A program made the translations under genes and the position numbers. The notes beneath the pieces are model-generated. The model worked only from the letters and a program-made list of their open reading frames with translations. It had not been told where the DNA came from and made no database searches. From NCBI GenBank assembly GCA_021733925.1, contig JAIPJY010000013.1:1-64000 (forward strand): a DNA stretch of 64,000 bases. The letters run 5' to 3'. Numbering within the stretch: the first letter of the stretch is position 1; each line of letters begins with the position of its first letter. Source of the DNA: Prosthecobacter sp. GTDB taxonomy: Bacteria; Verrucomicrobiota; Verrucomicrobiia; Verrucomicrobiales; Verrucomicrobiaceae. Positions 1 to 64,000 of this stretch are shown here, one piece after another.

Positions 1-203
1 TTCAGTGGCCGGATCTCTCGCTGCAATAGTGGGGACAGGTTCCATCCTCACTCTCATCAGTGGGTATGGAAATTTGTACAGCGGTTTCTTCGCCGTCAAA
101 TCTCCATGCTTAGTTACTCATTTCATGCGTATGCCCTGTACTGACAGGCGAACTTCACCTTGCCACAGCGGCCCCACGCCCTACGGTAAGCACCTCATTT
201 GCC

Positions 204-1214
204 ATGACTTCCCTGCGCATCAGCCTGTTAGCCCTCCTCTCCGCCTGCTCCAGCGTTCTCGCCCAGCAGTATACCAACAGCATTGCGGCCGTCGTTGATG
301 GCATTCCCATCGCCTCTTCCGAAGTGGAGGAAACCATCAAGGCCCAGGAGCAGGTCATCCAGTTTCAGTTTCGCAATGATCCTGCACGCATCAAAAAGGA
401 AATCGCTCTCCTGCGTCAGGGCGCCATCGAGACGCTGATCGACCGCGAGATTCTGCTGGCTGAGTTCCGCAAAATCGGTGGTGTCATCAAGGCCCAGTAC
501 GTCGATGACGACATCAACGGCATCATTCGGGAGAGCTTCAAGGGCGACCGCGACGCCTTCGTGGATGAACTGACCAAGAGCGGCATGACCGTGAAAAAGT
601 TCCGCGAACTGCGCGAAAAGATGGTCATCATGAATGTCATGCGTGCCCGCAATTCCGGCGAGCATCCCCCGGCCACCCCCCGCGAAGTACAGGACTACTA
701 CGACAAAAACGTGGACAAGTGGCGCGAGGGAGATCAGATCAAAATCTCCACCATCACCATCCCCAAGTTCACCGGCGAACCGGGTTCCACCCCTGAAAAG
801 CAGAGGAAACTCACCCAGGAGCTGCGCACAAAGATTGTTCAGGGAGCCGATTTTGCCGCCGCTGCGAAAACCATGTCACAGGACAGCCATGCGGAAAATG
901 GCGGCTCTTGGGACTGGATGTCCAAAACCGACCTGATGCCCGCCATCGCCGATGCAGCGATGGAACTTAAAACCGGCGGCATCAGCCCGGTTCTCGATCT
1001 CGAGTCCAATTTCATCATTGTCTCCTGCGATGCGAAAAAACTAGGCGTCGCCCCGGATCTCGAAAAGCTCCGCCCTGAAATCGAAAAAATGATCAACCAG
1101 GAAAAATCCAAGGGCAACATCGACAAGTGGATGGAAACCGTGCGCAAGAAGCATGTCATCAAGCGCTACCAAACCTCCAACGCCCCGCCCGCCCCTATCC
1201 CTGCCGCACCATGA
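204..1214 (+). CDS. Periplasmic parvulin-type peptidyl-prolyl isomerase (SurA-like)
   Basis: Predicted outer-membrane-protein chaperone and proline isomerase, 336 residues. The N-terminus is a short signal peptide; it fits cleavage after VLA near residue 20, or a lipobox (LSAC, Cys15). Residues about 24-150 look like the SurA N-domain (AAVVDGIPIASSEVEE, then helices). A single PpiC/rotamase domain follows at about 175-280, with the family's SxDxxxxxGGxxxW pattern seen as SQDSHAENGGSWDW. SurA of enterobacteria has two rotamase domains, so this is a one-domain form. The stop overlaps the start of the next gene by ATGA, implying translational coupling. Family call is firm; the exact client role is inferred. 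Confidence 0.88.
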   Translation: MTSLRISLLALLSACSSVLAQQYTNSIAAVVDGIPIASSEVEETIKAQEQVIQFQFRNDPARIKKEIALLRQGAIETLIDREILLAEFRKIGGVIKAQYVDDDINGIIRESFKGDRDAFVDELTKSGMTVKKFRELREKMVIMNVMRARNSGEHPPATPREVQDYYDKNVDKWREGDQIKISTITIPKFTGEPGSTPEKQRKLTQELRTKIVQGADFAAAAKTMSQDSHAENGGSWDWMSKTDLMPAIADAAMELKTGGISPVLDLESNFIIVSCDAKKLGVAPDLEKLRPEIEKMINQEKSKGNIDKWMETVRKKHVIKRYQTSNAPPAPIPAAP

Positions 1215-1582
1215 TCCAGATCGTTTTCAATGACATCAGCGCCGCCGAGCTCTCCCACCTGCCCACGCAGGTGCAGTTTCATTTGCTGGAAGCACTGAAT
1301 ATCCAGCCCGCCGACATTGAAGAGACAATTCTCGCCAAACGCTACGGCGTGCTCGAACGCGGCGGCAAAAAACTCTACCGCTGCCGTGCCGGCGACCACC
1401 GTATCTATTTCGCCGTTGTCGATGGCAATGTCAGCGTCCACCGCGTGCTGCACAAAAACACCCTCACCGACTTCCTCTTCCGCAGCAACCTGCCCGGTGG
1501 CGGCGAAGACGAAGCCCTGAGCCAGTCCAAAAGCTTCTGGCACCTCATCGACGAAGGTGCCAAGACCCTGAAGGTCGCCTAG
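1211..1582 (+). CDS. ParE/RelE-fold protein, lone (no antitoxin beside it)
   Basis: 123 residues. The start is the ATG in the ATGA overlap with the parvulin stop; longer in-frame starts lie inside the parvulin gene and are not needed. The middle has the RelE/ParE hallmark order: a beta-rich core with KLYRCRAGDHRIYFAV, then VHRVLHKNTLTDF, matching the R-A-G-D-x-R-I-x-Y/F core of the family. No antitoxin is adjacent, and it is fused translationally to a housekeeping chaperone gene. It may therefore be a domesticated toxin-fold RNA or ribosome binder rather than an active toxin. Fold assignment is moderate; function is unknown. Confidence 0.7.
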   Translation: MIQIVFNDISAAELSHLPTQVQFHLLEALNIQPADIEETILAKRYGVLERGGKKLYRCRAGDHRIYFAVVDGNVSVHRVLHKNTLTDFLFRSNLPGGGEDEALSQSKSFWHLIDEGAKTLKVA

Positions 1583-1590
1583 CCCCCCTC

Positions 1591-1679
1591 AATGACAAAT
1601 GCAGAATGACGAATGACGAATGACGATTCGTTCCATCCCCTCTGACCATTCGTCATTCCGCATTCGTCATTCGTCATTT
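1591..1679. repeat. Imperfect inverted repeat of AATGACGAATGACG units
   Basis: The left arm (1591-1626) carries tandem AATGAC(G/A) units. The right arm (1647-1679) carries the complementary CATTCGTCATT units. Together they can fold into a long hairpin filling the whole gap between two genes. A single degenerate copy of the unit (AAATGACGAATGAG) recurs at 12561. It may end transcription of the upstream pair, but no T-run follows. Confidence 0.75.
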
Positions 1680-1683
1680 CCTC

Positions 1684-2850
1684 ATGCTCACTCTCGATGC
1701 CCTCCTGTCCGATGAAGCCCTGCGTCAGCAGGAGTTTCCAGTGATCAAGGACAGCCTGTTCCTCGCCCATGCCGGCGTCACCATCCTGCCCCGCCGTGTC
1801 ACACGCACGATGCAGGAATACCTGGAGCAATGCTGCCTGCGCATGCAGGAGTATCCCGAGGCATGGAAAGCGGTGAACGAAACACGTGTCGTTGCCGCCG
1901 AATTGATCGGTGCCAAAGCCAGCGAGATCGCCCTCATCGGTCCCACCTCGGTCGGCCTCAGCTTGGTGGCCAACGGTCTGCCATGGCAGACCGGTGATGA
2001 AGTCGTCTGCTACCTCGACGACTATCCCGCCAACGTCTACCCCTGGACCGATCTCGAACGCCATGGCGTCGTTTTAAAGCGCCTCCAGCCCACTGCCCCC
2101 GGTGCCATCACCCCTGAGCTCGTCGAGGCGGCGCTCACACCCAAGACCAAACTCGTCGCCCTCGCCTCCTGCCATTTCCTCAGCGGCTACCGCATCGAAA
2201 TCGACCGCATCGGCCGCATGCTGCGCGCGCGCGGCATCCTCTTCTGCCTGGATGCCATCCAAACCGTCGGTGCCTTCGAAACCCGCGTCGATCACGTCGA
2301 TTTCCTCTCCGCCGACTCCCACAAATGGATGCTCGGCCCCATGAGCGCCGGCATCTTTTACGTGCGAGAAGAGCTGCAGGACATGCTGCGCCCCAGCCTC
2401 CTCGGCTCCTGGAACGTCCGCAGCCCCAACTTCATCGCGCAGGAGGAAATCGCCTTCGAGCGCGGCGGTCGTCGCTACGAACCCGGCGCCCTCAACATCT
2501 CCGGCATCCTCGGCATGAAAGCCGGCATCGACTTGATCCAGGAGATCGGCCTCCCCACCATCAGCGCCCAGCTTTTAAAGCTCAAAGCCCGCCTCCATGC
2601 CGGATTGCAGCCGCTAGGATTCACCTTCCTCGGCCCCGATCCCCAAAGCATCAACGCCTCCTGCATCACCACCGTGCGGCACCCCCAGCGCTCGTTGGCC
2701 GACATCTCGGCCCACCTCGCCGCCAGCAACATCACCACCTCCCTGCGCCACAACCGCGCCGGAGAACCCCTGCTGCGCTTCAGCCCTCACTTCTACAACA
2801 CAGAAGCCGAGATGGACCGCGTGGCGCAGGTGATTGGGGAAATGGCCTGA
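1684..2850 (+). CDS. Class V PLP-dependent aminotransferase (cysteine desulfurase / epimerase-like)
   Basis: 388 residues, PLP-dependent fold type I. The Schiff-base lysine is K214 in SADSHKWMLGP, with a PLP-contacting aspartate upstream in ILFCLDAIQTVG, where the usual D-x-x-Q appears as DAIQ. The N-terminal LAHAGVTILP matches the substrate-loop start of SufS, isopenicillin-N epimerase and kynureninase-like members. There is no obvious active-site cysteine loop of SufS type, and no suf/isc genes are nearby, so the substrate cannot be named. It stands alone between a repeat hairpin and an opposing toxin gene. Confidence 0.85.
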   Translation: MLTLDALLSDEALRQQEFPVIKDSLFLAHAGVTILPRRVTRTMQEYLEQCCLRMQEYPEAWKAVNETRVVAAELIGAKASEIALIGPTSVGLSLVANGLPWQTGDEVVCYLDDYPANVYPWTDLERHGVVLKRLQPTAPGAITPELVEAALTPKTKLVALASCHFLSGYRIEIDRIGRMLRARGILFCLDAIQTVGAFETRVDHVDFLSADSHKWMLGPMSAGIFYVREELQDMLRPSLLGSWNVRSPNFIAQEEIAFERGGRRYEPGALNISGILGMKAGIDLIQEIGLPTISAQLLKLKARLHAGLQPLGFTFLGPDPQSINASCITTVRHPQRSLADISAHLAASNITTSLRHNRAGEPLLRFSPHFYNTEAEMDRVAQVIGEMA

Positions 2851-2856
2851 GAAAAC

Positions 2857-3324
2857 TCAGCTCCATCTCTCCCCCACAGAGTTGCAGACGGTTTCCAGGA
2901 GCGCTTGGTCAAACCAGCAGCTGCCTTTCGCGATCATTTCATGAATCAAAGGGCGCACTTCCTTGATCAAATTTTTCTGTCTCGCCATGACCAGAAGACC
3001 AAGAAGACCCGTGACTTTCAAGCCATGCCTGACAGCGAGCCTGCGGCCCAATCGTTCGTCCATCAAAATGGCATCTGGACGCAGTTCTAGAGCCAGCGCA
3101 ATAGCCTCTGTTTCACCCGGATCCAAGCCCGCCTCTGACACGCTCAATGGAATATCTAGCGGCGACAAAATTTCAATCCAAGCAGGCAGTGCGGAATGGG
3201 CGTGCAAAAGCTCTTTTTCGACCGCCTTAGGAATCATCACTCGGTCAAAAATTTGTTTCACCAATGACTCCCGCCCGGCGAGCAAAAGTGCGCTGAGCGG
3301 GGATGTATCACTGATGACCAGCAT
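2857..3324 (-). CDS. PIN-domain toxin, DUF3368/VapC-like
   Basis: 155 residues. PIN-fold ribonuclease signature: N-terminal VISDTSPLSAL (first acidic residue D6), central DPGETEAIALA (second acidic site) and DAILMDERLGRRLA (third). This is the DUF3368 pattern. Such proteins pair with UPF0175 antitoxins, and one lies 7 bp upstream on the same strand, so the two form a cotranscribed toxin-antitoxin unit. Likely a metal-dependent RNase whose target is unknown. It sits directly downstream of pheT and could be read through from it. Confidence 0.82.
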   Translation of the reverse strand: MLVISDTSPLSALLLAGRESLVKQIFDRVMIPKAVEKELLHAHSALPAWIEILSPLDIPLSVSEAGLDPGETEAIALALELRPDAILMDERLGRRLAVRHGLKVTGLLGLLVMARQKNLIKEVRPLIHEMIAKGSCWFDQALLETVCNSVGERWS

Positions 3325-3331
3325 ATCCCAG

Positions 3332-3574
3332 TCAGCCGTTTAAAGTCGCGATAGTCTTGAGATCTTCAGCAAAATCCGCTTCATCGTAGTGCAATGAAAT
3401 GCGTCTTCGCGCCAGTTCACCCATCATTTCAGTTTGAGAGATGCCCGCGATGGCGGCGGCCTGCCCCAGAGTTACTTCTTCCGCAGCAAAAGCCCCCACT
3501 GCCAGATGCAGCTTTGCCTTTTGCGGCTGCATATTCTGTTCCAGAAATGCCGGCAGCGGGAAAGTCAGTGTCAT
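3332..3574 (-). CDS. UPF0175-family antitoxin
   Basis: 80 residues from the ATG chosen here (MTLTFPLPAFL); a GTG start at 3598 would add eight unconvincing residues and overlap a repeat array. The C-terminal two thirds contain the UPF0175 pattern: KAKLHLAVGAFAAEEVTLGQAA, an AGISQTEMMGELARRRI helix pair resembling a ribbon/helix DNA-binding element, and HYDEADFAEDL at the end. Its partner toxin follows at 7 bp. The gene starts 37 bp after the pheT stop. Confidence 0.8.
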   Translation of the reverse strand: MTLTFPLPAFLEQNMQPQKAKLHLAVGAFAAEEVTLGQAAAIAGISQTEMMGELARRRISLHYDEADFAEDLKTIATLNG

Positions 3575-3576
3575 GA

Positions 3577-3599
3577 TGACACCATGACACCTTGACACC
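3577..3599. promoter_or_regulatory. Triple 8-bp direct repeat TGACACC(A/T) before the antitoxin start
   Basis: Three copies of TGACACC start at 3577, 3585 and 3593, exactly one every 8 bp, between the pheT stop and the antitoxin ATG. A perfect period here suggests a binding site for the antitoxin, which usually represses its own promoter. Slippage-generated microrepeat is the plain alternative. Confidence 0.5.
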
Positions 3600-3611
3600 A
3601 GATTTCAATCT

Positions 3612-6005
3612 TTACCTCCGCACCGTCGCAGGCAAGGTCTTCTCCAGCGCCGTGAGGATGGCCGTATGTGCGGCATCGACTTCAGCAGTTTCGAGGGTCT
3701 TGTCAGCGGAACGATAGGTGAGCGTCCATGCAATGGATTTGCGATCTTTCGCGATCTTCGCCCCCGACGGATCAGCGAACACATCGAAGACCTCGGCTCC
3801 CACAAACAATGGATGCTTCTGGGTGGCAAAAAAGGCGGCCACCTTCGCGTGCGGAAGATCGGCGGGGACTTCCATCGCGACATCGCGTGTCATGCCCGGG
3901 AAGCGCGGAAGCTCTTCGAACTTCGTCGGCCCAGTGTTGCCCTGGCGCAGAGCGCTGATGAGCAACTCGGCGACATACACAGGATGTCGTGCATTGATTT
4001 CACGCGCACGCGCAGGGTGCAATTGCGCAATCCAGCCGAGGATTCGGTTCCCAGCGCGGAGCTCGCTGGTCAGTAGGTAGTTGTCGCTGTTTTCCTTCGC
4101 AGGACGGACTTCGAGCGGCGTGCGTGTGAGGTTTTGAATCTGCCCGACAAGTTCATGGATGTCCGCAGGCTGCGGTTCACGGCCATGCCAGCTCGTTGGC
4201 GACACCGGGCCGCTGAGAAGCACTGCGAGGCGTTCCTCTTCACGGCTGCCGCCCTTCGGCAGCGTGAGGAAAACACGACCGAGTTCGAAGAAACGCAGTC
4301 GATGCAAACCCTGCCGGATGTTGAGCGCCGCAGTGGCAATGAGGCCCGGAACAATGCTAGGACGCAACGTCGTATGATCTTCGCTGAGCGGGTTTTTTAC
4401 CGCCACACCCTGACCACCACCAAGACTGTCAGCGAGTTGCGCATCTGCAATGAGACGCAGCGTCTGCGCTTCAAAGAAGCCACGGGCGGCCAGGGACTGG
4501 CGCAGGTTCATCGCGAAGTCATACGTGCGATCCGCAGCCTCAACAGGCGAAGCCACAGCAACCTGGCGCGACGGCACGCGGTCCAGGCCTATGACACGAG
4601 CAACCTCCTCAACCAGGTCAACCGAGCGTTGCAGATCGAGACGGTAGCTCGGAATGATCCAGTGGCTCTCGTGCTTGTTGGCTGACTTCTTGGTCAAACC
4701 GAGCTTTTCAAGAATGGCGTGGATTTCATCCCCAGTCATGTCCGGCGTACCGAGGAGTTTGCGCGCACGGTTTTCATCCAGCGTGACTTCACCGACAAGA
4801 GCGGGGGCTGCGCCAGCCACCTGAACGATATCCTCAGCGGTACCACCAGCGATGGTGAGAATAAGCTTCGTGGCCAGTTCAGAACCACCCTGCACCTGCT
4901 GCGGATCAATGCCACGTTCAAAGCGGTAGCTGCTGTCACTGCTCAAACCAAGGCGGCGTGAGGTGCGGCGGATGCCGCTCGGTGCGAAGTAGGCGCTCTC
5001 CAGCAAAACGTTAACAGTGCCTTCCGTAACACCCGTTTCCTCACCACCCATGACACCCGCAATCGCGACCGGGCGCTCGCTGTCAGCAATGACGAGATCA
5101 TCCGTTTGCAATGCGTAGGTCTGGCCATCAAGCGCGAGAAATTTTTCACCCTCGGCCGCCGTGCGAACGACGATGCCACCGCTGAGCTTGTCGAGATCAA
5201 AGCAGTGCAGCGACTGCCCCATCTCCATCATGACATAGTTCGTGATGTCCACGATGCTGTTGATCGGACGCAGGCCGATGCTCTCAAGGCGACGACGCAG
5301 CCACTCCGGACTTGGGCCAACTTTGACGCCCTTGATGATACGCGCGGTGTAAAGCGGGCAGGCCTCTGCGGCCTTGATCACGATTTGCTCTTCACCAGCA
5401 GCCTTCGCTTTCGTGCTCGTGCTGGCATGATGACGTTCGCCTTTAAGCGGCAGGCCGGTGAGGGCAGCCAGTTCGCGGGCAAGCCCAAGATGACTGAGCA
5501 GATCCGAACGATTCGGCGTGATCTCCAAATCAAACAGCACGTCGGCAGGATTAAGCTTGTTGAAGGGCGTGCCGACCGGTGAATCAGCCGCCATGATGAG
5601 CAGACCTCCGGTGTCTTCACCAATACCAAGTTCCTTGCCACTGCACAGCATGCCAAGGGAATCGACCCCGCGCAGCTTGCCTTCCTTGATGGCGAATCCG
5701 CCGGGCAGCACAGCCCCCGGAAGCGCCAGCGGCACCTTGTCCCCTGCTTTGAAATTCTTCGCACCACACACAATCTGACGCAGCGCACCACTGCCGTCAT
5801 CCACCTGACAAACACTGAGTTTGTCAGCATTCGGATGCTGCTCAAAAGACTGAATTTGCGCGACAACAACCTTGTCGGTCGCGACACCACGTTCTTCAAT
5901 GCCTTCGACTTCCACACCAGCAAAAGTGAGAAGATCAGAAAGCTGCGGGACGGTGTAGGAGCTCAGGTCAAGATGAGTGCTGAGCCAGGAGAGGGAAACT
6001 TGCAT
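3612..6005 (-). CDS. pheT: Phenylalanine--tRNA ligase beta subunit
   Basis: 797 residues, full length for bacterial PheT. In order: an N-terminal tRNA-binding (EMAP/OB) domain at about 40-150 with VVAQIQSFEQHPNADKLSVC; the B3/B4 editing domain with RPINSIVDITNYVM; the B5 domain; the catalytic-like core with VDLVEEVARVIGLDRVP; and a C-terminal FDX-ACB anticodon-binding domain (RFPGMTRDVAMEVPADLPH). It forms the alpha2-beta2 enzyme with PheS, encoded upstream on the same strand. Unlike the usual abutting pheST operon, a GxxExxY gene with flanking repeats lies between the two. Confidence 0.97.
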   Translation of the reverse strand: MQVSLSWLSTHLDLSSYTVPQLSDLLTFAGVEVEGIEERGVATDKVVVAQIQSFEQHPNADKLSVCQVDDGSGALRQIVCGAKNFKAGDKVPLALPGAVLPGGFAIKEGKLRGVDSLGMLCSGKELGIGEDTGGLLIMAADSPVGTPFNKLNPADVLFDLEITPNRSDLLSHLGLARELAALTGLPLKGERHHASTSTKAKAAGEEQIVIKAAEACPLYTARIIKGVKVGPSPEWLRRRLESIGLRPINSIVDITNYVMMEMGQSLHCFDLDKLSGGIVVRTAAEGEKFLALDGQTYALQTDDLVIADSERPVAIAGVMGGEETGVTEGTVNVLLESAYFAPSGIRRTSRRLGLSSDSSYRFERGIDPQQVQGGSELATKLILTIAGGTAEDIVQVAGAAPALVGEVTLDENRARKLLGTPDMTGDEIHAILEKLGLTKKSANKHESHWIIPSYRLDLQRSVDLVEEVARVIGLDRVPSRQVAVASPVEAADRTYDFAMNLRQSLAARGFFEAQTLRLIADAQLADSLGGGQGVAVKNPLSEDHTTLRPSIVPGLIATAALNIRQGLHRLRFFELGRVFLTLPKGGSREEERLAVLLSGPVSPTSWHGREPQPADIHELVGQIQNLTRTPLEVRPAKENSDNYLLTSELRAGNRILGWIAQLHPARAREINARHPVYVAELLISALRQGNTGPTKFEELPRFPGMTRDVAMEVPADLPHAKVAAFFATQKHPLFVGAEVFDVFADPSGAKIAKDRKSIAWTLTYRSADKTLETAEVDAAHTAILTALEKTLPATVRR

Positions 6006-6021
6006 GATGCGGAGCGGGGTT

Positions 6022-6060
6022 GGACAGGATTAACAGAATGACAAAATGGATCAGGATTAA
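6022..6060 (+). repeat. GGATTAA-type repeat, left copy flanking the GxxExxY gene
   Basis: Contains GACAGGATTAACA and ends in TCAGGATTAA. It is the inverted partner of 6509-6548: the reverse complement of that segment also begins GACAGGATTAACA and ends TCAGGATTAA. It lies in the 81-bp gap between the GxxExxY stop and the pheT start. Confidence 0.8.
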
Positions 6061-6086
6061 AGCGATGAAATACGGAGCACCGTTCA

Positions 6087-6494
6087 CTAAGCCACGGTCT
6101 GGGGTTGCGATTTGGGACGGTAAGTTCGGAACTTGTGGCGCCACTCAAGACTCTTGGCACCAAGGTTAATGATAAGGCCATCTTCGATGCCGGTAGTAGC
6201 CAAGTAGTTCACCGCTTGGGCTTCGTGAACCTTGCTAATCGCTTCACAGGATTTCAGTTCAATCAGCAGTTTCAGATTACCCGCAGTAATGATGACATCC
6301 GCTTCGAATTTCCCGACCAGCTTGCCTTTGTAGAAGACATTCAACGGCACATTCGACTCAAAGCCAAGGCCAGACTCGGCAAGCTCGATCTCCATTGCAC
6401 GATGATACACCGACTCCAAAAATCCAGCACCCAGCTCACGATGGATCCCCATCGCCATGCCAATCACCCGGTGTGTCAAATCATCGATCGTCAT
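6087..6494 (-). CDS. GxxExxY protein (TIGR04256-like)
   Basis: 135 residues from ATG 6494 (a TTG one codon earlier is possible). The naming motif is seen in GAGFLESVYHRAM (G-F-L-E-S-V-Y). The middle has FEADVIITAGNLKLLIELK, which fits a PD-(D/E)xK nuclease-like core (D, then E-x-K), followed by HEAQAVNYL. The molecular role of the family is not established; it is known to be multiplied in some genomes. Here it is bracketed by inverted GGATTAA repeats and lies in the sense direction inside pheST, so it does not block pheT transcription. Confidence 0.85.
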   Translation of the reverse strand: MTIDDLTHRVIGMAMGIHRELGAGFLESVYHRAMEIELAESGLGFESNVPLNVFYKGKLVGKFEADVIITAGNLKLLIELKSCEAISKVHEAQAVNYLATTGIEDGLIINLGAKSLEWRHKFRTYRPKSQPQTVA

Positions 6495-6508
6495 CAATCG
6501 TCCCTAGG

Positions 6509-6548
6509 TTAATCCTGAAATTCTGAAATCTTGTTAATCCTGTCAAAA
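6509..6548 (-). repeat. GGATTAA-type repeat, right copy flanking the GxxExxY gene
   Basis: Reads TTAATCCTGA...TTAATCCTGTCAAAA on the plus strand, the inverted partner of 6022-6060. It sits between the pheS stop (6558) and the GxxExxY start. The same paired motif recurs without a gene inside at 14753-14916. Confidence 0.8.
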
Positions 6549-6557
6549 ACATCCACC

Positions 6558-7583
6558 TCAGGCCGCAAACTGCTGCAAAAACCGCACATCATTCTCAATG
6601 AGATGCCGAATGTCAGTAATCCCATGCATGATCATCGCCAGACGATCCAGCCCAAGACCAAAGGCAAATCCAGTCGTCGTTTCCGGATCAAACAAAGTAT
6701 CACCACGCGCCTTGTTAATCTCCGCAAAAACAGCGGGATCAACCATCCCACAGCCCGCGATTTCAATCCAACGAGCCTCTTTCCCCTTCGCTTCCAGCTT
6801 CACATCAATCTCAAAGCTCGGCTCCGTGAAAGGAAAGAAGTGCGGACGAAAACGCACCGCCGTACCAGCGCCAAAGATCTCGCGGAAGAAGTATTCCAGC
6901 GTGCCTTTGAGATCACCCAGGCTGACATCCTGATTGACGTACAAACCTTCCAGCTGATTGAAAACGCTGAGGTGCGTGGCGTCAATTTCATCCCGGCGAT
7001 AAGCAGCCCCGGGAGCAATGATGCGGATGGGCAGCGCCTTCGCAGCCTCCATCGTGCGAACCTGTACACTGGAGGTGTGCGTGCGCAGCAACCGGCCATC
7101 AGGAAGGTAGAACGTATCCTTCTCATTGCGCGCAGGATGATCAGACGGCGTGTTCAGCGCATCAAAGCAATGCCACTCCGTTTCAATCTCCGGCCCTTCA
7201 GCCAAAGCGAAGCCCATGCGGCGCAGCGTGCGGATGGCGAGATCACGAATCTGGGTAAGAGGATGCAACGCCCCAACGCCTGCCCCCGGACGGCCCGGCA
7301 ATGTGATGTCGATGCCTTCCACGGCCTTGCCGTCTTGCGCGGCTTGAAGCGCTAGCTTCTTCGTGTCGATGCCTTCGGTGATGGCGGTGCGGACTTCATT
7401 GAGCTTGGCACCCACCTCCTTCTTCTGCTCCACCGGCACGTCCTTCATGCCCTGGCTGAGAGCGGTGACACTGCCTTTTTTGCCCAGGAAGTTAACGCGC
7501 ACAGCTTCGAGTGCGGATTCATCCTGTGCGGCTTCAAGTGCGGCAAGGGCTGCGGTTTTGAGAGAGTCGAGGTCGGAAAGCAT
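6558..7583 (-). CDS. pheS: Phenylalanine--tRNA ligase alpha subunit
   Basis: 341 residues from the ATG at 7583; a GTG four codons upstream is less likely. The N-terminal coiled coil (to about 90) is followed by the class II synthetase catalytic core. Motif 2 is visible around FRPHFFPFTEPSFE and motif 3 as GFAFGLGLDRLAM. THTSSVQVRTM and YRRDEIDATH are PheS-typical. It charges tRNA-Phe together with PheT, encoded downstream beyond the inserted GxxExxY cassette. Confidence 0.97.
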   Translation of the reverse strand: MLSDLDSLKTAALAALEAAQDESALEAVRVNFLGKKGSVTALSQGMKDVPVEQKKEVGAKLNEVRTAITEGIDTKKLALQAAQDGKAVEGIDITLPGRPGAGVGALHPLTQIRDLAIRTLRRMGFALAEGPEIETEWHCFDALNTPSDHPARNEKDTFYLPDGRLLRTHTSSVQVRTMEAAKALPIRIIAPGAAYRRDEIDATHLSVFNQLEGLYVNQDVSLGDLKGTLEYFFREIFGAGTAVRFRPHFFPFTEPSFEIDVKLEAKGKEARWIEIAGCGMVDPAVFAEINKARGDTLFDPETTTGFAFGLGLDRLAMIMHGITDIRHLIENDVRFLQQFAA

Positions 7584-7649
7584 GGAACCGGTCACTTAGC
7601 TGCGAGATGGCCCGCATGCAACCCTTGGAACATGCCACCCTCGTCCCAC

Positions 7650-8507
7650 TCAGGCCCGCAGCAGTTCCGGGCTCCGCAGCGTCAGCTCCGTCACCTCCGG
7701 CGGGGCACCAATACGCAGGGGCACCCCCACGCAGCCGATGCCGCGGTTCACATACACCTGCAGGCCACCCACTTCGTAGCGTCCGGCCAGGTACTTTTTG
7801 CCAAACTTGGCGCGCCGCAGAGACATGGGAGCTTTCCCCCGGAAGACAAGCTGTCCGCCATGCGTGTGCCCGGAAATTTGCAACGCCTTCACACCAGCTT
7901 CAGCAATGGTGTCAGCGGCGTCCGGCTCATGCATCATGAGCACCAGCGGCTGGTGTTGCTTCCAGTCCTGCAGCGTTTTTCTCACGTCCGGCCTGTTCAC
8001 ATACATGGAGTCAAAACCGCCGAGAATCAGTGTGCCAGTGTCCGTGTGGACGCGGCGAATCTCATTGCGCAGTACGGGGATTTTGCGTTCCGTGAGGGCA
8101 CGGATGACCTCGGGGGCACCACTGGCGAAATCATGATTGCCCAGGCTGGCATACACGCCGTAGGGCGCTTCGAGCTGGGACATCAGTTCTGCCAGCAGCG
8201 GAGCCGGGCGCGCCGTGTGGGTCACAAAATCACCCGTCAGAGCCACCATGTCCGGTTTCAGGGAATTGCAGGCCTCCACGCTTTGCAAAATATCCTCCGC
8301 CGTGGTGAAGGGCTCCAGATGCAGATCGCTCAGCTGAGCCAGTCGAAAGCCGTCCATCGCAGGCGGCAGTCCCGGCACCAAGATCTCGACCCGCTCAATC
8401 AAGACCCCAGGTTTGCGCTCACGCGCGAAGGCATTCGAAGTGGAACCGACTGCGGCCAATGCGGTAAGCTGGCGCAGAAGGTGACGGCGAGAATAGGGGG
8501 CGGGCAT
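7650..8507 (-). CDS. Secreted metallophosphoesterase (calcineurin-like)
   Basis: 285 residues. The N-terminus has a twin-arginine motif (SRRHLLRQL) and a hydrophobic stretch, suggesting Tat export of the folded, metal-loaded enzyme. All metallophosphoesterase blocks are present in order: SDLHLE, TGDFVTH, GNHDFASG, MMHEPD and SGHTHGGQ. It resembles the YkuE/YaeI group acting on phosphodiesters or lipid phosphates; the substrate is inferred only. It stands alone, with about 220 bp of upstream sequence before the rplT terminator. Confidence 0.88.
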   Translation of the reverse strand: MPAPYSRRHLLRQLTALAAVGSTSNAFARERKPGVLIERVEILVPGLPPAMDGFRLAQLSDLHLEPFTTAEDILQSVEACNSLKPDMVALTGDFVTHTARPAPLLAELMSQLEAPYGVYASLGNHDFASGAPEVIRALTERKIPVLRNEIRRVHTDTGTLILGGFDSMYVNRPDVRKTLQDWKQHQPLVLMMHEPDAADTIAEAGVKALQISGHTHGGQLVFRGKAPMSLRRAKFGKKYLAGRYEVGGLQVYVNRGIGCVGVPLRIGAPPEVTELTLRSPELLRA

Positions 8508-8727
8508 GGAAGTAGAGATCAGCAGACTGGCTCGATACGAGCGAGTGCGCGCATCTGAGGATACGCGGAAGAATGATGAAACGATGCGCAGATAGCCGCG
8601 CCTTTTTCAAGCACTGCGACCAAGATAAACCGTGCATTGATCATGCCTTACAGTTCGCTCAAAACCTCAAATATTCAACCCATTCATGAATTTCACGCCC
8701 CATGCCGGCGTGACCCGCACACAACAA

Positions 8728-8755
8728 AACAGCCGGAGCTTGCGCCCCGGCTGTT
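8728..8755 (-). terminator. Rho-independent terminator of rpmI-rplT
   Basis: AACAGCCGG (8728-8736) pairs with CCGGCTGTT (8747-8755). Read on the minus strand, the hairpin runs into TTTTGTTGTG. It lies 26 bp past the rplT stop. Confidence 0.8.
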
Positions 8756-8781
8756 GAGAATGGTGTTGTTTCCGGCAGAGC

Positions 8782-9180
8782 TTACGCTGCTGCTGCTTCG
8801 GCCTTCGGAGCTTCGGCGGCTTTCTTTTCCAGCGCGGCCTTGGCCTGCTGAACGAGAGCTTCGATGGCGGCGATGTCTTTGACGGCAAGGTCCGCGAGGA
8901 CTTTGCGGTCAAGATCGATGCCGGCGAACTTGAGGCCTTCCATGAAACGGGAATAGCTCAAGCCGAAGGGACGGGTGGCGGCGTTGATGCGCTGCACCCA
9001 GAGGTTGCGGAAGCTGCGCTTCTTGGCCTTGCGGTCACGAGTTGCGTAGGTTTCGGCTTTGCGGACGGCGTCCTTCGCATAGCGGAAATGCGTGGAACGG
9101 AAGCCGCGGTAACCTTTGGCTTTTGCCAGCACGCGCTTACGGCGCTTCCGGCTGGCGGGGGAGTTGGTGGCTCTTGACAT
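8782..9180 (-). CDS. rplT: 50S ribosomal protein L20
   Basis: 132 residues against about 118 in most bacteria. The body is canonical L20 (NSPASRKRRKRVLAKAKGYRG near the N-terminus, then KDAVRKAETYATRDRKAKKR and NAATRPFGLSYSRFM). The extra length is an alanine/glutamate/lysine-rich tail. It binds 23S rRNA early in assembly. It follows rpmI by 122 bp, an unusually long and structured spacer, and ends at a clear terminator. infC, the usual first gene of this operon, is absent. Confidence 0.97.
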   Translation of the reverse strand: MSRATNSPASRKRRKRVLAKAKGYRGFRSTHFRYAKDAVRKAETYATRDRKAKKRSFRNLWVQRINAATRPFGLSYSRFMEGLKFAGIDLDRKVLADLAVKDIAAIEALVQQAKAALEKKAAEAPKAEAAAA

Positions 9181-9226
9181 GTATCTTTCTCTAGGATCAG
9201 GCTGTTGTTTAGGTAGCGATGGCTTG

Positions 9227-9293
9227 CCTCACCTGGTCGAAGGCCTCCCGAGGGAGGCCAGGCAAGTTCATCGTGGTCTCTATTAAAGAGACC
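9227..9293 (-). ncRNA. Structured rpmI-rplT spacer (possible L20 control RNA)
   Basis: Two nested/adjacent hairpins fill the spacer. The main one stacks CGATG/CATCG, CTTGCCT/AGGCAAG (9233-9239 with 9260-9266) and GGCCTCC/GGAGGCC (9242-9248 with 9253-9259) around a CGAG loop, with one asymmetric bulge. A second pairs GGTCTCT (9275-9281) with AGAGACC (9287-9293). L20 represses its own operon through mRNA structures in other bacteria; that role here is inference. It could also be a processing site or attenuator. Confidence 0.5.
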
Positions 9294-9302
9294 GTGGTCG
9301 TC

Positions 9303-9518
9303 TTAGCGATGGGAGAACGGCATGTTCGCCTTGATTGCTTTGACATCCACTGCCGCCACGAGGGCGACTTTACCGAGGTTACGTTTACGCTTGCGGCTCT
9401 TGTTCTGCAGAATATGGCGCTTGCCTTGTTTACGGCGCAGCACCTTACCCGTGGCAGTTATTTTGAACCGCTTGGCGTAAGCTTTCCTCGTCTTGGCGAT
9501 ACCGGCATTTTTGGACAT
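9303..9518 (-). CDS. rpmI: 50S ribosomal protein L35
   Basis: 71 residues from the ATG at 9518; the open frame extends upstream, but MSKNAGIAKTRKAYAKRFK is the recognisable L35 N-terminus. The highly basic core GKVLRRKQGKRHILQNKSRK is diagnostic. It is the first gene of a two-gene ribosomal operon with rplT and diverges from a histidine kinase gene, so its promoter lies in 9519-9706. Confidence 0.95.
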   Translation of the reverse strand: MSKNAGIAKTRKAYAKRFKITATGKVLRRKQGKRHILQNKSRKRKRNLGKVALVAAVDVKAIKANMPFSHR

Positions 9519-9706
9519 AGGGGCGGCGATGGTAAAGGAGAAGCCAGCTTCGGCAAGGGGTTTTTCACCATCTCTTGCAGTCTGAGCAAATTTTCTGCAT
9601 ACGAACGCTCTCAAATATGGGAGTCAGAAATATCCAGAATATCAAAAATTAAAGTTGTCTTAATTATCCAAGATTGCTAAATGGGTTGGAAGCACGCGGA
9701 TAATTC

Positions 9707-11374
9707 ATGACTTCCTCCCTCTCCACATCCTCCGCAACTCCAGCAGCAATCGCTGAACTGGAGCAGGGGTTGGAGCATCTCAAGATAGCCAACTATTACC
9801 TCCGCGTTGCACTGGATCAGGTGGCCGATGGCGTGGTGATCGTCGAAAGCGAAGCCAGCGATCCCAAAAGCGGCCAAAAGGTCCTTTTCAGCAATGCCTC
9901 CGCCGCCATGCTGGCAGGCGCCGATCCTGAGGCAGGACTGCGCGGCCTGGGACTGAATGATCTCGTGGCTGATGCCAAAGATGCCGAAACGCTCCAGCAG
10001 AGCCTGCGCCTAGCCGTGGACCAGGGCGGCTGCCATGAATGCGAATGCCAGCTGCAGAGCCTGCGCACGCAAACGCCGGTGCCCAGCAAATGGCGCGTGC
10101 GGGCTGTCTTCAACAGCATGCGCAAGCTGCTGAACTTCACCATCCTCATCAGCCCTGCGCAGGTCGCAGTCAGTGCCGCCAGCATCAAGCCAGAGCCAAA
10201 ACCAGCGGCAGATGATCTGGACGCCCAGTCCGCGCAGTTGCGAAAAGAAAACCTCGCAGCTCTCGCCCAAGGCATCGCGCATGACGTGAACAACCTGCTC
10301 GGCCCCGTCACCGTGCGTCTCTCGGCACTGATTCAGCAGGTGCAGGAGCATCCAGCGCTGGCTCAGGAGTTGCAGCTCGTGTTCGCCGGTTTGAAGCGTG
10401 CGAAGCAGTTCACCTCGCAGGTCGTCACCGCTTCCAAGTCCTCACCTCGGAAACTGGAACCCACCGACATCATCTCCCTCATGCGTGATACCGTGGAATT
10501 CGCCGGTGCCGGCTCCAACGTCCATGTGTGCGTTCGCAACGACGAAAACCTGCGTCAGGCAGTGGCAGATCCCGTCAAGCTCAGCCAGGTGCTGCAAAAT
10601 CTCGTCATGAACGGCATCCAGGCCATGCCGCGCGGCGGCTACATGGATGTGCAGGCTGCGAACTATCTTGTAGGGCCAGCTGGCGACGGCAAACTCAAGC
10701 CCGGCAAGCACGTGCACATCATCGTGCGAGATCGCGGCTGCGGCATCGCCAGGGAAAATCTCGACCGCCTGTTCCGCGAATCATTCACCACCAAGCCCGA
10801 TGGCAACGGCATCGGCCTCACCACCTGCAAACGTTTCATCGATGAAATGGGCGGCGACATTCGCGTGACCTCCACGCCGAACATTGGCACCGAGTTCAGC
10901 GTCTTTCTGCCTGCTGCCGCAGGTTCCGGTGGCACCCGCCCCCTCATACCTGCTGACGCAGCTCCAGTTCCGCTGAAACATGGCAAAGGCAAGGTGCTCA
11001 TCGTCGATGATGAGGACGACCTGCGCAAAGTCGCCAACATGATCCTCACCCGCTGCGGTTATGAGGTCGTGCAGTGTGACAACGGCCAGGACGCCGTGCG
11101 CATATACCAGAGCCTCTTCCGCACCGGCACACCTCCAGATGTGGTCCTCATGGATCTCACACTGCGCGGCGGCATGAACGGCACCGAAACCGCCGCCGAA
11201 ATTCTCCACCTCGATCCTGATGCACGCATCGTCTGCACCAGCGGCAGCGTAACCGAGGAAGTACAGATGATCTTCCTCGAACGCGGCTTCGTCGGCGTGC
11301 TGCCCAAGCCCTACGAAGCCGGTGAACTCACGCAGGTGGTGCATCGAGTCGCCACCATGATGAAACGTCATTGA
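9707..11374 (+). CDS. Hybrid sensor histidine kinase with C-terminal receiver
   Basis: 555 residues, soluble (no membrane segment seen). Residues about 28-150 resemble a PAS-like sensor. The phosphoacceptor is H192 in ALAQGIAHDVNNLLGPV, an NtrB-like H-box. The ATPase domain has an N-box (LQNLVMNGIQAM), G1 (RDRGCGI) and G2 (GNGIGLTTCKRF). After a Pro/Ala linker a receiver domain begins at GKVLIVDDEDD, with the phosphoaccepting aspartate near D483 (VVLMDLTL) and the conserved lysine in LPKPYEAGEL. No output DNA-binding domain or separate partner is adjacent, so the downstream target is unknown. Confidence 0.9.
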   Translation: MTSSLSTSSATPAAIAELEQGLEHLKIANYYLRVALDQVADGVVIVESEASDPKSGQKVLFSNASAAMLAGADPEAGLRGLGLNDLVADAKDAETLQQSLRLAVDQGGCHECECQLQSLRTQTPVPSKWRVRAVFNSMRKLLNFTILISPAQVAVSAASIKPEPKPAADDLDAQSAQLRKENLAALAQGIAHDVNNLLGPVTVRLSALIQQVQEHPALAQELQLVFAGLKRAKQFTSQVVTASKSSPRKLEPTDIISLMRDTVEFAGAGSNVHVCVRNDENLRQAVADPVKLSQVLQNLVMNGIQAMPRGGYMDVQAANYLVGPAGDGKLKPGKHVHIIVRDRGCGIARENLDRLFRESFTTKPDGNGIGLTTCKRFIDEMGGDIRVTSTPNIGTEFSVFLPAAAGSGGTRPLIPADAAPVPLKHGKGKVLIVDDEDDLRKVANMILTRCGYEVVQCDNGQDAVRIYQSLFRTGTPPDVVLMDLTLRGGMNGTETAAEILHLDPDARIVCTSGSVTEEVQMIFLERGFVGVLPKPYEAGELTQVVHRVATMMKRH

Positions 11375-11415
11375 GCCAGAGCCCATGCGTGCTTGAGTGA
11401 ATATTTCCGCTCCGC

Positions 11416-12525
11416 ATGAAAACACGTCGCCACTTCCTCTCCGGTCTCGCCACCGCCGCCGCCGCCAGTTTCACCGAAACACTGCGCGCCGCTCCTGATC
11501 CTAAAAAGGACATTGTCATAGGCCACGGCAGTCATCGCTACAAAGTGAATAAGGAATGGGTGCCCGCAGGCCAGGGCCGTCACCATCCCATCCTCAATTG
11601 CCACGAAATGGTGCAGGTCAAAGATGGCCGCCTTTTCATGATCGGCGACCACTGGGACAATCAGATGCTCGTCTTCAAACCCGACGGCACCATCCTCGAC
11701 TCCTGGGGCAGCGTGTGGCCCGGCGGCCATGGCCTCACCCTCTCGAATGAGAATGGTGAAGAGTTCCTCTTCGTCACCGACAGCGGCCTCTGGAAGTCCG
11801 GCGGCGGCGGCGGCGGCTATCGCCAGACCGGCCGCATCACCAAGACCGACCTCGGCGGCAAAGAAATCTTCTCCATCAGCCATCCCATGAGCGTCGGCGC
11901 GTATGAGCCCGACATGGTCTTCAATCCCACCGAGACCGCCATTGCCCCCAATGGCGACATCTACGTCGTGGACGGCTACGGTTCGCAGTTTGTGCTGCGC
12001 TACGATGCACGCGGCAAGTTCATCCAGCGCTTCGGCGGCAAGGACGGCGTCCCCGCCGAAGAACGCCTCAACAACGCCCACGGCATCGCCATCGACACCC
12101 GCCAGGGCGCTGACAAAGCCACCGTCATCGTCACCTCACGCGTCGACAACTGCTTCCGCCGTTTCACACTCGACGGCAAATACCTCGAAACCCTCGCCGT
12201 CCCCGGAGCCATGGTCTGCCGTCCCGTCATCGCCGGACAGGAGCTCTACGCCGGCGTCTGCTGGTCCAAGACCCCCGAGATCAACAAGCTCCCGCAAAAC
12301 CCCAGCGGCTTCACCGTCATCCTGGATGCCGCCGGCAAAGTCGTCAGCGCCCCCGGCGGCACCGAACCCATGTATGAGGAAGGCAAACTCAAGCCCCTCA
12401 TGCAGGCCGAACGGATTTTCGATCATGGGCATGATGTCTGCGTTCTCGACACCGGTGACCTCATCGTCTGCCAGTGGAATGCCTTCCAAACCTACCCGAT
12501 TAAACTCGAAAAAGTGGCCGCGTAA
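11416..12525 (+). CDS. Tat-exported NHL-type six-bladed beta-propeller protein
   Basis: 369 residues. It begins with a twin-arginine signal (MKTRRHFLSGLA) followed by an alanine-rich segment, as in many verrucomicrobial secreted proteins. Repeating blades carry NHL-like strings such as NGDIYVVDGYGSQFVLRYDARGK and AHGIAIDTRQG, ending with GDLIVCQWNAFQ. There is a polyglycine stretch in the middle (SGGGGGGY). Propellers of this type bind ligands or act as lyases; no catalytic residues can be assigned. The gene follows the kinase by 41 bp. Confidence 0.72.
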   Translation: MKTRRHFLSGLATAAAASFTETLRAAPDPKKDIVIGHGSHRYKVNKEWVPAGQGRHHPILNCHEMVQVKDGRLFMIGDHWDNQMLVFKPDGTILDSWGSVWPGGHGLTLSNENGEEFLFVTDSGLWKSGGGGGGYRQTGRITKTDLGGKEIFSISHPMSVGAYEPDMVFNPTETAIAPNGDIYVVDGYGSQFVLRYDARGKFIQRFGGKDGVPAEERLNNAHGIAIDTRQGADKATVIVTSRVDNCFRRFTLDGKYLETLAVPGAMVCRPVIAGQELYAGVCWSKTPEINKLPQNPSGFTVILDAAGKVVSAPGGTEPMYEEGKLKPLMQAERIFDHGHDVCVLDTGDLIVCQWNAFQTYPIKLEKVAA

Positions 12526-12648
12526 TAAGATCTGGCCAACTTCTGTGTTTGCGCTGCGGCAAATGACGAATGAGTAAGTGCGAATGACAAAAAAACCGGA
12601 CCTCATCGGCCCGGGGTCTTCATCCGCTCCGCCCCTCGCTCTTAATTC

Positions 12649-13227
12649 ATGAAATACCTCACCATCGTGCGTCATGCCAAATCCAGCTGGGGACAGCCTG
12701 GACTCGCAGATCATGATCGCCCGCTCAATGAGCGTGGGAAGCGGGCCGCTCCGGCAGTCGCCACGTTTTTGCACCGCACATACTTCGGGGGTGCCGATTC
12801 CCCTCCCCTCCTTCCGCTGCCAGACCGCCTCGTGACCAGCACCGCCCTGCGCGCCCTGACCACCGCGCAGATCATGCGCGAAACCTTTGCCATGCCGGTG
12901 GAAAACCTGCTGCTGGAATCCCGCCTCTACCTTGCCGATGCCGACCGCATCCTCAATGTCATGCGCGGCTTTCAAGAGAGCTGGAATCACACCATGATCT
13001 TCGGCCACAATCCCGGCCTGCACGACTTCGCCGAGCACATACTCGCTCGTGCCAACATCCCCAAGGTCCCCACCTGCACCGCCGTCATCATGGCCTTCCC
13101 CCACGAGTTTTGGGGCCTTGCCGACTGGAACGAAGCCCAGCTCATTGGCTACATCACCCCCAGGTCTCTCGAACGCCGCTTCCCGGAACTCTACGCCGGC
13201 ATCTCGCGTGAAGACGGAGAGGATTGA
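12649..13227 (+). CDS. Histidine phosphatase, SixA-like
   Basis: 192 residues. The histidine phosphatase RHG-type start is clear: YLTIVRHAKSSW, with the phosphoaccepting histidine at position 8. It continues with DHDRPLNERGKRAA and, late, IFGHNPGLHDF carrying the second catalytic histidine. SixA-like enzymes dephosphorylate phosphohistidine proteins; alternatives are small sugar phosphatases. It stands alone 123 bp after the propeller gene. The gap holds a degenerate AATGACGAATGA unit. Confidence 0.88.
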   Translation: MKYLTIVRHAKSSWGQPGLADHDRPLNERGKRAAPAVATFLHRTYFGGADSPPLLPLPDRLVTSTALRALTTAQIMRETFAMPVENLLLESRLYLADADRILNVMRGFQESWNHTMIFGHNPGLHDFAEHILARANIPKVPTCTAVIMAFPHEFWGLADWNEAQLIGYITPRSLERRFPELYAGISREDGED

Positions 13228-13259
13228 ATGAAAAGCGAAACAGAAATCGCATCTCTTAA

Positions 13260-14594
13260 CTAGACCGCATTGGGGCCACTGTCACCGGACTTGCTAACTC
13301 GACGAATGGTCACCTTGTCGATGCGCTGACGATCAGTGTCAGTGATTTCGATCTGATGCTCACCGGATATGAAGCTCTCTCCTTCTGCCGGCACATGGCC
13401 GAGGCGATTGAGAATGAAGCCGGAAAGAGTACGGTAAACGCCTTCATCCACTTCCTCCGTGGGAACAGCAAGGCCGGTGAGGGCTGCCACCTCCTCAATG
13501 CTCATCTGGGCATCGGCGATCCACACACCCTCGGCTTGCTGACGTGCCTGCGGGCGCTCGCGCTGGTCTTGGTCGGGCATGGAGCCGAGAATTGCCTCCA
13601 TCATGTCATTGAGCGTCACCAAGCCAGCCACACCGCCAAACTCATCCACCACCAGAGCCTGATGGCGGCGCTGCTTGCGAAACTCCTCGATCACCCTCTG
13701 GCAGGACATCATCTCCGGCACAAACAACGGCACCGTCAGCAGCGGTTCCAGCTCAATTGGCCCGCCATCCTGCTGCTGCTTCGCCCACAACGACTTGAGC
13801 GCGATGATGCCAAGCACGTTGTCACGAGTGCCACGGTGCGCCGGGAAATACGAGTGACCGCTCACCGTGATCTTTCGACAGTTCTCCTCGTCACTATCAT
13901 CGAGATTGATCCACACGATGCTGTTTTTCGGCGTCATCACGTCACCGGCCATGAGATCGTCGAGCTCAAGCACCCCCTCCACCATGCGCTGCTCCCCCGG
14001 CTTGAAGACGCCGGACAGGGTGCCCTGATGAATCATGGCACGCACCTCCTCCTCAGACACCCCGGGCTCGGTGCCAGGAACCGCTCCGAACAAGCGCGCG
14101 ATGAGGCTGCTGGTGGCATCCAGCAGATTCACCACCGGCGAGGTCAGGCGGGACAAAGCGGCCATCAGCGGACTGAGGCGCATGGCGGTGCTTTCCGGCG
14201 ACTGGATGGCAAGACGCTTGGGCACCAACTCTCCAATGACGACAGTCAAAAAAGTAATGACACTCACCACGATGATCGTTGCGACGGTCTCCGCCCAGAC
14301 GTGCAGATATGGCACCTGGGCCAGCACTGGCGTCAGGTCATCGATCAAATTGCCGCCACTGGAGGCACCGGCCAGCGTGCCCACCAAGGTGATGCCCACC
14401 TGCACGGTGGAAAGAAAAACGCCGGGATTTTCCACCAGCGCCAAGGCAGTGCGTGCGCCCCTCACATCCTTGTCAACGAGGGGCTGCAGCCGCGCCCGGC
14501 GGGAGGAAACAACGGACATCTCCGCCATGGAAAAAATCCCATTGGCTATCAGCAACACAAACAAAAGACCCAGCTCAAAAAGAATTCCAGTCAT
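13260..14594 (-). CDS. CNNM/CorC-type membrane protein (DUF21-CBS-CorC_HlyC)
   Basis: 444 residues from the ATG at 14594 (MTGILFELG). The order is DUF21 with about four membrane helices in residues 1-170 (ANGIFSMAEMSVVSSRRARL is the family hallmark), a CBS pair at about 210-330 (DVMTPKNSIVWI and HQALVVDEFGGVAGLVTLNDMMEAI), then the C-terminal CorC_HlyC domain. Members are implicated in magnesium or sodium/magnesium export, long mis-named hemolysins. There is no partner gene. Transport role is by family only. Confidence 0.9.
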   Translation of the reverse strand: MTGILFELGLLFVLLIANGIFSMAEMSVVSSRRARLQPLVDKDVRGARTALALVENPGVFLSTVQVGITLVGTLAGASSGGNLIDDLTPVLAQVPYLHVWAETVATIIVVSVITFLTVVIGELVPKRLAIQSPESTAMRLSPLMAALSRLTSPVVNLLDATSSLIARLFGAVPGTEPGVSEEEVRAMIHQGTLSGVFKPGEQRMVEGVLELDDLMAGDVMTPKNSIVWINLDDSDEENCRKITVSGHSYFPAHRGTRDNVLGIIALKSLWAKQQQDGGPIELEPLLTVPLFVPEMMSCQRVIEEFRKQRRHQALVVDEFGGVAGLVTLNDMMEAILGSMPDQDQRERPQARQQAEGVWIADAQMSIEEVAALTGLAVPTEEVDEGVYRTLSGFILNRLGHVPAEGESFISGEHQIEITDTDRQRIDKVTIRRVSKSGDSGPNAV

Positions 14595-14672
14595 TGGCCG
14601 CAACCAACCGCCGAATCACTCTCTCTGCAATGACAACACGGCATGTGATGCTCGTTGCCACAGCGCCTCAAC

Positions 14673-14720
14673 CACCCATCCGGCTCCGATGCTCACTCCG
14701 CCGCTACCCAATCCACATCT
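14673..14720 (-). pseudogene. Duplicated 3' end of the neighbouring AraC gene
   Basis: This 48-nt segment matches 14961-15008, the last codons of the AraC gene, at 45 of 48 positions. Read on the minus strand it gives WIG-stop-RRSEHRSRMGG against WIGWRPSEHRSRMGG in the intact gene, with the tryptophan codon changed to TAG. The copies lie 288 bp apart, either side of the GGATTAA repeat element. Confidence 0.75.
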
Positions 14721-14752
14721 CAAGACCTTGAGGGACATTCATACACCGTTTC

Positions 14753-14916
14753 GGCAGGATTAGCAGAACCGACAAGATGACGCAGGATTTCCGCCGCAGG
14801 CTCGAAGTCCTCACTCCCCCCCCCTCCCGCCACAACCTCCGTCGCGAACCGCCGTCCCCAAATTCAAGCCGCGCAATCCTGCATAATCCTGAAATCCCGT
14901 TAATCCTGTCAAAAAA
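14753..14916. repeat. Gene-less GGATTAA inverted-repeat element
   Basis: The left arm 14753-14790 (GGCAGGATTAGCAGAA...GCAGGATTT) and the right arm 14873-14916 (CAATCCTGCATAATCCTGA...TTAATCCTGTCAAAA) are inverted copies of the repeats around the GxxExxY gene at 6.0-6.5 kb. About 80 bp of C-rich sequence with no plausible gene separates them. It is likely a non-autonomous or decayed relative of that cassette. Confidence 0.7.
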
Positions 14917-14955
14917 GGGTCCTTCACACTCCAGCGCCCATCGCCAGCGGATCAA

Positions 14956-15843
14956 TCACCCACCCATCCGGCTCCGATGCTCACTCGGCCGCCACCCAAT
15001 CCACTTCTTGAACGTGTTGCTGAACACAAACGGGTTCTGATAACCCACCTCATGCGAGATCGTCTCGATCTTCAAATTCGTCGTGCTCAGCAGCTCCGCC
15101 GCCTTGCGCATCCTCAGCCACGTCACGTGATGCATCGGCGTACGCCCCAGCGCCTTCCGGCACAGTCGGCGCAGGTGCTCGGCGCTCACATGCGCCTGAT
15201 GGGCCAGCTCGTCCAGCGTCCAGTCATAGCCCACATTGGCGGAAACCTTTTCCCAGATGCGGTGCAACCGGTCATCCACCTGCCAGGGCTGCGCAAAGCG
15301 CTCAATATAATGCTGCACCAGTTCCACCCAGTGAAACATGGCCGCCGGTTTGGCCGCGTTTCCGGCTTCGTCAACGAGTCCCTCGATGGCATGCCACAAG
15401 GCCGCACCGGCAAACGGGGCCATGAGAGGCGAGCTGCTGCTGAGAATCGGCGTCTGCTCCGGCTGCTGCTCATACCGCACCCAGCAGCAGCGCCAGATCT
15501 TGTCGGGCACCGCATGAAATGCGTTCACCATGAAAGGCGGCAGAGCCACCGCCATGCCCGCGCTGCATTTCTTCCACACACCATCCACCAGCACCCGCCC
15601 CTCCCCTTCCAGGCAGGCCAGGAAATACAGCCCGCCCTGGTGCATGCGCACGATGCGGTAGGGCGCACGCGCCGTCATCACCCCCGCATGCGCAATGCGG
15701 TGCGTCGCCAGCGTCCCACACAGCGGCGCGCAGCGCAGCCATGCCCTCGTGTCCCGCTCAGAACCCCGCACCATCCGGTACTCGGTGTCAGGCCCGTGGG
15801 TGTGCGTTTCGGATAGCTCTTGGATGGCAGCTTTGGCGTGCAT
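14956..15843 (-). CDS. AraC-family transcriptional regulator
   Basis: 295 residues. The N-terminal half (about 25-150) looks like a cupin-type sensor domain (GLYFLACLEGEGRVLVDGVWKKC). The C-terminal 100 residues carry the two AraC helix-turn-helix motifs: WTLDELAHQAHVSAEHLRRLCRK and LKIETISHEVGYQNPFVFSNTFKK. It diverges from the PEP-hydrolase-like gene with a 110-bp shared control region, so it probably regulates that gene. Its 3' end is partially duplicated downstream. Confidence 0.9.
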   Translation of the reverse strand: MHAKAAIQELSETHTHGPDTEYRMVRGSERDTRAWLRCAPLCGTLATHRIAHAGVMTARAPYRIVRMHQGGLYFLACLEGEGRVLVDGVWKKCSAGMAVALPPFMVNAFHAVPDKIWRCCWVRYEQQPEQTPILSSSSPLMAPFAGAALWHAIEGLVDEAGNAAKPAAMFHWVELVQHYIERFAQPWQVDDRLHRIWEKVSANVGYDWTLDELAHQAHVSAEHLRRLCRKALGRTPMHHVTWLRMRKAAELLSTTNLKIETISHEVGYQNPFVFSNTFKKWIGWRPSEHRSRMGG

Positions 15844-15851
15844 GTAAGGCC

Positions 15852-15942
15852 GGTTTACGGTTGGATGTTGTAATTGATCCTGTTTGACGGCGGTTGCATA
15901 CCACTGTCATCCACCCTCAACTATCGTAAACCACCGTCAACC
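15852..15942. promoter_or_regulatory. Paired inverted motifs between araC-type gene and its divergent neighbour
   Basis: GGTTTACG (15852-15859) is repeated inverted as CGTAAACC (15925-15932). GTTTGACGG (15882-15890) is repeated inverted as CCGTCAACC (15934-15942), one mismatch. Two nested pairs in a 110-bp divergent intergenic region fit operators for the AraC protein. No clear -35/-10 pair was assigned. Confidence 0.5.
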
Positions 15943-15953
15943 AACTCAACACC

Positions 15954-16817
15954 ATGCCCAATCCCTGGACCGGAATCGGAAATCCCTACTCGAAGCAAGA
16001 AGTCGTGGACCGTCTCAAAGCCACCCGCGCCAAAGGTGAGCCGATCATCGCCGCCGGAGCGGGCACAGGCATCAGCGCCAAGTTCATCGAAAAGGGCGGG
16101 GCCGACCTCATCATCATCTATAACAGCGGCCGCTTCCGCATGATGGGCCACGGCAGCACCTGCGGCCTCATGGCCTATGGCGATGCCAATGCCATCGCCA
16201 TGGAGATCGGCGAATACGAAGTCCTGCCCGTCGTCAAAGAAATCCCCGTCGTCTGCGGCGTGCACGCCACCGACCCCCGCCGCCGCATGTGGCACTGGCT
16301 GGGCCGCGTGAAGGAAATGGGATTCTCCGGTGTGAACAACTTCCCCACCCACACCATCGTGGACGGTCATTTCCGCGGCGTGCTCGAAGAAACCGGCATG
16401 AGCGTGGAAAAAGAATTCGAAATGGTCGGCCTCGCCACGCGCATGGACATGTTCAGCATCGTCTATGTGGCCACCCCTGAGGAGGCCATCAAAATGGCAA
16501 AAAACGGCGCAGACGCCATCATTGCCCACGTCGGCACCACCGTGGGTGGCAGCATCGGCGTGACCAATGCCGTGGTGAGCTGGGACCACACCGTGAAAGT
16601 CACCCAAGACATCATCGATGCCGCAAAGAGCGTGAATCCAAACGTCTTCACCCTCACCCACGGCGGCCCCATCAACACGCCCAAGGACGTGGAATTCATC
16701 CTCAGCAAGACTTCCGCAGACGGTTTCGTCGGTGCCAGCAGCCTGGAACGCATGGGGGTGGAGGATTCGCTGACCAGCCTGACCCGCGAGTTCAAACGTG
16801 TCCCTATTGGGCATTAG
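15954..16817 (+). CDS. TIM-barrel PEP-hydrolase-like protein (PF09370 family)
   Basis: 287 residues, a single TIM-barrel. Recognisable blocks include PIIAAGAGTGISAKFIEKGGADLIIIYNSG split over the first strands, VVCGVHATDPRR, and the C-terminal FILSKTSADGFVGASSLERM. This family is annotated as phosphoenolpyruvate hydrolase-like and often travels with a Tm-1/UPF0261 protein, here missing. Metal- and PEP-binding residues were not assigned. Start ATG 15954 lacks an obvious Shine-Dalgarno. Probably controlled by the divergent AraC regulator. Confidence 0.78.
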   Translation: MPNPWTGIGNPYSKQEVVDRLKATRAKGEPIIAAGAGTGISAKFIEKGGADLIIIYNSGRFRMMGHGSTCGLMAYGDANAIAMEIGEYEVLPVVKEIPVVCGVHATDPRRRMWHWLGRVKEMGFSGVNNFPTHTIVDGHFRGVLEETGMSVEKEFEMVGLATRMDMFSIVYVATPEEAIKMAKNGADAIIAHVGTTVGGSIGVTNAVVSWDHTVKVTQDIIDAAKSVNPNVFTLTHGGPINTPKDVEFILSKTSADGFVGASSLERMGVEDSLTSLTREFKRVPIGH

Positions 16818-16934
16818 CTCCCGGCTTTAGCCCCCCCAAAGGAGTGGCCTTGGCCCCAGAGAATCGCATTTTGCAAAAAAATTACCGGCGTGTATGGTCG
16901 GACTCGCGTTACTTAGTTGTAACAACCCCCGCAC

Positions 16935-19079
16935 ATGTCCGACGACCCCTTCAACAATCGCCCCGACGGCCCGAACCGTCGCAACCAAGATCCGCAGTTC
17001 AACTGGCGTGGTTTCATGCTCTTCGCGCTCGCGATCACCCTGCTGATCTCGGGCTTCATGATGAACAAAGGACTGGCCAGCAGTCGCAAGGCCTTCACCT
17101 ACGCCGAGTTCAAAAAGCACGTTGAAGCTGACCTCATCGACTCCAATAAGCCGCTGGAGCTCATCACCTCCGACGCCACCACTAAGCAAGTCATTCAAGG
17201 CAGCTACTTCCCAATGCCTGCCAGCATCACGCCGCCAGCGGGCGCAGCGGGTGACACCGAGCCGGAAGCGCCCAGCTTGAGCAAACCCGTCCTTTCCGAG
17301 CCTGCGAAAGACATCACTGAAAAGCCTGCCTTCGAAGCCTCCAAATCGGAGTCCAAGGATTTCAGTGTCCAGGTAAACATCGACTTTCAAAAGGAGGAAC
17401 TCCACAAGCTGCTCGACGCTCACAAGCTCGTGCTCACCCCTAAGGTCGAAAATGAGATGTGGTCCTCCCTCATCGGCTTCCTGCTGCCGTTGCTGGTCAT
17501 CCTCGCCTTCTTCTACTTCCTCGTGCGCCAGCAGCTTCGCAGCGCTGGCCGTGGGGCCATGAGCTTTGGCAAGAGCAAGGCCAAGATGCTTGCCCAGGAC
17601 CGCAACAAGGTCACGTTCAAGGACGTGGCCGGAGTTGAAGAAGCCAAGGAAGAAGTGCAGGAAATCGTCGAGTTCCTCAAAGACCCGAAGAAGTTCCAGC
17701 GCCTCGGCGGCAAGATCCCCAAGGGCGTGCTCATGACCGGCCCTCCCGGCACCGGCAAAACCCTCCTGGCCAAAGCCATCGCAGGCGAGGCCGACGTGCC
17801 TTTCTTCAGCATCAGCGGCTCAGACTTCGTCGAAATGTTCGTCGGTGTCGGTGCCAGCCGTGTGCGTGACATGTTCGAACAGGGCAAAAAGAACGCCCCA
17901 TGCCTCATCTTCATCGACGAAATCGACGCCGTCGGCCGTCATCGCGGTCACGGCATGGGCGGTGGTCACGACGAACGTGAACAAACCCTCAATGCATTGC
18001 TCGTCGAAATGGACGGCTTTGACACGCAGGAAGGCATCATCATCATCGCCGCCACCAACCGCGCCGATGTGCTCGACCCCGCCCTCCTTCGTCCGGGCCG
18101 CTTTGACCGTCAGGTCACCGTGAACCTGCCCGACGTGAAAGGCCGCGAGGAAATCCTCCGCGTTCACGCCAAAAAAGTAAAACTGTCCGACGGCGCCGAC
18201 CTCTCCAAGATCGCCCGGGGCACCCCTGGCTTCTCCGGTGCAGAGCTCGCCAATCTGCTCAACGAAGCCGCCCTGCTCGCCGCACGCAGAAACATGAAGT
18301 CCATCACCAATCCCGAGCTCGAAGAAGCCCGTGACAAGGTCCGCTGGGGCCGTGAACGCCGCAGCATGGCCCTCACCGAGAAGGAAAAGGAAAACACCGC
18401 CTATCATGAGGCCGGCCACGCCATCCTCAACGAGGTGCTGGAACACACCGACCCGCTGCACAAGGTCACCATCATCCCACGCGGCCCCACGCTCGGCGTG
18501 ACCATGATGCTGCCCGAGGAAGACAAGTTCACCCACCGCAAGAGCGAGCTCATCGACAACCTCATCGTCACCATGGGTGGTCGTGTGGCCGAAGAAATCC
18601 AGTTTGGTGATGTCACCAGCGGAGCCAGCGGCGACATCCGCATGGCCTCACGCATTGCCCGCAGCATGATCTGCTCCTGGGGCATGAGCACCAAGCTCGG
18701 CATGATCGAATACGGTGAAAACGAAAGCACCTCCTTCATGGGCCGTGGCAGCAGCAACTACAGCGAGGACACCGCCCAGAAGATCGATGAAGAAGTCAAG
18801 CGCCTCATCGACGAAGCCTACGACAAAGCCAAGGAAGTCCTCCTCAAGTACATGGACAAGCTCGACGCCCTCGCCCACGCCCTGCTCGAATACGAAACCC
18901 TCGACGGTGCCCACATCAAGGAAATCATGGCTCACGGCCGCCTCATCAATCCACCCGAAAACAAGAGCAAGCCACCACCCCCACCGCCCCTTCCCAAAGC
19001 CTCCGACTCACGCCCCGTGAAGCGTGAAGACGAAGACGACGGCGGTATGGCGCCAGGCCTGACCGGCGTCCCTGCTTGA
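16935..19079 (+). CDS. ftsH: ATP-dependent zinc metalloprotease FtsH
   Basis: 714 residues. TM1 is about 27-45 and TM2 about 178-197. The region between them is about 130 residues, longer than the roughly 75 of E. coli FtsH and rich in Pro/Ser/Glu. The AAA+ module has Walker A GPPGTGKT (269-276), Walker B CLIFIDE (323-329) and the second region of homology ending RPGRFDR. The zinc site is HEAGH (491-495). The C-terminus adds a proline-rich, then acidic, tail. It degrades misfolded membrane proteins and regulators at the inner membrane. A strong terminator follows. Confidence 0.97.
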
Positions 19080-19122
19080 CCAGCAAAAGGATCATTCTGA
19101 TCCCTTCAATTCAATACTCATC

Positions 19123-19150
19123 AAAGGGGGATCAGCAATGATCCCCCTTT
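19123..19150 (+). terminator. Rho-independent terminator of ftsH
   Basis: AAAGGGGGATCA (19123-19134) pairs perfectly with TGATCCCCCTTT (19139-19150) around a GCAA tetraloop, followed by TT. A smaller hairpin with the same core, GGATCA-TTC-TGATCC (19089-19103), precedes it. Confidence 0.9.
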
Positions 19151-19599
19151 TTCGTAGCATTCAGTCAAGGCGGGGAACCCTTCTTTTGAGAACCTTATAC
19201 GCCCCCAGAGCCACTTGGAATCATGCCCACTCCTGACTTCCGCCAGCACTGTTCTTCAGCACCAACGGAACTGCGTAATTGAGCCAGGGCAAGCGAGCCT
19301 CAGCGAGCGCCGCCCTGAGGCACCGCCACCAATTCCGGAAAGCAAACCCATCACTCCGCCGCACCCAATGCCCACCAGCAGCGTCTGCCAAGAGTTCCGC
19401 CTTGCGCCGACCTCGCCGCCAGCTCCAAAACTCACGATCAACGCCCTTAACTGAGTGCCATTCATGCCACTATTCATGCCAGGCATTTAGTATACGACCA
19501 AGACATAATCGACTGACCATCAATCTGCCGAAGCACAATACTGTCGGGCCCTGAGGCGCGTAGAATGCCTCCTTTTCGTCGTCACCCGCTCCACTAGAA
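19151..19599. other. Gene-poor stretch between ftsH and the dnaB remnant
   Basis: No convincing gene. A 76-codon minus-strand frame (19256-19486) is glycine-rich and hydrophobic but has no recognisable family. The stretch contains the left copy of a 16-bp inverted repeat (19476-19491) that reappears at 21248-21263. Confidence 0.4.
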
Positions 19600-19848
19600 C
19601 GCCGCTCTCCGCCCCCGCCATTCCGGCTCCATCAAGCAGGACGCCACAGAGTCGGCCTCCTCACCCGCTCCGACTACGCCGGAGCCAAGATGGAAGTCGA
19701 AGACGAGGAGGCCGAAGAAAAGAAAAAGGGCGAGGCGATGCTCATCCTCGCCAAAAACCGCAACGGCCCCACCGACGACGTCCTCCTCCGCTTCATCGAC
19801 CACGCCATGCGCTTCGTCGAACGCAGCGAAGAAGCCGAATCTCCTTAG
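19600..19848 (+). pseudogene. Remnant of the C-terminal end of replicative helicase DnaB
   Basis: Frame 3 of the segment gives RHSGSIKQDA (from 19616), and after a frameshift near 19645-19660 it continues as VGLLTRSDYAGAKM, an acidic/lysine linker, then AMLILAKNRNGPTDDVLLRFID and a TAG stop. This is the order of the DnaB C-terminus (SGSIEQDAD, VGLLTR, IIAKQRNGPTG). Only about 80 residues remain, with no Walker motifs, an upstream stop and a frameshift, so it is nonfunctional. The intact gene must lie elsewhere. Confidence 0.72.
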
Positions 19849-19896
19849 CCGTAACCATGCGATAGGGAGCAAAAGAGCGCGACAGCGTTTTGGAGT

Positions 19897-19914
19897 GCTC
19901 CAGCCCTCTGGAGC
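19897..19914. repeat. REP-like palindrome GCTCCAG-CCCT-CTGGAGC
   Basis: A perfect 7-bp stem (19897-19903 with 19908-19914) with a CCCT loop lies about 160 bp beyond the 3' end of the transposase gene. It is embedded in a 220-bp noncoding stretch (19849-20072) in which nothing else was recognised. Confidence 0.5.
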
Positions 19915-20072
19915 TTTCCGTGGGCCTGCAGACACGCGAAAGCACCGGAGAACCGGCACAGTCGAGGACGCTGCCGCGAGCCTTCACCCGCTGGTCAGTT
20001 TGAGCCTGCATCGTGCAAAGACTTCGACTGCTTGGTTACGCCTTAGTTCTACATCGTTAGATTTGACCGTCA

Positions 20073-21209
20073 TCATCCCAGAGGCATGCGCCGCAGCTGC
20101 CTCAACGTATAGAAAGGCGCATCCGATTCCGCCATGCGCCTGGCTCCCTGTTTCCTCTTCGGCCCGAACAGCTCCCTCTGCGCCTCGAAGATACCTTCCA
20201 CAAACTCCCTGCTCCCTAGCACCACCCCGTCGCTGAAGTAGCGCACCCGCAGCCGCACCATCTCCGCCGGGCTCAGCTTGCCTTTCTCCGCCAGCACCGC
20301 TCGTGCCGACTCCGCAGTCACGCCGCGCGTCACCACCGTCTCATTCTGCGCGTCCTTCACCTCACGACCCTCCGCATGCAGCAGGCAGCGATACGCCTCC
20401 GCCGCTCCCGCGCTCTTCCAGCCATCCACCGGCTTGCCCTGCGCCTTGCACAACCCACGCTGCGTCCTCCGGCTGCCCCCCAGCGCCTCCGCATACCCGC
20501 ACCAGCGGTAGTCCTTCGGATCTTTCACCAAGCCCGCACGCACCGGATTCAGATCAATGTACGCCGCCATCGTGCGCAGCGCCTCGCCCTGCCCCTCCAC
20601 CAGCACGCTCTTGAATCGATCCATCCACAGCGTCCCCCGGCGTCCGCGCCGCTTGTTGAACCACCGGCTGAAGCGTTCCTTCACCTCCTTCACAAACAAC
20701 GACAGATCGCAAAACCGCTTCTTCAACGCAGCCAGTCGCTGCTCCGCCAGCACCGCCATGCCACGCGCACGCAGATCCCCCAGTTCATCACGCAGCAGGC
20801 CCACGTAGGTGCGGCTGTAGAGAATGCTCAGGTGCTGCAGCAGCTTCACCTCGCCATCCGGCCCCTCAAAGCGCTGCAGCCACATCTGCCGCTGCGGCAC
20901 CTCAGCCAGCAGATGAAAATGATTCCCCATCAGGCAGTAGGTCAGCACCTTGATCCCGCAAAACTCCGCCATGCGCCAAATCACCCGCCTCAGCGCCTCC
21001 TTCTCAATGTCATCAAAGAACACCTCCCCACCACAAGTGCGGGACATGACATGATAGCAATAGGACTCCAGTGGCCCCTTGCCCAGAACCCGAAACCTGC
21101 CCCCAGACCACGAACGCGCGCCGGGATAGAGCCCCGTTTTCGCATTCACACCGACGAGTTGCTCCTCAAGCGGGAGCGTCTGGGGATCAGAGGTTTGGGC
21201 GGTCTTCAT
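20073..21209 (-). CDS. REP-associated tyrosine transposase (Y1 family)
   Basis: 378 residues from ATG 21209; a TTG at 21248, exactly at the inverted-repeat edge, would add 13. The Y1 HUH core is visible: SYCYHVMSRTCGG, the metal-binding HxH in CLMGNHFHLLAEVP, and downstream AAYIDLNPVRAGLV, a strong RAYT signature, with GTLWMDRFKSVLVEG. The C-terminal part (about 230-378) is longer than in minimal RAYTs and basic. Such proteins nick and move REP palindromes. The gene appears intact. Confidence 0.88.
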   Translation of the reverse strand: MKTAQTSDPQTLPLEEQLVGVNAKTGLYPGARSWSGGRFRVLGKGPLESYCYHVMSRTCGGEVFFDDIEKEALRRVIWRMAEFCGIKVLTYCLMGNHFHLLAEVPQRQMWLQRFEGPDGEVKLLQHLSILYSRTYVGLLRDELGDLRARGMAVLAEQRLAALKKRFCDLSLFVKEVKERFSRWFNKRRGRRGTLWMDRFKSVLVEGQGEALRTMAAYIDLNPVRAGLVKDPKDYRWCGYAEALGGSRRTQRGLCKAQGKPVDGWKSAGAAEAYRCLLHAEGREVKDAQNETVVTRGVTAESARAVLAEKGKLSPAEMVRLRVRYFSDGVVLGSREFVEGIFEAQRELFGPKRKQGARRMAESDAPFYTLRQLRRMPLG

Positions 21210-21244
21210 GGGGGCAAAGATGAGCAAAAAGCGGGTGCAGTCAA

Positions 21245-21874
21245 TCAACTAAATGCCTGGCATCTTTTTTCGAACAGATTCCCCACATCCAGAGAGCTCA
21301 GACGCCCGCGCTCATCCTGCCCATAGCTCAGCGTCGTGTTGTCCCATGGCCCCTCTGTGTGCTCCTCCTCGGCAAGCACCATGCGATGGTATTTAAAGAG
21401 CCGCGCATCATCGAACCCGCTCACCGACGCCCGCAACCCCACCTTGAAGAAGGTCTCGCTGACATTGTAGCCGCTGCTCACGTTTTTTGTTTGGCGTGAG
21501 CGCCCATCCTCGCCCTCGTAGGTCAACGCACGTCGCTCCGATCCGGTACCCACCGCGGTAGGCAGGCCGTCCGCTCCGTAATTGATAACTTCCGACAGAG
21601 CGCCGTTGCCGTAGTTCTTGGAGAGCACCGCACCATTGGCCGCATGCTCGATGCTCACCCCAAAATTGATGAGGTTCGTCGTCGTCTTCCCCCCCGCATC
21701 ACGCCTGGGCGAGGCAAACGCAGCCGTCAGTTGCAAGACGAAGCTCAGGAGGCAAAGCCACCCGCTGAGTCTTCGCTGCCGCAATATGTTCAACACGGTG
21801 CCGATGCTGCCACAGGCCACCGCGTTGCCAAGTCGAAATCCCGGCGGCTTGCATTTCGAACGATTCTGCGACAA
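21245..21874 (-). pseudogene. Truncated YD-repeat/RHS-like secreted protein gene
   Basis: 209 residues. A hydrophobic segment near 36-54 ends AAFASPR, suggesting export. The rest has YD-repeat flavour (NLINFGVSIEH, LSYGQDERGRLSSLDVG). RHS-type proteins are far longer. The last codons (CQAFS, stop) are supplied by the 16-bp inverted repeat at the element edge, so the gene was probably cut by that insertion. The family call is tentative; it may be an orphan frame. Confidence 0.42.
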
Positions 21875-22317
21875 ACAGGAAGCTACATCGTCAGGACAGT
21901 CGCATCTCTACCGAAGTTGTGTTCCAATTTTCTCCCTAGCACTTGCGCCTGGAGAAATGAGGAACGGTGATCCGGGACAAACGCCGAGGGACGGAGGCGT
22001 TTGAGACAATCCGAAGGACTGCCCCGCAGGGGTGAACCTGCGGGGAGCAGGTGAATCAACCGCCAAGAGGAGGGCAGGGCGTTGGGGTGTTTAGTAGGAA
22101 GTAAGTTTTCTTTTCTCCGTCAAAAGCGTCGTCAGGGCCATGAGCCATCCGCAGCCGCAAGTGTGAAAGCGCTGGCCGCGAGGAACTCATGGCGTTGCTT
22201 CCAAAATAGGAGAGTTCAAAAACCGAGAAGGTGTCCTGATTTCATTTTTCCAAATAGTCTGGCACGTCCCGCTCTATTGGTTGGCGCGTGGGTTCATTCC
22301 GAAGAAGCCGGATCACC
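21875..22317. other. Intergenic stretch with a strong GC hairpin
   Basis: No gene supported. CCCCGCAGG (22022-22030) pairs with CCTGCGGGG (22037-22045) around GGTGAA, flanked by G/A-rich sequence. It could be a dispersed intergenic repeat or a structural RNA; neither can be tested here. Confidence 0.4.
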
Positions 22318-22731
22318 TTAAGACTTGCTCTTCAGCAGATCGCGAATTTCTGTGAGCAGCACAATATCTTCTCCCGGAGGTGGTGGAGGCGCGACAGCCT
22401 CCGCCCTTTTCATTCTGGCCATGAGTGTGTTCACCGGCTTGATGATGACAAAGAAGATGACCGCTGCAGTGATCAGAAATCCAATGACCGAATTGATGAC
22501 CATGCCAATGTCGAGCATGTTGGGAGTCACCTCTCCCTTTTCATTCACCAGTTCTCCAATCTTGATGCCCAGGGAGACATTCGGATTGCCGCCGATGGCA
22601 TGAAGAAGGGGCGAGATGATGCCTTTGGTAAAGGCAGTGACGATGGTGCCAAAAGCAGCGCCAATGATGACACCGGTGGAGAGATCGACGACGTTGCCTT
22701 TAAGGATAAACGCTTTGAATTCTTTGAGCAT
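22318..22731 (-). CDS. mscL: Large-conductance mechanosensitive channel
   Basis: 137 residues from the ATG at 22731, giving the typical N-terminus MLKEFKAFILKGNVVDL. TM1 (VVDLSTGVIIGAAFGTIVTAF) and TM2 (SVIGFLITAAVIFFVIIKPVN) flank a periplasmic loop; a proline-rich hinge (APPPPPGE) precedes the C-terminal amphipathic helix LLTEIRDLLK. It opens under osmotic downshift to spill solutes. It is last in line after the fatty-acid operon but separated from it by a hairpin, so probably has its own promoter. Confidence 0.96.
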   Translation of the reverse strand: MLKEFKAFILKGNVVDLSTGVIIGAAFGTIVTAFTKGIISPLLHAIGGNPNVSLGIKIGELVNEKGEVTPNMLDIGMVINSVIGFLITAAVIFFVIIKPVNTLMARMKRAEAVAPPPPPGEDIVLLTEIRDLLKSKS

Positions 22732-22750
22732 GGTAAGGGAATGATAAAGT

Positions 22751-22783
22751 GAACGTGACCGGTTCGTGGAACCGGTCACGTTC
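22751..22783 (-). terminator. Perfect 15-bp hairpin between acyl-CoA dehydrogenase and mscL
   Basis: GAACGTGACCGGTTC (22751-22765) and GAACCGGTCACGTTC (22769-22783) pair perfectly around GTG. It lies 39 bp after the dehydrogenase stop. There is no strong T-run, so it may stabilise the mRNA 3' end instead of terminating, or may be a symmetric operator before mscL. Confidence 0.6.
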
Positions 22784-22822
22784 TAAACCCATCAGCAGGC
22801 ATCAGGCCAGCTTAAAATGCGT

Positions 22823-24679
22823 TCACACTTCCTGCGCGACCTGCCAGCTCTCCGCATCCAGGTTCTCCTTGAGATGACGGTAACTGCTCGCGATGCGTTC
22901 ACGCGTCATCTTGCCAAAGAACCGCACCAGCCTCACCAGCTTGTCGATTTCCACCTCGGGCATCGATGAGTCGTTCACCTTGCTTTGGGCATGCGCCAGC
23001 GTGCAGCCCCAGACAAACAATTCCGCACCCACGTCGACAAAGTGGCCAAGCAGCACCTGCCGCTTTTCAAGCTTGGGCCCGTTCAGCGCCATCGCTAGGA
23101 ACAGCCGCCGCGCCAGCACCCGGCTCTGACGGGCAATCGCATCGAGCTCGAACTGCAGGGCCGGATGCAGCAGGTCCTTTGCGTCTCCGGCACCCAAGGG
23201 CAGCCATTTCAGCGGATACCATGTGGCATAGAACCCTGCGGCACGCATGGCAGCTTTTGCACGCACCTTCCAAGGCAAGGTCGGATTCACCGCGTCTCCC
23301 CCGAGATTGAGATGAGGTTCCAGCGCCTCACGCGCAATGAAGAGCCGCATGATCTCGCTGCTGCCTTCAAAGATCGTGTTGATGCGTGAGTCGCGGAACA
23401 GTCGTTCGACAGGTTCGGGCACGTCCCCGCGTGCTTTCAGCGAAGCGGCGGTTTCAAAGCCACGACCACCGCGCATCTGCATCGTGTCATCCATGATGCG
23501 CCAGGACTTTTCACTGCCCCAGAGTTTGCCGATGGCGGCCTCAAGGCGGACGTCCGCATGCTTGTCTCGGTCCACCATCGCCGAGACATAACGCACGATG
23601 CTTTCCATCGCTAAAGTGTCCGCCGCCATCCGGCTGAGCTTGTCCGCAATCGCAGCATGGCGTCCAATCGGCTGCCCCCACTGCTCACGCGAGCGCGCCC
23701 AGCGGCTGCTGATTTCCAAACAGCGCTGCGACAAGCCCGTGCAGGCGGCAGGCAGAGTAATGCGTCCCGTGTTCAAAGTTGTCAGCGCCACCTTCAGTCC
23801 GCGCCCCACACCACCCAGCACATTCTCCGCCGGCACGACCACATTCTCAAACCGGATGACCCCGTTGTAGAGCGCCTTCAGCCCCATGAAGCGGCACCGG
23901 TGCATCACCTCAACCCCCGGCCAGCTCGTTTCCACAAGGAACGCCGTCGTGGCATGCGGCTTCGCCGCCGTGGGCGTTTTCGCCATCACCACGATCATCC
24001 CTGCCTTCGTGCCATTCGTGCACCACAGCTTCTCACCATTGAGGACGTAGTTCGCTCCGTCTTCATCCAGCTTCGCCTCGGTCTTCATCCGCGCCGGATC
24101 GGACCCCACTTCGTTTTCCGTCAGCGCAAAGGCGCTGATCTCACCTTTAGCGCAGCGCGGCAGGTATTTCGCCTTCTGCTCTTCCGTGCCAAACAGAATG
24201 AGCGGCTGCGGCGCACCGATGGACTGATGCGCAGACAGCAGCGCCGCCAGATTGCCGCAACGGCTGCCGAGCAGCATGGCCGCCCGCGAATAATTCGTCT
24301 GCGAAAGCCCCAATCCGCCATATCTCACCGGTATCTTGATGCCAAAGGCACCAATGCGCGCCAGTTCGCTGAGCAGCACCTCGGGAATCTCACCCGTGGC
24401 GTCGATCTCATCGGGATCAGCATATCGATCAAGCACGCTCTCAAGCCGATGCAGAAACGCATCTCCCTGATCGTGAACTTCACCGCTTTGCTTCGGAAAC
24501 GGCAGCAGTTTGTCGAAATCCGGTTCGCCGAAAAAGATGCCGGCGGCGATTCCGGTGTTGCGGCGTTCATCGCGCGCGGCTTCTGCCATTTCGAGAGCGG
24601 CACGCTGGCCCGCATTCATGCGGGAGGTGTCGATGTGCGTCCTGGCTTCAGGCTTGGATTCTTCCAGAGTAGTTTTCAT
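22823..24679 (-). CDS. Acyl-CoA dehydrogenase (VLCAD/ACAD9-like, long form)
   Basis: 618 residues, longer than the usual 380-400 because of a C-terminal extension of roughly 170 residues, as in VLCAD-type enzymes. FAD/acyl-CoA features: FALTENEVGSDPARM, LNGEKLWCTNGTKAGM, and INTIFEGSSEIMRLFIAREAL near the catalytic glutamate region. It performs the first oxidation of acyl-CoA. It is the last gene of the beta-oxidation operon, 26 bp after the trifunctional-type enzyme gene, with GGAG nine bases before the ATG and the shared AGCCATGAAAAC start context. Confidence 0.92.
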   Translation of the reverse strand: MKTTLEESKPEARTHIDTSRMNAGQRAALEMAEAARDERRNTGIAAGIFFGEPDFDKLLPFPKQSGEVHDQGDAFLHRLESVLDRYADPDEIDATGEIPEVLLSELARIGAFGIKIPVRYGGLGLSQTNYSRAAMLLGSRCGNLAALLSAHQSIGAPQPLILFGTEEQKAKYLPRCAKGEISAFALTENEVGSDPARMKTEAKLDEDGANYVLNGEKLWCTNGTKAGMIVVMAKTPTAAKPHATTAFLVETSWPGVEVMHRCRFMGLKALYNGVIRFENVVVPAENVLGGVGRGLKVALTTLNTGRITLPAACTGLSQRCLEISSRWARSREQWGQPIGRHAAIADKLSRMAADTLAMESIVRYVSAMVDRDKHADVRLEAAIGKLWGSEKSWRIMDDTMQMRGGRGFETAASLKARGDVPEPVERLFRDSRINTIFEGSSEIMRLFIAREALEPHLNLGGDAVNPTLPWKVRAKAAMRAAGFYATWYPLKWLPLGAGDAKDLLHPALQFELDAIARQSRVLARRLFLAMALNGPKLEKRQVLLGHFVDVGAELFVWGCTLAHAQSKVNDSSMPEVEIDKLVRLVRFFGKMTRERIASSYRHLKENLDAESWQVAQEV

Positions 24680-24705
24680 GGCTTGGTTCTCCAGTTGAGG
24701 TTGAA

Positions 24706-26742
24706 TTAATAGTCAATGATGCCCGTATCCCGGGCGAAAGTGATGGGGCCGCCGCGGAACGGCGGGTAGCCGGTGCCGAGCACCATGGCCAGATCGATGT
24801 CATCCGCGCTGCGGGCGATGCCCTCCTTGAGGCACCGCATGGCCTCCTGACTGATGAGCAGCGCGAGGTTGGTCTGGATGCTTTCGTGTCTAGGCAGATC
24901 GGAATGAGTGGCCGGGACAATTTCGCGACCTTTCTCATCATAGTGGTAAAAGCCCTGACCCGTTTTCTTGCCGAGGTGCCCCGCGCTGACCATCTTGTCC
25001 AGCGCGTCAGTGCGCGGAAAGCGATCCGGGAAAGCAGCGGCCAGAGTCTTGGCCACATGCGCAGCCACATCGAGACCGATTTCATCCAGCAGGCGCATGG
25101 GTCCCATCGGCATCCCAAATTCAAGCATCGCATCATCAATGTCCTTCAGCGGAATGCCACTCTCATGCAGCCTCACCGCTTCCATCAAATAGGGCACCAA
25201 AATCCGATTCACAAGAAACCCCGGACTGTCCTTAACGACCACCGGCGTCTTGCCAATTTTTTGCACAAAACTGACCGCTGTGGCCAGCACATCCGGCGCG
25301 GTTTCCGGCAGCGTGATGATTTCCACCAGCGGCATGCGGTGCACCGGATTGAAGAAATGCACGCCAATGACGCGCTCCGGATGCGGCACCGTTTTTGCCA
25401 AATCCGACACAGATAACGCGCTGGTGTTCGTGGCGAGAATGGTATCGGCGGAGACACGTGCGGCAAGGTCGGCAAAGATCTTCTTCTTCAACTCCATGCT
25501 CTCCGTTGCAGCTTCAATCACCAGATGGTGCCGGTTCATCGGCACCGGCACATGCGTCGTGCTGATCCGGTCCAGCGTATCACGGCCTTGGACCTTGGAC
25601 ACCAGCCTTCGGCGCGTGGCGTCTGAAACGAGGCCATGAATCCGTTCCAGGCCACGCGCGAGGCTGTCGTTGGTGACGTCCGTCATTAGCACTCGGATGC
25701 CACGCGAAGCGAGTATATGCGCAATTCCAGCCCCCATCACGCCGGCACCGATGACGGTGGCGTCGTGAATGGGCAGTGCCGTCCCGCCGGAGGCAGGACG
25801 CTTGTTGGCTTCTTCGCGCTTAAAAAATAGGTCAATCAACCGCGCCGAATCGCGGCCCTTGATCAGTTCGGCCACCGCATTGCGTTCCAGCCGCAGCCCT
25901 TTGTCAATGTCACCATGCACCGCATGCGTGACCACCTCGACGGCCTTCAGGATGGAAGGATAAAGCCCACGCGTCTTTTCGAGCACCTTGCGTTTCGCCA
26001 TGCGCCCGATGATCGACGAGAAGAGATTTTCAAACCGAAAGCGCAAACCGGGGCGTTTTTGACGCACCAGGCGGCGGGCCAGCGCATCCAGACGCTCCGC
26101 CGCCACCACGTGACTGACGAGTCCTGAATGTTTGGCGGCGCTGGCATTGAGCAGCTTGCCTGTGGTGATGAGATCAAGCGCCTTGCTCACACCGACGAGT
26201 CGTGACAGCCGCGTGGAGCCGCCCCAGGCAGGCAGAATGCCGAGCTGGGTTTCCGGCAGGCCGATCTTGGTGCTTTCATGATCGCTGGCAATGCGCCAGT
26301 CGCAGGAGAGAGTGACTTCAAATCCGCCGCCCATGCAGGCACCGTTGATCGCGGCGACCTTTGGAATGCGCAGCCGGGCCAGACGGTCAAACACGGCCTG
26401 TCCGAGCCAGATCAGATCATTCACCCGGACATGCTGCATGCTGCGAATGGCCTTGATGTCAGCGCCTGCAATGAATATGCGCTCCTTGGCGCTCCTTAGC
26501 ACCAGGGCTTTGACACGGGTGTCGTGTTCGATGGTTTCAAGGAGGTGGTTAAACTCACGCAGAGTCTCCTCGTTCCAGACATTGGCGGATGATTTGGGTG
26601 AATCAAAAGTGATCCAAGCGATGCCATCGTGATCGACATCGAGCCGAAAATGTTTCGGCGGCATCGGATGACCGTGGATGATGTCTTCCAGGACATGAGG
26701 TGGATCGTGAATGATCGAAGGGCAGTTGAGTAAAGTTTTCAT
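24706..26742 (-). CDS. Fused enoyl-CoA hydratase / 3-hydroxyacyl-CoA dehydrogenase (FadJ-like)
   Basis: 678 residues from ATG 26742, whose AAAGCCATGAAAAC context matches its neighbours; an ATG at 26781 overlapping the thiolase TGA is the alternative. The N-terminal crotonase domain has FIAGADIKAI and AAINGACMGGGFEV for the oxyanion hole, and LPETQLGILPAWGG. A linker leads to the NAD-binding domain, VIGAGVMGAGIAHILASRG, then ATNTSALSVSDLA and GVHFFNPVHRMPLVEI, and the C-terminal dimerisation domain. It carries out steps two and three of beta-oxidation; the thiolase beside it does step four. Confidence 0.94.
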   Translation of the reverse strand: MKTLLNCPSIIHDPPHVLEDIIHGHPMPPKHFRLDVDHDGIAWITFDSPKSSANVWNEETLREFNHLLETIEHDTRVKALVLRSAKERIFIAGADIKAIRSMQHVRVNDLIWLGQAVFDRLARLRIPKVAAINGACMGGGFEVTLSCDWRIASDHESTKIGLPETQLGILPAWGGSTRLSRLVGVSKALDLITTGKLLNASAAKHSGLVSHVVAAERLDALARRLVRQKRPGLRFRFENLFSSIIGRMAKRKVLEKTRGLYPSILKAVEVVTHAVHGDIDKGLRLERNAVAELIKGRDSARLIDLFFKREEANKRPASGGTALPIHDATVIGAGVMGAGIAHILASRGIRVLMTDVTNDSLARGLERIHGLVSDATRRRLVSKVQGRDTLDRISTTHVPVPMNRHHLVIEAATESMELKKKIFADLAARVSADTILATNTSALSVSDLAKTVPHPERVIGVHFFNPVHRMPLVEIITLPETAPDVLATAVSFVQKIGKTPVVVKDSPGFLVNRILVPYLMEAVRLHESGIPLKDIDDAMLEFGMPMGPMRLLDEIGLDVAAHVAKTLAAAFPDRFPRTDALDKMVSAGHLGKKTGQGFYHYDEKGREIVPATHSDLPRHESIQTNLALLISQEAMRCLKEGIARSADDIDLAMVLGTGYPPFRGGPITFARDTGIIDY

Positions 26743-26777
26743 GGCTTTGAGTTGGATGAGAATGTTCTGTTTTAAAT

Positions 26778-28049
26778 TCATAATGCTTCGAGGCAGGCTG
26801 CCATGCCTTGCCCGCCTCCGACGCAAAGGCTGATGACAGCGCGCTTGCCATCGTTGGCATGGAGTTGGTTGAGCGCCGTCTGCACCAGACGTGCACCGGT
26901 GGCTCCCACGGGATGGCCGAGCGCGATGGCTCCGCCGCAGGCATTGATCTTCGCGGGGTCGAGTTCTCCCAGCGGAGCCTCCAGTCCCGCACGGCGGGCG
27001 CTGGCAGGATCGGCGAGGCATTTCATGACTGCCAGCACCTGGGCGGCGAAGGCTTCATTGATTTCAAAGACATCCGCATCATCCAGTTTCCAGCCGCTGC
27101 GATGAAGTGCTGCATCCAGCGCACGCACCGGACCAAGCCCCATGCGTGCGGGATCACAACCGGTAGCCGCATAACTGACAAGGCGGCCTAGCGGCTTCCA
27201 GTTGTGAGCCGCAGCAGCTTCTTCAGTGGCGACGAGCAAGGCCACCGCGCCATCGGTGATCTGACTGGAGTTGCCGGCTGTTACTGTGCCAGTGACCGTG
27301 TCGAAGAGCGGCTTGAGTTTGCCCAGCTTTTCGAGGCTGGAGTCGGCACGAATGCCGTTGTCCGTCGCGACCACGTGGTGACCGAGCACCGGCGCAATTT
27401 CCTGATTGAGCAGATGATTCGCCTGCGTGGCGCACAGATGACTGCGCATGGCAAAGGCATCCTGCATGTCACGAGTGATGCCAAACTCCCGCGACAGCAC
27501 CTCGGCGGTCTGCCCCATGTTCAAACTCGAAACGGGATCCGTCAGACCGAGTTTAATGCCGATAACGGGAGCAAAGTCAGCCGGACGGAAATGCAGCGCA
27601 GCTCTGGCACGGCCTGTAAAGTCGCGGGCGCGGTTCAGCGCGGTGAATTTTTCCACCGCTGGCCGTGAGAAATAGAACGGCATGTTGCTCATGCTTTCCG
27701 TTCCACCGACAACGAAGACCTCGCCCTGCCCTGCGCACATCTTTGCATGCGCGAGCGTGAGCGCCTCCAGGCCGGAGGCACAGTTGCGGTGCACGGTCAT
27801 GGCGGGCTTCGATTCTGGCAGACCTGCGCGCAGCGCGATGACGCGGGCGATGTTCATCGCCTCCGGTGGCTGGCCGACACAGCCGAGGATGGTTTCATCG
27901 ACCAGCATCGGGTCAATGCCAGTGCGGGTGAGCAGTGCGGCGACGGCGTGACGGCCCAGTTCGACCGCATCGAGATGTGCGAGATCGGTGCCGGCGCGCG
28001 AGAAGGGCGTGCGGGCGGCGGCAACTATGACAAGAGAGGGAGTTTTCAT
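26778..28049 (-). CDS. Acetyl-CoA acyltransferase (3-ketoacyl-CoA thiolase, FadI/FadA-like)
   Basis: 423 residues from ATG 28049 (AAAGCCATGAAAACTCC), eight codons inside the longest frame. The acyl-accepting cysteine is C90 in TVHRNCASGLEAL. The C-terminal INEAFAAQ, GHPVGATGARLV and the second catalytic cysteine in LCVGGGQGMAA complete the thiolase signature. It cleaves 3-ketoacyl-CoA to acetyl-CoA. It starts 4 bp after the acyl-CoA ligase stop and is followed at once by the hydratase/dehydrogenase gene. Confidence 0.94.
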   Translation of the reverse strand: MKTPSLVIVAAARTPFSRAGTDLAHLDAVELGRHAVAALLTRTGIDPMLVDETILGCVGQPPEAMNIARVIALRAGLPESKPAMTVHRNCASGLEALTLAHAKMCAGQGEVFVVGGTESMSNMPFYFSRPAVEKFTALNRARDFTGRARAALHFRPADFAPVIGIKLGLTDPVSSLNMGQTAEVLSREFGITRDMQDAFAMRSHLCATQANHLLNQEIAPVLGHHVVATDNGIRADSSLEKLGKLKPLFDTVTGTVTAGNSSQITDGAVALLVATEEAAAAHNWKPLGRLVSYAATGCDPARMGLGPVRALDAALHRSGWKLDDADVFEINEAFAAQVLAVMKCLADPASARRAGLEAPLGELDPAKINACGGAIALGHPVGATGARLVQTALNQLHANDGKRAVISLCVGGGQGMAACLEAL

Positions 28050-28053
28050 GGCT

Positions 28054-29541
28054 TTAGGAGCTGAGTGCCACATTGGCAGTGTCGGGTTGGGTTTTGGGGC
28101 GATGATCGACGATTTTCTCCTCCTTCAGGAGGCGGCCGATGCCGAGTTGATCGCGGAGTTCAGAAAGTGAATGGAAGTGGAGCCCGTTTGGCGTGATCTC
28201 CGTGGCTTCGTGGAAGCGGCGGGAGACGGCGAGTTCGAGTTCGGATTCGCGCACGCCGGGCTCGGCGGTGAGGTGCAGATGCACCTCGTCCATTTCGAGC
28301 GGGTCATCATGTCGCTTGCGCAGTTCGATCTGCCAGGCGGCGATGCCTTTTTGATCATCCAGCAGATGTTCGAGCATGTTGAAGTTCACCAGCGTGCCTT
28401 TCAGCTTGTCCACATGCAGTTCCCGCACCTCACTGACACGTGAGATGGGGCCCAGCAGGCGCGGACAGGTGCGGCCGCAGTTCGGGCACTTTTCCCAAGT
28501 CAGCCCACCCTCGGCGATGTCTCCCGTTCGATAGCGCAGCACGACAGTTCCACGTGCATTGAGCGGAGTGAAGACGATCTCGCCGGGCTGGCCATCGGGA
28601 ACAACCTCTCCCGTTTCAGGATTGATCAGTTCCACCAAGCCGAGGTCGGGACTCAAGTGATAGCCGCTGGCTTCAAGAGACTGGCCAACGCATTCTGGGA
28701 AGGCCATTTTCGCCTCCGTGAAGCCATAAGTGGCCATGATGTGCGTATCGGGGCTGCCTAACAGTGAGGCGAGATCGCGCAGGCGAGCACGAAGGCCATC
28801 GGCAACTTTTTCGCCGCCCAGGACAATACGCTTCAAATTGGGCCAGTGCCTGCCGGTTTCATAGGCCTCACGCAGCACATGGTAGATGAAGGTGGGCATG
28901 CCGATGAGGATGTCCGGCTGGATTTTGTCGATGAGGTTGATGTTGCCCTCGGTGCCAAGCGTCTTGCCGCCACCGGTGCTCAGCATGAATGTACCGAAAC
29001 CAAGCCCTGCGTGATGCGCCAGCCAGAAGGCAAGATGGGGCGCATACGGGAAGAGATTGACGTGTTTAAAATCCCGCTGCGAGCGCCCGGCGAGCATCAA
29101 ACGGGTGCCGCTGATGTCGAGATTGTGCAGATCATGCTTGGTATAGAGAAACGGCACAGGATCCGATGAGCGCCCCGTGGTGCTGGTGAGCAGGATGGGG
29201 CGGAATTCGGCCTCGGCCCGTTCTTTCGCTGCATCACGACCATGCAGCAGCGCGGTGAATATCATGCCAGGTTCGTGGCGGAGCACCGCCTCGTCTGGCA
29301 CGAGTACAAAATCACGCGGGGTCGCAAGATCCTTCTTCGAAGTGAACGGCACGTGGCTCCAGTCATCTAATGACTTGATATCAAGCGGCTGGATGTCGTT
29401 CTCTTCAAAAATGCGGTGGTAATGCGCGCTGAAGGGAATGACGCGGTGTTGCAAATACTCACGCAGCTGCGTGAGCTGCCACTCGCGCCATTTTTCAGGC
29501 GGCGTGGCGTTCCAATCGGGTGTGTGTTGGAGCAATTTCAT
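28054..29541 (-). CDS. Phenylacetate--CoA ligase-like AMP-binding enzyme
   Basis: 495 residues from ATG 29541, with AGGAG ten bases upstream and the AGCCATGAAA context; upstream codons in the frame overlap the patatin gene. Adenylation motifs: ILLTSTTGRSSDPVPF (P-loop-like), MATYGFTEAKMAFPE, and VLRYRTGDIAEGGL. A CPNCGRTCPRL segment looks like the zinc-ribbon-like loop of PaaK relatives. It activates a carboxylate to its CoA thioester; in this operon the substrate is more likely a fatty acid freed by the lipase than phenylacetate. It overlaps the patatin gene by 47 bp. Confidence 0.87.
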   Translation of the reverse strand: MKLLQHTPDWNATPPEKWREWQLTQLREYLQHRVIPFSAHYHRIFEENDIQPLDIKSLDDWSHVPFTSKKDLATPRDFVLVPDEAVLRHEPGMIFTALLHGRDAAKERAEAEFRPILLTSTTGRSSDPVPFLYTKHDLHNLDISGTRLMLAGRSQRDFKHVNLFPYAPHLAFWLAHHAGLGFGTFMLSTGGGKTLGTEGNINLIDKIQPDILIGMPTFIYHVLREAYETGRHWPNLKRIVLGGEKVADGLRARLRDLASLLGSPDTHIMATYGFTEAKMAFPECVGQSLEASGYHLSPDLGLVELINPETGEVVPDGQPGEIVFTPLNARGTVVLRYRTGDIAEGGLTWEKCPNCGRTCPRLLGPISRVSEVRELHVDKLKGTLVNFNMLEHLLDDQKGIAAWQIELRKRHDDPLEMDEVHLHLTAEPGVRESELELAVSRRFHEATEITPNGLHFHSLSELRDQLGIGRLLKEEKIVDHRPKTQPDTANVALSS

Positions 29542-30532
29542 GGCTGATTGTCTCCTGGTTGAGGTTGGTTTCGGTCTGTAGCAGGGCACGAATGGCAGGC
29601 AGCGCTTCGCTTGCGGCGTCGCGTCCGGCCTGCAGGTATTGCCCAAAATTTTCAAAGTCATGCCACGTCGAGGCGGCAAAATGCGGATGGATCACCACGT
29701 CTGCTGCGGCCTCTTCTTTGGTGATGAGGTGCAGCTGCGCCGCCATCAAAGCGCGGCGGAAGGTGTCCAGCACGTTCCCATAGGCGAGCAGGTTGACCTT
29801 CTGCCAGAAGCTGCGGAACATGCGTGAAAACACTTGGAAGGCGGGTTTATCCTCCGTCATGAAAACACGTTCGCTCTTGGACTCAAAATCGTCCGGTGCA
29901 GGCATGACATTCACCGCAATAACGGCATCGAGATCGAAGCGTTTTTTGAGGATGGTCACCGGGAGGGGTTCCGAGGCACCGCCGTCGGTGTAACGTCGGC
30001 CATTCAATCTGACTGGAGCACACACGGCAGGAATGGCCGAACTGGCGTGCACAGCATGAGAAACGCTGCCGGAATCAAACACGTGCGGCGTAAGATGATC
30101 GAGATCGGTGGCGATGACGATCAGCGGTTTGTCCAGATCCGCAAAGGTCTTGTCACCCAGATCGCGTTCGAGATGCTTGCGCAGTTTTTCGCCCCGAATC
30201 AGTCCTTCCGAGGGCGGGATGATGTAATCCATCAGAGCCTTCAGTGCGGCACGGTCTTTGATCTCCTTCGCGCGCTCCTCAAGCTGCATGCCATTGAGTC
30301 CAGCGGCCCAGAGCGAACCTACGTAGGCTCCCATGCTGCAACCGGCGATAGCGGCGATGGGGATGCCCGCTTCTTCAAGCACCTGAATCACGCCAGCGTG
30401 GGCCAGGCCGCGCGCACCACCGCTGGACAGAGCCAGCCCGATCCGTGGTGTTTTACATCCCCCTGAGCCGTGCTTTGAGCTTTCTTCGGCACGTCTCCAT
30501 CCCTGGAAGGGAAGTTGGAGCTGGATGTTCAT
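29495..30532 (-). CDS. Patatin-like phospholipase (RssA-type)
   Basis: 345 residues. Patatin blocks: the oxyanion-loop string SSGGARGLAHAGV at about 36-48, nucleophile serine in AGCSMGAYVGSLW (GxSxG), and the aspartate of the dyad in YTDGGASEPLPV. It resembles bacterial RssA-type lipases. It is first in the operon for acyl-CoA synthesis and beta-oxidation, so it probably supplies free fatty acids from phospholipid or stored lipid. No signal peptide is seen. The operon promoter should lie in 30533-30618, shared with the divergent cnrYXH-like genes. Confidence 0.9.
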   Translation of the reverse strand: MNIQLQLPFQGWRRAEESSKHGSGGCKTPRIGLALSSGGARGLAHAGVIQVLEEAGIPIAAIAGCSMGAYVGSLWAAGLNGMQLEERAKEIKDRAALKALMDYIIPPSEGLIRGEKLRKHLERDLGDKTFADLDKPLIVIATDLDHLTPHVFDSGSVSHAVHASSAIPAVCAPVRLNGRRYTDGGASEPLPVTILKKRFDLDAVIAVNVMPAPDDFESKSERVFMTEDKPAFQVFSRMFRSFWQKVNLLAYGNVLDTFRRALMAAQLHLITKEEAAADVVIHPHFAASTWHDFENFGQYLQAGRDAASEALPAIRALLQTETNLNQETISHEIAPTHTRLERHAA

Positions 30533-30618
30533 GACCTACGGGAGTTGTTATCTTTTTAGACCCCCGCTTTGAGAAATTAATTCAAAAATAGCGGTTATTT
30601 GTGCATAAATGTCACGTC

Positions 30619-30894
30619 ATGAACGACTCCGAACTCAACCGCATGCTCAAACATGCCGCCGCCGCCCCCCCGGCGGTAGTGCCGCATGCGCTAGAGGAAG
30701 GAATCATGGCGCGAGTGCGAAGCGATGATGGCCGGGCCAGACGCTGGCGATCCTTTGTGCAATGGCTGCTGATCCTGGCCGCCGTCTCTGGCATCGTGAC
30801 TGCGAGTGTGGTGGGCTGGGCCATGGCTTCACGTGACACCACACATACCACCCCGCCCACCATGGAACTGTTTCGCACAGGAGAGCCACAATGA
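30619..30894 (+). CDS. CnrY-like membrane anti-sigma factor
   Basis: 91 residues from ATG 30619 (a GTG at 30601 is possible). The short N-terminal cytoplasmic part (MNDSELNRMLKHAA, then a helix) is followed by one membrane helix (WLLILAAVSGIVTASVVGWAMA) and a short periplasmic tail. Sequence alone is weak, but size, topology and position, first of three overlapping genes before a CnrX-like sensor and an ECF sigma factor, match CnrY, the small protein that holds CnrH at the membrane. ATGA overlap with the next gene. Confidence 0.68.
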   Translation: MNDSELNRMLKHAAAAPPAVVPHALEEGIMARVRSDDGRARRWRSFVQWLLILAAVSGIVTASVVGWAMASRDTTHTTPPTMELFRTGEPQ

Positions 30895-31349
30895 CCTCAC
30901 GGGTAAAGTGGCTGCTGATCTCAGTTTTTTTCTCCGCGGCCTTGGCCGGGGGAACTGCATGGCTGGTCACGGACTGGACGCTCCATCGCCACGGTGAAGG
31001 GCATGCGCATGATCACGCACCGACAGATCTGCATGCGTGGATGCATGAGCACCTCGACATCACGCCGGAGCAGCATGAAAAACTGGAACCTCTTGAAGCG
31101 GAGTTTGAAAAACTTCGGGTGACTTTGAAGGACGAAGTTCGTCTGGCCGATGTCTCACTGGCCCAGACCATTCGTGATCCGCAAATGAACGAAGCGGCGA
31201 TGAACGAAGCCTTGGAGCGATTGAACAAAGCCCAAGGCGCGCTGCAGCGGGCCACGCTGGAGCATTTTTTTGTGATGAAACGCTACCTGCGACCTGCGCA
31301 GGCCGCCAAACTCCTGGAGTGGACCCATGACAGCCTCACCCGCGATTGA
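30891..31349 (+). CDS. CnrX-like periplasmic metal sensor
   Basis: 152 residues, membrane-anchored by residues 7-27. In Cupriavidus CnrX the Ni/Co ligands are H42, H46, E63, H119 and M123. Here H48, H52, E69, H125 and M129 occupy the same places with a constant offset of six, within LHAWMH and LQRATLEHFFVM; the latter resembles CnrX strongly. An extra His-rich segment (HRHGEGHAHDH, 32-42) precedes the core and may bind further metal. It should pass the metal signal to the anti-sigma factor encoded just upstream. The 3' end overlaps the sigma gene by 23 bp. Confidence 0.85.
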   Translation: MTSRVKWLLISVFFSAALAGGTAWLVTDWTLHRHGEGHAHDHAPTDLHAWMHEHLDITPEQHEKLEPLEAEFEKLRVTLKDEVRLADVSLAQTIRDPQMNEAAMNEALERLNKAQGALQRATLEHFFVMKRYLRPAQAAKLLEWTHDSLTRD

Positions 31350-31941
31350 TGCGCTGCTGCTGCCGCAGACCGATGTCTCCGCTGATGATTCAGCGGAGAT
31401 AACGCACCTGCGTGCCGCCCAGGCGGGCGACATGGCCGCGTTTGAGTGGATCGTCCGAAGGCATGAGGAAAAGCTTTTTGGCTTTTGCTGCCGCTGGCTG
31501 CGCTGTGCGGAGGATGCACGTGAAGTCTGCCAGGATGCGTTTGTGCGCGCGTGGCAGGCGCTGCCTGAGTTCGAAGGCCGGGCAAAGCTTTCGACCTGGT
31601 TGTATCAGATCGCGCTGAACCTGTGCCGTGACCGGGCCAAATCGCGTGCTTCACGCCAGCGTGACAACACCACGACGATCAACGATCTGGATCAGCCGCT
31701 GCCATGTCCGCAGAATGCGCCGGATGCGAGTGCGGAATGGCAGAGTGAAATGCATAAACTCGAGCGCGGTCTGGCCCTGCTGCCTGAAAAACTGCGCACG
31801 GCGCTGATGCTCAGCAGCATGGAAGGCCTGAGCCATGAGGAATGTGCCAAAGTGCTGAACTGCTCCGTGCGGGGAACCGAAGGCCGCATTTACCGCGCCC
31901 GGCAAATGCTGCTGCGCTGGTGGAATGAAGAAGGTCAGTGA
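31327..31941 (+). CDS. ECF sigma factor, CnrH-like
   Basis: 204 residues. Region 2 runs through RAAQAGDMAAFEWIVRRHEEKLFGFC to DAFVRAWQALPEFEG and STWLYQIALNLCRDR; region 4 at about 135-195 has LPEKLRTALMLSSMEGLSHEECAKVLNCSVRGTEGRIYRAR, its helix-turn-helix. Third gene of a Y-X-H module. A long N-terminal leader (about 25 residues) precedes region 2. The gene converges on the dab operon with 7 bp of overlap at the 3' ends. No efflux genes of cnrCBA type are in the window, so its regulon is open. Confidence 0.9.
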   Translation: MTASPAIDALLLPQTDVSADDSAEITHLRAAQAGDMAAFEWIVRRHEEKLFGFCCRWLRCAEDAREVCQDAFVRAWQALPEFEGRAKLSTWLYQIALNLCRDRAKSRASRQRDNTTTINDLDQPLPCPQNAPDASAEWQSEMHKLERGLALLPEKLRTALMLSSMEGLSHEECAKVLNCSVRGTEGRIYRARQMLLRWWNEEGQ

Positions 31942-33323
31942 CCTCCCGCTGCTGCCCCCAGAGCTTTTTCAATGACCTGCGCGGCATCGGTGCGCCAGCC
32001 AATAATCGAGCTGGGAAACAGACCGCCGAAAATCAAATAGACCACGCAGACGGTCAGCGGCCAGCGCTCGCGCGGTAGGGCGTCAGGGATGTTGATCACA
32101 TGCTTTGGCAGCACCCCCAGGAACAGGGTGTTGTACAAGCGCAGCAGATTGATCGCATTGAAGACCGTGGCGACGAGCAGCACGATGCCGGCAGCCAGAT
32201 GATTTTGCAGCATGCCGTGAAATATGAGTTCCTCGGCGCAGTAGCCCAGAGTCCCGGGCAGGCCGACGAGCGCCAGCCCGCAGATCAGGAAGAAGGTGGC
32301 CAGCCGGGGTGCCTTGGCCGCCAGTCCCAGATGCATCAGCGGATCTTCGCTGCTGGTGACCCGCACCTCCAGCGCACGCACGATGCAGACAAGTCCCGTG
32401 GAAGCGGCTGCGACCACCAGCCAGTGAGTCAGCGCGCCGGTGATGCCTTCGGCATTCGCACTGGTGATGCCCGCCAGCATGAAACTCGCCTGGCTGATGC
32501 ACAGGTACGCCAGCAGCCGCCGCGGCTTCTTTTCCGCAAAAGCCCGCAGACTGGCAATGCCCACCGTGGCCACGGCTGCAATGCTGAGCACGTCAAAGGC
32601 ATGCCTGGCAGCCTCCGGCAAGGCGGCAGCCTCTGCGCGCGCCACCAGCACCACTCCGAGGTGGCCGTTGAAGAGCAGCGCCTTTGGCAGCAGCGGCCCG
32701 TGCTCAAAGGCCTGCACCACTCCGGCATGCAGGGGAAACAGACCTTTGCGGAACACGACCGCCAGAATGAGGAGGCCGAAGACCAGCCTCCCGCCATGGG
32801 CGAGATCACTGATCGAAGCGCTGCCCAGACACAGCACAGCTGCAGTCAGGGCCATACAGCTGGCCAGGCGGATACCGCTGGTCAGCCGAGTCTCACGCTG
32901 CGCACCAAACATGCCCAGCGCAAACGGCACACAGGAAAGCCACCAGCCCGCCACCATGGGAATCCAGCCAGCGGCGGCATAAGCCGTCTGCATGGCGAGT
33001 GAGATGAGCAGCATCCCGCCGGGAGCTTTTTCTGCCGCGTCGCGCCTGGGTGCCAGCACCATGACACTGAGGGTCAGTGCAGCATAGAAGGCCATGGGCA
33101 GGGCGTTCAGACCATCTGCCACGAAGCAGGGCAGCAGCGGATCATGCAGCGCCCCCTGCCCTGCAGTTCCTGATTCATGCATGGCCGCCAGAAAGCAGAT
33201 AAGAGCGAGCACTGCGGCCACAACCGCCACTCTTCGCGGTTGCTTGGTCTTCCAACATGCCAGCACACCACCCAGCAGGGATGTCAGGGCGGCGGTGATG
33301 TATGGCAGTGAAAGGTGCTCCAT
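31935..33323 (-). CDS. Second NuoL/M-type membrane subunit beside DabAB
   Basis: 462 residues, about 12-14 membrane helices, proton-conducting antiporter-like fold. VVFRKGLFPLHAGVVQAFEHGPLLPKALLF corresponds to the central lysine-containing helix of NuoM/L. At the usual TM5 glutamate (WELT in MrpA-type proteins) the sequence reads AGWWLSCVPF, so that acidic residue seems missing. It is the last gene of the carbon-uptake operon, 15 bp after DabB. It may be a structural or specialised proton-pathway partner; typical DAB systems have one such subunit. Confidence 0.75.
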   Translation of the reverse strand: MEHLSLPYITAALTSLLGGVLACWKTKQPRRVAVVAAVLALICFLAAMHESGTAGQGALHDPLLPCFVADGLNALPMAFYAALTLSVMVLAPRRDAAEKAPGGMLLISLAMQTAYAAAGWIPMVAGWWLSCVPFALGMFGAQRETRLTSGIRLASCMALTAAVLCLGSASISDLAHGGRLVFGLLILAVVFRKGLFPLHAGVVQAFEHGPLLPKALLFNGHLGVVLVARAEAAALPEAARHAFDVLSIAAVATVGIASLRAFAEKKPRRLLAYLCISQASFMLAGITSANAEGITGALTHWLVVAAASTGLVCIVRALEVRVTSSEDPLMHLGLAAKAPRLATFFLICGLALVGLPGTLGYCAEELIFHGMLQNHLAAGIVLLVATVFNAINLLRLYNTLFLGVLPKHVINIPDALPRERWPLTVCVVYLIFGGLFPSSIIGWRTDAAQVIEKALGAAAGGH

Positions 33324-33338
33324 GGAGTTTGTCTTGAA

Positions 33339-34688
33339 TCAGGAAACCGTGCTTTCAGCAGGATGTGCGGGTGTATTTGCAGCAGGCTGCTTTTGGGGCG
33401 ACTGCGGCTCAAAAACGGCGAGCCAGCGTGCCACTGCCTGGATGGGAGCAACGATCCAACGCTCCACGATTGCGTCATAAAATCCACGGCCGAGCGCCAG
33501 GCGGTAGAGCCAGAGCTGCAGAGCGGGTGGCAGCAGCGATTCGTAAAGGCTGCCAGTTGGGCTGACCTTGCCACCAGAGGCGGCATGCACCCGGTGATAG
33601 TCACGAAGCATGGACGGCGCGCGCAGAAACTGCAGCGTGCGCAGCGTGGCATGACTGACCAGATGGATGACGGCAAAGGTGGTCCAGCCAAAACCGATCT
33701 CGATAAATATAAGGCCTATCTGCGTCTGAGCCGCATAGGCCAGCGAGGCCTTGGCGTCAGCGCAGGTGCGGTGTACGAGCGTGCCTAGAAAGGCCGTGGC
33801 CAGGCCGGTGATGATGATGAGTCCGGTGGCAATCCACGACTGGTGAATGAGCGGCTCGATCCGCAGCAGCAGGTAGGCCCCGGCATGGATGGAGATGGCT
33901 CCATAAAACACGGCGCTGGATGGCGTGGGCCCCTCCATGGCCCGTGGCAGCCAGCCACAGAACAGTCCCTGCGATGATTTTCCCCCGGCTGCGATCACCA
34001 GCAGCACTGCAATGACTGTCCCCTCGGCACCCTGCATCTGGCTCTGACAGCCAGGCCATTCACCGCTGAACAAGCCCTCCCAAGAGGTGGTGCCGAACCA
34101 GTGATGCGCCAAAAAGATGGCCAGCAGCATGAACAAATCTGCCACACGATAAGAGGCAAAGACCCAGAGTGCATTGCGCACCGGCTCAGGCCGGTACTGG
34201 AAGAACCCGACGAGCAATACCGAGGTAATGGCCACCGTTTCCCAGCCGACGATGAGCAGATCCAGCGAGTCCGCCGTGAAGACAAGCAGCGCACCAAAGG
34301 TGAAAAGGTGCAGCAGCATGAAGAAGCGGTGAAAGCCCGGATCACGATGCAGGTAGCGCACGGAAAAGAAGCCCACGATGCCTGCCAGCACCACGGTCAA
34401 GCCAACCATCAGCAGGGAGAGCCTGTCAATGAGCAGGGACAGCGGATAGCCATAATGCCCCACGGTGAACCAGTCCCCCAGCATTACTCGCACCGAATGC
34501 AGCCCATCCACCCTCATGCGCCAGCCGGTCATGATCACGAGCAGCGCGAGAACCGCATACGCTGACTTGGTGATCCGCGCCATGGTGCGCTCCGTCACAC
34601 AGCCACCCAGCAGCCAGACGATGCTCAGCGCGAGGAAGAGCACGCCTGGCGTGGCGATGAACAGTGGGATCAGGATTTTTAGATTCAT
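33339..34688 (-). CDS. dabB: Proton-conducting membrane subunit, DabB
   Basis: 449 residues, NuoL-like. The TM5 glutamate is in LIVGWETVAITSVLLVGF and the key lysine in AAGGKSSQGLFCGWLPRAMEGPTP, which is the most conserved string of the family. It is preceded directly by DabA (DUF2309). In the DAB system DabB is thought to couple cation flow to one-way hydration of CO2 by DabA, accumulating bicarbonate. It lacks the C-terminal horizontal helix of true NuoL, consistent with a DabB rather than complex I part. Confidence 0.87.
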   Translation of the reverse strand: MNLKILIPLFIATPGVLFLALSIVWLLGGCVTERTMARITKSAYAVLALLVIMTGWRMRVDGLHSVRVMLGDWFTVGHYGYPLSLLIDRLSLLMVGLTVVLAGIVGFFSVRYLHRDPGFHRFFMLLHLFTFGALLVFTADSLDLLIVGWETVAITSVLLVGFFQYRPEPVRNALWVFASYRVADLFMLLAIFLAHHWFGTTSWEGLFSGEWPGCQSQMQGAEGTVIAVLLVIAAGGKSSQGLFCGWLPRAMEGPTPSSAVFYGAISIHAGAYLLLRIEPLIHQSWIATGLIIITGLATAFLGTLVHRTCADAKASLAYAAQTQIGLIFIEIGFGWTTFAVIHLVSHATLRTLQFLRAPSMLRDYHRVHAASGGKVSPTGSLYESLLPPALQLWLYRLALGRGFYDAIVERWIVAPIQAVARWLAVFEPQSPQKQPAANTPAHPAESTVS

Positions 34689-34715
34689 AAAAACATAGAG
34701 AATATGGCGGGCTTT

Positions 34716-37643
34716 TTACGCGGCCCGGGGGTCGATGCGGGCCAGAGCGAGGTGTTCCATTTTGCCGCGATACCAGGCCAGTGAGCTGGAAGCCACAGGA
34801 AGCGGTTCTTCATTGCCTTCAAGCTTCTCAAAGACACCGTCCCGGTACACCTCCACATGCCCGTCATCAGGGTCCATGGTGGCAATGCGAATCCACTGAT
34901 TGCAGACGATTTCGTTGAGTTCACTGTCTGCCTTGATGACGCTCATCAGACGTTCAGGCGTGGTTTCGACAACGAATAGCATGCGCACTGGCTCATGGAT
35001 CTCGACCGCCTGCGCCGGCAGTCCTGTGCGCAAATCACTTTGATAACCGTTCATCACGCCGACCAATCCGGTGATGTTATGCGGCAGTTTAGTGCCGCTG
35101 CCGTAAACATCATTATCGACGGCGGAGAAGTAATAATCTAGATTGATGCTGTAGCACACTGGAAGCGCCGCGCCGACAACTTGCGCCAGCGCTTCATTGG
35201 TGGGATCTTTGGTGGCATCGTAGGAAGCGAGAAAAGCACGGCGGTCCATGAACAGGCCTTTGGTGATCTCACGCCGTCCGACAAAGGTCACGGCGTTGGT
35301 GCAGTGTCCGTACTCAGGACGCGGCTCACCGATGTGTTCCGCACGCTCCTGCACATGCCTCAGGCTGGATTCCGGAGTGATGTCATGGCCTGCCGCCGCA
35401 AATCGACGTGCACGCTCATGGGCGTTAAGCGTGCGAGCCTTGTCGAGCGACTGATGAATGCGCGCCAGATCCGCATGGTGGGTATCAGGCAGCAGGTCCA
35501 CGTCAAAGAAGTTAATATCCTCGTTGCAGGTGTCGTGGTAACCGCCAAGAAACCAGGTATCCTCAGGAATGACCACCCCTTTGGCCCGCAAGGCTTCCCT
35601 CACGGCCGGGCGATTGGCGATGAGGGCAAACAGGCGTGCGTTGGGCGCACCAGTGCGCCCACCACAGGCCTGGCAGCAGTAGGCGGACTCGTAGGGGTTG
35701 TTCAGGCTGGTGGAACCATGACCGAGAATGACCACCAGACGCGCATGTCCCTTGTGCAACCCGGCAGGCCCGAGCACCTCATAAACACACTCCGCCAGCT
35801 CCTGCGTGGTGAACCCGCTCATGAGACCGGTGGTTGCATCCCTCGAGGCTGCATCGTCCCGCATGAAGGCAAACTCCGTCTTTGGCTCCGGCAAGAAGGC
35901 GCGGTTGAGTTGCTTGATGAATCGACCGTAGGCCAGCGGGGTGAGGACGCGCAGCACGAGTGGAAAGAGGCTGAGGAAACCGAGGCAGGCAGTGCTGATC
36001 CAACCGCGCACCAAGGTGCGCGAAGAGATGAAACTGTTGCGCGCCACCATGGCCCACACGCGGCGCATCCCCTGGCGCTGTTCATGCAAGTGCGCGTCCC
36101 CCCCGACGGCAACCTCACGCACAGAATGCGCAGGCTTAATGACGACGGGACACAGCGAGACGCCGTCCGCGTCATCCATGCTGGCGTTATTAATGGCCAC
36201 GCCAAAAAAGCCCGCGACTCCCACCGTTTCGATGCTGGGATCGACCTCTTCGAGCGCGCGGCGGATGGACTCCTCGCGTTCGTCAATACAGAAAACCACC
36301 TGGGCGATCAGGCGATTGCTGCTAGGCACGATCTGCGGCATGGCACGGTGCCTGGCCAGCGGAATCAACACACGCCGCTCATGTCTGCGCTCATAGGCCA
36401 GATGCAGCAGCCTTCGGCGTTCGGTCTCATGGCAGGCGAGGATCTCCTGATCCAGCCACGCCAGCTCCTCATCCGTGAAAGTCCCAAGCTCACTGCTGCT
36501 GATGCCCAGCAACTGGACTACATCAAACACACGCGCCACGTGGGTCAGCGAGTCAAAGCGCGGCACAGGCAGCAGGGTGGTGCGCCATGCGACCGTGTCG
36601 CCAGAGATGTCCTTGAGCGCCGCCACAGTGTAGGTGAGGCGCAGCGCAAGAAATTCCATGAGGGAGCAGCGCACACGATCATGCGGGGCCAGCGTGACAT
36701 CCACCTCCAGCATGCGGATCATGCCCGCCCAGCCTCGCAGCGCGAGCAGTTCTTCCGTGACAAACTCCTCCCACTGCCCCAAGGGCACATCGAGCTGTTC
36801 GAGCGCCTCCAACACGACGGTGTCCGCGTCCATATTGGCGGCGTCCTGCCTCAAAAATTCAGCGCGCACACCGCTGAGATGCGCCGGAAATATGGCAAAC
36901 ACCTGAGGCATGATCTTGCGCGCAGCCTGGAGCAGCCCCTTGTCACGGTGCGGCATGGGCCAATAGGCGATGCCCTGGTCCAGATAGGCCCCTGTGAGGC
37001 GGATGAGCGGAGGATGAATAAGCGCATCCATGTCAATGCCGTGCTGCACCAGCACGACATCGCGCGGACGTTTCGGCATCACGGGAGGTGGTGCTGGCCG
37101 AGGTTTCACCCTGACCCTGCATGCGTCCCAGAGCGCCGACGGAGAATCTCTGCGCAACGCCGTAGCGGAGGGCTCTGGCAGATCGTTGCGGAACGAATCC
37201 AGCCAGCCCCCCTCCTCAAGCTGCCAGGAAATGTTGATGCCATTCACCCGGCGCATACCGGGTGCCAGCATCACGCGCCTAAGCTCACGCCGCCTGAGCC
37301 TGCCCGGCAGGATGTCCGCATCCGGCTCACGGCTGAGAACCGCGTCAATATCTTCATCGAGGATGCGCCGCCTGCTCCGCTCCGTTTGATAAGCCTCTTC
37401 AGAAAGAAAAGGCTCGGCCTTGAACAACCTCCCGCCTTCAGTGACTGCGTCTTCAAACCTCCGGTGCTGCAACGAACGGAGCGTGTTGTAGTGCACAAAA
37501 ACCCCCAGGGGCCCCTGGATTGGCAGTGAATGAGCCGCATGATCCACCACCCGGCGCAGGTGCTCAAGACGCCCCTCTGCCGGCTGAGTCTCCTGCCAGG
37601 AGTCGTGAAGCCCACAGGGGCTGGCATGGGTGCGGATGCTCAT
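34716..37643 (-). CDS. dabA: DabA, DUF2309 carbonic-anhydrase-like inorganic carbon transporter subunit
   Basis: 975 residues. The zinc ligands of Halothiobacillus DabA (C351, D353, H524, C539) have clear counterparts: C452 and D454 in VVFCIDERE, H642 in ILGHGSTSLNNP and C657 in ESAYCCQACGG. The C-x-D and H-to-C spacings (2 and 15 residues) are identical. The N-terminal GVFVHYNTLRSLQHRRFEDAV is typical of the family. It acts with DabB as a vectorial CO2 hydration pump. The gene lies 206 bp downstream of the sensor kinase, with a hairpin in that gap, so it may also have its own promoter. Confidence 0.93.
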   Translation of the reverse strand: MSIRTHASPCGLHDSWQETQPAEGRLEHLRRVVDHAAHSLPIQGPLGVFVHYNTLRSLQHRRFEDAVTEGGRLFKAEPFLSEEAYQTERSRRRILDEDIDAVLSREPDADILPGRLRRRELRRVMLAPGMRRVNGINISWQLEEGGWLDSFRNDLPEPSATALRRDSPSALWDACRVRVKPRPAPPPVMPKRPRDVVLVQHGIDMDALIHPPLIRLTGAYLDQGIAYWPMPHRDKGLLQAARKIMPQVFAIFPAHLSGVRAEFLRQDAANMDADTVVLEALEQLDVPLGQWEEFVTEELLALRGWAGMIRMLEVDVTLAPHDRVRCSLMEFLALRLTYTVAALKDISGDTVAWRTTLLPVPRFDSLTHVARVFDVVQLLGISSSELGTFTDEELAWLDQEILACHETERRRLLHLAYERRHERRVLIPLARHRAMPQIVPSSNRLIAQVVFCIDEREESIRRALEEVDPSIETVGVAGFFGVAINNASMDDADGVSLCPVVIKPAHSVREVAVGGDAHLHEQRQGMRRVWAMVARNSFISSRTLVRGWISTACLGFLSLFPLVLRVLTPLAYGRFIKQLNRAFLPEPKTEFAFMRDDAASRDATTGLMSGFTTQELAECVYEVLGPAGLHKGHARLVVILGHGSTSLNNPYESAYCCQACGGRTGAPNARLFALIANRPAVREALRAKGVVIPEDTWFLGGYHDTCNEDINFFDVDLLPDTHHADLARIHQSLDKARTLNAHERARRFAAAGHDITPESSLRHVQERAEHIGEPRPEYGHCTNAVTFVGRREITKGLFMDRRAFLASYDATKDPTNEALAQVVGAALPVCYSINLDYYFSAVDNDVYGSGTKLPHNITGLVGVMNGYQSDLRTGLPAQAVEIHEPVRMLFVVETTPERLMSVIKADSELNEIVCNQWIRIATMDPDDGHVEVYRDGVFEKLEGNEEPLPVASSSLAWYRGKMEHLALARIDPRAA

Positions 37644-37751
37644 CGAAGATCAAAGGGCTAATAAAAAGCCTCCTTTCAGACTGCGCCATCCCTTCATCAA
37701 GGGGTTATTCCACTACGGACCACAGGGGGTGCATTTGCCAGGCATTTCCAC

Positions 37752-37770
37752 CCATGCAGCGCCTGCATGG
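37752..37770 (-). promoter_or_regulatory. Small hairpin in the kinase-dabA gap
   Basis: CCATGCAG (37752-37759) pairs with CTGCATGG (37763-37770) around CGC. It sits 109 bp before the dabA start. No T-run, so it could be an operator palindrome for the NarL-type regulator or an mRNA processing site. Confidence 0.4.
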
Positions 37771-37849
37771 TCCATACCGTTGCCTCCATGCCCTGGACAC
37801 CTGCCCAGCAACTCCATTTCCATACCCAAACCGGGCGGAGGCGCCTATA

Positions 37850-39160
37850 TCAGGCCGCTGGTGCCTGCAGCGGGATCACGATCTCGATTCGAAGTCCCTG
37901 CGGCAGCACACTGCTGGCGGTCAGTTCGCCGCCGGACTGCCGTGCCCGCGCACGCATGCCCACCATGCCAAGGCTGGGACTGTAAATAATATCGCCGGTG
38001 TGATTGGGCAGGCCTTTGCCATTGTCCTCTATGGTGAGAAGGATGTTTTGATCCCGATGCTTCAGGCTGATTTTCACTTCCGTGGCCTCCGAGTGCCGGG
38101 CGATGTTGGTGAAAGCTTCCTGGGCGATGCGGAAGAGGTGCGTTTCCGTTTCATCAGCTAGCCGACCCGTGAAGTCAGAATCGTAATCCACTTTCAGACG
38201 CGTACGCTGGCCAAATTTTTCCGCCAGCCAGCGCAAGCCGGCATCCAGACCAAAATCATCCAGAATGACGGGCCGCAGCAGATGGGAGAGCTCGCGCACA
38301 TTGGCGATGGATTCATCCACGAGATGCAGGCAGTCGGCTCGAAGTGAGGGCAGATCATGCGTGGAGCCCTTGGTCAGGTTCGAACGCACGGCGGCCAGCG
38401 ACTGGCCCAGCTCGTCGTGCAGTTCGTGAGAAAACCGCCGTGCGGCTTGCTCCTGAGTCTGCAGCATATGCCAGGACACTCGGCTCAGTTCCTCGGACTG
38501 CCAGCGGATGCGCTGGATGCTCTTGCGGGCAAAGGCAATGGTCAGAATGGCCGAGATCGCGGCGAGGAAGGAGCTGGAGCCCAGCAGCAGAGCCGAGTCA
38601 TCACTGAGATCTTGCGACTGCTGCTCCAACTGGTGTTCGGTTTTGGTGAGATGTTCCGAGCTGCTTTTGATGAGCTTGTTGACCAGCTCGACGACCTGGC
38701 TGTGATGCATGAACAAGGTCTCCAACTTTTCCCGCTGAACCGGTTCATTGCTTTCCAGCAGCCGGTGTGATTCCTGGGTGAAAGCTTTGACTCCCCTGTC
38801 CAGGTCCGCCCACAGTTCCGCATCTGCCAGAGACCGAACCTCCGGCCCGAGCCGAGAAATCTGGCGATCACTTTCATCCAGCTCCTGCAGCAACTTGGCC
38901 AGATCGGCGCGCTTCAGCTCAAACTGGGCGAACTGATGCAGCACCCCCGTCATGGTGTTTTCCTCCGACTGCACATCCTGCCGCAAGCGGGCGATGAGGA
39001 ACTGGTCCCGCGCCATCTGCTCCACCCCGTGCCGGATGCCCTGGCTCTGGCGTACGGCGATGAGACCCGCCGTTCCCAGCAGCACCATCACCAGCAGGAA
39101 ACCCAGCGCGAGGACTCGCAGCACGTAGCGTTCGGTGATGCGCAGGAAGGTGAACGACAT
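37850..39160 (-). CDS. Membrane sensor histidine kinase, HisKA_3 (NarX/DegS type)
   Basis: 436 residues from ATG 39160; a TTG at 39181 overlaps the SulP stop. TM1 (LRVLALGFLLVMVLLGTAGLIAV) and TM2 (ALLLGSSSFLAAISAILTIAF) bracket a helical periplasmic sensor of about 140 residues. The dimerisation/phosphoacceptor motif is RRFSHELHDELGQSLAAVRSNL, and the ATPase domain shows FRIAQEAFTNIARHSEA, EDNGKGL and SLGMVGMRARA. It pairs with the NarL-type regulator encoded first in the same operon; the SulP-carbonic anhydrase gene lies between them. Confidence 0.92.
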   Translation of the reverse strand: MSFTFLRITERYVLRVLALGFLLVMVLLGTAGLIAVRQSQGIRHGVEQMARDQFLIARLRQDVQSEENTMTGVLHQFAQFELKRADLAKLLQELDESDRQISRLGPEVRSLADAELWADLDRGVKAFTQESHRLLESNEPVQREKLETLFMHHSQVVELVNKLIKSSSEHLTKTEHQLEQQSQDLSDDSALLLGSSSFLAAISAILTIAFARKSIQRIRWQSEELSRVSWHMLQTQEQAARRFSHELHDELGQSLAAVRSNLTKGSTHDLPSLRADCLHLVDESIANVRELSHLLRPVILDDFGLDAGLRWLAEKFGQRTRLKVDYDSDFTGRLADETETHLFRIAQEAFTNIARHSEATEVKISLKHRDQNILLTIEDNGKGLPNHTGDIIYSPSLGMVGMRARARQSGGELTASSVLPQGLRIEIVIPLQAPAA

Positions 39161-39177
39161 GGGGGCAGGATGCGAAC

Positions 39178-41460
39178 TCAAATGGCCTTGACCATGGGAA
39201 TCGGCAGCGGTGAGTGGCTGGAGCCCTCTGTCTGAAAGAAAGATACCATGCCGGTCTGGATGTCGTACATAGCACCGACGATGACCAGCTTTCCTTGCTG
39301 AACCAGCCCTGTCAAGGTGCTGCTGCGCTCGGTGATCTTGCGCATGGTGCGCAGCACATTGCGGCGGGAGACCTCGTTGGCGTAGGCTGCCTTTTCAGCA
39401 GGCAGCCATTCACCTTCACGCTTGCAGGTGCTGAGGTCGACCGACTTTTGAATCTCACTGACGAGCGAATCGAGATTCACACAGCCGGTGGCTTCCGCAG
39501 CGGTTTGATTGCTGCAAATGAGATCCACAGCGGCATTGACCGCACCACAGGAAGTGTGACCCATGACCAGAATCATCTTCGCACCCGCCACGGCACAGCT
39601 GTACTCCAAGCTCCCCAGCACCTTGTCGCGCGCGATGTTGCCTGCGATCCGAACACTGAAAACATCTCCCAGGCTCAAGTCGAAAACGAGTTCTGCCGGC
39701 GTGCGGGAGTCGATGCAGCTGAGCACGACAGCCATGGGGAACTGACCGGCGGAAGTCGCATCCACCAAGCGGCCTATGTCGCGCGTGAGATGCGTGCCCT
39801 CACGGAACCGCTCGTTGCCTTCTTTGAAGATTTCCAGCACACGTTCCGGCGTCAGACTGTCCTGCACTTCGCGGCTGCTGTAATTCAAAAATTGAATGCG
39901 GTCTTTGATCTGCGGATATTTGTCTTTGAATCCCGCCAGACTGAGCTTGATGCCGTGCACCTTGGCCGTGTTGTGCTGAAAGTCGTGGATTAGGTCTAAA
40001 ATGTCCGCGTCAATGTAGTCCGTGCTGCGCGCATCCAGGAGAACATGGCCGCCCTTTGGAACGCTGCGCAGGGTTTCCTCGAGCTTCACACGGCTGAAAA
40101 AGCTCACCTGATTGGCAAGCTCAATGCGCAGGACGTCGCCGGTGATGTGCTGCTCCATGAACTTGCGCAGAGGCCGGCGCATGTTGCTGTGCAAAATGAA
40201 GCTGATGCTGACGACAAGACCAATGACGATGCCGACCAGCAGATCTGTCAGAACAATGGCAACGACTGTGATGATGAACGGCAGGAACTGGTTCCTGCCT
40301 TCAGTCCACATCTGTTTGACCAGAGCGGGACTTGCGAGCTTAAGCCCGGTCATGAGCAGAATGGCTCCGAGCGCGGCAAGCGGGATCTGGTTCAGCATGC
40401 CGGGCACCAGCAGAACGCAGCCAAGCAGCAGAATGCCATGGAAAAAAGTGGAGAGCTTGGTTTTGCCGCCGGCATTGATGTTCACACTGCTGCGCACGAT
40501 CACGCTCGTCACGGGCAGACCTCCGATCAGCCCTGCGGTTACATTGCCGATTCCCTGTGCGATCAGCTCCCGGTTGGGCGGACTGCTGCGCTGCTGGGGG
40601 TCGATCTTGTCCACCGCCTCAAGGTTGAGCATCGTCTCCAGGCTGGCGACGATGGCGATGGTGAATGCCGCGCCATACACGGCAGGATTGCCCAGCGCGG
40701 AAAAATTCGGAAACACGAGAAAGCCGAGGAACGCGCTGAAGTCTTTCGCCACCGGAACCTGAACCAGGTGAGAAGCTCCGATGGCCCATGCGCCACCGCC
40801 CACCTGCTTCAGCAACATGCTGACACCCACACCAAACAGCACCACCACCAGAGGGGCCGGCACAACACTATTTTTCAAAGGCTTGATCTTGTCCCAAAAA
40901 ACCATCAGCAGAATGGAAAGCACGCCCACCAGCGCGGCACCGGGCTGGATGTCAAACAACGCGGACCAAATTTCAGTGAAAGTGTTCTCATGGTCGGGCT
41001 GTTCGAAACCCATGTCACCTTCCGGGTCAGGGTCGTGCCCCACAACGTGCGGGATTTGTTTGAGTATCAAAATGACCCCGATGGCGGCCAGCAGTCCCTT
41101 GATCACACTTGAAGGGAAAAACGCGGCAATGAAACCGGCACGGCAGACACCGAGAATGATCTGCAGCACCCCTGCAAACATCACCGCCAGCAGGAACACA
41201 TCAAAAGCTCCCAGCTTGGTGATCTGTGCCGCCACAATGGCAGTCAAACCTGCCGCAGGTCCGCTGACACTCGTTTGGGAACCGCTGAGAACTCCGACTA
41301 CAATGCCGCCGATAATCCCCGCCACGATGCCCGCAAAGAGAGGTGCATTGGACGCCAGAGCCACCCCCAGACACAGCGGCAGCGCCACGAGAAAGACAAC
41401 GAGGCCGGCGGAGAGATCTTTGAAAAAGGTGGGGGGGGAGCTCGTGGAGGTGGCAGGCAT
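39178..41460 (-). CDS. SulP anion transporter fused to STAS and beta-carbonic anhydrase
   Basis: 760 residues. Residues 1-425 are the SulP membrane domain (SGPAAGLTAIVAAQI, IGNVTAGLIGGLPVTSVIVRSSVNI). About 435-525 is a STAS domain (DILDLIHDFQHN). About 538-750 is a complete beta-carbonic anhydrase with zinc ligands C582, H635 and C638 and the D584-R586 dyad, seen in SCIDSRTPAEL and GHTSCGAVN. The fusion strongly suggests bicarbonate as substrate, hydrated or dehydrated at the membrane. It is followed by the kinase gene and by dabAB. Confidence 0.93.
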   Translation of the reverse strand: MPATSTSSPPTFFKDLSAGLVVFLVALPLCLGVALASNAPLFAGIVAGIIGGIVVGVLSGSQTSVSGPAAGLTAIVAAQITKLGAFDVFLLAVMFAGVLQIILGVCRAGFIAAFFPSSVIKGLLAAIGVILILKQIPHVVGHDPDPEGDMGFEQPDHENTFTEIWSALFDIQPGAALVGVLSILLMVFWDKIKPLKNSVVPAPLVVVLFGVGVSMLLKQVGGGAWAIGASHLVQVPVAKDFSAFLGFLVFPNFSALGNPAVYGAAFTIAIVASLETMLNLEAVDKIDPQQRSSPPNRELIAQGIGNVTAGLIGGLPVTSVIVRSSVNINAGGKTKLSTFFHGILLLGCVLLVPGMLNQIPLAALGAILLMTGLKLASPALVKQMWTEGRNQFLPFIITVVAIVLTDLLVGIVIGLVVSISFILHSNMRRPLRKFMEQHITGDVLRIELANQVSFFSRVKLEETLRSVPKGGHVLLDARSTDYIDADILDLIHDFQHNTAKVHGIKLSLAGFKDKYPQIKDRIQFLNYSSREVQDSLTPERVLEIFKEGNERFREGTHLTRDIGRLVDATSAGQFPMAVVLSCIDSRTPAELVFDLSLGDVFSVRIAGNIARDKVLGSLEYSCAVAGAKMILVMGHTSCGAVNAAVDLICSNQTAAEATGCVNLDSLVSEIQKSVDLSTCKREGEWLPAEKAAYANEVSRRNVLRTMRKITERSSTLTGLVQQGKLVIVGAMYDIQTGMVSFFQTEGSSHSPLPIPMVKAI

Positions 41461-41565
41461 GCAGGAGGAAAAGTATGGATTATTGGAGTAAACGGCATTT
41501 CAAGCTGCTCCTCCTACGAATCCAACAACAAAAAGGCAGCAATTTTCCACAACATGCTCAATCCT

Positions 41566-42207
41566 TTAATCAATCAAACCGTTGCGGATGGAAAAGCGCA
41601 CCAGTTCGCCGATGGAATGAAGGTTGAGCTTTTCCATGATGCGGCCACGGTGAGCCTCCACGGTGTACACGCTCAAATTCAACACCGAGGCGATTTCCTT
41701 GTTGGTCTTGCTCTCAGAGATCATCTGCAGCACCTCCCGTTCCCGTGGTGACAGCAGGTCGATCGGGTTGGTGACGTGCTTGCGATAGTCGTCCAACACC
41801 GCATCGCTGACTTCCGGACTGAGAAATCCTTTGCCATTGGCGACGGCCCGAACGGCAGAAAGAAGATCGCTTTCGTTGCTGTCCTTCAACAGGTAGCCGT
41901 TGGCTCCCGCACGAAGCATTTCACGCACATAGACGGAGTCCTTCTGCATGGAGAGCGCCAGAATGCGCGCCTTCGGCACCGCCTTCGTGATCTGCCGCGC
42001 CGCCTCAATGCCGTTAAGCTCGGGCATCGTCACGTCCAGGACCACGATGTCCGGCTGCAGATTGATGGCTTTTTCCACCGCTTCCCGTCCATTGGCTGCC
42101 TCGCCCACGACTTCCATGTCCCACTGCGCAGCGAGGATCATGCGAAAGCCGTTGCGGACCACGGCATGGTCATCGGCAAGAAGAATGCGTGTTATTTTGG
42201 CAGACAT
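41566..42207 (-). CDS. NarL/FixJ-type response regulator
   Basis: 213 residues from ATG 42207 (MSAKITRILLADDHAVVR); upstream codons of the frame reach into the divergent gene's leader. The receiver has the acidic pocket ADD and phosphoacceptor aspartate in DIVVLDVTMPELNG, with the conserved lysine in ANGYLLKDS. The LuxR-type HTH is LSPREREVLQMISESKTNKEIASVL...VEAHRGRIMEKL. First gene of the carbon-uptake operon and divergent from a TonB receptor gene. Its kinase is encoded two genes downstream. Confidence 0.93.
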   Translation of the reverse strand: MSAKITRILLADDHAVVRNGFRMILAAQWDMEVVGEAANGREAVEKAINLQPDIVVLDVTMPELNGIEAARQITKAVPKARILALSMQKDSVYVREMLRAGANGYLLKDSNESDLLSAVRAVANGKGFLSPEVSDAVLDDYRKHVTNPIDLLSPREREVLQMISESKTNKEIASVLNLSVYTVEAHRGRIMEKLNLHSIGELVRFSIRNGLID

Positions 42208-42321
42208 GCAAATGTCACCATAGCGATCCTGAGGCGTGCGGCAAAGGGCAAAAAACTGGGGTTTATTTTGTGGGAATCTCGACGGCAAGTCGTCCCACAG
42301 AGGCCACCCCAATCCCAATTC

Positions 42322-44427
42322 ATGCCCGACATCCGTCTCTTCAGAGTTTGCCTCAGCATCGCCTTGATGCCGCTGATGAGCCATGCCCAGTCTGCGGTAA
42401 AGACGCCCGGAGGAGACGGCTCACTGACTGAGGAGCTCGCTCTCGAAATGCCCGAAATCATCATCGAGGGCAAGGCGGAAAGTCTCATCGGCATCGCCAC
42501 CTCGGCCTCAAAAGGCCAGACCAGCACCAAGGAACTCATGGCACGGCCCTTTTCACGTCGTGGCGAGTTGCTGGAAAGCATTCCGGGCTTTATCGCCACG
42601 CAGCACAGCGGTGATGGCAAGGCGAACCAATACTACCTGCGCGGCACCAACCTGGACCACGGCACCGACTTTGCGATCTACGTTGATGGCATGCCGGTGA
42701 ACCTGCGCAACCATGCGCACGGACAGGGCTATGCGGACACAAATTTCATCATCCCGGAACTGGTCGGTCAGCTTGAATACGGGAAGGGCACCTACTACGC
42801 GCAGCATGGAGATCTCAGCTCCACCGGGGCTGCGCGCTTCAAGCTGCTGGATGCGCTGCCGCAGGGCATTCTCTCCACCACCTGGGGCGAATATGATTAC
42901 TCGCGCACGCTGATCGCGGATACGATCCAAGCGGGTGCCGGGCAGCTCACCGTGGCCTTGGAGCATCAGTACTACAACGGCCCTTGGGATTTGCATTCAG
43001 ACGCCACCCGCTTGAACGGCTTCCTGCGCTGGCACTGGGAGGACGCCAGGGACAAGATAAACCTGACCTTCATGGGCTATCACGGCAAATGGAAGTCCAC
43101 CGATCAGGTGCCACAGCGTGTCGTCGAAAGCGGTCTGATCGGTCGTTATGGGAACCTTGACCCAACAGACGGCGGCAATTCACAGCGCTACAGCCTGTCA
43201 TTTGACTGGGTGCGCAATGAAGGCCGCACCACCACGCGTGCCAATGCTTATGCGGGCTTTTACGACCTCGATCTGTTTTCCAATTTCACCTTCTTCATGG
43301 ATAGCATCGCGCGTGGCGACACGCTGGGTGACCAGTTCGAGCAAAAAGACCATCGCTGGTTTCTTGGTGGCGAACTCGCGCGTGACTGGCGTTTCGATGC
43401 CATGGGCCAGGAGCAGCGTTTCACACTCGGCATCCAGTTGCGCACCGACATCATCACCGGCCTCGGCCTGTACAACACCTCTCAGCGTGAGCGCTGGAAC
43501 ACCGTGCGGCAGGATGACATCACCCAGTCCACCTACGGCCTCTACGTGGAGGCGGAACTCAAGCCTGTGCGCTGGCTGCGCATCATCCCCGGTCTGCGCG
43601 GCGACGTGTTTCAATTCAACGTGGAGAAGAGCAACCTCCCGGAGAATGCGGGATCACTGACCAAGGGCATCGTCAGTCCTAAGCTGAGCATGGTGTTCGG
43701 CCCCTGGGCCAAGACAGAGTTCTATGTGAACGCCGGCATGGGCTTCCACAGCAATGATGCACGCGGCGTGAACATCACCACCGACCCTAACACTGGCGGC
43801 CCGGCAGATCGGGTCAATCCGCTGGTGCGCACCTACGGTGCCGAATTCGGCATTCGCAACGAGTCCATTCCCAAGCTGGTGAACACACTTTCCTTTTGGA
43901 TGCTGCACAGCGATTCGGAGCTGATTTACACGGGTGATGCCGGCACCACCGAGCCGGGAGCAGCCTCGATGCGCCAGGGTATCGAACTATCCAGCTACTG
44001 GCGTCCCGAGGAATGGGTCATGCTCGATATTGAGGCAACGTTGACCGAGGCGCACCTGGTCAACACCGATCCCCCCAATCAAAAGATCCCCAACTCCATT
44101 CCCTACACCTTCAATGGGGGCATCACGCTCGGAGGCGCCCAGGGCTTCTTCGGCTCGTTGCGTGCTCGTTACTTCGCACCACGGCCCTTGGATTCAGTGG
44201 TGGACGTCAAAACGCGCGAGTCGTTGCAGGTCAATGCCCGCCTGGGCTATCGTCACAAAAACCTGGAGATCGCGCTGGATTGCCTGAACCTGCTCAATCG
44301 CAGTGACTACGATGTCGCTTATTACTATGCCTCCCAGCTCAAAAGCGATGCAGCTCCGGTCAATGATGTGCATGTGCATCCCATCGAACCGCGCATGTTT
44401 CGTCTCTCGGTGACCTACCGCTTCTAA
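42322..44427 (+). CDS. TonB-dependent outer-membrane receptor
   Basis: 701 residues from ATG 42322, followed by a signal peptide (FRVCLSIALMPLMSHAQS). A plug domain spans about 60-180 (FSRRGELLESIPGFIATQHSG, YYLRGTNLDHGTDFAIYVDG), then a 22-strand-type barrel ending in FRLSVTYRF with the terminal phenylalanine typical of outer-membrane proteins. The C-terminal DVHVHPIEPR is His-containing. The substrate is unknown; divergence from the carbon-uptake operon suggests shared control, possibly supply of a metal such as zinc needed by the two carbonic anhydrases, which is inference. Confidence 0.88.
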   Translation: MPDIRLFRVCLSIALMPLMSHAQSAVKTPGGDGSLTEELALEMPEIIIEGKAESLIGIATSASKGQTSTKELMARPFSRRGELLESIPGFIATQHSGDGKANQYYLRGTNLDHGTDFAIYVDGMPVNLRNHAHGQGYADTNFIIPELVGQLEYGKGTYYAQHGDLSSTGAARFKLLDALPQGILSTTWGEYDYSRTLIADTIQAGAGQLTVALEHQYYNGPWDLHSDATRLNGFLRWHWEDARDKINLTFMGYHGKWKSTDQVPQRVVESGLIGRYGNLDPTDGGNSQRYSLSFDWVRNEGRTTTRANAYAGFYDLDLFSNFTFFMDSIARGDTLGDQFEQKDHRWFLGGELARDWRFDAMGQEQRFTLGIQLRTDIITGLGLYNTSQRERWNTVRQDDITQSTYGLYVEAELKPVRWLRIIPGLRGDVFQFNVEKSNLPENAGSLTKGIVSPKLSMVFGPWAKTEFYVNAGMGFHSNDARGVNITTDPNTGGPADRVNPLVRTYGAEFGIRNESIPKLVNTLSFWMLHSDSELIYTGDAGTTEPGAASMRQGIELSSYWRPEEWVMLDIEATLTEAHLVNTDPPNQKIPNSIPYTFNGGITLGGAQGFFGSLRARYFAPRPLDSVVDVKTRESLQVNARLGYRHKNLEIALDCLNLLNRSDYDVAYYYASQLKSDAAPVNDVHVHPIEPRMFRLSVTYRF

Positions 44428-44833
44428 CCCCCTGAGACATTGGGGTGGCAGCTTCCGGCGACCTCATATTTCGCTTTGATGTCGCAGCAGAGCTCCGTTT
44501 TCAGACCTCTTTTATCAACAAAATGGGGCAGAAAAGCCGCTTCAAACGCCACATCCAGTGAGCTGCGAGCCCCCGTCTGAGAGGCCGCCGACACGTGCCG
44601 TCACTCGGAGATGTCAGCACTAAGTCAAAAATGACATAATTGAGTAAGTTATTGTAATTGATTTGCAAAAATGCGACTATATAACTTAGCCATCCAACCA
44701 TTTAAGCATAATTAAATGAAAAATTCATAATTGAATCGCTTTACAGAGAGTTATTTCAATTATAGTTCTTGGCGTTATTCAATTAGGTTCGGTGAATCTA
44801 TTTTGAGTGTCATTAATGCTAACAATTGCATCC
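44428..44833. promoter_or_regulatory. Long AT-rich leader upstream of the PEP-CTERM gene
   Basis: No gene supported. From about 44620 to 44830 the sequence is markedly AT-rich compared with the rest of the window, full of AATTGA/TCAATT-like strings. Such leaders often hold the promoter of a strongly regulated surface-protein gene. A sigma-54 -24/-12 pair was looked for and not found. Confidence 0.45.
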
Positions 44834-45658
44834 ATGAAAACGCCATCCTCTACTCATCAGCCGCAACGACTGCCAATGTCGGCCACCGTTGCCGCCGTGC
44901 TGCTTGCTTTTACCAGCCTTGGTTTTTCCTCAACCATTGAACTGAATCAGCCGTTCACTCCGGCAGGCCAGAACTACAGCATCACGGCGCTGCAAAACCT
45001 CACGCCCTTGACCTTGGATGGCGGAACTCCAGTGGGAGCCAAGACGAATGTGAACTATGAGTTCCAAGGTGGCTTCGGCGTCCGATACACCAACGCCCTC
45101 GACCAGCTGACCGATTTTGGCATCGGCCTCTACGATTCGGACTACGCCCCAGGCATCCAAGCTGCCTCCACCGGCTTGAACATCGCTTTTGACCATTTGG
45201 TCTCCAGCAATGGACTCTCCGCCACTTTGGGAGACTTCGACCTCAACGAATTCTCGACCGACTTCAACACCGGCAGAGTGGCCCCGACCGTCTCCATCTA
45301 CGGCAACGGAGGTTTTCTGCTCGGTAACTTCTCGGCTGCACAGATCATTGCTGACAATGCGATGAGCCTGCTGGCCAGCAACGATCCAATCACCCAAACG
45401 GACCTGTGGAAGCTCGATCTGGGCGCCTTGGTCGGTCCCAATGTCCAGGTTTCCGGCTTCACCCTTGCTGCAGACCTCTACAATGGCGGCGGCAGCCAGA
45501 TGGTCGTCAATAGTGTCCCCTACTTCCTCGTTTCAGTCAGCGGCTGCGAATGCGCCTCCGTTCCAGAGCCAGGGTCGGCCTTCCTGATTCTGAGTGCCGG
45601 CCTCGGTTGCCTGATCATCACCCGCCGCCGCACTCGCGGCCTGTTCGCGGCCAAGTGA
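44834..45658 (+). CDS. PEP-CTERM sorting domain protein
   Basis: 274 residues from ATG 44834; an ATG nine codons earlier is possible. Signal peptide: MSATVAAVLLAFTSLGFSS. The body is low in charge and rich in Asn/Thr/Gly (FGVRYTNALDQLTDFGIGLYD), with no enzyme motif. The C-terminus is a complete exosortase recognition tail: SVPEPGS, a hydrophobic helix AFLILSAGLGCLIIT and the basic cluster RRRTRG. Exosortase should cleave at PEP and anchor or release it at the surface. Orphan: no exosortase gene is nearby. Confidence 0.88.
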   Translation: MKTPSSTHQPQRLPMSATVAAVLLAFTSLGFSSTIELNQPFTPAGQNYSITALQNLTPLTLDGGTPVGAKTNVNYEFQGGFGVRYTNALDQLTDFGIGLYDSDYAPGIQAASTGLNIAFDHLVSSNGLSATLGDFDLNEFSTDFNTGRVAPTVSIYGNGGFLLGNFSAAQIIADNAMSLLASNDPITQTDLWKLDLGALVGPNVQVSGFTLAADLYNGGGSQMVVNSVPYFLVSVSGCECASVPEPGSAFLILSAGLGCLIITRRRTRGLFAAK

Positions 45659-45688
45659 TCGGCCTTTGATCTCATCCAATTCACGATC

Positions 45689-45723
45689 AGCCGTGGGAGC
45701 AGCCAGTCTCCCACGGCTTTTTT
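45689..45723 (+). terminator. Rho-independent terminator of the PEP-CTERM gene
   Basis: AGCCGTGGGAG (45689-45699) pairs with CTCCCACGGCT (45708-45718), followed by TTTTT. It lies 30 bp after the stop and just before the convergent polymerase gene. Confidence 0.92.
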
Positions 45724-45744
45724 GTGGTCCTGCCACAGCGGATT

Positions 45745-47031
45745 CTACTCCTTGAACTCTTCCCGGTCAGGAATCCGTGTGAAGGCGATCTTGGTGCCCG
45801 AAAACGTGCGCACGGTGTCTGGTGTGAAGCCGATCACCACGGAGTCGCGGCCGAACTTTTGATTAATTTTATCCATCACGCGGCTCAGCTGCTCGCGCTG
45901 CTCCTTAGGTGCCGAGTCACTTGAGGATTTGAAAAGTTCAAGCTGCTGCGGACTGGCCTCGGCCACCAGGCCAAACAAGGTCACGGACACCTTCTTCACC
46001 CGCTGCCAGCGCCCCTGCTTCATGACCTGCTGCCAGAGTTTTGCCAGCACCCGCGCCAGCACGATGCTGTCGGACCCCTCTTCAAATTTCGCCTGCGCCT
46101 CACAGCGCGTCCCCTCCTCCGTCCGCACACTCAGGTGCAGATGCCTGGCGCGGTACTCCATGCGGCGCAGCCGGCTCGCCGCCTTCAACAACAGCCTGCG
46201 GGCCACAATACCCGCCGCCGGGGGAGTGCGCTGTTCCGGCGCCAGCACATGACTGTGCCCGAGCGTACGGTGCGCCGGGGGCACGTCATCCTCCGTCGCG
46301 CCGCCGTGGAGTCCATGCCAAAACCGGTCTCCCCCCACCCCGCCCCAGGCCCGGTGCAGGGTCTCGCGCTCCGCTGCCCACAGTTCCTCCATCGTGCGAA
46401 TGCCGCAGGCGTGCAGGCGCGGCTCCATGCGGCGGCCGATCCCGCACAGATCACTCAACTCCAGTTCCAGCAGCCGTCCTGGCAGGTCTTCCGGCAGCAG
46501 CACCACCAACCCGTCCGGTTTCTGCATGTCGCTGGCCACCTTTGCCAGAAATCGGTTCGGGGCCAGACCGATGGAGCAGGTGATGCACTCGCCCACACGC
46601 TCCCGCAGCCCTTGTTTGATGCGTCGAGCCAGATCCATCGCTGCATCGAGTCGGCGGCGCGGTGCATCCAGCTTGCAGGCCATCTCGTCGATCGAGCAGA
46701 TGACATGTACCGGGAAATGCCTCTCCACCTCCTCGATGATCCTGTGGTGAAATTCCACATACACATCGTGCCCAGCCATCACCGTGATCAGTTCTGGGCA
46801 GCGCCGCCGTGCCTCGCCGATGTTCGTGCCTGTCTTGATGCCGAACTTCTTCGCTTCATGGCTGGCCGCAATCGCACAGGGCGCGTCCGTATCCACCGGC
46901 ACCACCGCGATCGGCTTGCCTCGCAGTTCCGGGTGCAACTGCTGCTCCACACTGGCGAAGTAGCTGTTCAGGTCGAGAAACAGCCAGTCCACGAGCGGTT
47001 GGGGATCAGGATTGGCGGCGGGTGGAGGCAT
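45745..47031 (-). CDS. Y-family DNA polymerase (translesion)
   Basis: 428 residues. Catalytic acidic residues are present: FLDLNSYFASVEQ (first Asp) and VICSIDEMACKL (Asp-Glu), so it should polymerise, unlike ImuB. ELRGKPIAVVPV and SHEAKKFGIKTGTNI are palm/finger signatures; LCGIGRRMEPRLHACGI is the HhH region. The little-finger domain follows. QLELFKSS near the C-terminus resembles a beta-clamp-binding motif. The ATG has AGGA eight bases upstream. A perfect verrucomicrobial LexA box 34 bp upstream places it in the SOS regulon. Confidence 0.92.
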   Translation of the reverse strand: MPPPAANPDPQPLVDWLFLDLNSYFASVEQQLHPELRGKPIAVVPVDTDAPCAIAASHEAKKFGIKTGTNIGEARRRCPELITVMAGHDVYVEFHHRIIEEVERHFPVHVICSIDEMACKLDAPRRRLDAAMDLARRIKQGLRERVGECITCSIGLAPNRFLAKVASDMQKPDGLVVLLPEDLPGRLLELELSDLCGIGRRMEPRLHACGIRTMEELWAAERETLHRAWGGVGGDRFWHGLHGGATEDDVPPAHRTLGHSHVLAPEQRTPPAAGIVARRLLLKAASRLRRMEYRARHLHLSVRTEEGTRCEAQAKFEEGSDSIVLARVLAKLWQQVMKQGRWQRVKKVSVTLFGLVAEASPQQLELFKSSSDSAPKEQREQLSRVMDKINQKFGRDSVVIGFTPDTVRTFSGTKIAFTRIPDREEFKE

Positions 47032-47064
47032 TTGGTGGTCCTAATTCTCGCCCAAAACAATACG

Positions 47065-47078
47065 TGTTCAATCGAACA
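47065..47078. promoter_or_regulatory. LexA box TGTTC-N4-GAACA
   Basis: TGTTCAATCGAACA is an exact match to the 14-bp palindrome reported as the LexA-binding motif of Verrucomicrobia. It sits in the 136-bp divergent region between the Y-family polymerase (34 bp from its ATG) and the DUF2726 gene (89 bp from its ATG), so it may control both. Confidence 0.88.
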
Positions 47079-47167
47079 TTCTAACGAAAAACTAAACGTC
47101 GGTTCATTTACACGGATCTTACCAAAGCTGAGTTGATCCTCTTTATAATTACCATAACTGGTAAAGC

Positions 47168-47734
47168 ATGCAGCCATCCTCTGCTAATACATCGCTTCCT
47201 TCTCCTGAAACCTCCCCCACTCCCTATCCCCTTCTTTCTTCCGACGAAGCTCTGTTTCACGCCTGCCTGGAAAATCTCACCGCACAGCGCTGCCACATTC
47301 AATGCAAGCCGCGCCTCCTCGAAATCCTTCATCCTGAAAACGTTGCTGGCTTCCTAAAGATCTGCCAGCGCCACATCGACTTCCTCATCTACCGCAAAGG
47401 AGACTGGCTGCCGATGGTGGCCATCGAATTCGAAGACGACAGCCCCGGCAAAGCCAGCCGCAAAACGCGCGACCGCCAGCTGGTCAACGACATCTTTTCG
47501 ACTTTCGGCATTCCTGTGATGCAGGTCCATGCCAAGGACATCAACCATATGGACACCCTCGTCCACAAGCTCAGCGCCGCCTGGCAGCAGAGAAATGCCA
47601 ACCTTGAGATCATGCCTCCACCCAGTGAGGAGTGTGCGCCCACCCCACCCACCACCACCCTGCTGGCAGCCAGTTCCAGTTCGAGCGCAAAAACCACCCA
47701 CCTGAACGCAGCCGCCTGTTCAGCCATTTCCTGA
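47168..47734 (+). CDS. DUF2726-like protein, SOS-linked
   Basis: 188 residues. Residues about 20-140 carry the DUF2726 pattern, seen as HIDFLIYRKGDWLPMVAIEFEDDSPGK with RKTRDRQLVNDIFSTFGIPVMQV. The D...E-x-D run and the following charged helix recall the PD-(D/E)xK/Vsr nuclease fold, though no catalytic lysine was assigned. The C-terminal 50 residues are Pro/Thr/Ser-rich and disordered-looking. Divergent from the translesion polymerase across a LexA box, so a DNA-damage role is plausible but unproven. Confidence 0.72.
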   Translation: MQPSSANTSLPSPETSPTPYPLLSSDEALFHACLENLTAQRCHIQCKPRLLEILHPENVAGFLKICQRHIDFLIYRKGDWLPMVAIEFEDDSPGKASRKTRDRQLVNDIFSTFGIPVMQVHAKDINHMDTLVHKLSAAWQQRNANLEIMPPPSEECAPTPPTTTLLAASSSSSAKTTHLNAAACSAIS

Positions 47735-47750
47735 ATGCCACGGCAACTAG

Positions 47751-48755
47751 CTAACCACCCACCTCAAACCCTAATGTGGTCGTCATAGACGGATTCGTCG
47801 GCGCATCACGATCCACCTCAAAGGGACCGAGCAAGTTATTACCAGCGAGGTCTTCGAGCAACGGATCGATCTGGAGCGTGTGAGGTCCTCGTTCCCACCC
47901 TGCCACTGGCGTGAACGACCATGTGCGCGCATCTGCAGCCACAGTCACCACACCTCCGACTTCACCCTCTCCGCGTTTCACTTTCAAGGCGGAAACGAGC
48001 ATCGCCGGATCCAGCGGCTCATCGAATGTGACCATCAACGGATCACGCGTACCCGCCTTCGGCGCGGTGATCTGCCAGCGCAGCGGATCGGGGCAGGCGT
48101 GATCCACGGCCTCTGCGGCAAGTGGAAACACCGTTTCCTTTCCCAAGGCCATGCCTGTGGTAGAACGCCAGTGGGCCGCTATCCTGAGTGTGTGCTGCCT
48201 GTTCTCCTGCAAAACCGGCCCTTCGTCGATATTCAAGTTCACACCGGTCTTCTGCCGCCCGGGATGCAGCCAGAGAGTGAGGCGCCTGCCATCGGGTGAC
48301 CAAAGCTCGGTCTCACGAAAAGCGCCATGAACCAGGCTGCCATCCTGGCGCTGCAAGCTGATGCGCTCCAGAAACACACCCTGCTCCATGGGCTGGCTGA
48401 AGTGCAGGTAGAGCTTGAGCGCATTCGCAGGCAGCACCGTGGGCATGGGAGAGATTCCCACAGTCGGCGCAGCTGATGGTGAGTGCGCAAACTTCAGCCG
48501 CTGCGTAGTCCAAGTGCCGTCTGCCATTTGAAACTCGATGCGGTAGGTTTCTCCCGGCACCAACGGCAGCGCGGCGGCAAAGCGCACGCTTTCGCTCATC
48601 TTCACTACACTGCCAAATAGTGGTTCAACAGCATCGCCACGAAACACGCGGACATCACTGCCCCGAGCTTCGATCTGCCCGGCCTCATTCACCCGCACAT
48701 CATCGGCGAATGCGACAGAGCAGACGAGGCTGAGAACGCTGAGCCAGCGTTTCAC
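47751..48755 (-). CDS. Secreted protein with Ig-like (SbsA/Big_5-type) domains
   Basis: 334 residues, GTG start overlapping the stop of the upstream gene (GTGA). Signal peptide MKRWLSVLSLVCSVAFA. Beta-rich body with two repeats of the type LYLHFSQPMEQGVFLERISLQRQDG and LMVTFDEPLDPAMLVSALKVKRG, each an F-x-x-P-M/L-D motif as in bacterial Ig-like domain 5, with RTWSFTPVAGWERGPHTLQI near the end. Probably a surface or periplasmic structural protein. Its partner is the propeller-like protein encoded just upstream. Confidence 0.7.
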   Translation of the reverse strand: MKRWLSVLSLVCSVAFADDVRVNEAGQIEARGSDVRVFRGDAVEPLFGSVVKMSESVRFAAALPLVPGETYRIEFQMADGTWTTQRLKFAHSPSAAPTVGISPMPTVLPANALKLYLHFSQPMEQGVFLERISLQRQDGSLVHGAFRETELWSPDGRRLTLWLHPGRQKTGVNLNIDEGPVLQENRQHTLRIAAHWRSTTGMALGKETVFPLAAEAVDHACPDPLRWQITAPKAGTRDPLMVTFDEPLDPAMLVSALKVKRGEGEVGGVVTVAADARTWSFTPVAGWERGPHTLQIDPLLEDLAGNNLLGPFEVDRDAPTNPSMTTTLGFEVGG

Positions 48756-49864
48756 GGCAGCGCTGCCACTTCGAGACTCAGCGTGCCTTCGGTGTCGCGC
48801 AGCACGACGGCTTCGGTATCGCTCAGCTTGTCCACCTGCACGGCACCGAACAGTGCATCCACGATCTCAATGCCTTCGGGGCCTTTCGGCTCCTTCTCAT
48901 CGCGACGTGCGGCGTTTTCATTGGTCTTCTCCGGTGCCTTGGCATCGAGGTAATCCATGCTGATGCGCGCACCCCACATCTTGCTCGGGCCGAAGGCGTT
49001 CTGCTTGAAGCGCTGGGTATGAACGACGAGCCATTCCTTGCCGCTTTTGTCGGAGTAGCTGAAGAGATCGAGTGGGCGATTGCCGCTGCCGAGTTCCACC
49101 ATGCTCACTCCTTTGACTTGGGCACCGCTTTGGATGTCATCGACCCTGAACTTCGCCACCGGTGTGCAGGCGAAGGCACCGACGACAAACGTGCCCTCCT
49201 TCGATTGATACGGGACGAAGCTCTGGATCGGCGCTTTGGTCTCCCATTTGCGATGCGCGACATGATAGGTCTCCGCACTGAACACACTGGCCGTGGCGCC
49301 GTTTTTGAGCGGCACGGGAATGGTGAAGATGCGGGAGGCGAATTCCTCATTGCAGGTGCCGGTGGCAAAGACGCGATCCTTGTCAAAGGCCACATCGGTG
49401 ATGTTCGTGACCTTGCTGGCGGTGCCGCCGGGCAGCGTGATGCGCACCCAAGCCAGCGGATCGAGATTCAGCGGAGCCACTTTGCCATCGGCACCGACGC
49501 TGACAATCAGCACTGCGTTGTCAGGGCGGCGCTGCACCCCGAGATAGATGCGACCGCTGGCCGGATTGACCGCGAGATCCTTGATCGTGATGTCCTCCTT
49601 CTTTGCCCCGAGTCCGGCGGCGATCTGCGCACCGATGTCGGCCACCGGCTTGGCGAGACGCTCGGTCTTGGGGCCGGCATCACCCGTTTGGATAGCAACC
49701 ACACTGGCCGAAGCCGGTTCCGCGACCAGCAGCAGACCTTCCGGCCCGAAACTGAGCGAACTCAGTGATTGGATCTGCAAACCGCCTTTTTGCGGCGATT
49801 CAAGCAGCGCGGCAGAGGCGCTGAATGTGGTGACAATGAGGAGGGAGAGACAGAGTGCTTTCAT
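48752..49864 (-). CDS. Secreted hypothetical protein, propeller-like
   Basis: 370 residues. Signal peptide MKALCLSLLIVTTFSASA. Strings such as SLSFGPEGLLLVAEPASASVVAI and DLAVNPASGRIYLGVQRR, and later TNITDVAFDKDRVFATGTCN, suggest beta-propeller blades. No enzyme motif or known family was recognised. It is translationally coupled to the Ig-like protein gene downstream, so the two likely work together in the cell envelope. Confidence 0.6.
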   Translation of the reverse strand: MKALCLSLLIVTTFSASAALLESPQKGGLQIQSLSSLSFGPEGLLLVAEPASASVVAIQTGDAGPKTERLAKPVADIGAQIAAGLGAKKEDITIKDLAVNPASGRIYLGVQRRPDNAVLIVSVGADGKVAPLNLDPLAWVRITLPGGTASKVTNITDVAFDKDRVFATGTCNEEFASRIFTIPVPLKNGATASVFSAETYHVAHRKWETKAPIQSFVPYQSKEGTFVVGAFACTPVAKFRVDDIQSGAQVKGVSMVELGSGNRPLDLFSYSDKSGKEWLVVHTQRFKQNAFGPSKMWGARISMDYLDAKAPEKTNENAARRDEKEPKGPEGIEIVDALFGAVQVDKLSDTEAVVLRDTEGTLSLEVAALP

Positions 49865-50006
49865 GGTCGGATGGGTTGATGGCAGGCGTATGGTACGGGA
49901 TCCGCCCGTGAGATGTCACGCCTAATTATGAAATTGAAGTTCACACCGAGTTCATCGTCTGAGGCTTGATCTTTGGTCGAAAACCAGCGACCCGGTGCCT
50001 GCACGC

Positions 50007-52187
50007 ATGAAAAAGAAGCCCACTGAAGAGCGCAAGCCGACAAAACCCACCTTGTCGCGCTGGCAGTCGTTCAAGCGGCTCAGCCTGCTTCTCTTCATGG
50101 GTGGGTCCCTGATCTGCACGCTTGCTGCCGCAGTGGTCATCGGGATTTACAGCCATCTGGCGAAAGCCTACGACCTGACCCAGCTCGGACAGATGCCGGA
50201 GCGCACCATCGTGATGGATTACAAGGGGGAGGTCCTCGGGAAGATGCATGGCGAGAACCGCATCGTCGTACCGCTGAGCGAGGTTTCGCCATGGTTTGTC
50301 AAAGCCCTGCTGGCACGCGAAGATGCACGCTTTTACGATCACCACGGCATCGACTTCCGAGGTGTGGCACGCGCCACGGTGCGCAACATCAAGGACATGC
50401 GCGTGGTGCAGGGCGCGAGCACGCTGACCATGCAGCTCGCGCGCAACAGCTACCCGGATCTCGACGACCGCAGCATCCACCGCAAGCTGGTGGAGATGAT
50501 GCTGGCACGCCGCATCGAGAAGGCCTGCACCAAGGACCAGATCATCGAGCACTACGTCAACCGCATCTTCTACGGCCCCGGGATCTACGGGGTCCAGCGG
50601 GCCAGCCAGGTTTACTTCGGCAAACACGCCAGCCAGCTCAGCCTGAGCGAGGCGGCGATGATCGCCGGCATCATTCGCAGCCCGGCACGCTTCTCGCCGT
50701 TTCGCAATTACGAAGGCGCGCTCAAGGAACGCGACACGGTGCTCAAGCGCATGCTGGAAATTAAAATGATCACGCCTGAGGAGGAAATCGCCGCACGCTA
50801 TGCGGACATCGCCCTGCATGCGCAGCCTGTGTTTCAAAGCCAGGGTGGGTATGCACTGGACACCGTGCGGCGTGACCTGGATTTGATTTTGGAGCAGCAG
50901 GAGATCGAAGACGGCGGACTGCAGGTCTTCACCACCCTGAACAAAGACCTGCAGGATGCCGCCGAAGCTGCGGTGGAGAAGCGTCTGACCGCCGTGGAAA
51001 AGCTCAAAGGGTATGCGCACACGAAGAAGGCGGATTTTGACAAGACCTGGGACGGCTCGTATGAAATCTCCTCCACGCCCTATCTGCAGGCGGCGCTCAT
51101 GATGCAGGACAACACCACCGGCGGCATCCTCGCCCTCGTGGGTGGGCGTGACTACCGCCACAGCAAATACAACCGCGCCACTCAGGGCGAGCGGCAGATC
51201 GGATCGACGGTGAAACCCTTCGTGTATGCCGCCGGCATCGCCTCAGGCTTCATGCCTGGTACGCTGATCAATGATGCGCCGATCCAGCCCGGTGAAATTG
51301 ATGGTGCTGATCCCGGCTGGAGCCCGCAGAACTCGGACGGCAAATTTCTCGGACCCACCACGCTGACGGATGGCATCGTGAAAAGTCGCAACACCATGAC
51401 CCTGCGCCTCGGCAACTACGCCGGGCTGGATCGTGTCATCGAGCTGCTCACCAATGCGGGATTTGCCAAGCCCTCCGATCGAACGCCGCAGATTTTCATC
51501 GGCAACATCGGCGGCAATCCACGCCAGCTCACCAGCGCGATCAGCATCTTCCCCAATCAAGGCCTGCGCCGCCGCCCCTTCCTCATTGACCGCATTCTCG
51601 ATAAAGCGGGCAACGTCATCTATCAGACACCTGTGCTCGAATCCGAGGTGATCACCTCGAGCGTGGCGTTTCTGATGCGCAACATCCTCGCCCAAGTGCT
51701 GGATCGAGGGACTGCGGCCTCCCTGCGCAATGAATACGGCTTCAAAGAACCTGGCGGGGGCAAGACCGGCACCACCAACGATTACAAGGATGCCTGGTTC
51801 GCCGGTTACACGGATCGCGTGAGCTGCGGCATTTGGGTGGGACTCGACAAACCGCAGACGATTGTCGAAGGTGGCTACGGTGGAACGCTCGCGCTGCCGA
51901 TCTGGGCGGACGTGATGAAAAAGGCCGTCGCTCTCGGCTACAAAACCGAAGTTCCCAAGGTCACGCTGCCGCTTTCACACGTGACTCTGTGCCGCGTAAG
52001 CAGCCAGCTTGCCACCGATGGCTGCGGCCGTGCCGGCACCGCGTACGAGGATAACCTGCCCTATGACTTGGTGCCTGAAAACTTCTGTACGGAACACCAA
52101 GGCTACGCCGCCCCGCCATCAAGACGGACGCAACAACCCCAGCGGGGACGCGGACTGTTTGACCGCATCCGTGGGTGGTTTCGGTAA
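50007..52187 (+). CDS. Class A penicillin-binding protein (PBP1A family)
   Basis: 726 residues from ATG 50007; GTG 49995 would add four. One membrane helix at about 30-50. The GT51 transglycosylase has EDARFYDHHGIDFRG and GASTLTMQLARN. The transpeptidase has STVKPF with the nucleophile serine (QIGSTVKPF), KSRNTM for the SxN motif and GGKTGTTND for KTG. It polymerises and cross-links peptidoglycan. The C-terminus has paired cysteines (LCRVSSQLATDGCG) and a basic tail. Stands alone, convergent with metH. Confidence 0.95.
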   Translation: MKKKPTEERKPTKPTLSRWQSFKRLSLLLFMGGSLICTLAAAVVIGIYSHLAKAYDLTQLGQMPERTIVMDYKGEVLGKMHGENRIVVPLSEVSPWFVKALLAREDARFYDHHGIDFRGVARATVRNIKDMRVVQGASTLTMQLARNSYPDLDDRSIHRKLVEMMLARRIEKACTKDQIIEHYVNRIFYGPGIYGVQRASQVYFGKHASQLSLSEAAMIAGIIRSPARFSPFRNYEGALKERDTVLKRMLEIKMITPEEEIAARYADIALHAQPVFQSQGGYALDTVRRDLDLILEQQEIEDGGLQVFTTLNKDLQDAAEAAVEKRLTAVEKLKGYAHTKKADFDKTWDGSYEISSTPYLQAALMMQDNTTGGILALVGGRDYRHSKYNRATQGERQIGSTVKPFVYAAGIASGFMPGTLINDAPIQPGEIDGADPGWSPQNSDGKFLGPTTLTDGIVKSRNTMTLRLGNYAGLDRVIELLTNAGFAKPSDRTPQIFIGNIGGNPRQLTSAISIFPNQGLRRRPFLIDRILDKAGNVIYQTPVLESEVITSSVAFLMRNILAQVLDRGTAASLRNEYGFKEPGGGKTGTTNDYKDAWFAGYTDRVSCGIWVGLDKPQTIVEGGYGGTLALPIWADVMKKAVALGYKTEVPKVTLPLSHVTLCRVSSQLATDGCGRAGTAYEDNLPYDLVPENFCTEHQGYAAPPSRRTQQPQRGRGLFDRIRGWFR

Positions 52188-52202
52188 TACGGCCGGTCAG
52201 CC

Positions 52203-55200
52203 TCAATAGCCGAGCCAAGGACCGAGCCAGCGCTCAGCTTCCTGGAGGGTCATGCCTTTGCGCTGCGCGTAGTCTTCCACCTGGTCTTTCCCCAGGACGC
52301 TGATGCCGAAGTAATGCGACTCTGGATGCGCGAAGTAGAGGCCGCTGACCGCGCTACCTGGGTGCATGGCCATGCTCTCGGTCAGCTCCACGCCGGTCTT
52401 GGCAGAGGCGTCGAGAAGATCAAACAGAATTGGTTTCTCGGTGTGGTCCGGCTGCGCGGGATAGCCGGGCGCGGGACGGATGCCGCGATACTTTTCTTTG
52501 ATGAGTTCTTCGCGGGAAAGGTCACCAGGTTTTTCATAGCCCCAGGCATATCTTGTCTGCTGATGCAGGTATTCCGCAAAGGCTTCGGCCAGACGGTCGG
52601 CCACGGCTTTGGCAATGATGGCGCTGTAGGGATCATGTGCGGCTTCGAATTCCTTGGCGAACTCATCCGCACCGTGAATGCCGACGGCAAAGCCGCCGAT
52701 GTAGTCAGCGCGACCACTGTCCTTGGGTGCAACATAATCGCTGAGCGCGTAGTTCGGGGTGTCCTTCTTGATGACCTGCTGGCGCAGGGTGTGGAAGACA
52801 GTCTTCACTGTAGCGCGTGACTCGTCGGTGTAGACTTCGATGTCATCGCCGATCGCGTTTGCGGGGAAGAAGCCCATGATACCACGCGGATTGAACCGGC
52901 TTTCAGCGACGACACGATCAAGTAGGTCGTTGGCGTCCTTGTAAAGCTTAAGGGCTTCCACTTCAGCCTTGCCCTTCATCTCCGCATCTTCCTGAGCGGA
53001 GGAGAAACGCTGCTCGGCGGCGATCCAGCGGCCACGCAGCTCCCATGAGTGGAAGAAGGGTGACCAGTCGATGAACTCGCGCAGTGTGGCGACAAGCTGG
53101 GGTCCTTCATAGATCTTCGTGCCGAGGAATGTGGGCGTGGCGATGTCCTGCGTGGCCCAGTCAAACTTGACGCCTTTTTCGCGGGACTCGGCGATGCTGA
53201 GCAGGGTGCGTTCCTTCTTCCTGCCATACTCCTCACGCAGGCGCGCATGGCGGGCTTCGTTGCTGGCAATAAAGGTTTCACGCTGCTCTTCACTGAGCAG
53301 AGAGGTCGTCACGGGCACGCTGCGGGAAGCGTCCAGCACATGCACAATGCTGCCGCTGTATTTAGGGGCGATCTTAATGGCGGTATGCGCCGGGCTGGTG
53401 GTGGCACCGCCGATAAGAAGAGGCTGCTTGAAGCCACGACGCTCCATCTCGCTGGCCACATGTGCCATCTCATCCAGCGATGGCGTGATCAGACCGCTGA
53501 GGCCGATCACATCAGCACCGACTTCGAGTGCCTTTTCCAAAATCTTGTCGCACGGCACCATGACCCCCATGTCGGTGACTTCGAAGCCATTGCATGCCAG
53601 CACGATGCCCACGATGTTTTTGCCGATGTCATGCACGTCGCCTTTGACGGTGGCGAGGACGATCTTGCCACCGCCCTGCTTGGCAGCTTCGGCCGGAATC
53701 AAATCTTCGGCAGTCAGACCGTTGGCAGAACCAGCAGCACCACTAGCGGTGGACTGAGCATGGTTGAGGAATGGGGCGACCACACGATCGGAGTTGGATG
53801 CGTCCTGACGGAGGCTTTCAAGCTTCTGCTGAAGGGCAGCTTCGCCCTCCACTTCAAACACAGCGCCGAGTTCGGCGGCGAGCTTCACTTCAGCACGACG
53901 CTCTTCGAGGCTCAGACCATTGCTGGGAGTATAGCTGAAGGATTCGACCACGGCGACAGCGCCACCGTTTTCCAAAGCCGCGACAGTCTTGGCGGCGACT
54001 TCGAGCAGCAGCGCACGCTCACGCGCCAGTCGAGCCTTCTCGATTTCCATGAAGGGCTGCAGGTAGGCCACACTCTGTTTCATCACGCGGGCGCTTTTGA
54101 CGACCTGCGGAAGGAACATTTTACCAGCACCGAAAAGATCGCCCACGACGCTCATGCCGTCCATCAGAGGACCTTCGATCACAGAGAGCGGCTTGCCCAA
54201 CTGGGCGAGCGCCTCGGCGGTGTCTTCGTTGATGAAGTCGGTGATGCCGCGAAGCAGAGCATGCTCCAGGCGCTTCTTCACCGGACCTTCACGCCAGCTC
54301 ATGTCGATCTCGACCTTCTTGGTCGTGCCTGCCTGTCCTTTGAACTGCTCGGCGTAATCGACGAGAATTTCCGTGGCATCCGGGCGTCGATTGAGGATGA
54401 CGTCCTCCACCTTTTCGAGCATGTCCTTCGGGATCTCCTCGTACACCTCAAGCATGCCGGCGTTCACGATGCCCATGTCCATGCCTGCCTTGATGGCATA
54501 GTAGAGGAACACGCTGTGCATGGCCTCGCGCACCTTGTTGTTGCCGCGAAAGCTGAAGCTGATGTTGCTGACGCCGCCACTGACCTTGGCGTAGGGGAGG
54601 TTCTCCTTGATCCAGCGCGTGGCATTGATGAAGTCGAGCGCGTAGTTGTTGTGCTCCTCCAGACCGGTGGCCACGGTGAGGATATTCGGGTCAAAAATGA
54701 TGTCCTCGGGCGGGAACTCGACCTCATCGACAAGGATGCGGTAGGCGCGCTCGCAGATGCGGATCTTATCCTCATACGTGGCGGCCTGGCCCTGTTCGTC
54801 AAAGGCCATGACCACGGTGGCAGCACCGTACTGTTTGATCTTGGTTGCGTATTCCCGGAATTTGTCTTCACCCTCCTTGAGGGAGATGGAGTTCACGATG
54901 CCTTTGCCTTGCAGGCATTTGAGGCCGGCCTCGATGATCTCCCACTTGGAGGAGTCCACCATGATGGGCACCTTGTTCACCTCTGGCTCGGTCTGGAGCA
55001 GGATGAGAAATTTGGTCATCGTGGGCACGCCGTCGATGAGACCTTCGTCCATGCAGACGTCGATCACATTGGCACCGCTCTCCACCTGCTGACGGGCCAC
55101 GGCCACGGCCTCCTCCAGCTTGTTCTCCTTGATGAGCTTGGCGAACTTGGGAGATCCGGCCACGTTCGTACGCTCGCCGATCATGAGGTAGGGCGGCCGC

Positions 55201-56372
55201 GTGGGTTTGGCCTCGGGATCGTCGCTGGCGGGAGCACCCGGGGCAAAAATAAAAGGCTGCGAGCCGCTCAGGCGCATCGCATGCGAGTCGGCTGGAACCT
55301 GACGCGGCGCGAGGTTTTCCACCGCTTTGGCGATGGCGGCGATGTGCTCTGGCGTGTTGCCGCAACAGCCGCCCATGATGTTCACGAACCCGCTGCTGCC
55401 GAAGTCCTTGGCATAGGCGGCCATGTCCGGCGGCAGCAGGTCAAAGCCTGTCGGCGCCAGCGGGTTGGGCATGCCAGCGTTCGGATAGGCGGAGACGAAA
55501 CAGTCAGCCTTCGAGGAAAGTTCCTCCAGGAAGGGCCGCATCTTGTCCGGCCCAAGGGAGCAGTTTAGACCGATGGACAGCGGCTTCACATGCCGCATGG
55601 CATTGAGGTAAGCCTCGGTCACCTGACCGGAAATCATCGTCTCACCGCCGGGTCCGACAGCCGCGCTGATCTGCACAGGCAGTTCCACCTGATCTTCGGC
55701 AAACACTTCACGGATGGCCACGAGTGCTGTCTTAGCGTTGAGGGAGTCAAAGATCGTCTCGACCATCAGGGTGTCCACCCCACCGGCGATGAGGGCACGC
55801 ACCTGAAGCTTGTACGCTTCCTTCACCTGATCAAATGTGACATAGCGGAAGCTGAGGTCGGAAAGGTCTGGGAACTGCGAGAGCGAGACGGTGAGCGGCC
55901 CGATGGCCCCTGCTACATAGCGTTTCCGTCCGGTCTTTTCGCCCACGATGTCGGCCCATTTGCGGCACTGCTTGGCGGACTCGAAATTGATCTCCCAGGC
56001 AAGGTCATTGAGGAATTTGTCCTCCAGCACCGTCTGGAAGAACTCGGGATCTTTGCGCCGTCCTGCCGGCACTTCTCTGAAAAATTCGGCTTGGGCGATG
56101 CTGGTGCCGCTGAAAGTGTTCGTCTCGATGATGTCCGCACCGGCTTCCAAAAAGCGGCGGTGGATGTCTTCGATGATGTCCGGGCGGGTGATGGAAAGAA
56201 TGTCGCCGTTGTTGAGCAGATCCTTCTCGTTGGACAGGAAGCGGGTGCCGCGTGCGTCGGCCTCTTTCAGCCCATAACCGCGAATAGTCGTGCCCATGGC
56301 CCCATCAATGACCAGGATTCTCTGGCGCATGGCGGCTTCGAGTTCAGAGCGGACATTAGGGCGTGCAGGCAT
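52203..56372 (-). CDS. metH: Cobalamin-dependent methionine synthase, with an internal insertion
   Basis: 1389 residues from ATG 56372, against about 1230 in E. coli. Homocysteine domain: zinc ligands C271, C336, C337 ([16 protein letters not shown]). Pterin domain: [16 protein letters not shown]. Cobalamin cap: [19 protein letters not shown]12 domain: [10 protein letters not shown], axial His about 914. Activation domain ends with [15 protein letters not shown]. About 115 residues (roughly 780-900) between cap and B12 domain are extra: a helical [11 protein letters not shown] part, FSYTPSNG, and a Ser/Ala linker. No riboswitch was recognised in the 114-bp upstream gap. Confidence 0.95.
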
Positions 56373-56486
56373 GGTGGAAATTAGCGTTTTAGCTGGGCAG
56401 GTCAATGATCATATCAACGCATCATGATTTGAGTATGTGACTTTTATTTCTAATTTACAAGAGATTAATCCGTTATACCGACACTC

Positions 56487-57089
56487 ATGCCCGTCAAACC
56501 CAAAGCCGCCCCCCCTATTGAATCCAGCCCTGAGGCTATCAATGAGAATCTCGGGAAGCGGGTGAAAAAACTGCGCGGGGATCGTGGCTGGTCACTCGAA
56601 GAACTCGCCACAGCTAGCGGGGTGAGTCGCTCCATGCTCAGCGAGATCGAGCGCGAGAAGGCGAACCCGACCCTGACCGTCACCTTTCGCATCGCTCGGG
56701 CCTTTGGACTGACCTTGCAGGAGCTGATTGAGAGCGCCGAAGCCAGCGCATCGAAAATCCAGGTCATCCGGGCCACCGACCGCGCCCAGGTCTATCGCAG
56801 CGACAAGCAGTGTGAGATCCGCACCCTTTCACCCATCAATCTCGAAAAGGACGTGGAGTTTTACGAGATGACGCTGCGCCCCGGCGGCACCCTGCGCAGC
56901 CAGCCGCACTTTGAAGGCACCCGCGAGTTCCTGACCGTCGAGGACGGCAGCGTGCGCATCGAATCCGACCAAAACAGCGAAGAACTCGCCAAAGGCGACT
57001 CCGGCACCTACCGCGCCGACGTGCCGCACGCCATCGTCAACACCGGCAAAGGGGACGCACTGGTGTTCCTCGTCGTCATCTACCGTTAG
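56487..57089 (+). CDS. XRE-family regulator with C-terminal cupin
   Basis: 200 residues. The HTH at about 25-75 is clear (RGWSLEELATASGVSRSMLSEIEREKANPTLTV). A cupin_2 barrel occupies about 115-198 (LRPGGTLRSQPHFEGTREFLTVEDGSVRI, then YRADVPHAIVNTG). Such proteins sense small metabolites through the cupin and repress local genes. It is divergent from metH and 23 bp before the M60 peptidase gene, either of which may be its target. Confidence 0.9.
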   Translation: MPVKPKAAPPIESSPEAINENLGKRVKKLRGDRGWSLEELATASGVSRSMLSEIEREKANPTLTVTFRIARAFGLTLQELIESAEASASKIQVIRATDRAQVYRSDKQCEIRTLSPINLEKDVEFYEMTLRPGGTLRSQPHFEGTREFLTVEDGSVRIESDQNSEELAKGDSGTYRADVPHAIVNTGKGDALVFLVVIYR

Positions 57090-57112
57090 AGCCCGCATTT
57101 CCCAACCCAACC

Positions 57113-59317
57113 ATGAAATCAGCCACCTCACTTATCCTCCTCGCCTTCGTCGGGGCATTGCATGCGCAGATGCCCTCTGCGCTTGTGAATGCCGAGCGCG
57201 CCAAAATCCTCGAAGGCGTCAAATCAGTCCCAAAGGCGGGGACGCCGGGGCCCATTGGCATTTGGGGAAACATGGCGTTTCCGATTCTCTCTGCGCCTGA
57301 CAAGGATGGCGTCGAGATCGCTGTCGCAGCGGCGGCGGGTTATGCCAAAGGGCGTGTCATTCTCTTTGGTCACAACAGCTATCTCGCAGGGGGTGAAGGC
57401 GGAGATCACGCCAAGCTCATGGAGAACTGCGTGAAGTGGGCGGGGAACAAAGAAAAGCCACGCGTGGGTCTCAAGGGCGTAACCGCAGCCAATTTGTACA
57501 AGCAGCATGGCTTCAATGTGGAGTCCTTTGACAAGATCGAACAGAAGAGTCTCAACGACTACGATGTCGTCATCGTGAACATGCAGAGCATCATCAGCGT
57601 CGAAGAAGGCGCAGCGGTGGCTGAGTATGTCAAAGGCGGCGGCGGCTTCATCGGCGGCATGACAGGCTGGGCCTTCAGCCAGACGAGCGGCGGCAAAGAT
57701 CTGGCGGTGTCACACGGCCTCAATCAGGCGCTTATGCCCGCAGGCATCGCTATCACGGACATGAGCGCGTTTGACCAGTTGCGCAGCTTTGAGGCACGCG
57801 TGGAACTTCCACAAATGATGAACGCTTCGGAAGCCATCAGTGCGATCAAAAAGCAGCGTGATGGGGGCCCCGCGCTGACGGCTGAGCAGATGAAGCAGGC
57901 GACAAACGCCATTCAGATTGCCCTGGCGGCACAACCGCCGGACCGCAGCAATCTGAAGACCGCTGTGCTCGCCGCTCTGGGCAATGCAGGAGCAGATGCC
58001 GTGGTGCCGACTAAACTGGCACCGCTCACTGCCGAGAAAAATGCCACGCAGCGTTTGCGTCTCGGCATGGAGACACGGGTGCTGCGCCTCGCTACCGGTG
58101 AAGGCGTGGCCGCACATCCCGCCCATGAAGCCTTCCCCGGCAAAGTGCCAGAAGGAGCGACGCGAGTCTCAGGAGAGATCAAAGTGACACCCAGCATCCC
58201 CGGCTGGACCAGCACCGGCCTTTATGCGGCTGCTGGTGACACCATCAGCGTGATACTACCGGAAAAATTTGCCGACAAAGGCTATGCCGTGCGCATCGGC
58301 TGCCACAGCGACACGCTTTACCATCTCGACAAATGGGAACGTGCGCCGGACATCACCCGCAGCGTCTCCCTGACCACCGCCACCACGAAAACCGCCAGTG
58401 CATTCGGCGGGCTCATCTACATCGAAGTTCCAGGTCGGGCCAAGGACGATGAACCGTTCACCGCCGTCATTCAAAACGCCGTGCCAGCCCCTCTGTTTGT
58501 ACTCGGCCAGGATGACGACGCCAAGTGGAGCGAAATTAAAATGCGCCCTGCCCCGTGGGCCGAACTTGCCTGCGACAAGCTGATCCTGAGCTGCCCCACC
58601 GAAGTCGCACGCGCCATCACCAATCCCACCCAGCTCATGGAGTTCTGGAAGAAGGTCGTCGAAGCGCAGGACGACATCACCAATCAAACGGCCGAACGCA
58701 AACGTCCCGAACGCATCGTGGCCGACGTGCAGATCAGCGCCGGCTACATGCACAGCGGTTATCCGATCATGATTCCGACGAGCGCCGCACCGGAGATGAC
58801 GACCTTTGGCAAACTGAAGTTCCCCGGCTGGGGTTTCTACCATGAGATCGGCCACAATCATCAGCGCGGTGATTTCACCTTTGACGGCACTGGCGAGGTC
58901 ACCAACAACGTCATCGGCATGTACTGTTACGATGCCGTTTTGAAGAAAGACTGGCTCATCGGCCACACCGCCATCACCGAAGAGTCGCGCAAAGAGAACA
59001 TTCAAAAGATCAAGAAGGCGTCGAACAAGTGGCAGGTGTGGAAAAGCGAACCCTTCACCGCACTGACCACCTACATCCAGCTCATGCAGGAGTTCGGTTG
59101 GGAAAGCTGGCGCAAATACCTCTACAGCTTTAACGACCCCACTTTCGGCCCTGCTCCGAAAGGCGATGACGAACGCCGCGACCAGTTTCTCGTGCGCTAC
59201 TCCAAGATCACGAACAAAAACCTCGGCCCGTTCTTCGAGGCCTGGGGCATTCCCGTCAGCTCAGCCGCGAAGGCGGAAGTGAGCAAGCTGGAGCCGTGGA
59301 TGCCGAAAGGGATGTGA
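57113..59317 (+). CDS. M60-like (enhancin-type) secreted metallopeptidase
   Basis: 734 residues. Signal peptide MKSATSLILLAFVGALHA. The zinc site is HEIGH at 577-581 in GWGFYHEIGHNHQRG, followed by the distant glutamate in GTGEVTNNV, the HExxH-x(8-28)-E pattern of the M60/ImpA group. The N-terminal 250 residues resemble a ThuA/glutamine-amidotransferase-like Rossmann domain (GRVILFGHNSYLAGGEGGDH, EYVKGGGGFIGGMTGWAF). M60 enzymes attack mucin-like glycoproteins. Just downstream of the XRE-cupin gene. Confidence 0.87.
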   Translation: MKSATSLILLAFVGALHAQMPSALVNAERAKILEGVKSVPKAGTPGPIGIWGNMAFPILSAPDKDGVEIAVAAAAGYAKGRVILFGHNSYLAGGEGGDHAKLMENCVKWAGNKEKPRVGLKGVTAANLYKQHGFNVESFDKIEQKSLNDYDVVIVNMQSIISVEEGAAVAEYVKGGGGFIGGMTGWAFSQTSGGKDLAVSHGLNQALMPAGIAITDMSAFDQLRSFEARVELPQMMNASEAISAIKKQRDGGPALTAEQMKQATNAIQIALAAQPPDRSNLKTAVLAALGNAGADAVVPTKLAPLTAEKNATQRLRLGMETRVLRLATGEGVAAHPAHEAFPGKVPEGATRVSGEIKVTPSIPGWTSTGLYAAAGDTISVILPEKFADKGYAVRIGCHSDTLYHLDKWERAPDITRSVSLTTATTKTASAFGGLIYIEVPGRAKDDEPFTAVIQNAVPAPLFVLGQDDDAKWSEIKMRPAPWAELACDKLILSCPTEVARAITNPTQLMEFWKKVVEAQDDITNQTAERKRPERIVADVQISAGYMHSGYPIMIPTSAAPEMTTFGKLKFPGWGFYHEIGHNHQRGDFTFDGTGEVTNNVIGMYCYDAVLKKDWLIGHTAITEESRKENIQKIKKASNKWQVWKSEPFTALTTYIQLMQEFGWESWRKYLYSFNDPTFGPAPKGDDERRDQFLVRYSKITNKNLGPFFEAWGIPVSSAAKAEVSKLEPWMPKGM

Positions 59318-59318
59318 G

Positions 59319-60638
59319 TCACTTAGCCAGTGACGCGCACACAATCTCTTCATCATTCCGCATGAAGACACACTGATTGGCAAAGGCAGGGTGTGACCAC
59401 ACGACGGCCCGGCGTGGGTCGGTCGTGGTGGGCTTCAGCAGCTTGGCCCGGCTGATCTCTTCATAACCTTTCGGCGAAAGCTTGGCGATGATGAGGTCCC
59501 CCTGCTCGTTCGCGAGGAAGAAGCGGTTTTCGTGTTTGATGAGGAAGGCGTTCGCCCACCGGACGGGTGGTCCACCCGTGGTGACGGCGAAAGTTTCCCA
59601 GAGCCTCTCGCCGGTGTCGAGTTTCAGACAGCGGAGCTGGCCATAACTGCAGACACCGTAGATGTGGCCGTTCTCGATGAAAGGCGTGCTGATAAGACTG
59701 TGCAGCGTGTCGGTGTTCTTTTCGCTGAAGCTTTTGCCTTCCCATTGCAGCGTCGCTGCAGGCTTGGAGGCGTCCAGTTTGAAGCATTTCGAGCTGGTGT
59801 AAAAAGAGCTTAGCAGGAGCATGTCTCCCGCAAGCCTTGGCGTGGCCACGGTGAGACCGGCACGCACCTCCCATGGATAAGACCAGAACACCTTGCCGGT
59901 GGCAGGATCGAGCGAGTTCACGGCCTGCGGATGCCAGAGGATAAGCTGCTGCGCACCACCGGCCTCGATCATCGTCGGCGGGCAGTAGCCGGGCTCACGC
60001 GCATCCAGCGCACGCCAGATTGCTTTGCCGCTGTCTTTGTCAAACGCGACCGCCACACTGCCCGAACCGCCGCAGAGACAGATCAGGCGCTGACCATCGA
60101 GCAGCGGATGTCCGGCAAAGCCCCACATCGGCGTGCGTGCTCCGTATTCGGTTTTAAAGTCGTGCGACCAGAGCACCTTGCCGTCAGTTGCATCAAGACA
60201 AAGGAGGTTTCCCTCCGCGCCGAGCGTCCACACTTTGCCGCCGCTCACCACAGGAGTGCAGCGCGGGCCGGTGGAGTAGCTCATCGTGTAAGTGCACTCG
60301 TAGCGATGCTCCCAAACAGTCGCGCCCGACTTCGCATCCAGACAAAGCACGCGTTCCGTGCCGGGAATGATGCCCCGCGCAAAGGCATTGCCCGGCACGC
60401 TGCTCTTCTCGGCCACCTGACGGTCCATGAGATAAACCCTGCCAGCAGCGACTGCCGGCCCGGTGTAACCGCCACCGATTTTCACGCGCCACAGCACCTT
60501 GGGACCACCTGCAGGAAAAGCGTCGATGATGCCGGACTCACGCCAAATGCTGTCGCGCTGCGGTCCCAGCCATTGCGGCCAGTCATCGGCACGAAGCATG
60601 GCGGAAAGCAGGAGCAGGATGAAAAAGGCAAAGCGCAT
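59319..60638 (-). CDS. Secreted PQQ-like beta-propeller protein
   Basis: 439 residues from ATG 60638 (TTG at 60644 is not needed). Signal peptide MRFAFFILLLLSAMLRA, then DWPQWLGPQRDSIWRESG, the standard start of verrucomicrobial and planctomycetal PQQ-like propellers. Repeats of LCLDATDGKVLWSH, AVAFDKDSGKAIWRA and LDPATGKVFWSY types mark the blades. No dehydrogenase catalytic residues were assigned, so a binding or scaffold role is likely. It converges on the M60 gene with no gap. Confidence 0.85.
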   Translation of the reverse strand: MRFAFFILLLLSAMLRADDWPQWLGPQRDSIWRESGIIDAFPAGGPKVLWRVKIGGGYTGPAVAAGRVYLMDRQVAEKSSVPGNAFARGIIPGTERVLCLDAKSGATVWEHRYECTYTMSYSTGPRCTPVVSGGKVWTLGAEGNLLCLDATDGKVLWSHDFKTEYGARTPMWGFAGHPLLDGQRLICLCGGSGSVAVAFDKDSGKAIWRALDAREPGYCPPTMIEAGGAQQLILWHPQAVNSLDPATGKVFWSYPWEVRAGLTVATPRLAGDMLLLSSFYTSSKCFKLDASKPAATLQWEGKSFSEKNTDTLHSLISTPFIENGHIYGVCSYGQLRCLKLDTGERLWETFAVTTGGPPVRWANAFLIKHENRFFLANEQGDLIIAKLSPKGYEEISRAKLLKPTTTDPRRAVVWSHPAFANQCVFMRNDEEIVCASLAK

Positions 60639-60705
60639 GGACAAACAAACTCACCATCATGAATCATGTTGCAGAGGATTTAGCGTGTCGCAGGTTTGGC
60701 GCATT

Positions 60706-61632
60706 ATGCTGAACCTGCCCGACTCCCAACGCCTGCACAGCCTCGTCACAGCCACGCACACGCCATTTCATCCCGATGGCTCGCTCAATCTCAAGGTGGT
60801 GGAAAAACAAACGGAGTTCCTGCTGTCGAAAGGGGTGAACACCGTTTTCATCGGTGGCAGCACCGGCGAAAGCCACTCGCTCACCTACGATGAGCGCCAC
60901 CTGCTGGCCAAATGCTGGATGGCCGTTACGAAGGGCACCGCCATGCGTGTCGTCGTGCATGTGGGAGCCAACTGCATCGCCGATGCGAAAGCGCTGGCGG
61001 ATCAGGCCGAAGATCTGGGCGCATCAGCCATCGCGGCCCTGGCACCGATGTACTTCAAACCGAAGAACGTCGAGGTGCTGGTGGAGACCATGGCCCAGAT
61101 CGCCTCAGCAGCGCCGGACACTCCCTTTTACTACTATGACATTCCGTCCATGACCGGCGTGAATCTCTCCGTGCCCGATTTCCTGCAGCAGGCAGGCAAG
61201 CGCATCCCAAATCTGGCCGGCGTCAAATTCACCAATCCTGACCTCATGGCCTATCAGTACTGCCTGCGCGCCGATCAAGGTGCCTGGGACGTACCCTTCG
61301 GCTGCGACGAGCACATGCTCGGCGCTTTGGCGATGGGTGCGAAGGGAGCAGTCGGCAGTGGTTTCAACTTCGCCGCCCCTGTTTACCTGCGCCTGCTGGC
61401 CGCATTTGCCCAGAATGATTTGGCCGCTGCACGACTGGAGCAATTCCGCGGGGTGCAGATCATCAGCACTCTTGTCAGCTACGGCTACATGGGTGCCGCA
61501 AAAGCCGTGATGGCGATGCTCGGCGTCGATGTCGGCCCTGCTCGCCTGCCCAACACCACGCTTAGTGATCTCCAAAAAGACCAACTGCGTGGCGAACTCG
61601 AAGCCATGGACTTCTTCGAGTGGGTGAAATGA
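60706..61632 (+). CDS. DapA/NanA-family aldolase (N-acetylneuraminate-lyase-like)
   Basis: 308 residues from ATG 60706; the longer open frame overlaps the divergent propeller gene. TIM-barrel Schiff-base aldolase: GGSTGE at 50-55, tyrosine in FYYYDIPSMTGV (142-144), Schiff-base lysine K174 in LAGVKFTNPD. YYYDIPSMTGVNLS favours sialic-acid lyase over dihydrodipicolinate synthase, which usually shows YNVPGRT. No other sialic-acid genes lie within the window, but the M60 peptidase next door acts on sialylated glycoproteins in other bacteria. Confidence 0.85.
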   Translation: MLNLPDSQRLHSLVTATHTPFHPDGSLNLKVVEKQTEFLLSKGVNTVFIGGSTGESHSLTYDERHLLAKCWMAVTKGTAMRVVVHVGANCIADAKALADQAEDLGASAIAALAPMYFKPKNVEVLVETMAQIASAAPDTPFYYYDIPSMTGVNLSVPDFLQQAGKRIPNLAGVKFTNPDLMAYQYCLRADQGAWDVPFGCDEHMLGALAMGAKGAVGSGFNFAAPVYLRLLAAFAQNDLAAARLEQFRGVQIISTLVSYGYMGAAKAVMAMLGVDVGPARLPNTTLSDLQKDQLRGELEAMDFFEWVK

Positions 61633-61638
61633 TCCGCT

Positions 61639-62565
61639 TCAACGTGTCACCCGCAGCAACGGTGTCGGCAGGTGCTCGCTGATAATCCAGAGCGTGCGAC
61701 TGTCGCTGTCATAGCAGACGCCTTCCGCCTGCCTTAGCAATTCGGGTTCGATGCGCACCGGTGCTTGCTGCAGCGCCTCGGCGAGCGTTTTTTCCTTGGG
61801 CAGCAGCCATTCATACAGGCTGCTGTAGGTGGAGACGACCATGCGGGAACCATCCGGTGCAAAGCAGGCTCCCGTAGTCATGCAGTTGTCGTGGGGGCTC
61901 TTGCCGACACGAATCAGCGTGGGGAAGGCCAGATCGGCCACTTTTTCCAGCACCATGCTCACCTTGGGCTGCAGCAGCTGCGGAAAAGCATAAAGCGCGC
62001 ACTTGCCGTCATCACTCTTGGTCAGGATGTAAAGACGCCGGGTCAGGGGATGCACGAGGAGGCTTTCGGCGTTGCGCCTGCCATCAGGATAGTACGCACG
62101 CCAGATCTGCGGCGTGGCGGTTTCAGTTTCCGCCACAGGCTGACCGGCTGCTTTGATTTCAGGCTCTGGGATCTGATAAACCTGAATCGAGGCGCGGAGG
62201 AAAAGATTGTCGCCAATGTCGCCTATAAAGAGCGTCGGCGTCCCTTTCTCATCTTTGCCGGAGGCGATGTCCTCCCAGTCAAAGTTCGCCGCATCACGCA
62301 CACGCACCTTGGCACGCGTTTTCCCGCTGCGGTCGATGGCAAAGACACAGGGCTCGCCACCCGAATCGTTCATGGTCCAGAAAATCGAGGGATCACGGAC
62401 ACCCAGCGCCAGACCGGAGCTTTCATTGAGGCGTTTGTCTTCCAGGATGGCGATCTGCTTGCTCGTGCTGGGCACCGGCTTTTCCGGCCACGCGCCCACA
62501 CTCTGCCCGCAGCAGGCGGAAACTGCCGTGAGAATGAGCGCAAACTGGACCAAAGCGGCTTTCAT
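61639..62565 (-). CDS. Secreted beta-propeller protein, function unknown
   Basis: 308 residues. Signal peptide MKAALVQFALILTAVSACCGQS; cysteines at the cleavage region (SACCG) leave open a lipoprotein. The sequence shows ESSGLALGVRDPSIFWTMNDSGG, DWEDIASGKDEKGTPTLFIGDIGDN and AEGVCYDSDSRTLWIISE, resembling SdiA-regulated/esterase-like phytase propellers, but no catalytic site was assigned. It follows the amidase gene by 3 bp and is probably cotranscribed with it. Confidence 0.62.
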   Translation of the reverse strand: MKAALVQFALILTAVSACCGQSVGAWPEKPVPSTSKQIAILEDKRLNESSGLALGVRDPSIFWTMNDSGGEPCVFAIDRSGKTRAKVRVRDAANFDWEDIASGKDEKGTPTLFIGDIGDNLFLRASIQVYQIPEPEIKAAGQPVAETETATPQIWRAYYPDGRRNAESLLVHPLTRRLYILTKSDDGKCALYAFPQLLQPKVSMVLEKVADLAFPTLIRVGKSPHDNCMTTGACFAPDGSRMVVSTYSSLYEWLLPKEKTLAEALQQAPVRIEPELLRQAEGVCYDSDSRTLWIISEHLPTPLLRVTR

Positions 62566-62568
62566 GAG

Positions 62569-63297
62569 CTAACCCAGCGGTGTGGCCGGACCTGCCAGCA
62601 TGCGGTTGTAGTGAAACTGCACGCGGTTCTGAAACCACCGCCAGGTCTGACCTGGGCGGCCATTCTCCAGCAGGAAATGGGGGCAGTCCTTGTGAAGCGG
62701 GCTGGTGCCGATACGGGGCCAATGATAATGCGGCACCACGTGATCGAGCGGAATATCATAAGCACGCATGAGATACGCGGCGAGCCGCGCTGTGCGGTCA
62801 ATCGTTTGACCAATGTCGTTGCCCCGATGCTCGCACATCTCAATGCCGATGCTGTAGTTGTTGCCGACACCGTCGAAATCAGCGTGCTCGCCCTGCTCAC
62901 GGCAGGGAAGGTGCTGGATTGCGACATCATCCTGCACAGTGAAGTGCCAGGTGAGAAAGCCGATGCGGTTGCCCCCCTTGCGTTTCGTCGCACGCAAGGC
63001 TCCGCGCTTCAGCGCCAGCGCGTGGTTGTAGGCATTGCCCGTGTAGTTCTGCGTGCTGTGAATGGTGATGAAGCGCGGCTTCATCTGCCGGTAGTAGCGG
63101 CGGCCCACCGTGCCAGCGGGGATGATGTCGAGCTTGATGTGCGTCTCGCCGAGCAGCTGGTCCGGCGTCAGCGCACCGGGAGGCACCGGAGCGAATCGTG
63201 CCTCCCACCGCGACACGCGCGAGCCATCGTATGTGGCGCAGGCCACGACAATGAAAGCAAGCGCCAATGGTAGGAGAAGGGCGGCGTTTTTTCGCAT
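62569..63297 (-). CDS. N-acetylmuramoyl-L-alanine amidase, lipoprotein (Amidase_2)
   Basis: 242 residues from ATG 63297. A lipobox (VVAC at about residues 18-21) suggests outer-membrane anchoring. Amidase_2/PGRP zinc motifs: ITIHSTQNYTGNAYNHAL (first His), WHFTVQDDVAIQHLPC, IGIEMCEH and the late HYHWPRIGTSPLHKDCPH. It cleaves the amide between muramic acid and the stem peptide, for cell-wall recycling or division. Cotranscribed with the propeller gene behind it. Confidence 0.88.
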   Translation of the reverse strand: MRKNAALLLPLALAFIVVACATYDGSRVSRWEARFAPVPPGALTPDQLLGETHIKLDIIPAGTVGRRYYRQMKPRFITIHSTQNYTGNAYNHALALKRGALRATKRKGGNRIGFLTWHFTVQDDVAIQHLPCREQGEHADFDGVGNNYSIGIEMCEHRGNDIGQTIDRTARLAAYLMRAYDIPLDHVVPHYHWPRIGTSPLHKDCPHFLLENGRPGQTWRWFQNRVQFHYNRMLAGPATPLG

Positions 63298-63508
63298 ACG
63301 AGTGTTTAAAGGCCAACGGTCAAAATTCAATGCTCATGTTCAAGCATCTGCATGTGTACGCGCCTGCCGCGCAGGTCAGGTGTACGGATTGCAGGTTAAA
63401 CTTCAGCCGAAGACGACATAGGTGAAAGAAGTGCCCGCATTGATGCGGCGTGATTCCTGTGAATTCGGGATTGTCATCCCCCTTCAAGTCATTCAACATC
63501 CGCGCTTC

Positions 63509-64000
63509 ATGAGTACTCCGTCCCTCCCCGATTCCACCGCGCCTTGGTACAAGCAACTCACCGGCTACCACTGGTTTGTGCTGATCGTCGCCTCCGCCGC
63601 CTGGTTCTTTGACTGCCTGGACCAGCGTCTGTTTTCGCTCGCCCGTGTGCCTGCCCTGATGGAACTGATGAAGCTGCCATCATCGAGTCCCGATTTGCAG
63701 GCCTTCGGTAAAATTGTCACCGCCTGTTTCCTCATCGGCTGGGGCATCGGCGGACTGATCTTCGGAGCCTTGGGAGATAAATATGGTCGTGCCAAGATGT
63801 TGACGCTGACGATCTTGATCTACTCAGCCTTTACCGGCCTGAGCTATTTCAGCCGCTCCCAGCTCGACTTCACGATCTTCCGTTTTCTTACCGGCGTGGG
63901 CGTGGGCGGCGTGTTTGGCCTGGCCGTGGCATTGATCGCAGAAACCGTTCCCAGTGGCGCGCGCGTCCAGTGCCTTGGCCTGTTGCAAATTCTGTCAACC
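63509..64000 (+). CDS. MFS transporter, N-terminal part (cut by window end)
   Basis: 164 residues visible, open at the right edge. Translating from ATG 63509 gives MSTPSLPDSTAPW, then the first membrane helices: HWFVLIVASAAWFFDCLDQ, a second helix VTACFLIGWGIGGLIFGALGD, and the MFS signature GDKYGRAKMLT. Next come a third helix LTILIYSAFTGLSYF and the segment FRFLTGVGVGGVFGLAVALIAE, as in metabolite:H+ symporter and SP families. The substrate cannot be told from this half. Confidence 0.88.
   Translation, partial: MSTPSLPDSTAPWYKQLTGYHWFVLIVASAAWFFDCLDQRLFSLARVPALMELMKLPSSSPDLQAFGKIVTACFLIGWGIGGLIFGALGDKYGRAKMLTLTILIYSAFTGLSYFSRSQLDFTIFRFLTGVGVGGVFGLAVALIAETVPSGARVQCLGLLQILST

Follow-up and report, generated by a model that had tools for sequence, protein, structure and literature searches.

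Among the closest described systems is DAB2 of Halothiobacillus neapolitanus (DabA2-DabB2, PDB IDs: 9rd0, 9rd8, and 9rd9), whose DabA2 is a PF10070 zinc subunit with C351, H524, and C539 as ligands. For the coupling of ion flow to CO2 hydration in DAB, the 2026 DAB2 structure paper offers a hypothesis; in its available part, the outer proton half-path uses a glutamate, E444, on the membrane finger of DabA (PMC13144422). In the same part, E444 and K347 were tested as important and L658 is called strictly conserved, its replacement with Q, G, A, or N left in vivo activity unimpaired (section 9), and a glutamate placed at DabB position 151 halved the growth yield (section 11). MpsAB of Staphylococcus aureus is a DAB homologue in a heterotroph and, according to the available part of PMC6689103, crucial for growth at air CO2. 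SulP transporters with a C-terminal beta-carbonic anhydrase form another known family (Felce and Saier 2004, as cited by others; Rv3273); such fusions are noted in the available part of PMC6458275 and appear in Table 1 of PMC6689103. Here, we report an island in Prosthecobacter sp. in which a DAB with a third subunit and a SulP-carbonic anhydrase fusion stand beside a two-component system. The window, i.e., the whole stretch of 64,000 nucleotides that was analyzed, carries the following features:

41566..42207, minus strand: RR, NarL/FixJ-type response regulator, 213 aa (PF00072, 95 bits; PF00196, 72 bits)
39178..41460, minus strand: SulP-CA, SulP anion transporter-beta-carbonic anhydrase fusion, 760 aa (PF00916, 210 bits; PF00484, 123 bits)
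37850..39160, minus strand: HK, HisKA_3-type sensor histidine kinase, 436 aa (PF02518, HATPase; PF07730, HisKA_3)
37684..37710, minus strand: conserved palindrome before dabA, candidate regulator-binding site, core AACCCCTTGATGAAGGGATGG (37686-37706)
34716..37643, minus strand: DabA, long type, beta-CA-like zinc subunit, 975 aa (PF10070, 732.5 bits)
33339..34688, minus strand: DabB, NuoL-like membrane subunit, 449 aa (PF00662; PF00361, model positions 1-228 of 294)
31935..33323, minus strand: M, NuoM/NdhD-like third subunit, 462 aa (PF00361, 91.9 bits)

The six-gene order on one strand, described in the initial annotation, is confirmed by intact, Pfam-supported reading frames at the same coordinates, and its zinc-ligand numbering is right for both SulP-CA (C582, H635, and C638) and DabA (C452, D454, H642, and C657); D584 and R586 are also in place in SulP-CA, as is R456 of the Asp-Arg dyad in DabA. 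By Pfam, RR (receiver plus LuxR-type HTH) and HK (HisKA_3 kinase) constitute a NarL-type two-component system, and RR lies beside HK in relatives too. The 436-aa length of HK recurs in several relatives; an alternative TTG start at 39181 is also possible. SulP-CA consists of a SulP domain (12-397), a weak STAS-like linker (a sub-threshold match only, STAS_2 PF13466, E=0.034), and a carbonic anhydrase domain (577-739) whose nearest solved chains are 1ym3 and 2a5v. It scores far under the cut-offs of the BicA and DauA models; its substrate is probably bicarbonate. A PDB relative of DabA is 9rd0_A (E=4e-65), and the NuoL-like PF00361 partner adjoins DabA at 27 bp, as in a DAB.

The residues that were probed in DAB2 are replaced in the island type. 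At the E444 finger position, an acid is found neither in the window's DabA nor in any of 78 named long DabAs (please note that two alignments differ there by a residue or two, the column being acidic in neither, and that one of the 78 shows a gap in one alignment). The two-gene-type DabAs, in contrast, have Glu in 27 and Asp in one. At L658 these have Leu in 28 of 28, whereas all 78 long DabAs have a histidine, as does the window's (H780); since the L658 substitutions are harmless in DAB2, this histidine may matter little. The 78 overlap with the family loci in 25 genes. In a tree of DabAs, one split (85 versus 29, support 1.0) sets the three-subunit type apart from the rest, so the residue changes amount to one evolutionary event, not 78. 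DabB has E150, Y262, and R350 for I151, H260, and K347 of DabB2, and all 78 aligned three-gene DabBs (76 distinct) share this E/Y/R set with the window's; the two-gene-type DabBs (28/28) have no Glu at 151, His at 260, and Lys at 347. The AlphaFold2 monomer of DabB (pLDDT 81.7) can be aligned with about 360 columns of the roughly 600-residue NuoL, and DabB appears to be without the TM12-14 region, the C-terminus being of low confidence in this model.

Of the 65 named long-DabA loci that offer 2.5 kb of room, 64 have M after DabA; the full set of 80 also holds 15 uncounted loci, 13 with less room (two of them show M) and two without a full DabA. Its AlphaFold2 monomer (pLDDT 89.9, pTM 0.91) has 6khi_D as the top Foldseek match (TM 0.86). 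The initial annotation had recorded this gene as a second NuoL/M-like subunit; its presence stands, and its weight was underrated, as M, judged from sequence, marks a deep, distinct three-subunit DAB class. A limited literature search, covering few subscription titles, returned neither a NuoM-like DAB subunit nor a TCS-SulP-DAB locus among the matches listed. As side observations, one locus (L108, the contig also read as L047) has a DabA without DabB or M, and the DabA frame of G048 is interrupted.

The tight spacing claimed for the island is true of three of the five gaps, i.e., SulP-CA to HK (17 bp, or an overlap if HK starts at TTG), DabA to DabB (27 bp), and DabB to M (15 bp), and not of RR to SulP-CA (105 bp) or HK to DabA (206 bp). 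The proposed single transcription unit is not supported: dabABM has its own conserved upstream element and is missing in its entirety from two relatives (G021 and G042; L263 and L264), which have RR-SulP-CA-HK at the same site. As the simplest account, one operon was rejected for these two reasons, and the island is probably not a single operon. Intrinsic terminators were not found in the intergenic gaps of the island, the same-strand terminator-like matches being only inside genes; these terminator-free gaps count against the rejection.

The element before dabA scores 26.0 bits against a position weight matrix (PWM) of the sites of 21 relatives, and the next best match in the 64-kb window scores 6.1. 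It is found at 7 bits or more upstream of 33 of 35 related dabA genes, with an information content of 1.28 bits per column compared with 0.43 and 0.30 in the flanks. L076 and L173 were counted as lacking it; L173 has one (27.9 bits) outside the searched stretch. Among 21 divergent pairs, 12 have a reversed copy that faces SulP, in nine of them at a distance of 59-61 bp. With the PWM, neither the window nor G021 and G042, the two relatives without dab, showed an element before RR or SulP-CA. The element therefore gives no link between SulP-CA and the regulon, and control of both systems by one regulator is something we infer. Genome-wide, the pattern at up to two mismatches gave 65 matches against 58 in a backward control, i.e., little or no excess, and a wider regulon by pattern in the same genome was rejected; three other one-mismatch matches (on C2, C45, and C66) scored below 7 bits with the PWM. 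At 12 bits or more, the element is present in none of the 17 acidobacterial loci with room; L134, an acidobacterial locus without room, has one of 20.0 bits. The element could also fold into an RNA hairpin; there is no Rfam match at gathering score within 31000-43000.

We consider it fairly probable, taken jointly with its regulation and the roles of its parts, that the island consists of two units, RR-SulP-CA-HK and dabA-dabB-M, and is a two-component-controlled bicarbonate-supply module of a Prosthecobacter-like heterotroph. The kinase and the regulator, presumed to sense CO2, would respond to shortage of inorganic carbon (Ci) or a correlated state (alkaline pH, membrane energy), and the regulator would switch on dabABM through the element before dabA. 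DabA would hydrate CO2 to bicarbonate, powered by ion flow via DabB and M, and SulP-CA, from the regulator's own operon, would import bicarbonate and/or equilibrate it with CO2. In complex I, the M and L subunits sit side by side; M may sit beside DabB in the same way, with its TM12 acid next to the TM5 Glu of DabB, a residue absent from two-subunit DabBs. The finger Glu of DabA is gone, DabB appears to be without its last membrane helices, and a full-length M is added; we infer that the missing half-channel, or else a second coupled ion path, is provided by M. The bicarbonate would go to heterotrophic carboxylations (anaplerotic, biotin-dependent, and carbamoyl-phosphate) rather than to the CBB cycle. 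The host is likely a heterotroph, and the remark that the window has no RuBisCO extends to the whole assembly, since the RuBisCO large subunit and PRK profiles have no match at E <= 0.001 in its 7.3 Mb (93% complete).

The module reading has to be weighed against mere adjacency, i.e., independent Ci genes next to an unrelated two-component system that controls something else, for example, the divergent TonB receptor. HK has a match at E <= 1e-40 in 50 of the 68 family genomes and SulP-CA at E <= 1e-100 in 39. The exact six-gene order, whose search in relatives had been proposed in the initial annotation, was found in G034 and G027 (L060 and L061); at the same site, other relatives carry RR-SulP-CA-HK alone, RR-HK-dab alone or with a plain SulP and DabABM, or both systems. 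HK orthologues near neither system (19 of 52 places, some of which contig ends may explain), SulP-CA alone at 20 of 41 places (42 rows before two pieces of the G037 gene were merged), and the missing shared element before SulP-CA would suit chance neighbors. However, at 24 of the 52 family places, the window included, HK has a window-type DabA no more than 15 kb away (for one of these, in G030, the DabA is a fragment of about 70 residues), and at 7 it has only SulP-CA nearby; SulP-CA is within 15 kb of 9 of 32 DabAs of other types; and the SulP/TCS/DAB association is also seen in Acidobacteria, where all 17 loci with room have M, 7 have both HK and RR in the vicinity, and 9 have SulP. The island parts often travel together in relatives, the exact order in G034 and G027, the proximity of HK and DabA in the family, and the acidobacterial neighborhoods support the claim that the two Ci systems and the two-component system belong together, and we regard mere adjacency as quite unlikely. 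L052 and L043 are without SulP and the two-component system in the stretch used; G055, the genome of L052, has an HK 10 kb off. A reversible carbonic anhydrase in the same cytosol would tend to drain a pool of bicarbonate, and for this reason the two systems may not be active at the same time. It is conceivable, and we say this tentatively, that they are alternatives, SulP-CA serving when bicarbonate is available (and in pH control) and DAB when CO2 is scarce, the two-component system switching between them and sparing the pool. The element that stands only before dabA in the window and the relatives whose same site has one Ci system alone, dab with a plain SulP, or both systems are consistent with this, as is the proposal of SulP import plus Can2 dehydration as proton control in Acidithiobacillus (available part of PMC6458275); the window organism, however, keeps both systems together.

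What M does within the preferred bicarbonate-supply module is a separate matter. The TM5 and TM12 helix numbers for M and DabB are those of complex I, and the columns were set by motifs in the NuoM of the same genome, whose other PF00361 genes are on contig C13. M folds like NuoM, NdhD, and MrpD, which would be expected if the three-subunit DAB were mainly an ion (Na+/H+) or pH device like MpsAB, with M as an Mrp-type antiporter; MpsAB has been proposed as a possible sodium bicarbonate cotransporter (available part of PMC6689103). But the zinc ligands and the Asp-Arg dyad are intact in every aligned DabA, and M is without the TM5 Glu that NuoL, NuoM, and NuoN of the same genome have kept, which makes such a device rather unlikely. 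That Glu is lost in 46 of 46 M sequences (W128 in the window), and the alignments of M to PDB sequences mostly start near residue 180, indicating that its N-terminal part has diverged; both points would agree with M as a recruited passive scaffold, catalysis proceeding as in DAB2. This we also hold to be improbable, as the TM12-region acid is kept in 46 of 46, M itself is retained in nearly all loci with room, and the DabA finger acid is lost. It is possible, as a tentative joint proposal, that the island represents an ion-driven carbonic anhydrase of a distinct class not described before: a recruited NuoM-like subunit would have taken over the outer half of the ion path from the DabA finger, the resulting L-M pair, resembling the complex I tip, would couple each CO2 hydration to a changed, possibly greater, number of ions, the active site would have a canonical-type His, and the operator in the dab promoter would be dedicated to a NarL-type sensor system which, in verrucomicrobial relatives, governs SulP bicarbonate transporters as well.

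The three-subunit class is a natural experiment, with E444, K347, and L658 replaced together and a second antiporter-like subunit added, and it makes the proposed DAB proton path directly testable. That a likely heterotroph has a dedicated Ci-supply island, apparently under regulation, bears on low-CO2 growth of Verrucomicrobia and Acidobacteria, and the island is a source of new parts for building up bicarbonate in engineered hosts. In its way of working, the island is analogous to NDH-1MS (PDB ID: 6tjv), the cyanobacterial CO2 uptake complex, in which L-like and M-like subunits occur with a CO2-hydrating subunit. The best matches of M include the NdhD of 6tjv. No Pfam match to CupA or to an NDH-1 core encoded alongside was found in the six island proteins; unlike NDH-1MS, DabA is a PF10070 protein and the island has no other NDH subunit. 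The known SulP-CA fusions share the SulP and C-terminal beta-CA architecture, but the island copy is encoded with a NarL-type RR on one side and the corresponding HK on the other, and it has a DAB as a neighbor. MpsAB differs in its mpsAB(C) operon and in being, per its authors, possibly Na+-coupled; the available part of its account mentions neither SulP-CA nor two-component neighbors (PMC6689103). DAB1 of H. neapolitanus (DabA1, DabB1, and hneap_0908) is also called three-subunit in the available part of PMC13144422, its third protein being a small hypothetical transmembrane protein, set apart from M by this description. DAB2 has the same kind of zinc subunit and a NuoL-like partner, and the D353-R355 dyad and A376 are common to both; compared with it, the island has the A-B-M gene order and a third, NuoM-like gene, a DabA without the E444 acid and with His for L658, and a DabB with E/Y/R for I151/H260/K347 and apparently no TM12-14.

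All six genes of the island are intact by gene calls and Pfam and run on the minus strand: a NarL/FixJ-type response regulator (RR), SulP fused to a beta-carbonic anhydrase (SulP-CA), a HisKA_3 sensor kinase (HK), DabA, DabB and a NuoM-like third subunit (M). The initial annotation thus had the genes, their order and their single strand right, and its metal-ligand residue numbers match the motif positions in SulP-CA and DabA exactly. The STAS part between SulP and CA gave a Pfam match below threshold. With the HK start placed at the ATG at 39160, giving 436 aa, a length found in several relatives, the successive gaps are 105, 17, 206, 27, and 15 bp. The borders and one internal element are as follows.

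31327-31941, plus strand, ECF sigma gene, island border
37684-37710, palindromic element upstream of dabA, 26.0 bits
end at 44427, plus strand, TonB receptor gene, the other island border

The ECF sigma gene follows a Metal_resist-type (PF13801) gene (both within 30891-31941, plus strand) and overlaps the NuoM-like gene end by 7 bp; a similar sigma frame flanks the island in loci L048 and L061 and comes after HK in the DAB-less loci L263 and L264.

In the family, DabA occurs in 47/68 genomes, SulP-CA in 39/68 (E <= 1e-100), and the HK orthologue in 50/68 (E <= 1e-40), with a single match in 48 of those. Three DAB kinds are present in the family neighbourhoods, the labels being our own.

Kind a: classic two-gene DabB-DabA, short DabA
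Kind b, the window's kind: long DabA, short DabB, NuoM-like gene
Kind c: SulP-DabA-DabB-NuoM-like

A search of relatives for the exact six-gene order, as the initial annotation had proposed, found it again in G034 (L060) and G027 (L061). Other family loci combine RR-HK with a divergent plain SulP and DabABM; L054 and L058 have RR-HK-DabABM alone, and L079 has RR-HK-SulP-CA with DabABM farther along. Counting neighbours by coordinates within 15 kb, the window included among the HK places, 24 of the 52 HK places lie near a type-b DabA (SulP-CA also near in 4 of the 24), 7 near SulP-CA only, 2 near a type a or c DabA, and 19 near neither. Seen from the type-b DabA places (n=34), HK is within 15 kb in 23 and SulP-CA in 5; for types a or c (n=32), the figures are 2 and 9.

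Several arrangements stand beside this pattern. SulP-CA is also found near classic two-gene-type loci (L081, L083, L085, L065, and L068), a second association. One genome holds kinds b, c, and a in a stretch of about 25 kb, plain SulP genes lying among them (L037 and L038, G024:C1:985000-1021000). In L058 (G048:C125) an in-frame stop splits DabA into two open frames and the neighbours look intact; in L048 (6578-8044, minus strand) an alginate-export-type porin gene (PF13372) lies between plain SulP and DabA. Away from DAB, the HK-RR pair of L249, L253, L254, L255, and L262 is near a 309-311-aa gene which by its look we take to be SPFH/stomatin-like; four of the five also have a 611-613-aa SulP nearby.

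RR-SulP-CA-HK occurs without dab in G021 and G042 (L263 and L264) at the same kind of site as in the window, a frame the size of a TonB receptor preceding RR, and the ECF sigma gene and downstream genes following HK; G021 is without any DabA match, and G042 has only a type-a DabA, elsewhere. Because of these sites and the HK neighbourhood counts, we regard dabABM as a removable module and one sensor pair as tied to both inorganic-carbon (Ci) systems.

The palindromic element resembles a NarL-type inverted heptamer. Of 35 distinct long-dabA genes from Verrucomicrobia, 33 are preceded by it at >= 7 bits (21 of the sites trained the matrix); it is conserved at 1.28 bits per column, versus 0.43 and 0.30 for the flanks, and nothing elsewhere in the window exceeds 6.1 bits. 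Where SulP and dabA are divergent, 12/21 pairs have a reversed copy directed at SulP, 59-61 bp from it in 9 of the 12, and in L249, L253, and L255 the element also precedes another SulP (~611 aa) in the neighbourhood of the same HK-RR pair. Over 1.9 Mb of loci, 87 matches reach 9 bits (counting no more than 6 per locus, with training sites and some duplicate loci among them) versus 17 in one shuffle; the genome-wide pattern is hardly over control (65 vs 58). At 12 bits it was found in 0/17 acidobacterial loci with room; L134 has an element of 20.0 bits. Before RR and SulP-CA it was found neither in the window nor in L263 and L264, and since it precedes dabA we take dabABM to be a unit of its own that is regulated at this element, most likely by the adjacent RR, and we assign SulP-CA to the operon of the regulator. 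A terminator search between the SulP-CA/regulator unit and dabABM gave no hit. The single regulated Ci system first proposed is partly supported: the association of the parts is real and recurrent, but they probably do not form one unit, the dabA element not being found before SulP-CA.

Named genomes were scanned with the long DabA alignment and the best 80 of 314 relatives kept, all labelled Verrucomicrobia or Acidobacteria except for one Elusimicrobia. Their set contains 78 full-length DabAs, of which 25 are identical with genes of the family loci. There are 82 distinct long-DabA loci, 40 of them too short to count. Given room on both sides, the Verrucomicrobia loci (n=25) have M in 24, HK and RR in 17, SulP in 20, and SulP-CA in 4; acidobacterial ones (n=17) have M in 17, HK and RR in 7, SulP in 9, SulP-CA in 0, and none of HK, RR or SulP in 8. 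M comes after DabA in 64/65 named long loci having at least 2.5 kb of room. Acidobacterial L129 has SulP and CA as separate genes beside the DAB triad, with two SulP and two beta-CA genes directly before it (2768-10895), an unfused counterpart of SulP-CA. Among 288 sampled phylum genomes, a strong M-like match was found in only two, the window's (748 bits) and G002 (509 bits); the next, at 96 bits, is taken to come from the usual subunits of complex I or of Mrp type.

The window's genome comprises 7.3 Mb on 127 contigs and is 93% complete; it holds a single DabA and two beta-CA matches, one belonging to SulP-CA. Other SulP-family matches are on contigs C13 and C90, the plain gene on C90 (32833-33816) showing two separate matched pieces in a single 522-aa open frame; three further PF00361 genes on C13 are taken as complex I. 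The second beta-CA (contig C69, L246:2325-3245, plus strand) carries a fused P-II domain at its N-terminus (PF00543, 49 bits), is divergent from a frame that, from its sequence, is presumably LysR-like, and is possibly another Ci-responsive device. The lack of RuBisCO first seen in the window is borne out across the assembly, with no match to the large subunit or PRK in this 93%-complete genome, and the host would be a Prosthecobacter-like heterotroph.

The most likely role of the island is to provide a heterotroph with bicarbonate at scarce CO2. That SulP-CA and DAB alternate instead of running together is a serious rival, because a reversible CA in the cytosol would counteract the bicarbonate pool. 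As to bicarbonate supply, this role is proposed for MpsAB in Staphylococcus aureus when CO2 is scarce (PMC6689103). SulP adjoining or fused with CA is linked to bicarbonate in PMC6458275, which also states that sulP/can2 transcripts drop as CO2 rises.

The third subunit marks a DAB class, and this three-subunit class is the most valuable element of the finding. In the tree a single split (85 vs 29 sequences, support 1.0) sets the long DabAs apart, so the residue changes described here count as one event. Comparison with the structure of DAB2, the two-subunit system of Halothiobacillus neapolitanus (PMC13144422), shows zinc ligands, Asp-Arg dyad, and A376 conserved in every aligned DabA. Replacing the finger acid E444 by Ala or Gln abolished DAB2 activity in vivo (PMC13144422); this position is E or D in 28/28 two-gene-type DabAs and acidic in 0/78 long ones. 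At the L658 position the long DabAs have His in 78/78 and the two-gene type Leu in 28/28. In DabB, the I151/H260/K347 positions hold E/Y/R in 78/78 three-gene sequences (76 distinct) and in 0/28 of the two-gene type; the S316 position holds A in 75/78, and the R182/D185/K235 set is retained in 78/78. In DAB2, I151E halved the growth yield (PMC13144422), which fits, without proving it, a Glu dependent on a partner subunit. M is predicted with a full NuoM/NdhD fold (pLDDT 89.9, pTM 0.91; best structural match 6khi_D). The TM5 Glu common to this genome's NuoL, M, and N is lost in 46/46 M sequences, and the TM12-region acid is kept in 46/46; in 39 it occupies the position of the Glu in NuoM, in the rest it lies one residue on. 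The DabB-NuoL alignment spans only ~360 columns, and DabB appears to be without the TM12-14 region.

In DAB2 the periplasmic half-channel is formed by the finger acid together with the final helices of DabB (PMC13144422). The window type lacks this acid and appears to lack those helices; it has an M with the TM12-region acid and a DabB with the TM5 Glu. TM12 of M faces TM5 of L in complex I. The M-DabB pair may be arranged as this M-L pair, the boldest step of our model, taken from residues and analogy, and M would then stand in for the lost half-channel or add a second path for ions. Cyanobacterial NDH-1MS offers a works-like parallel of DabABM, with no claim of family.
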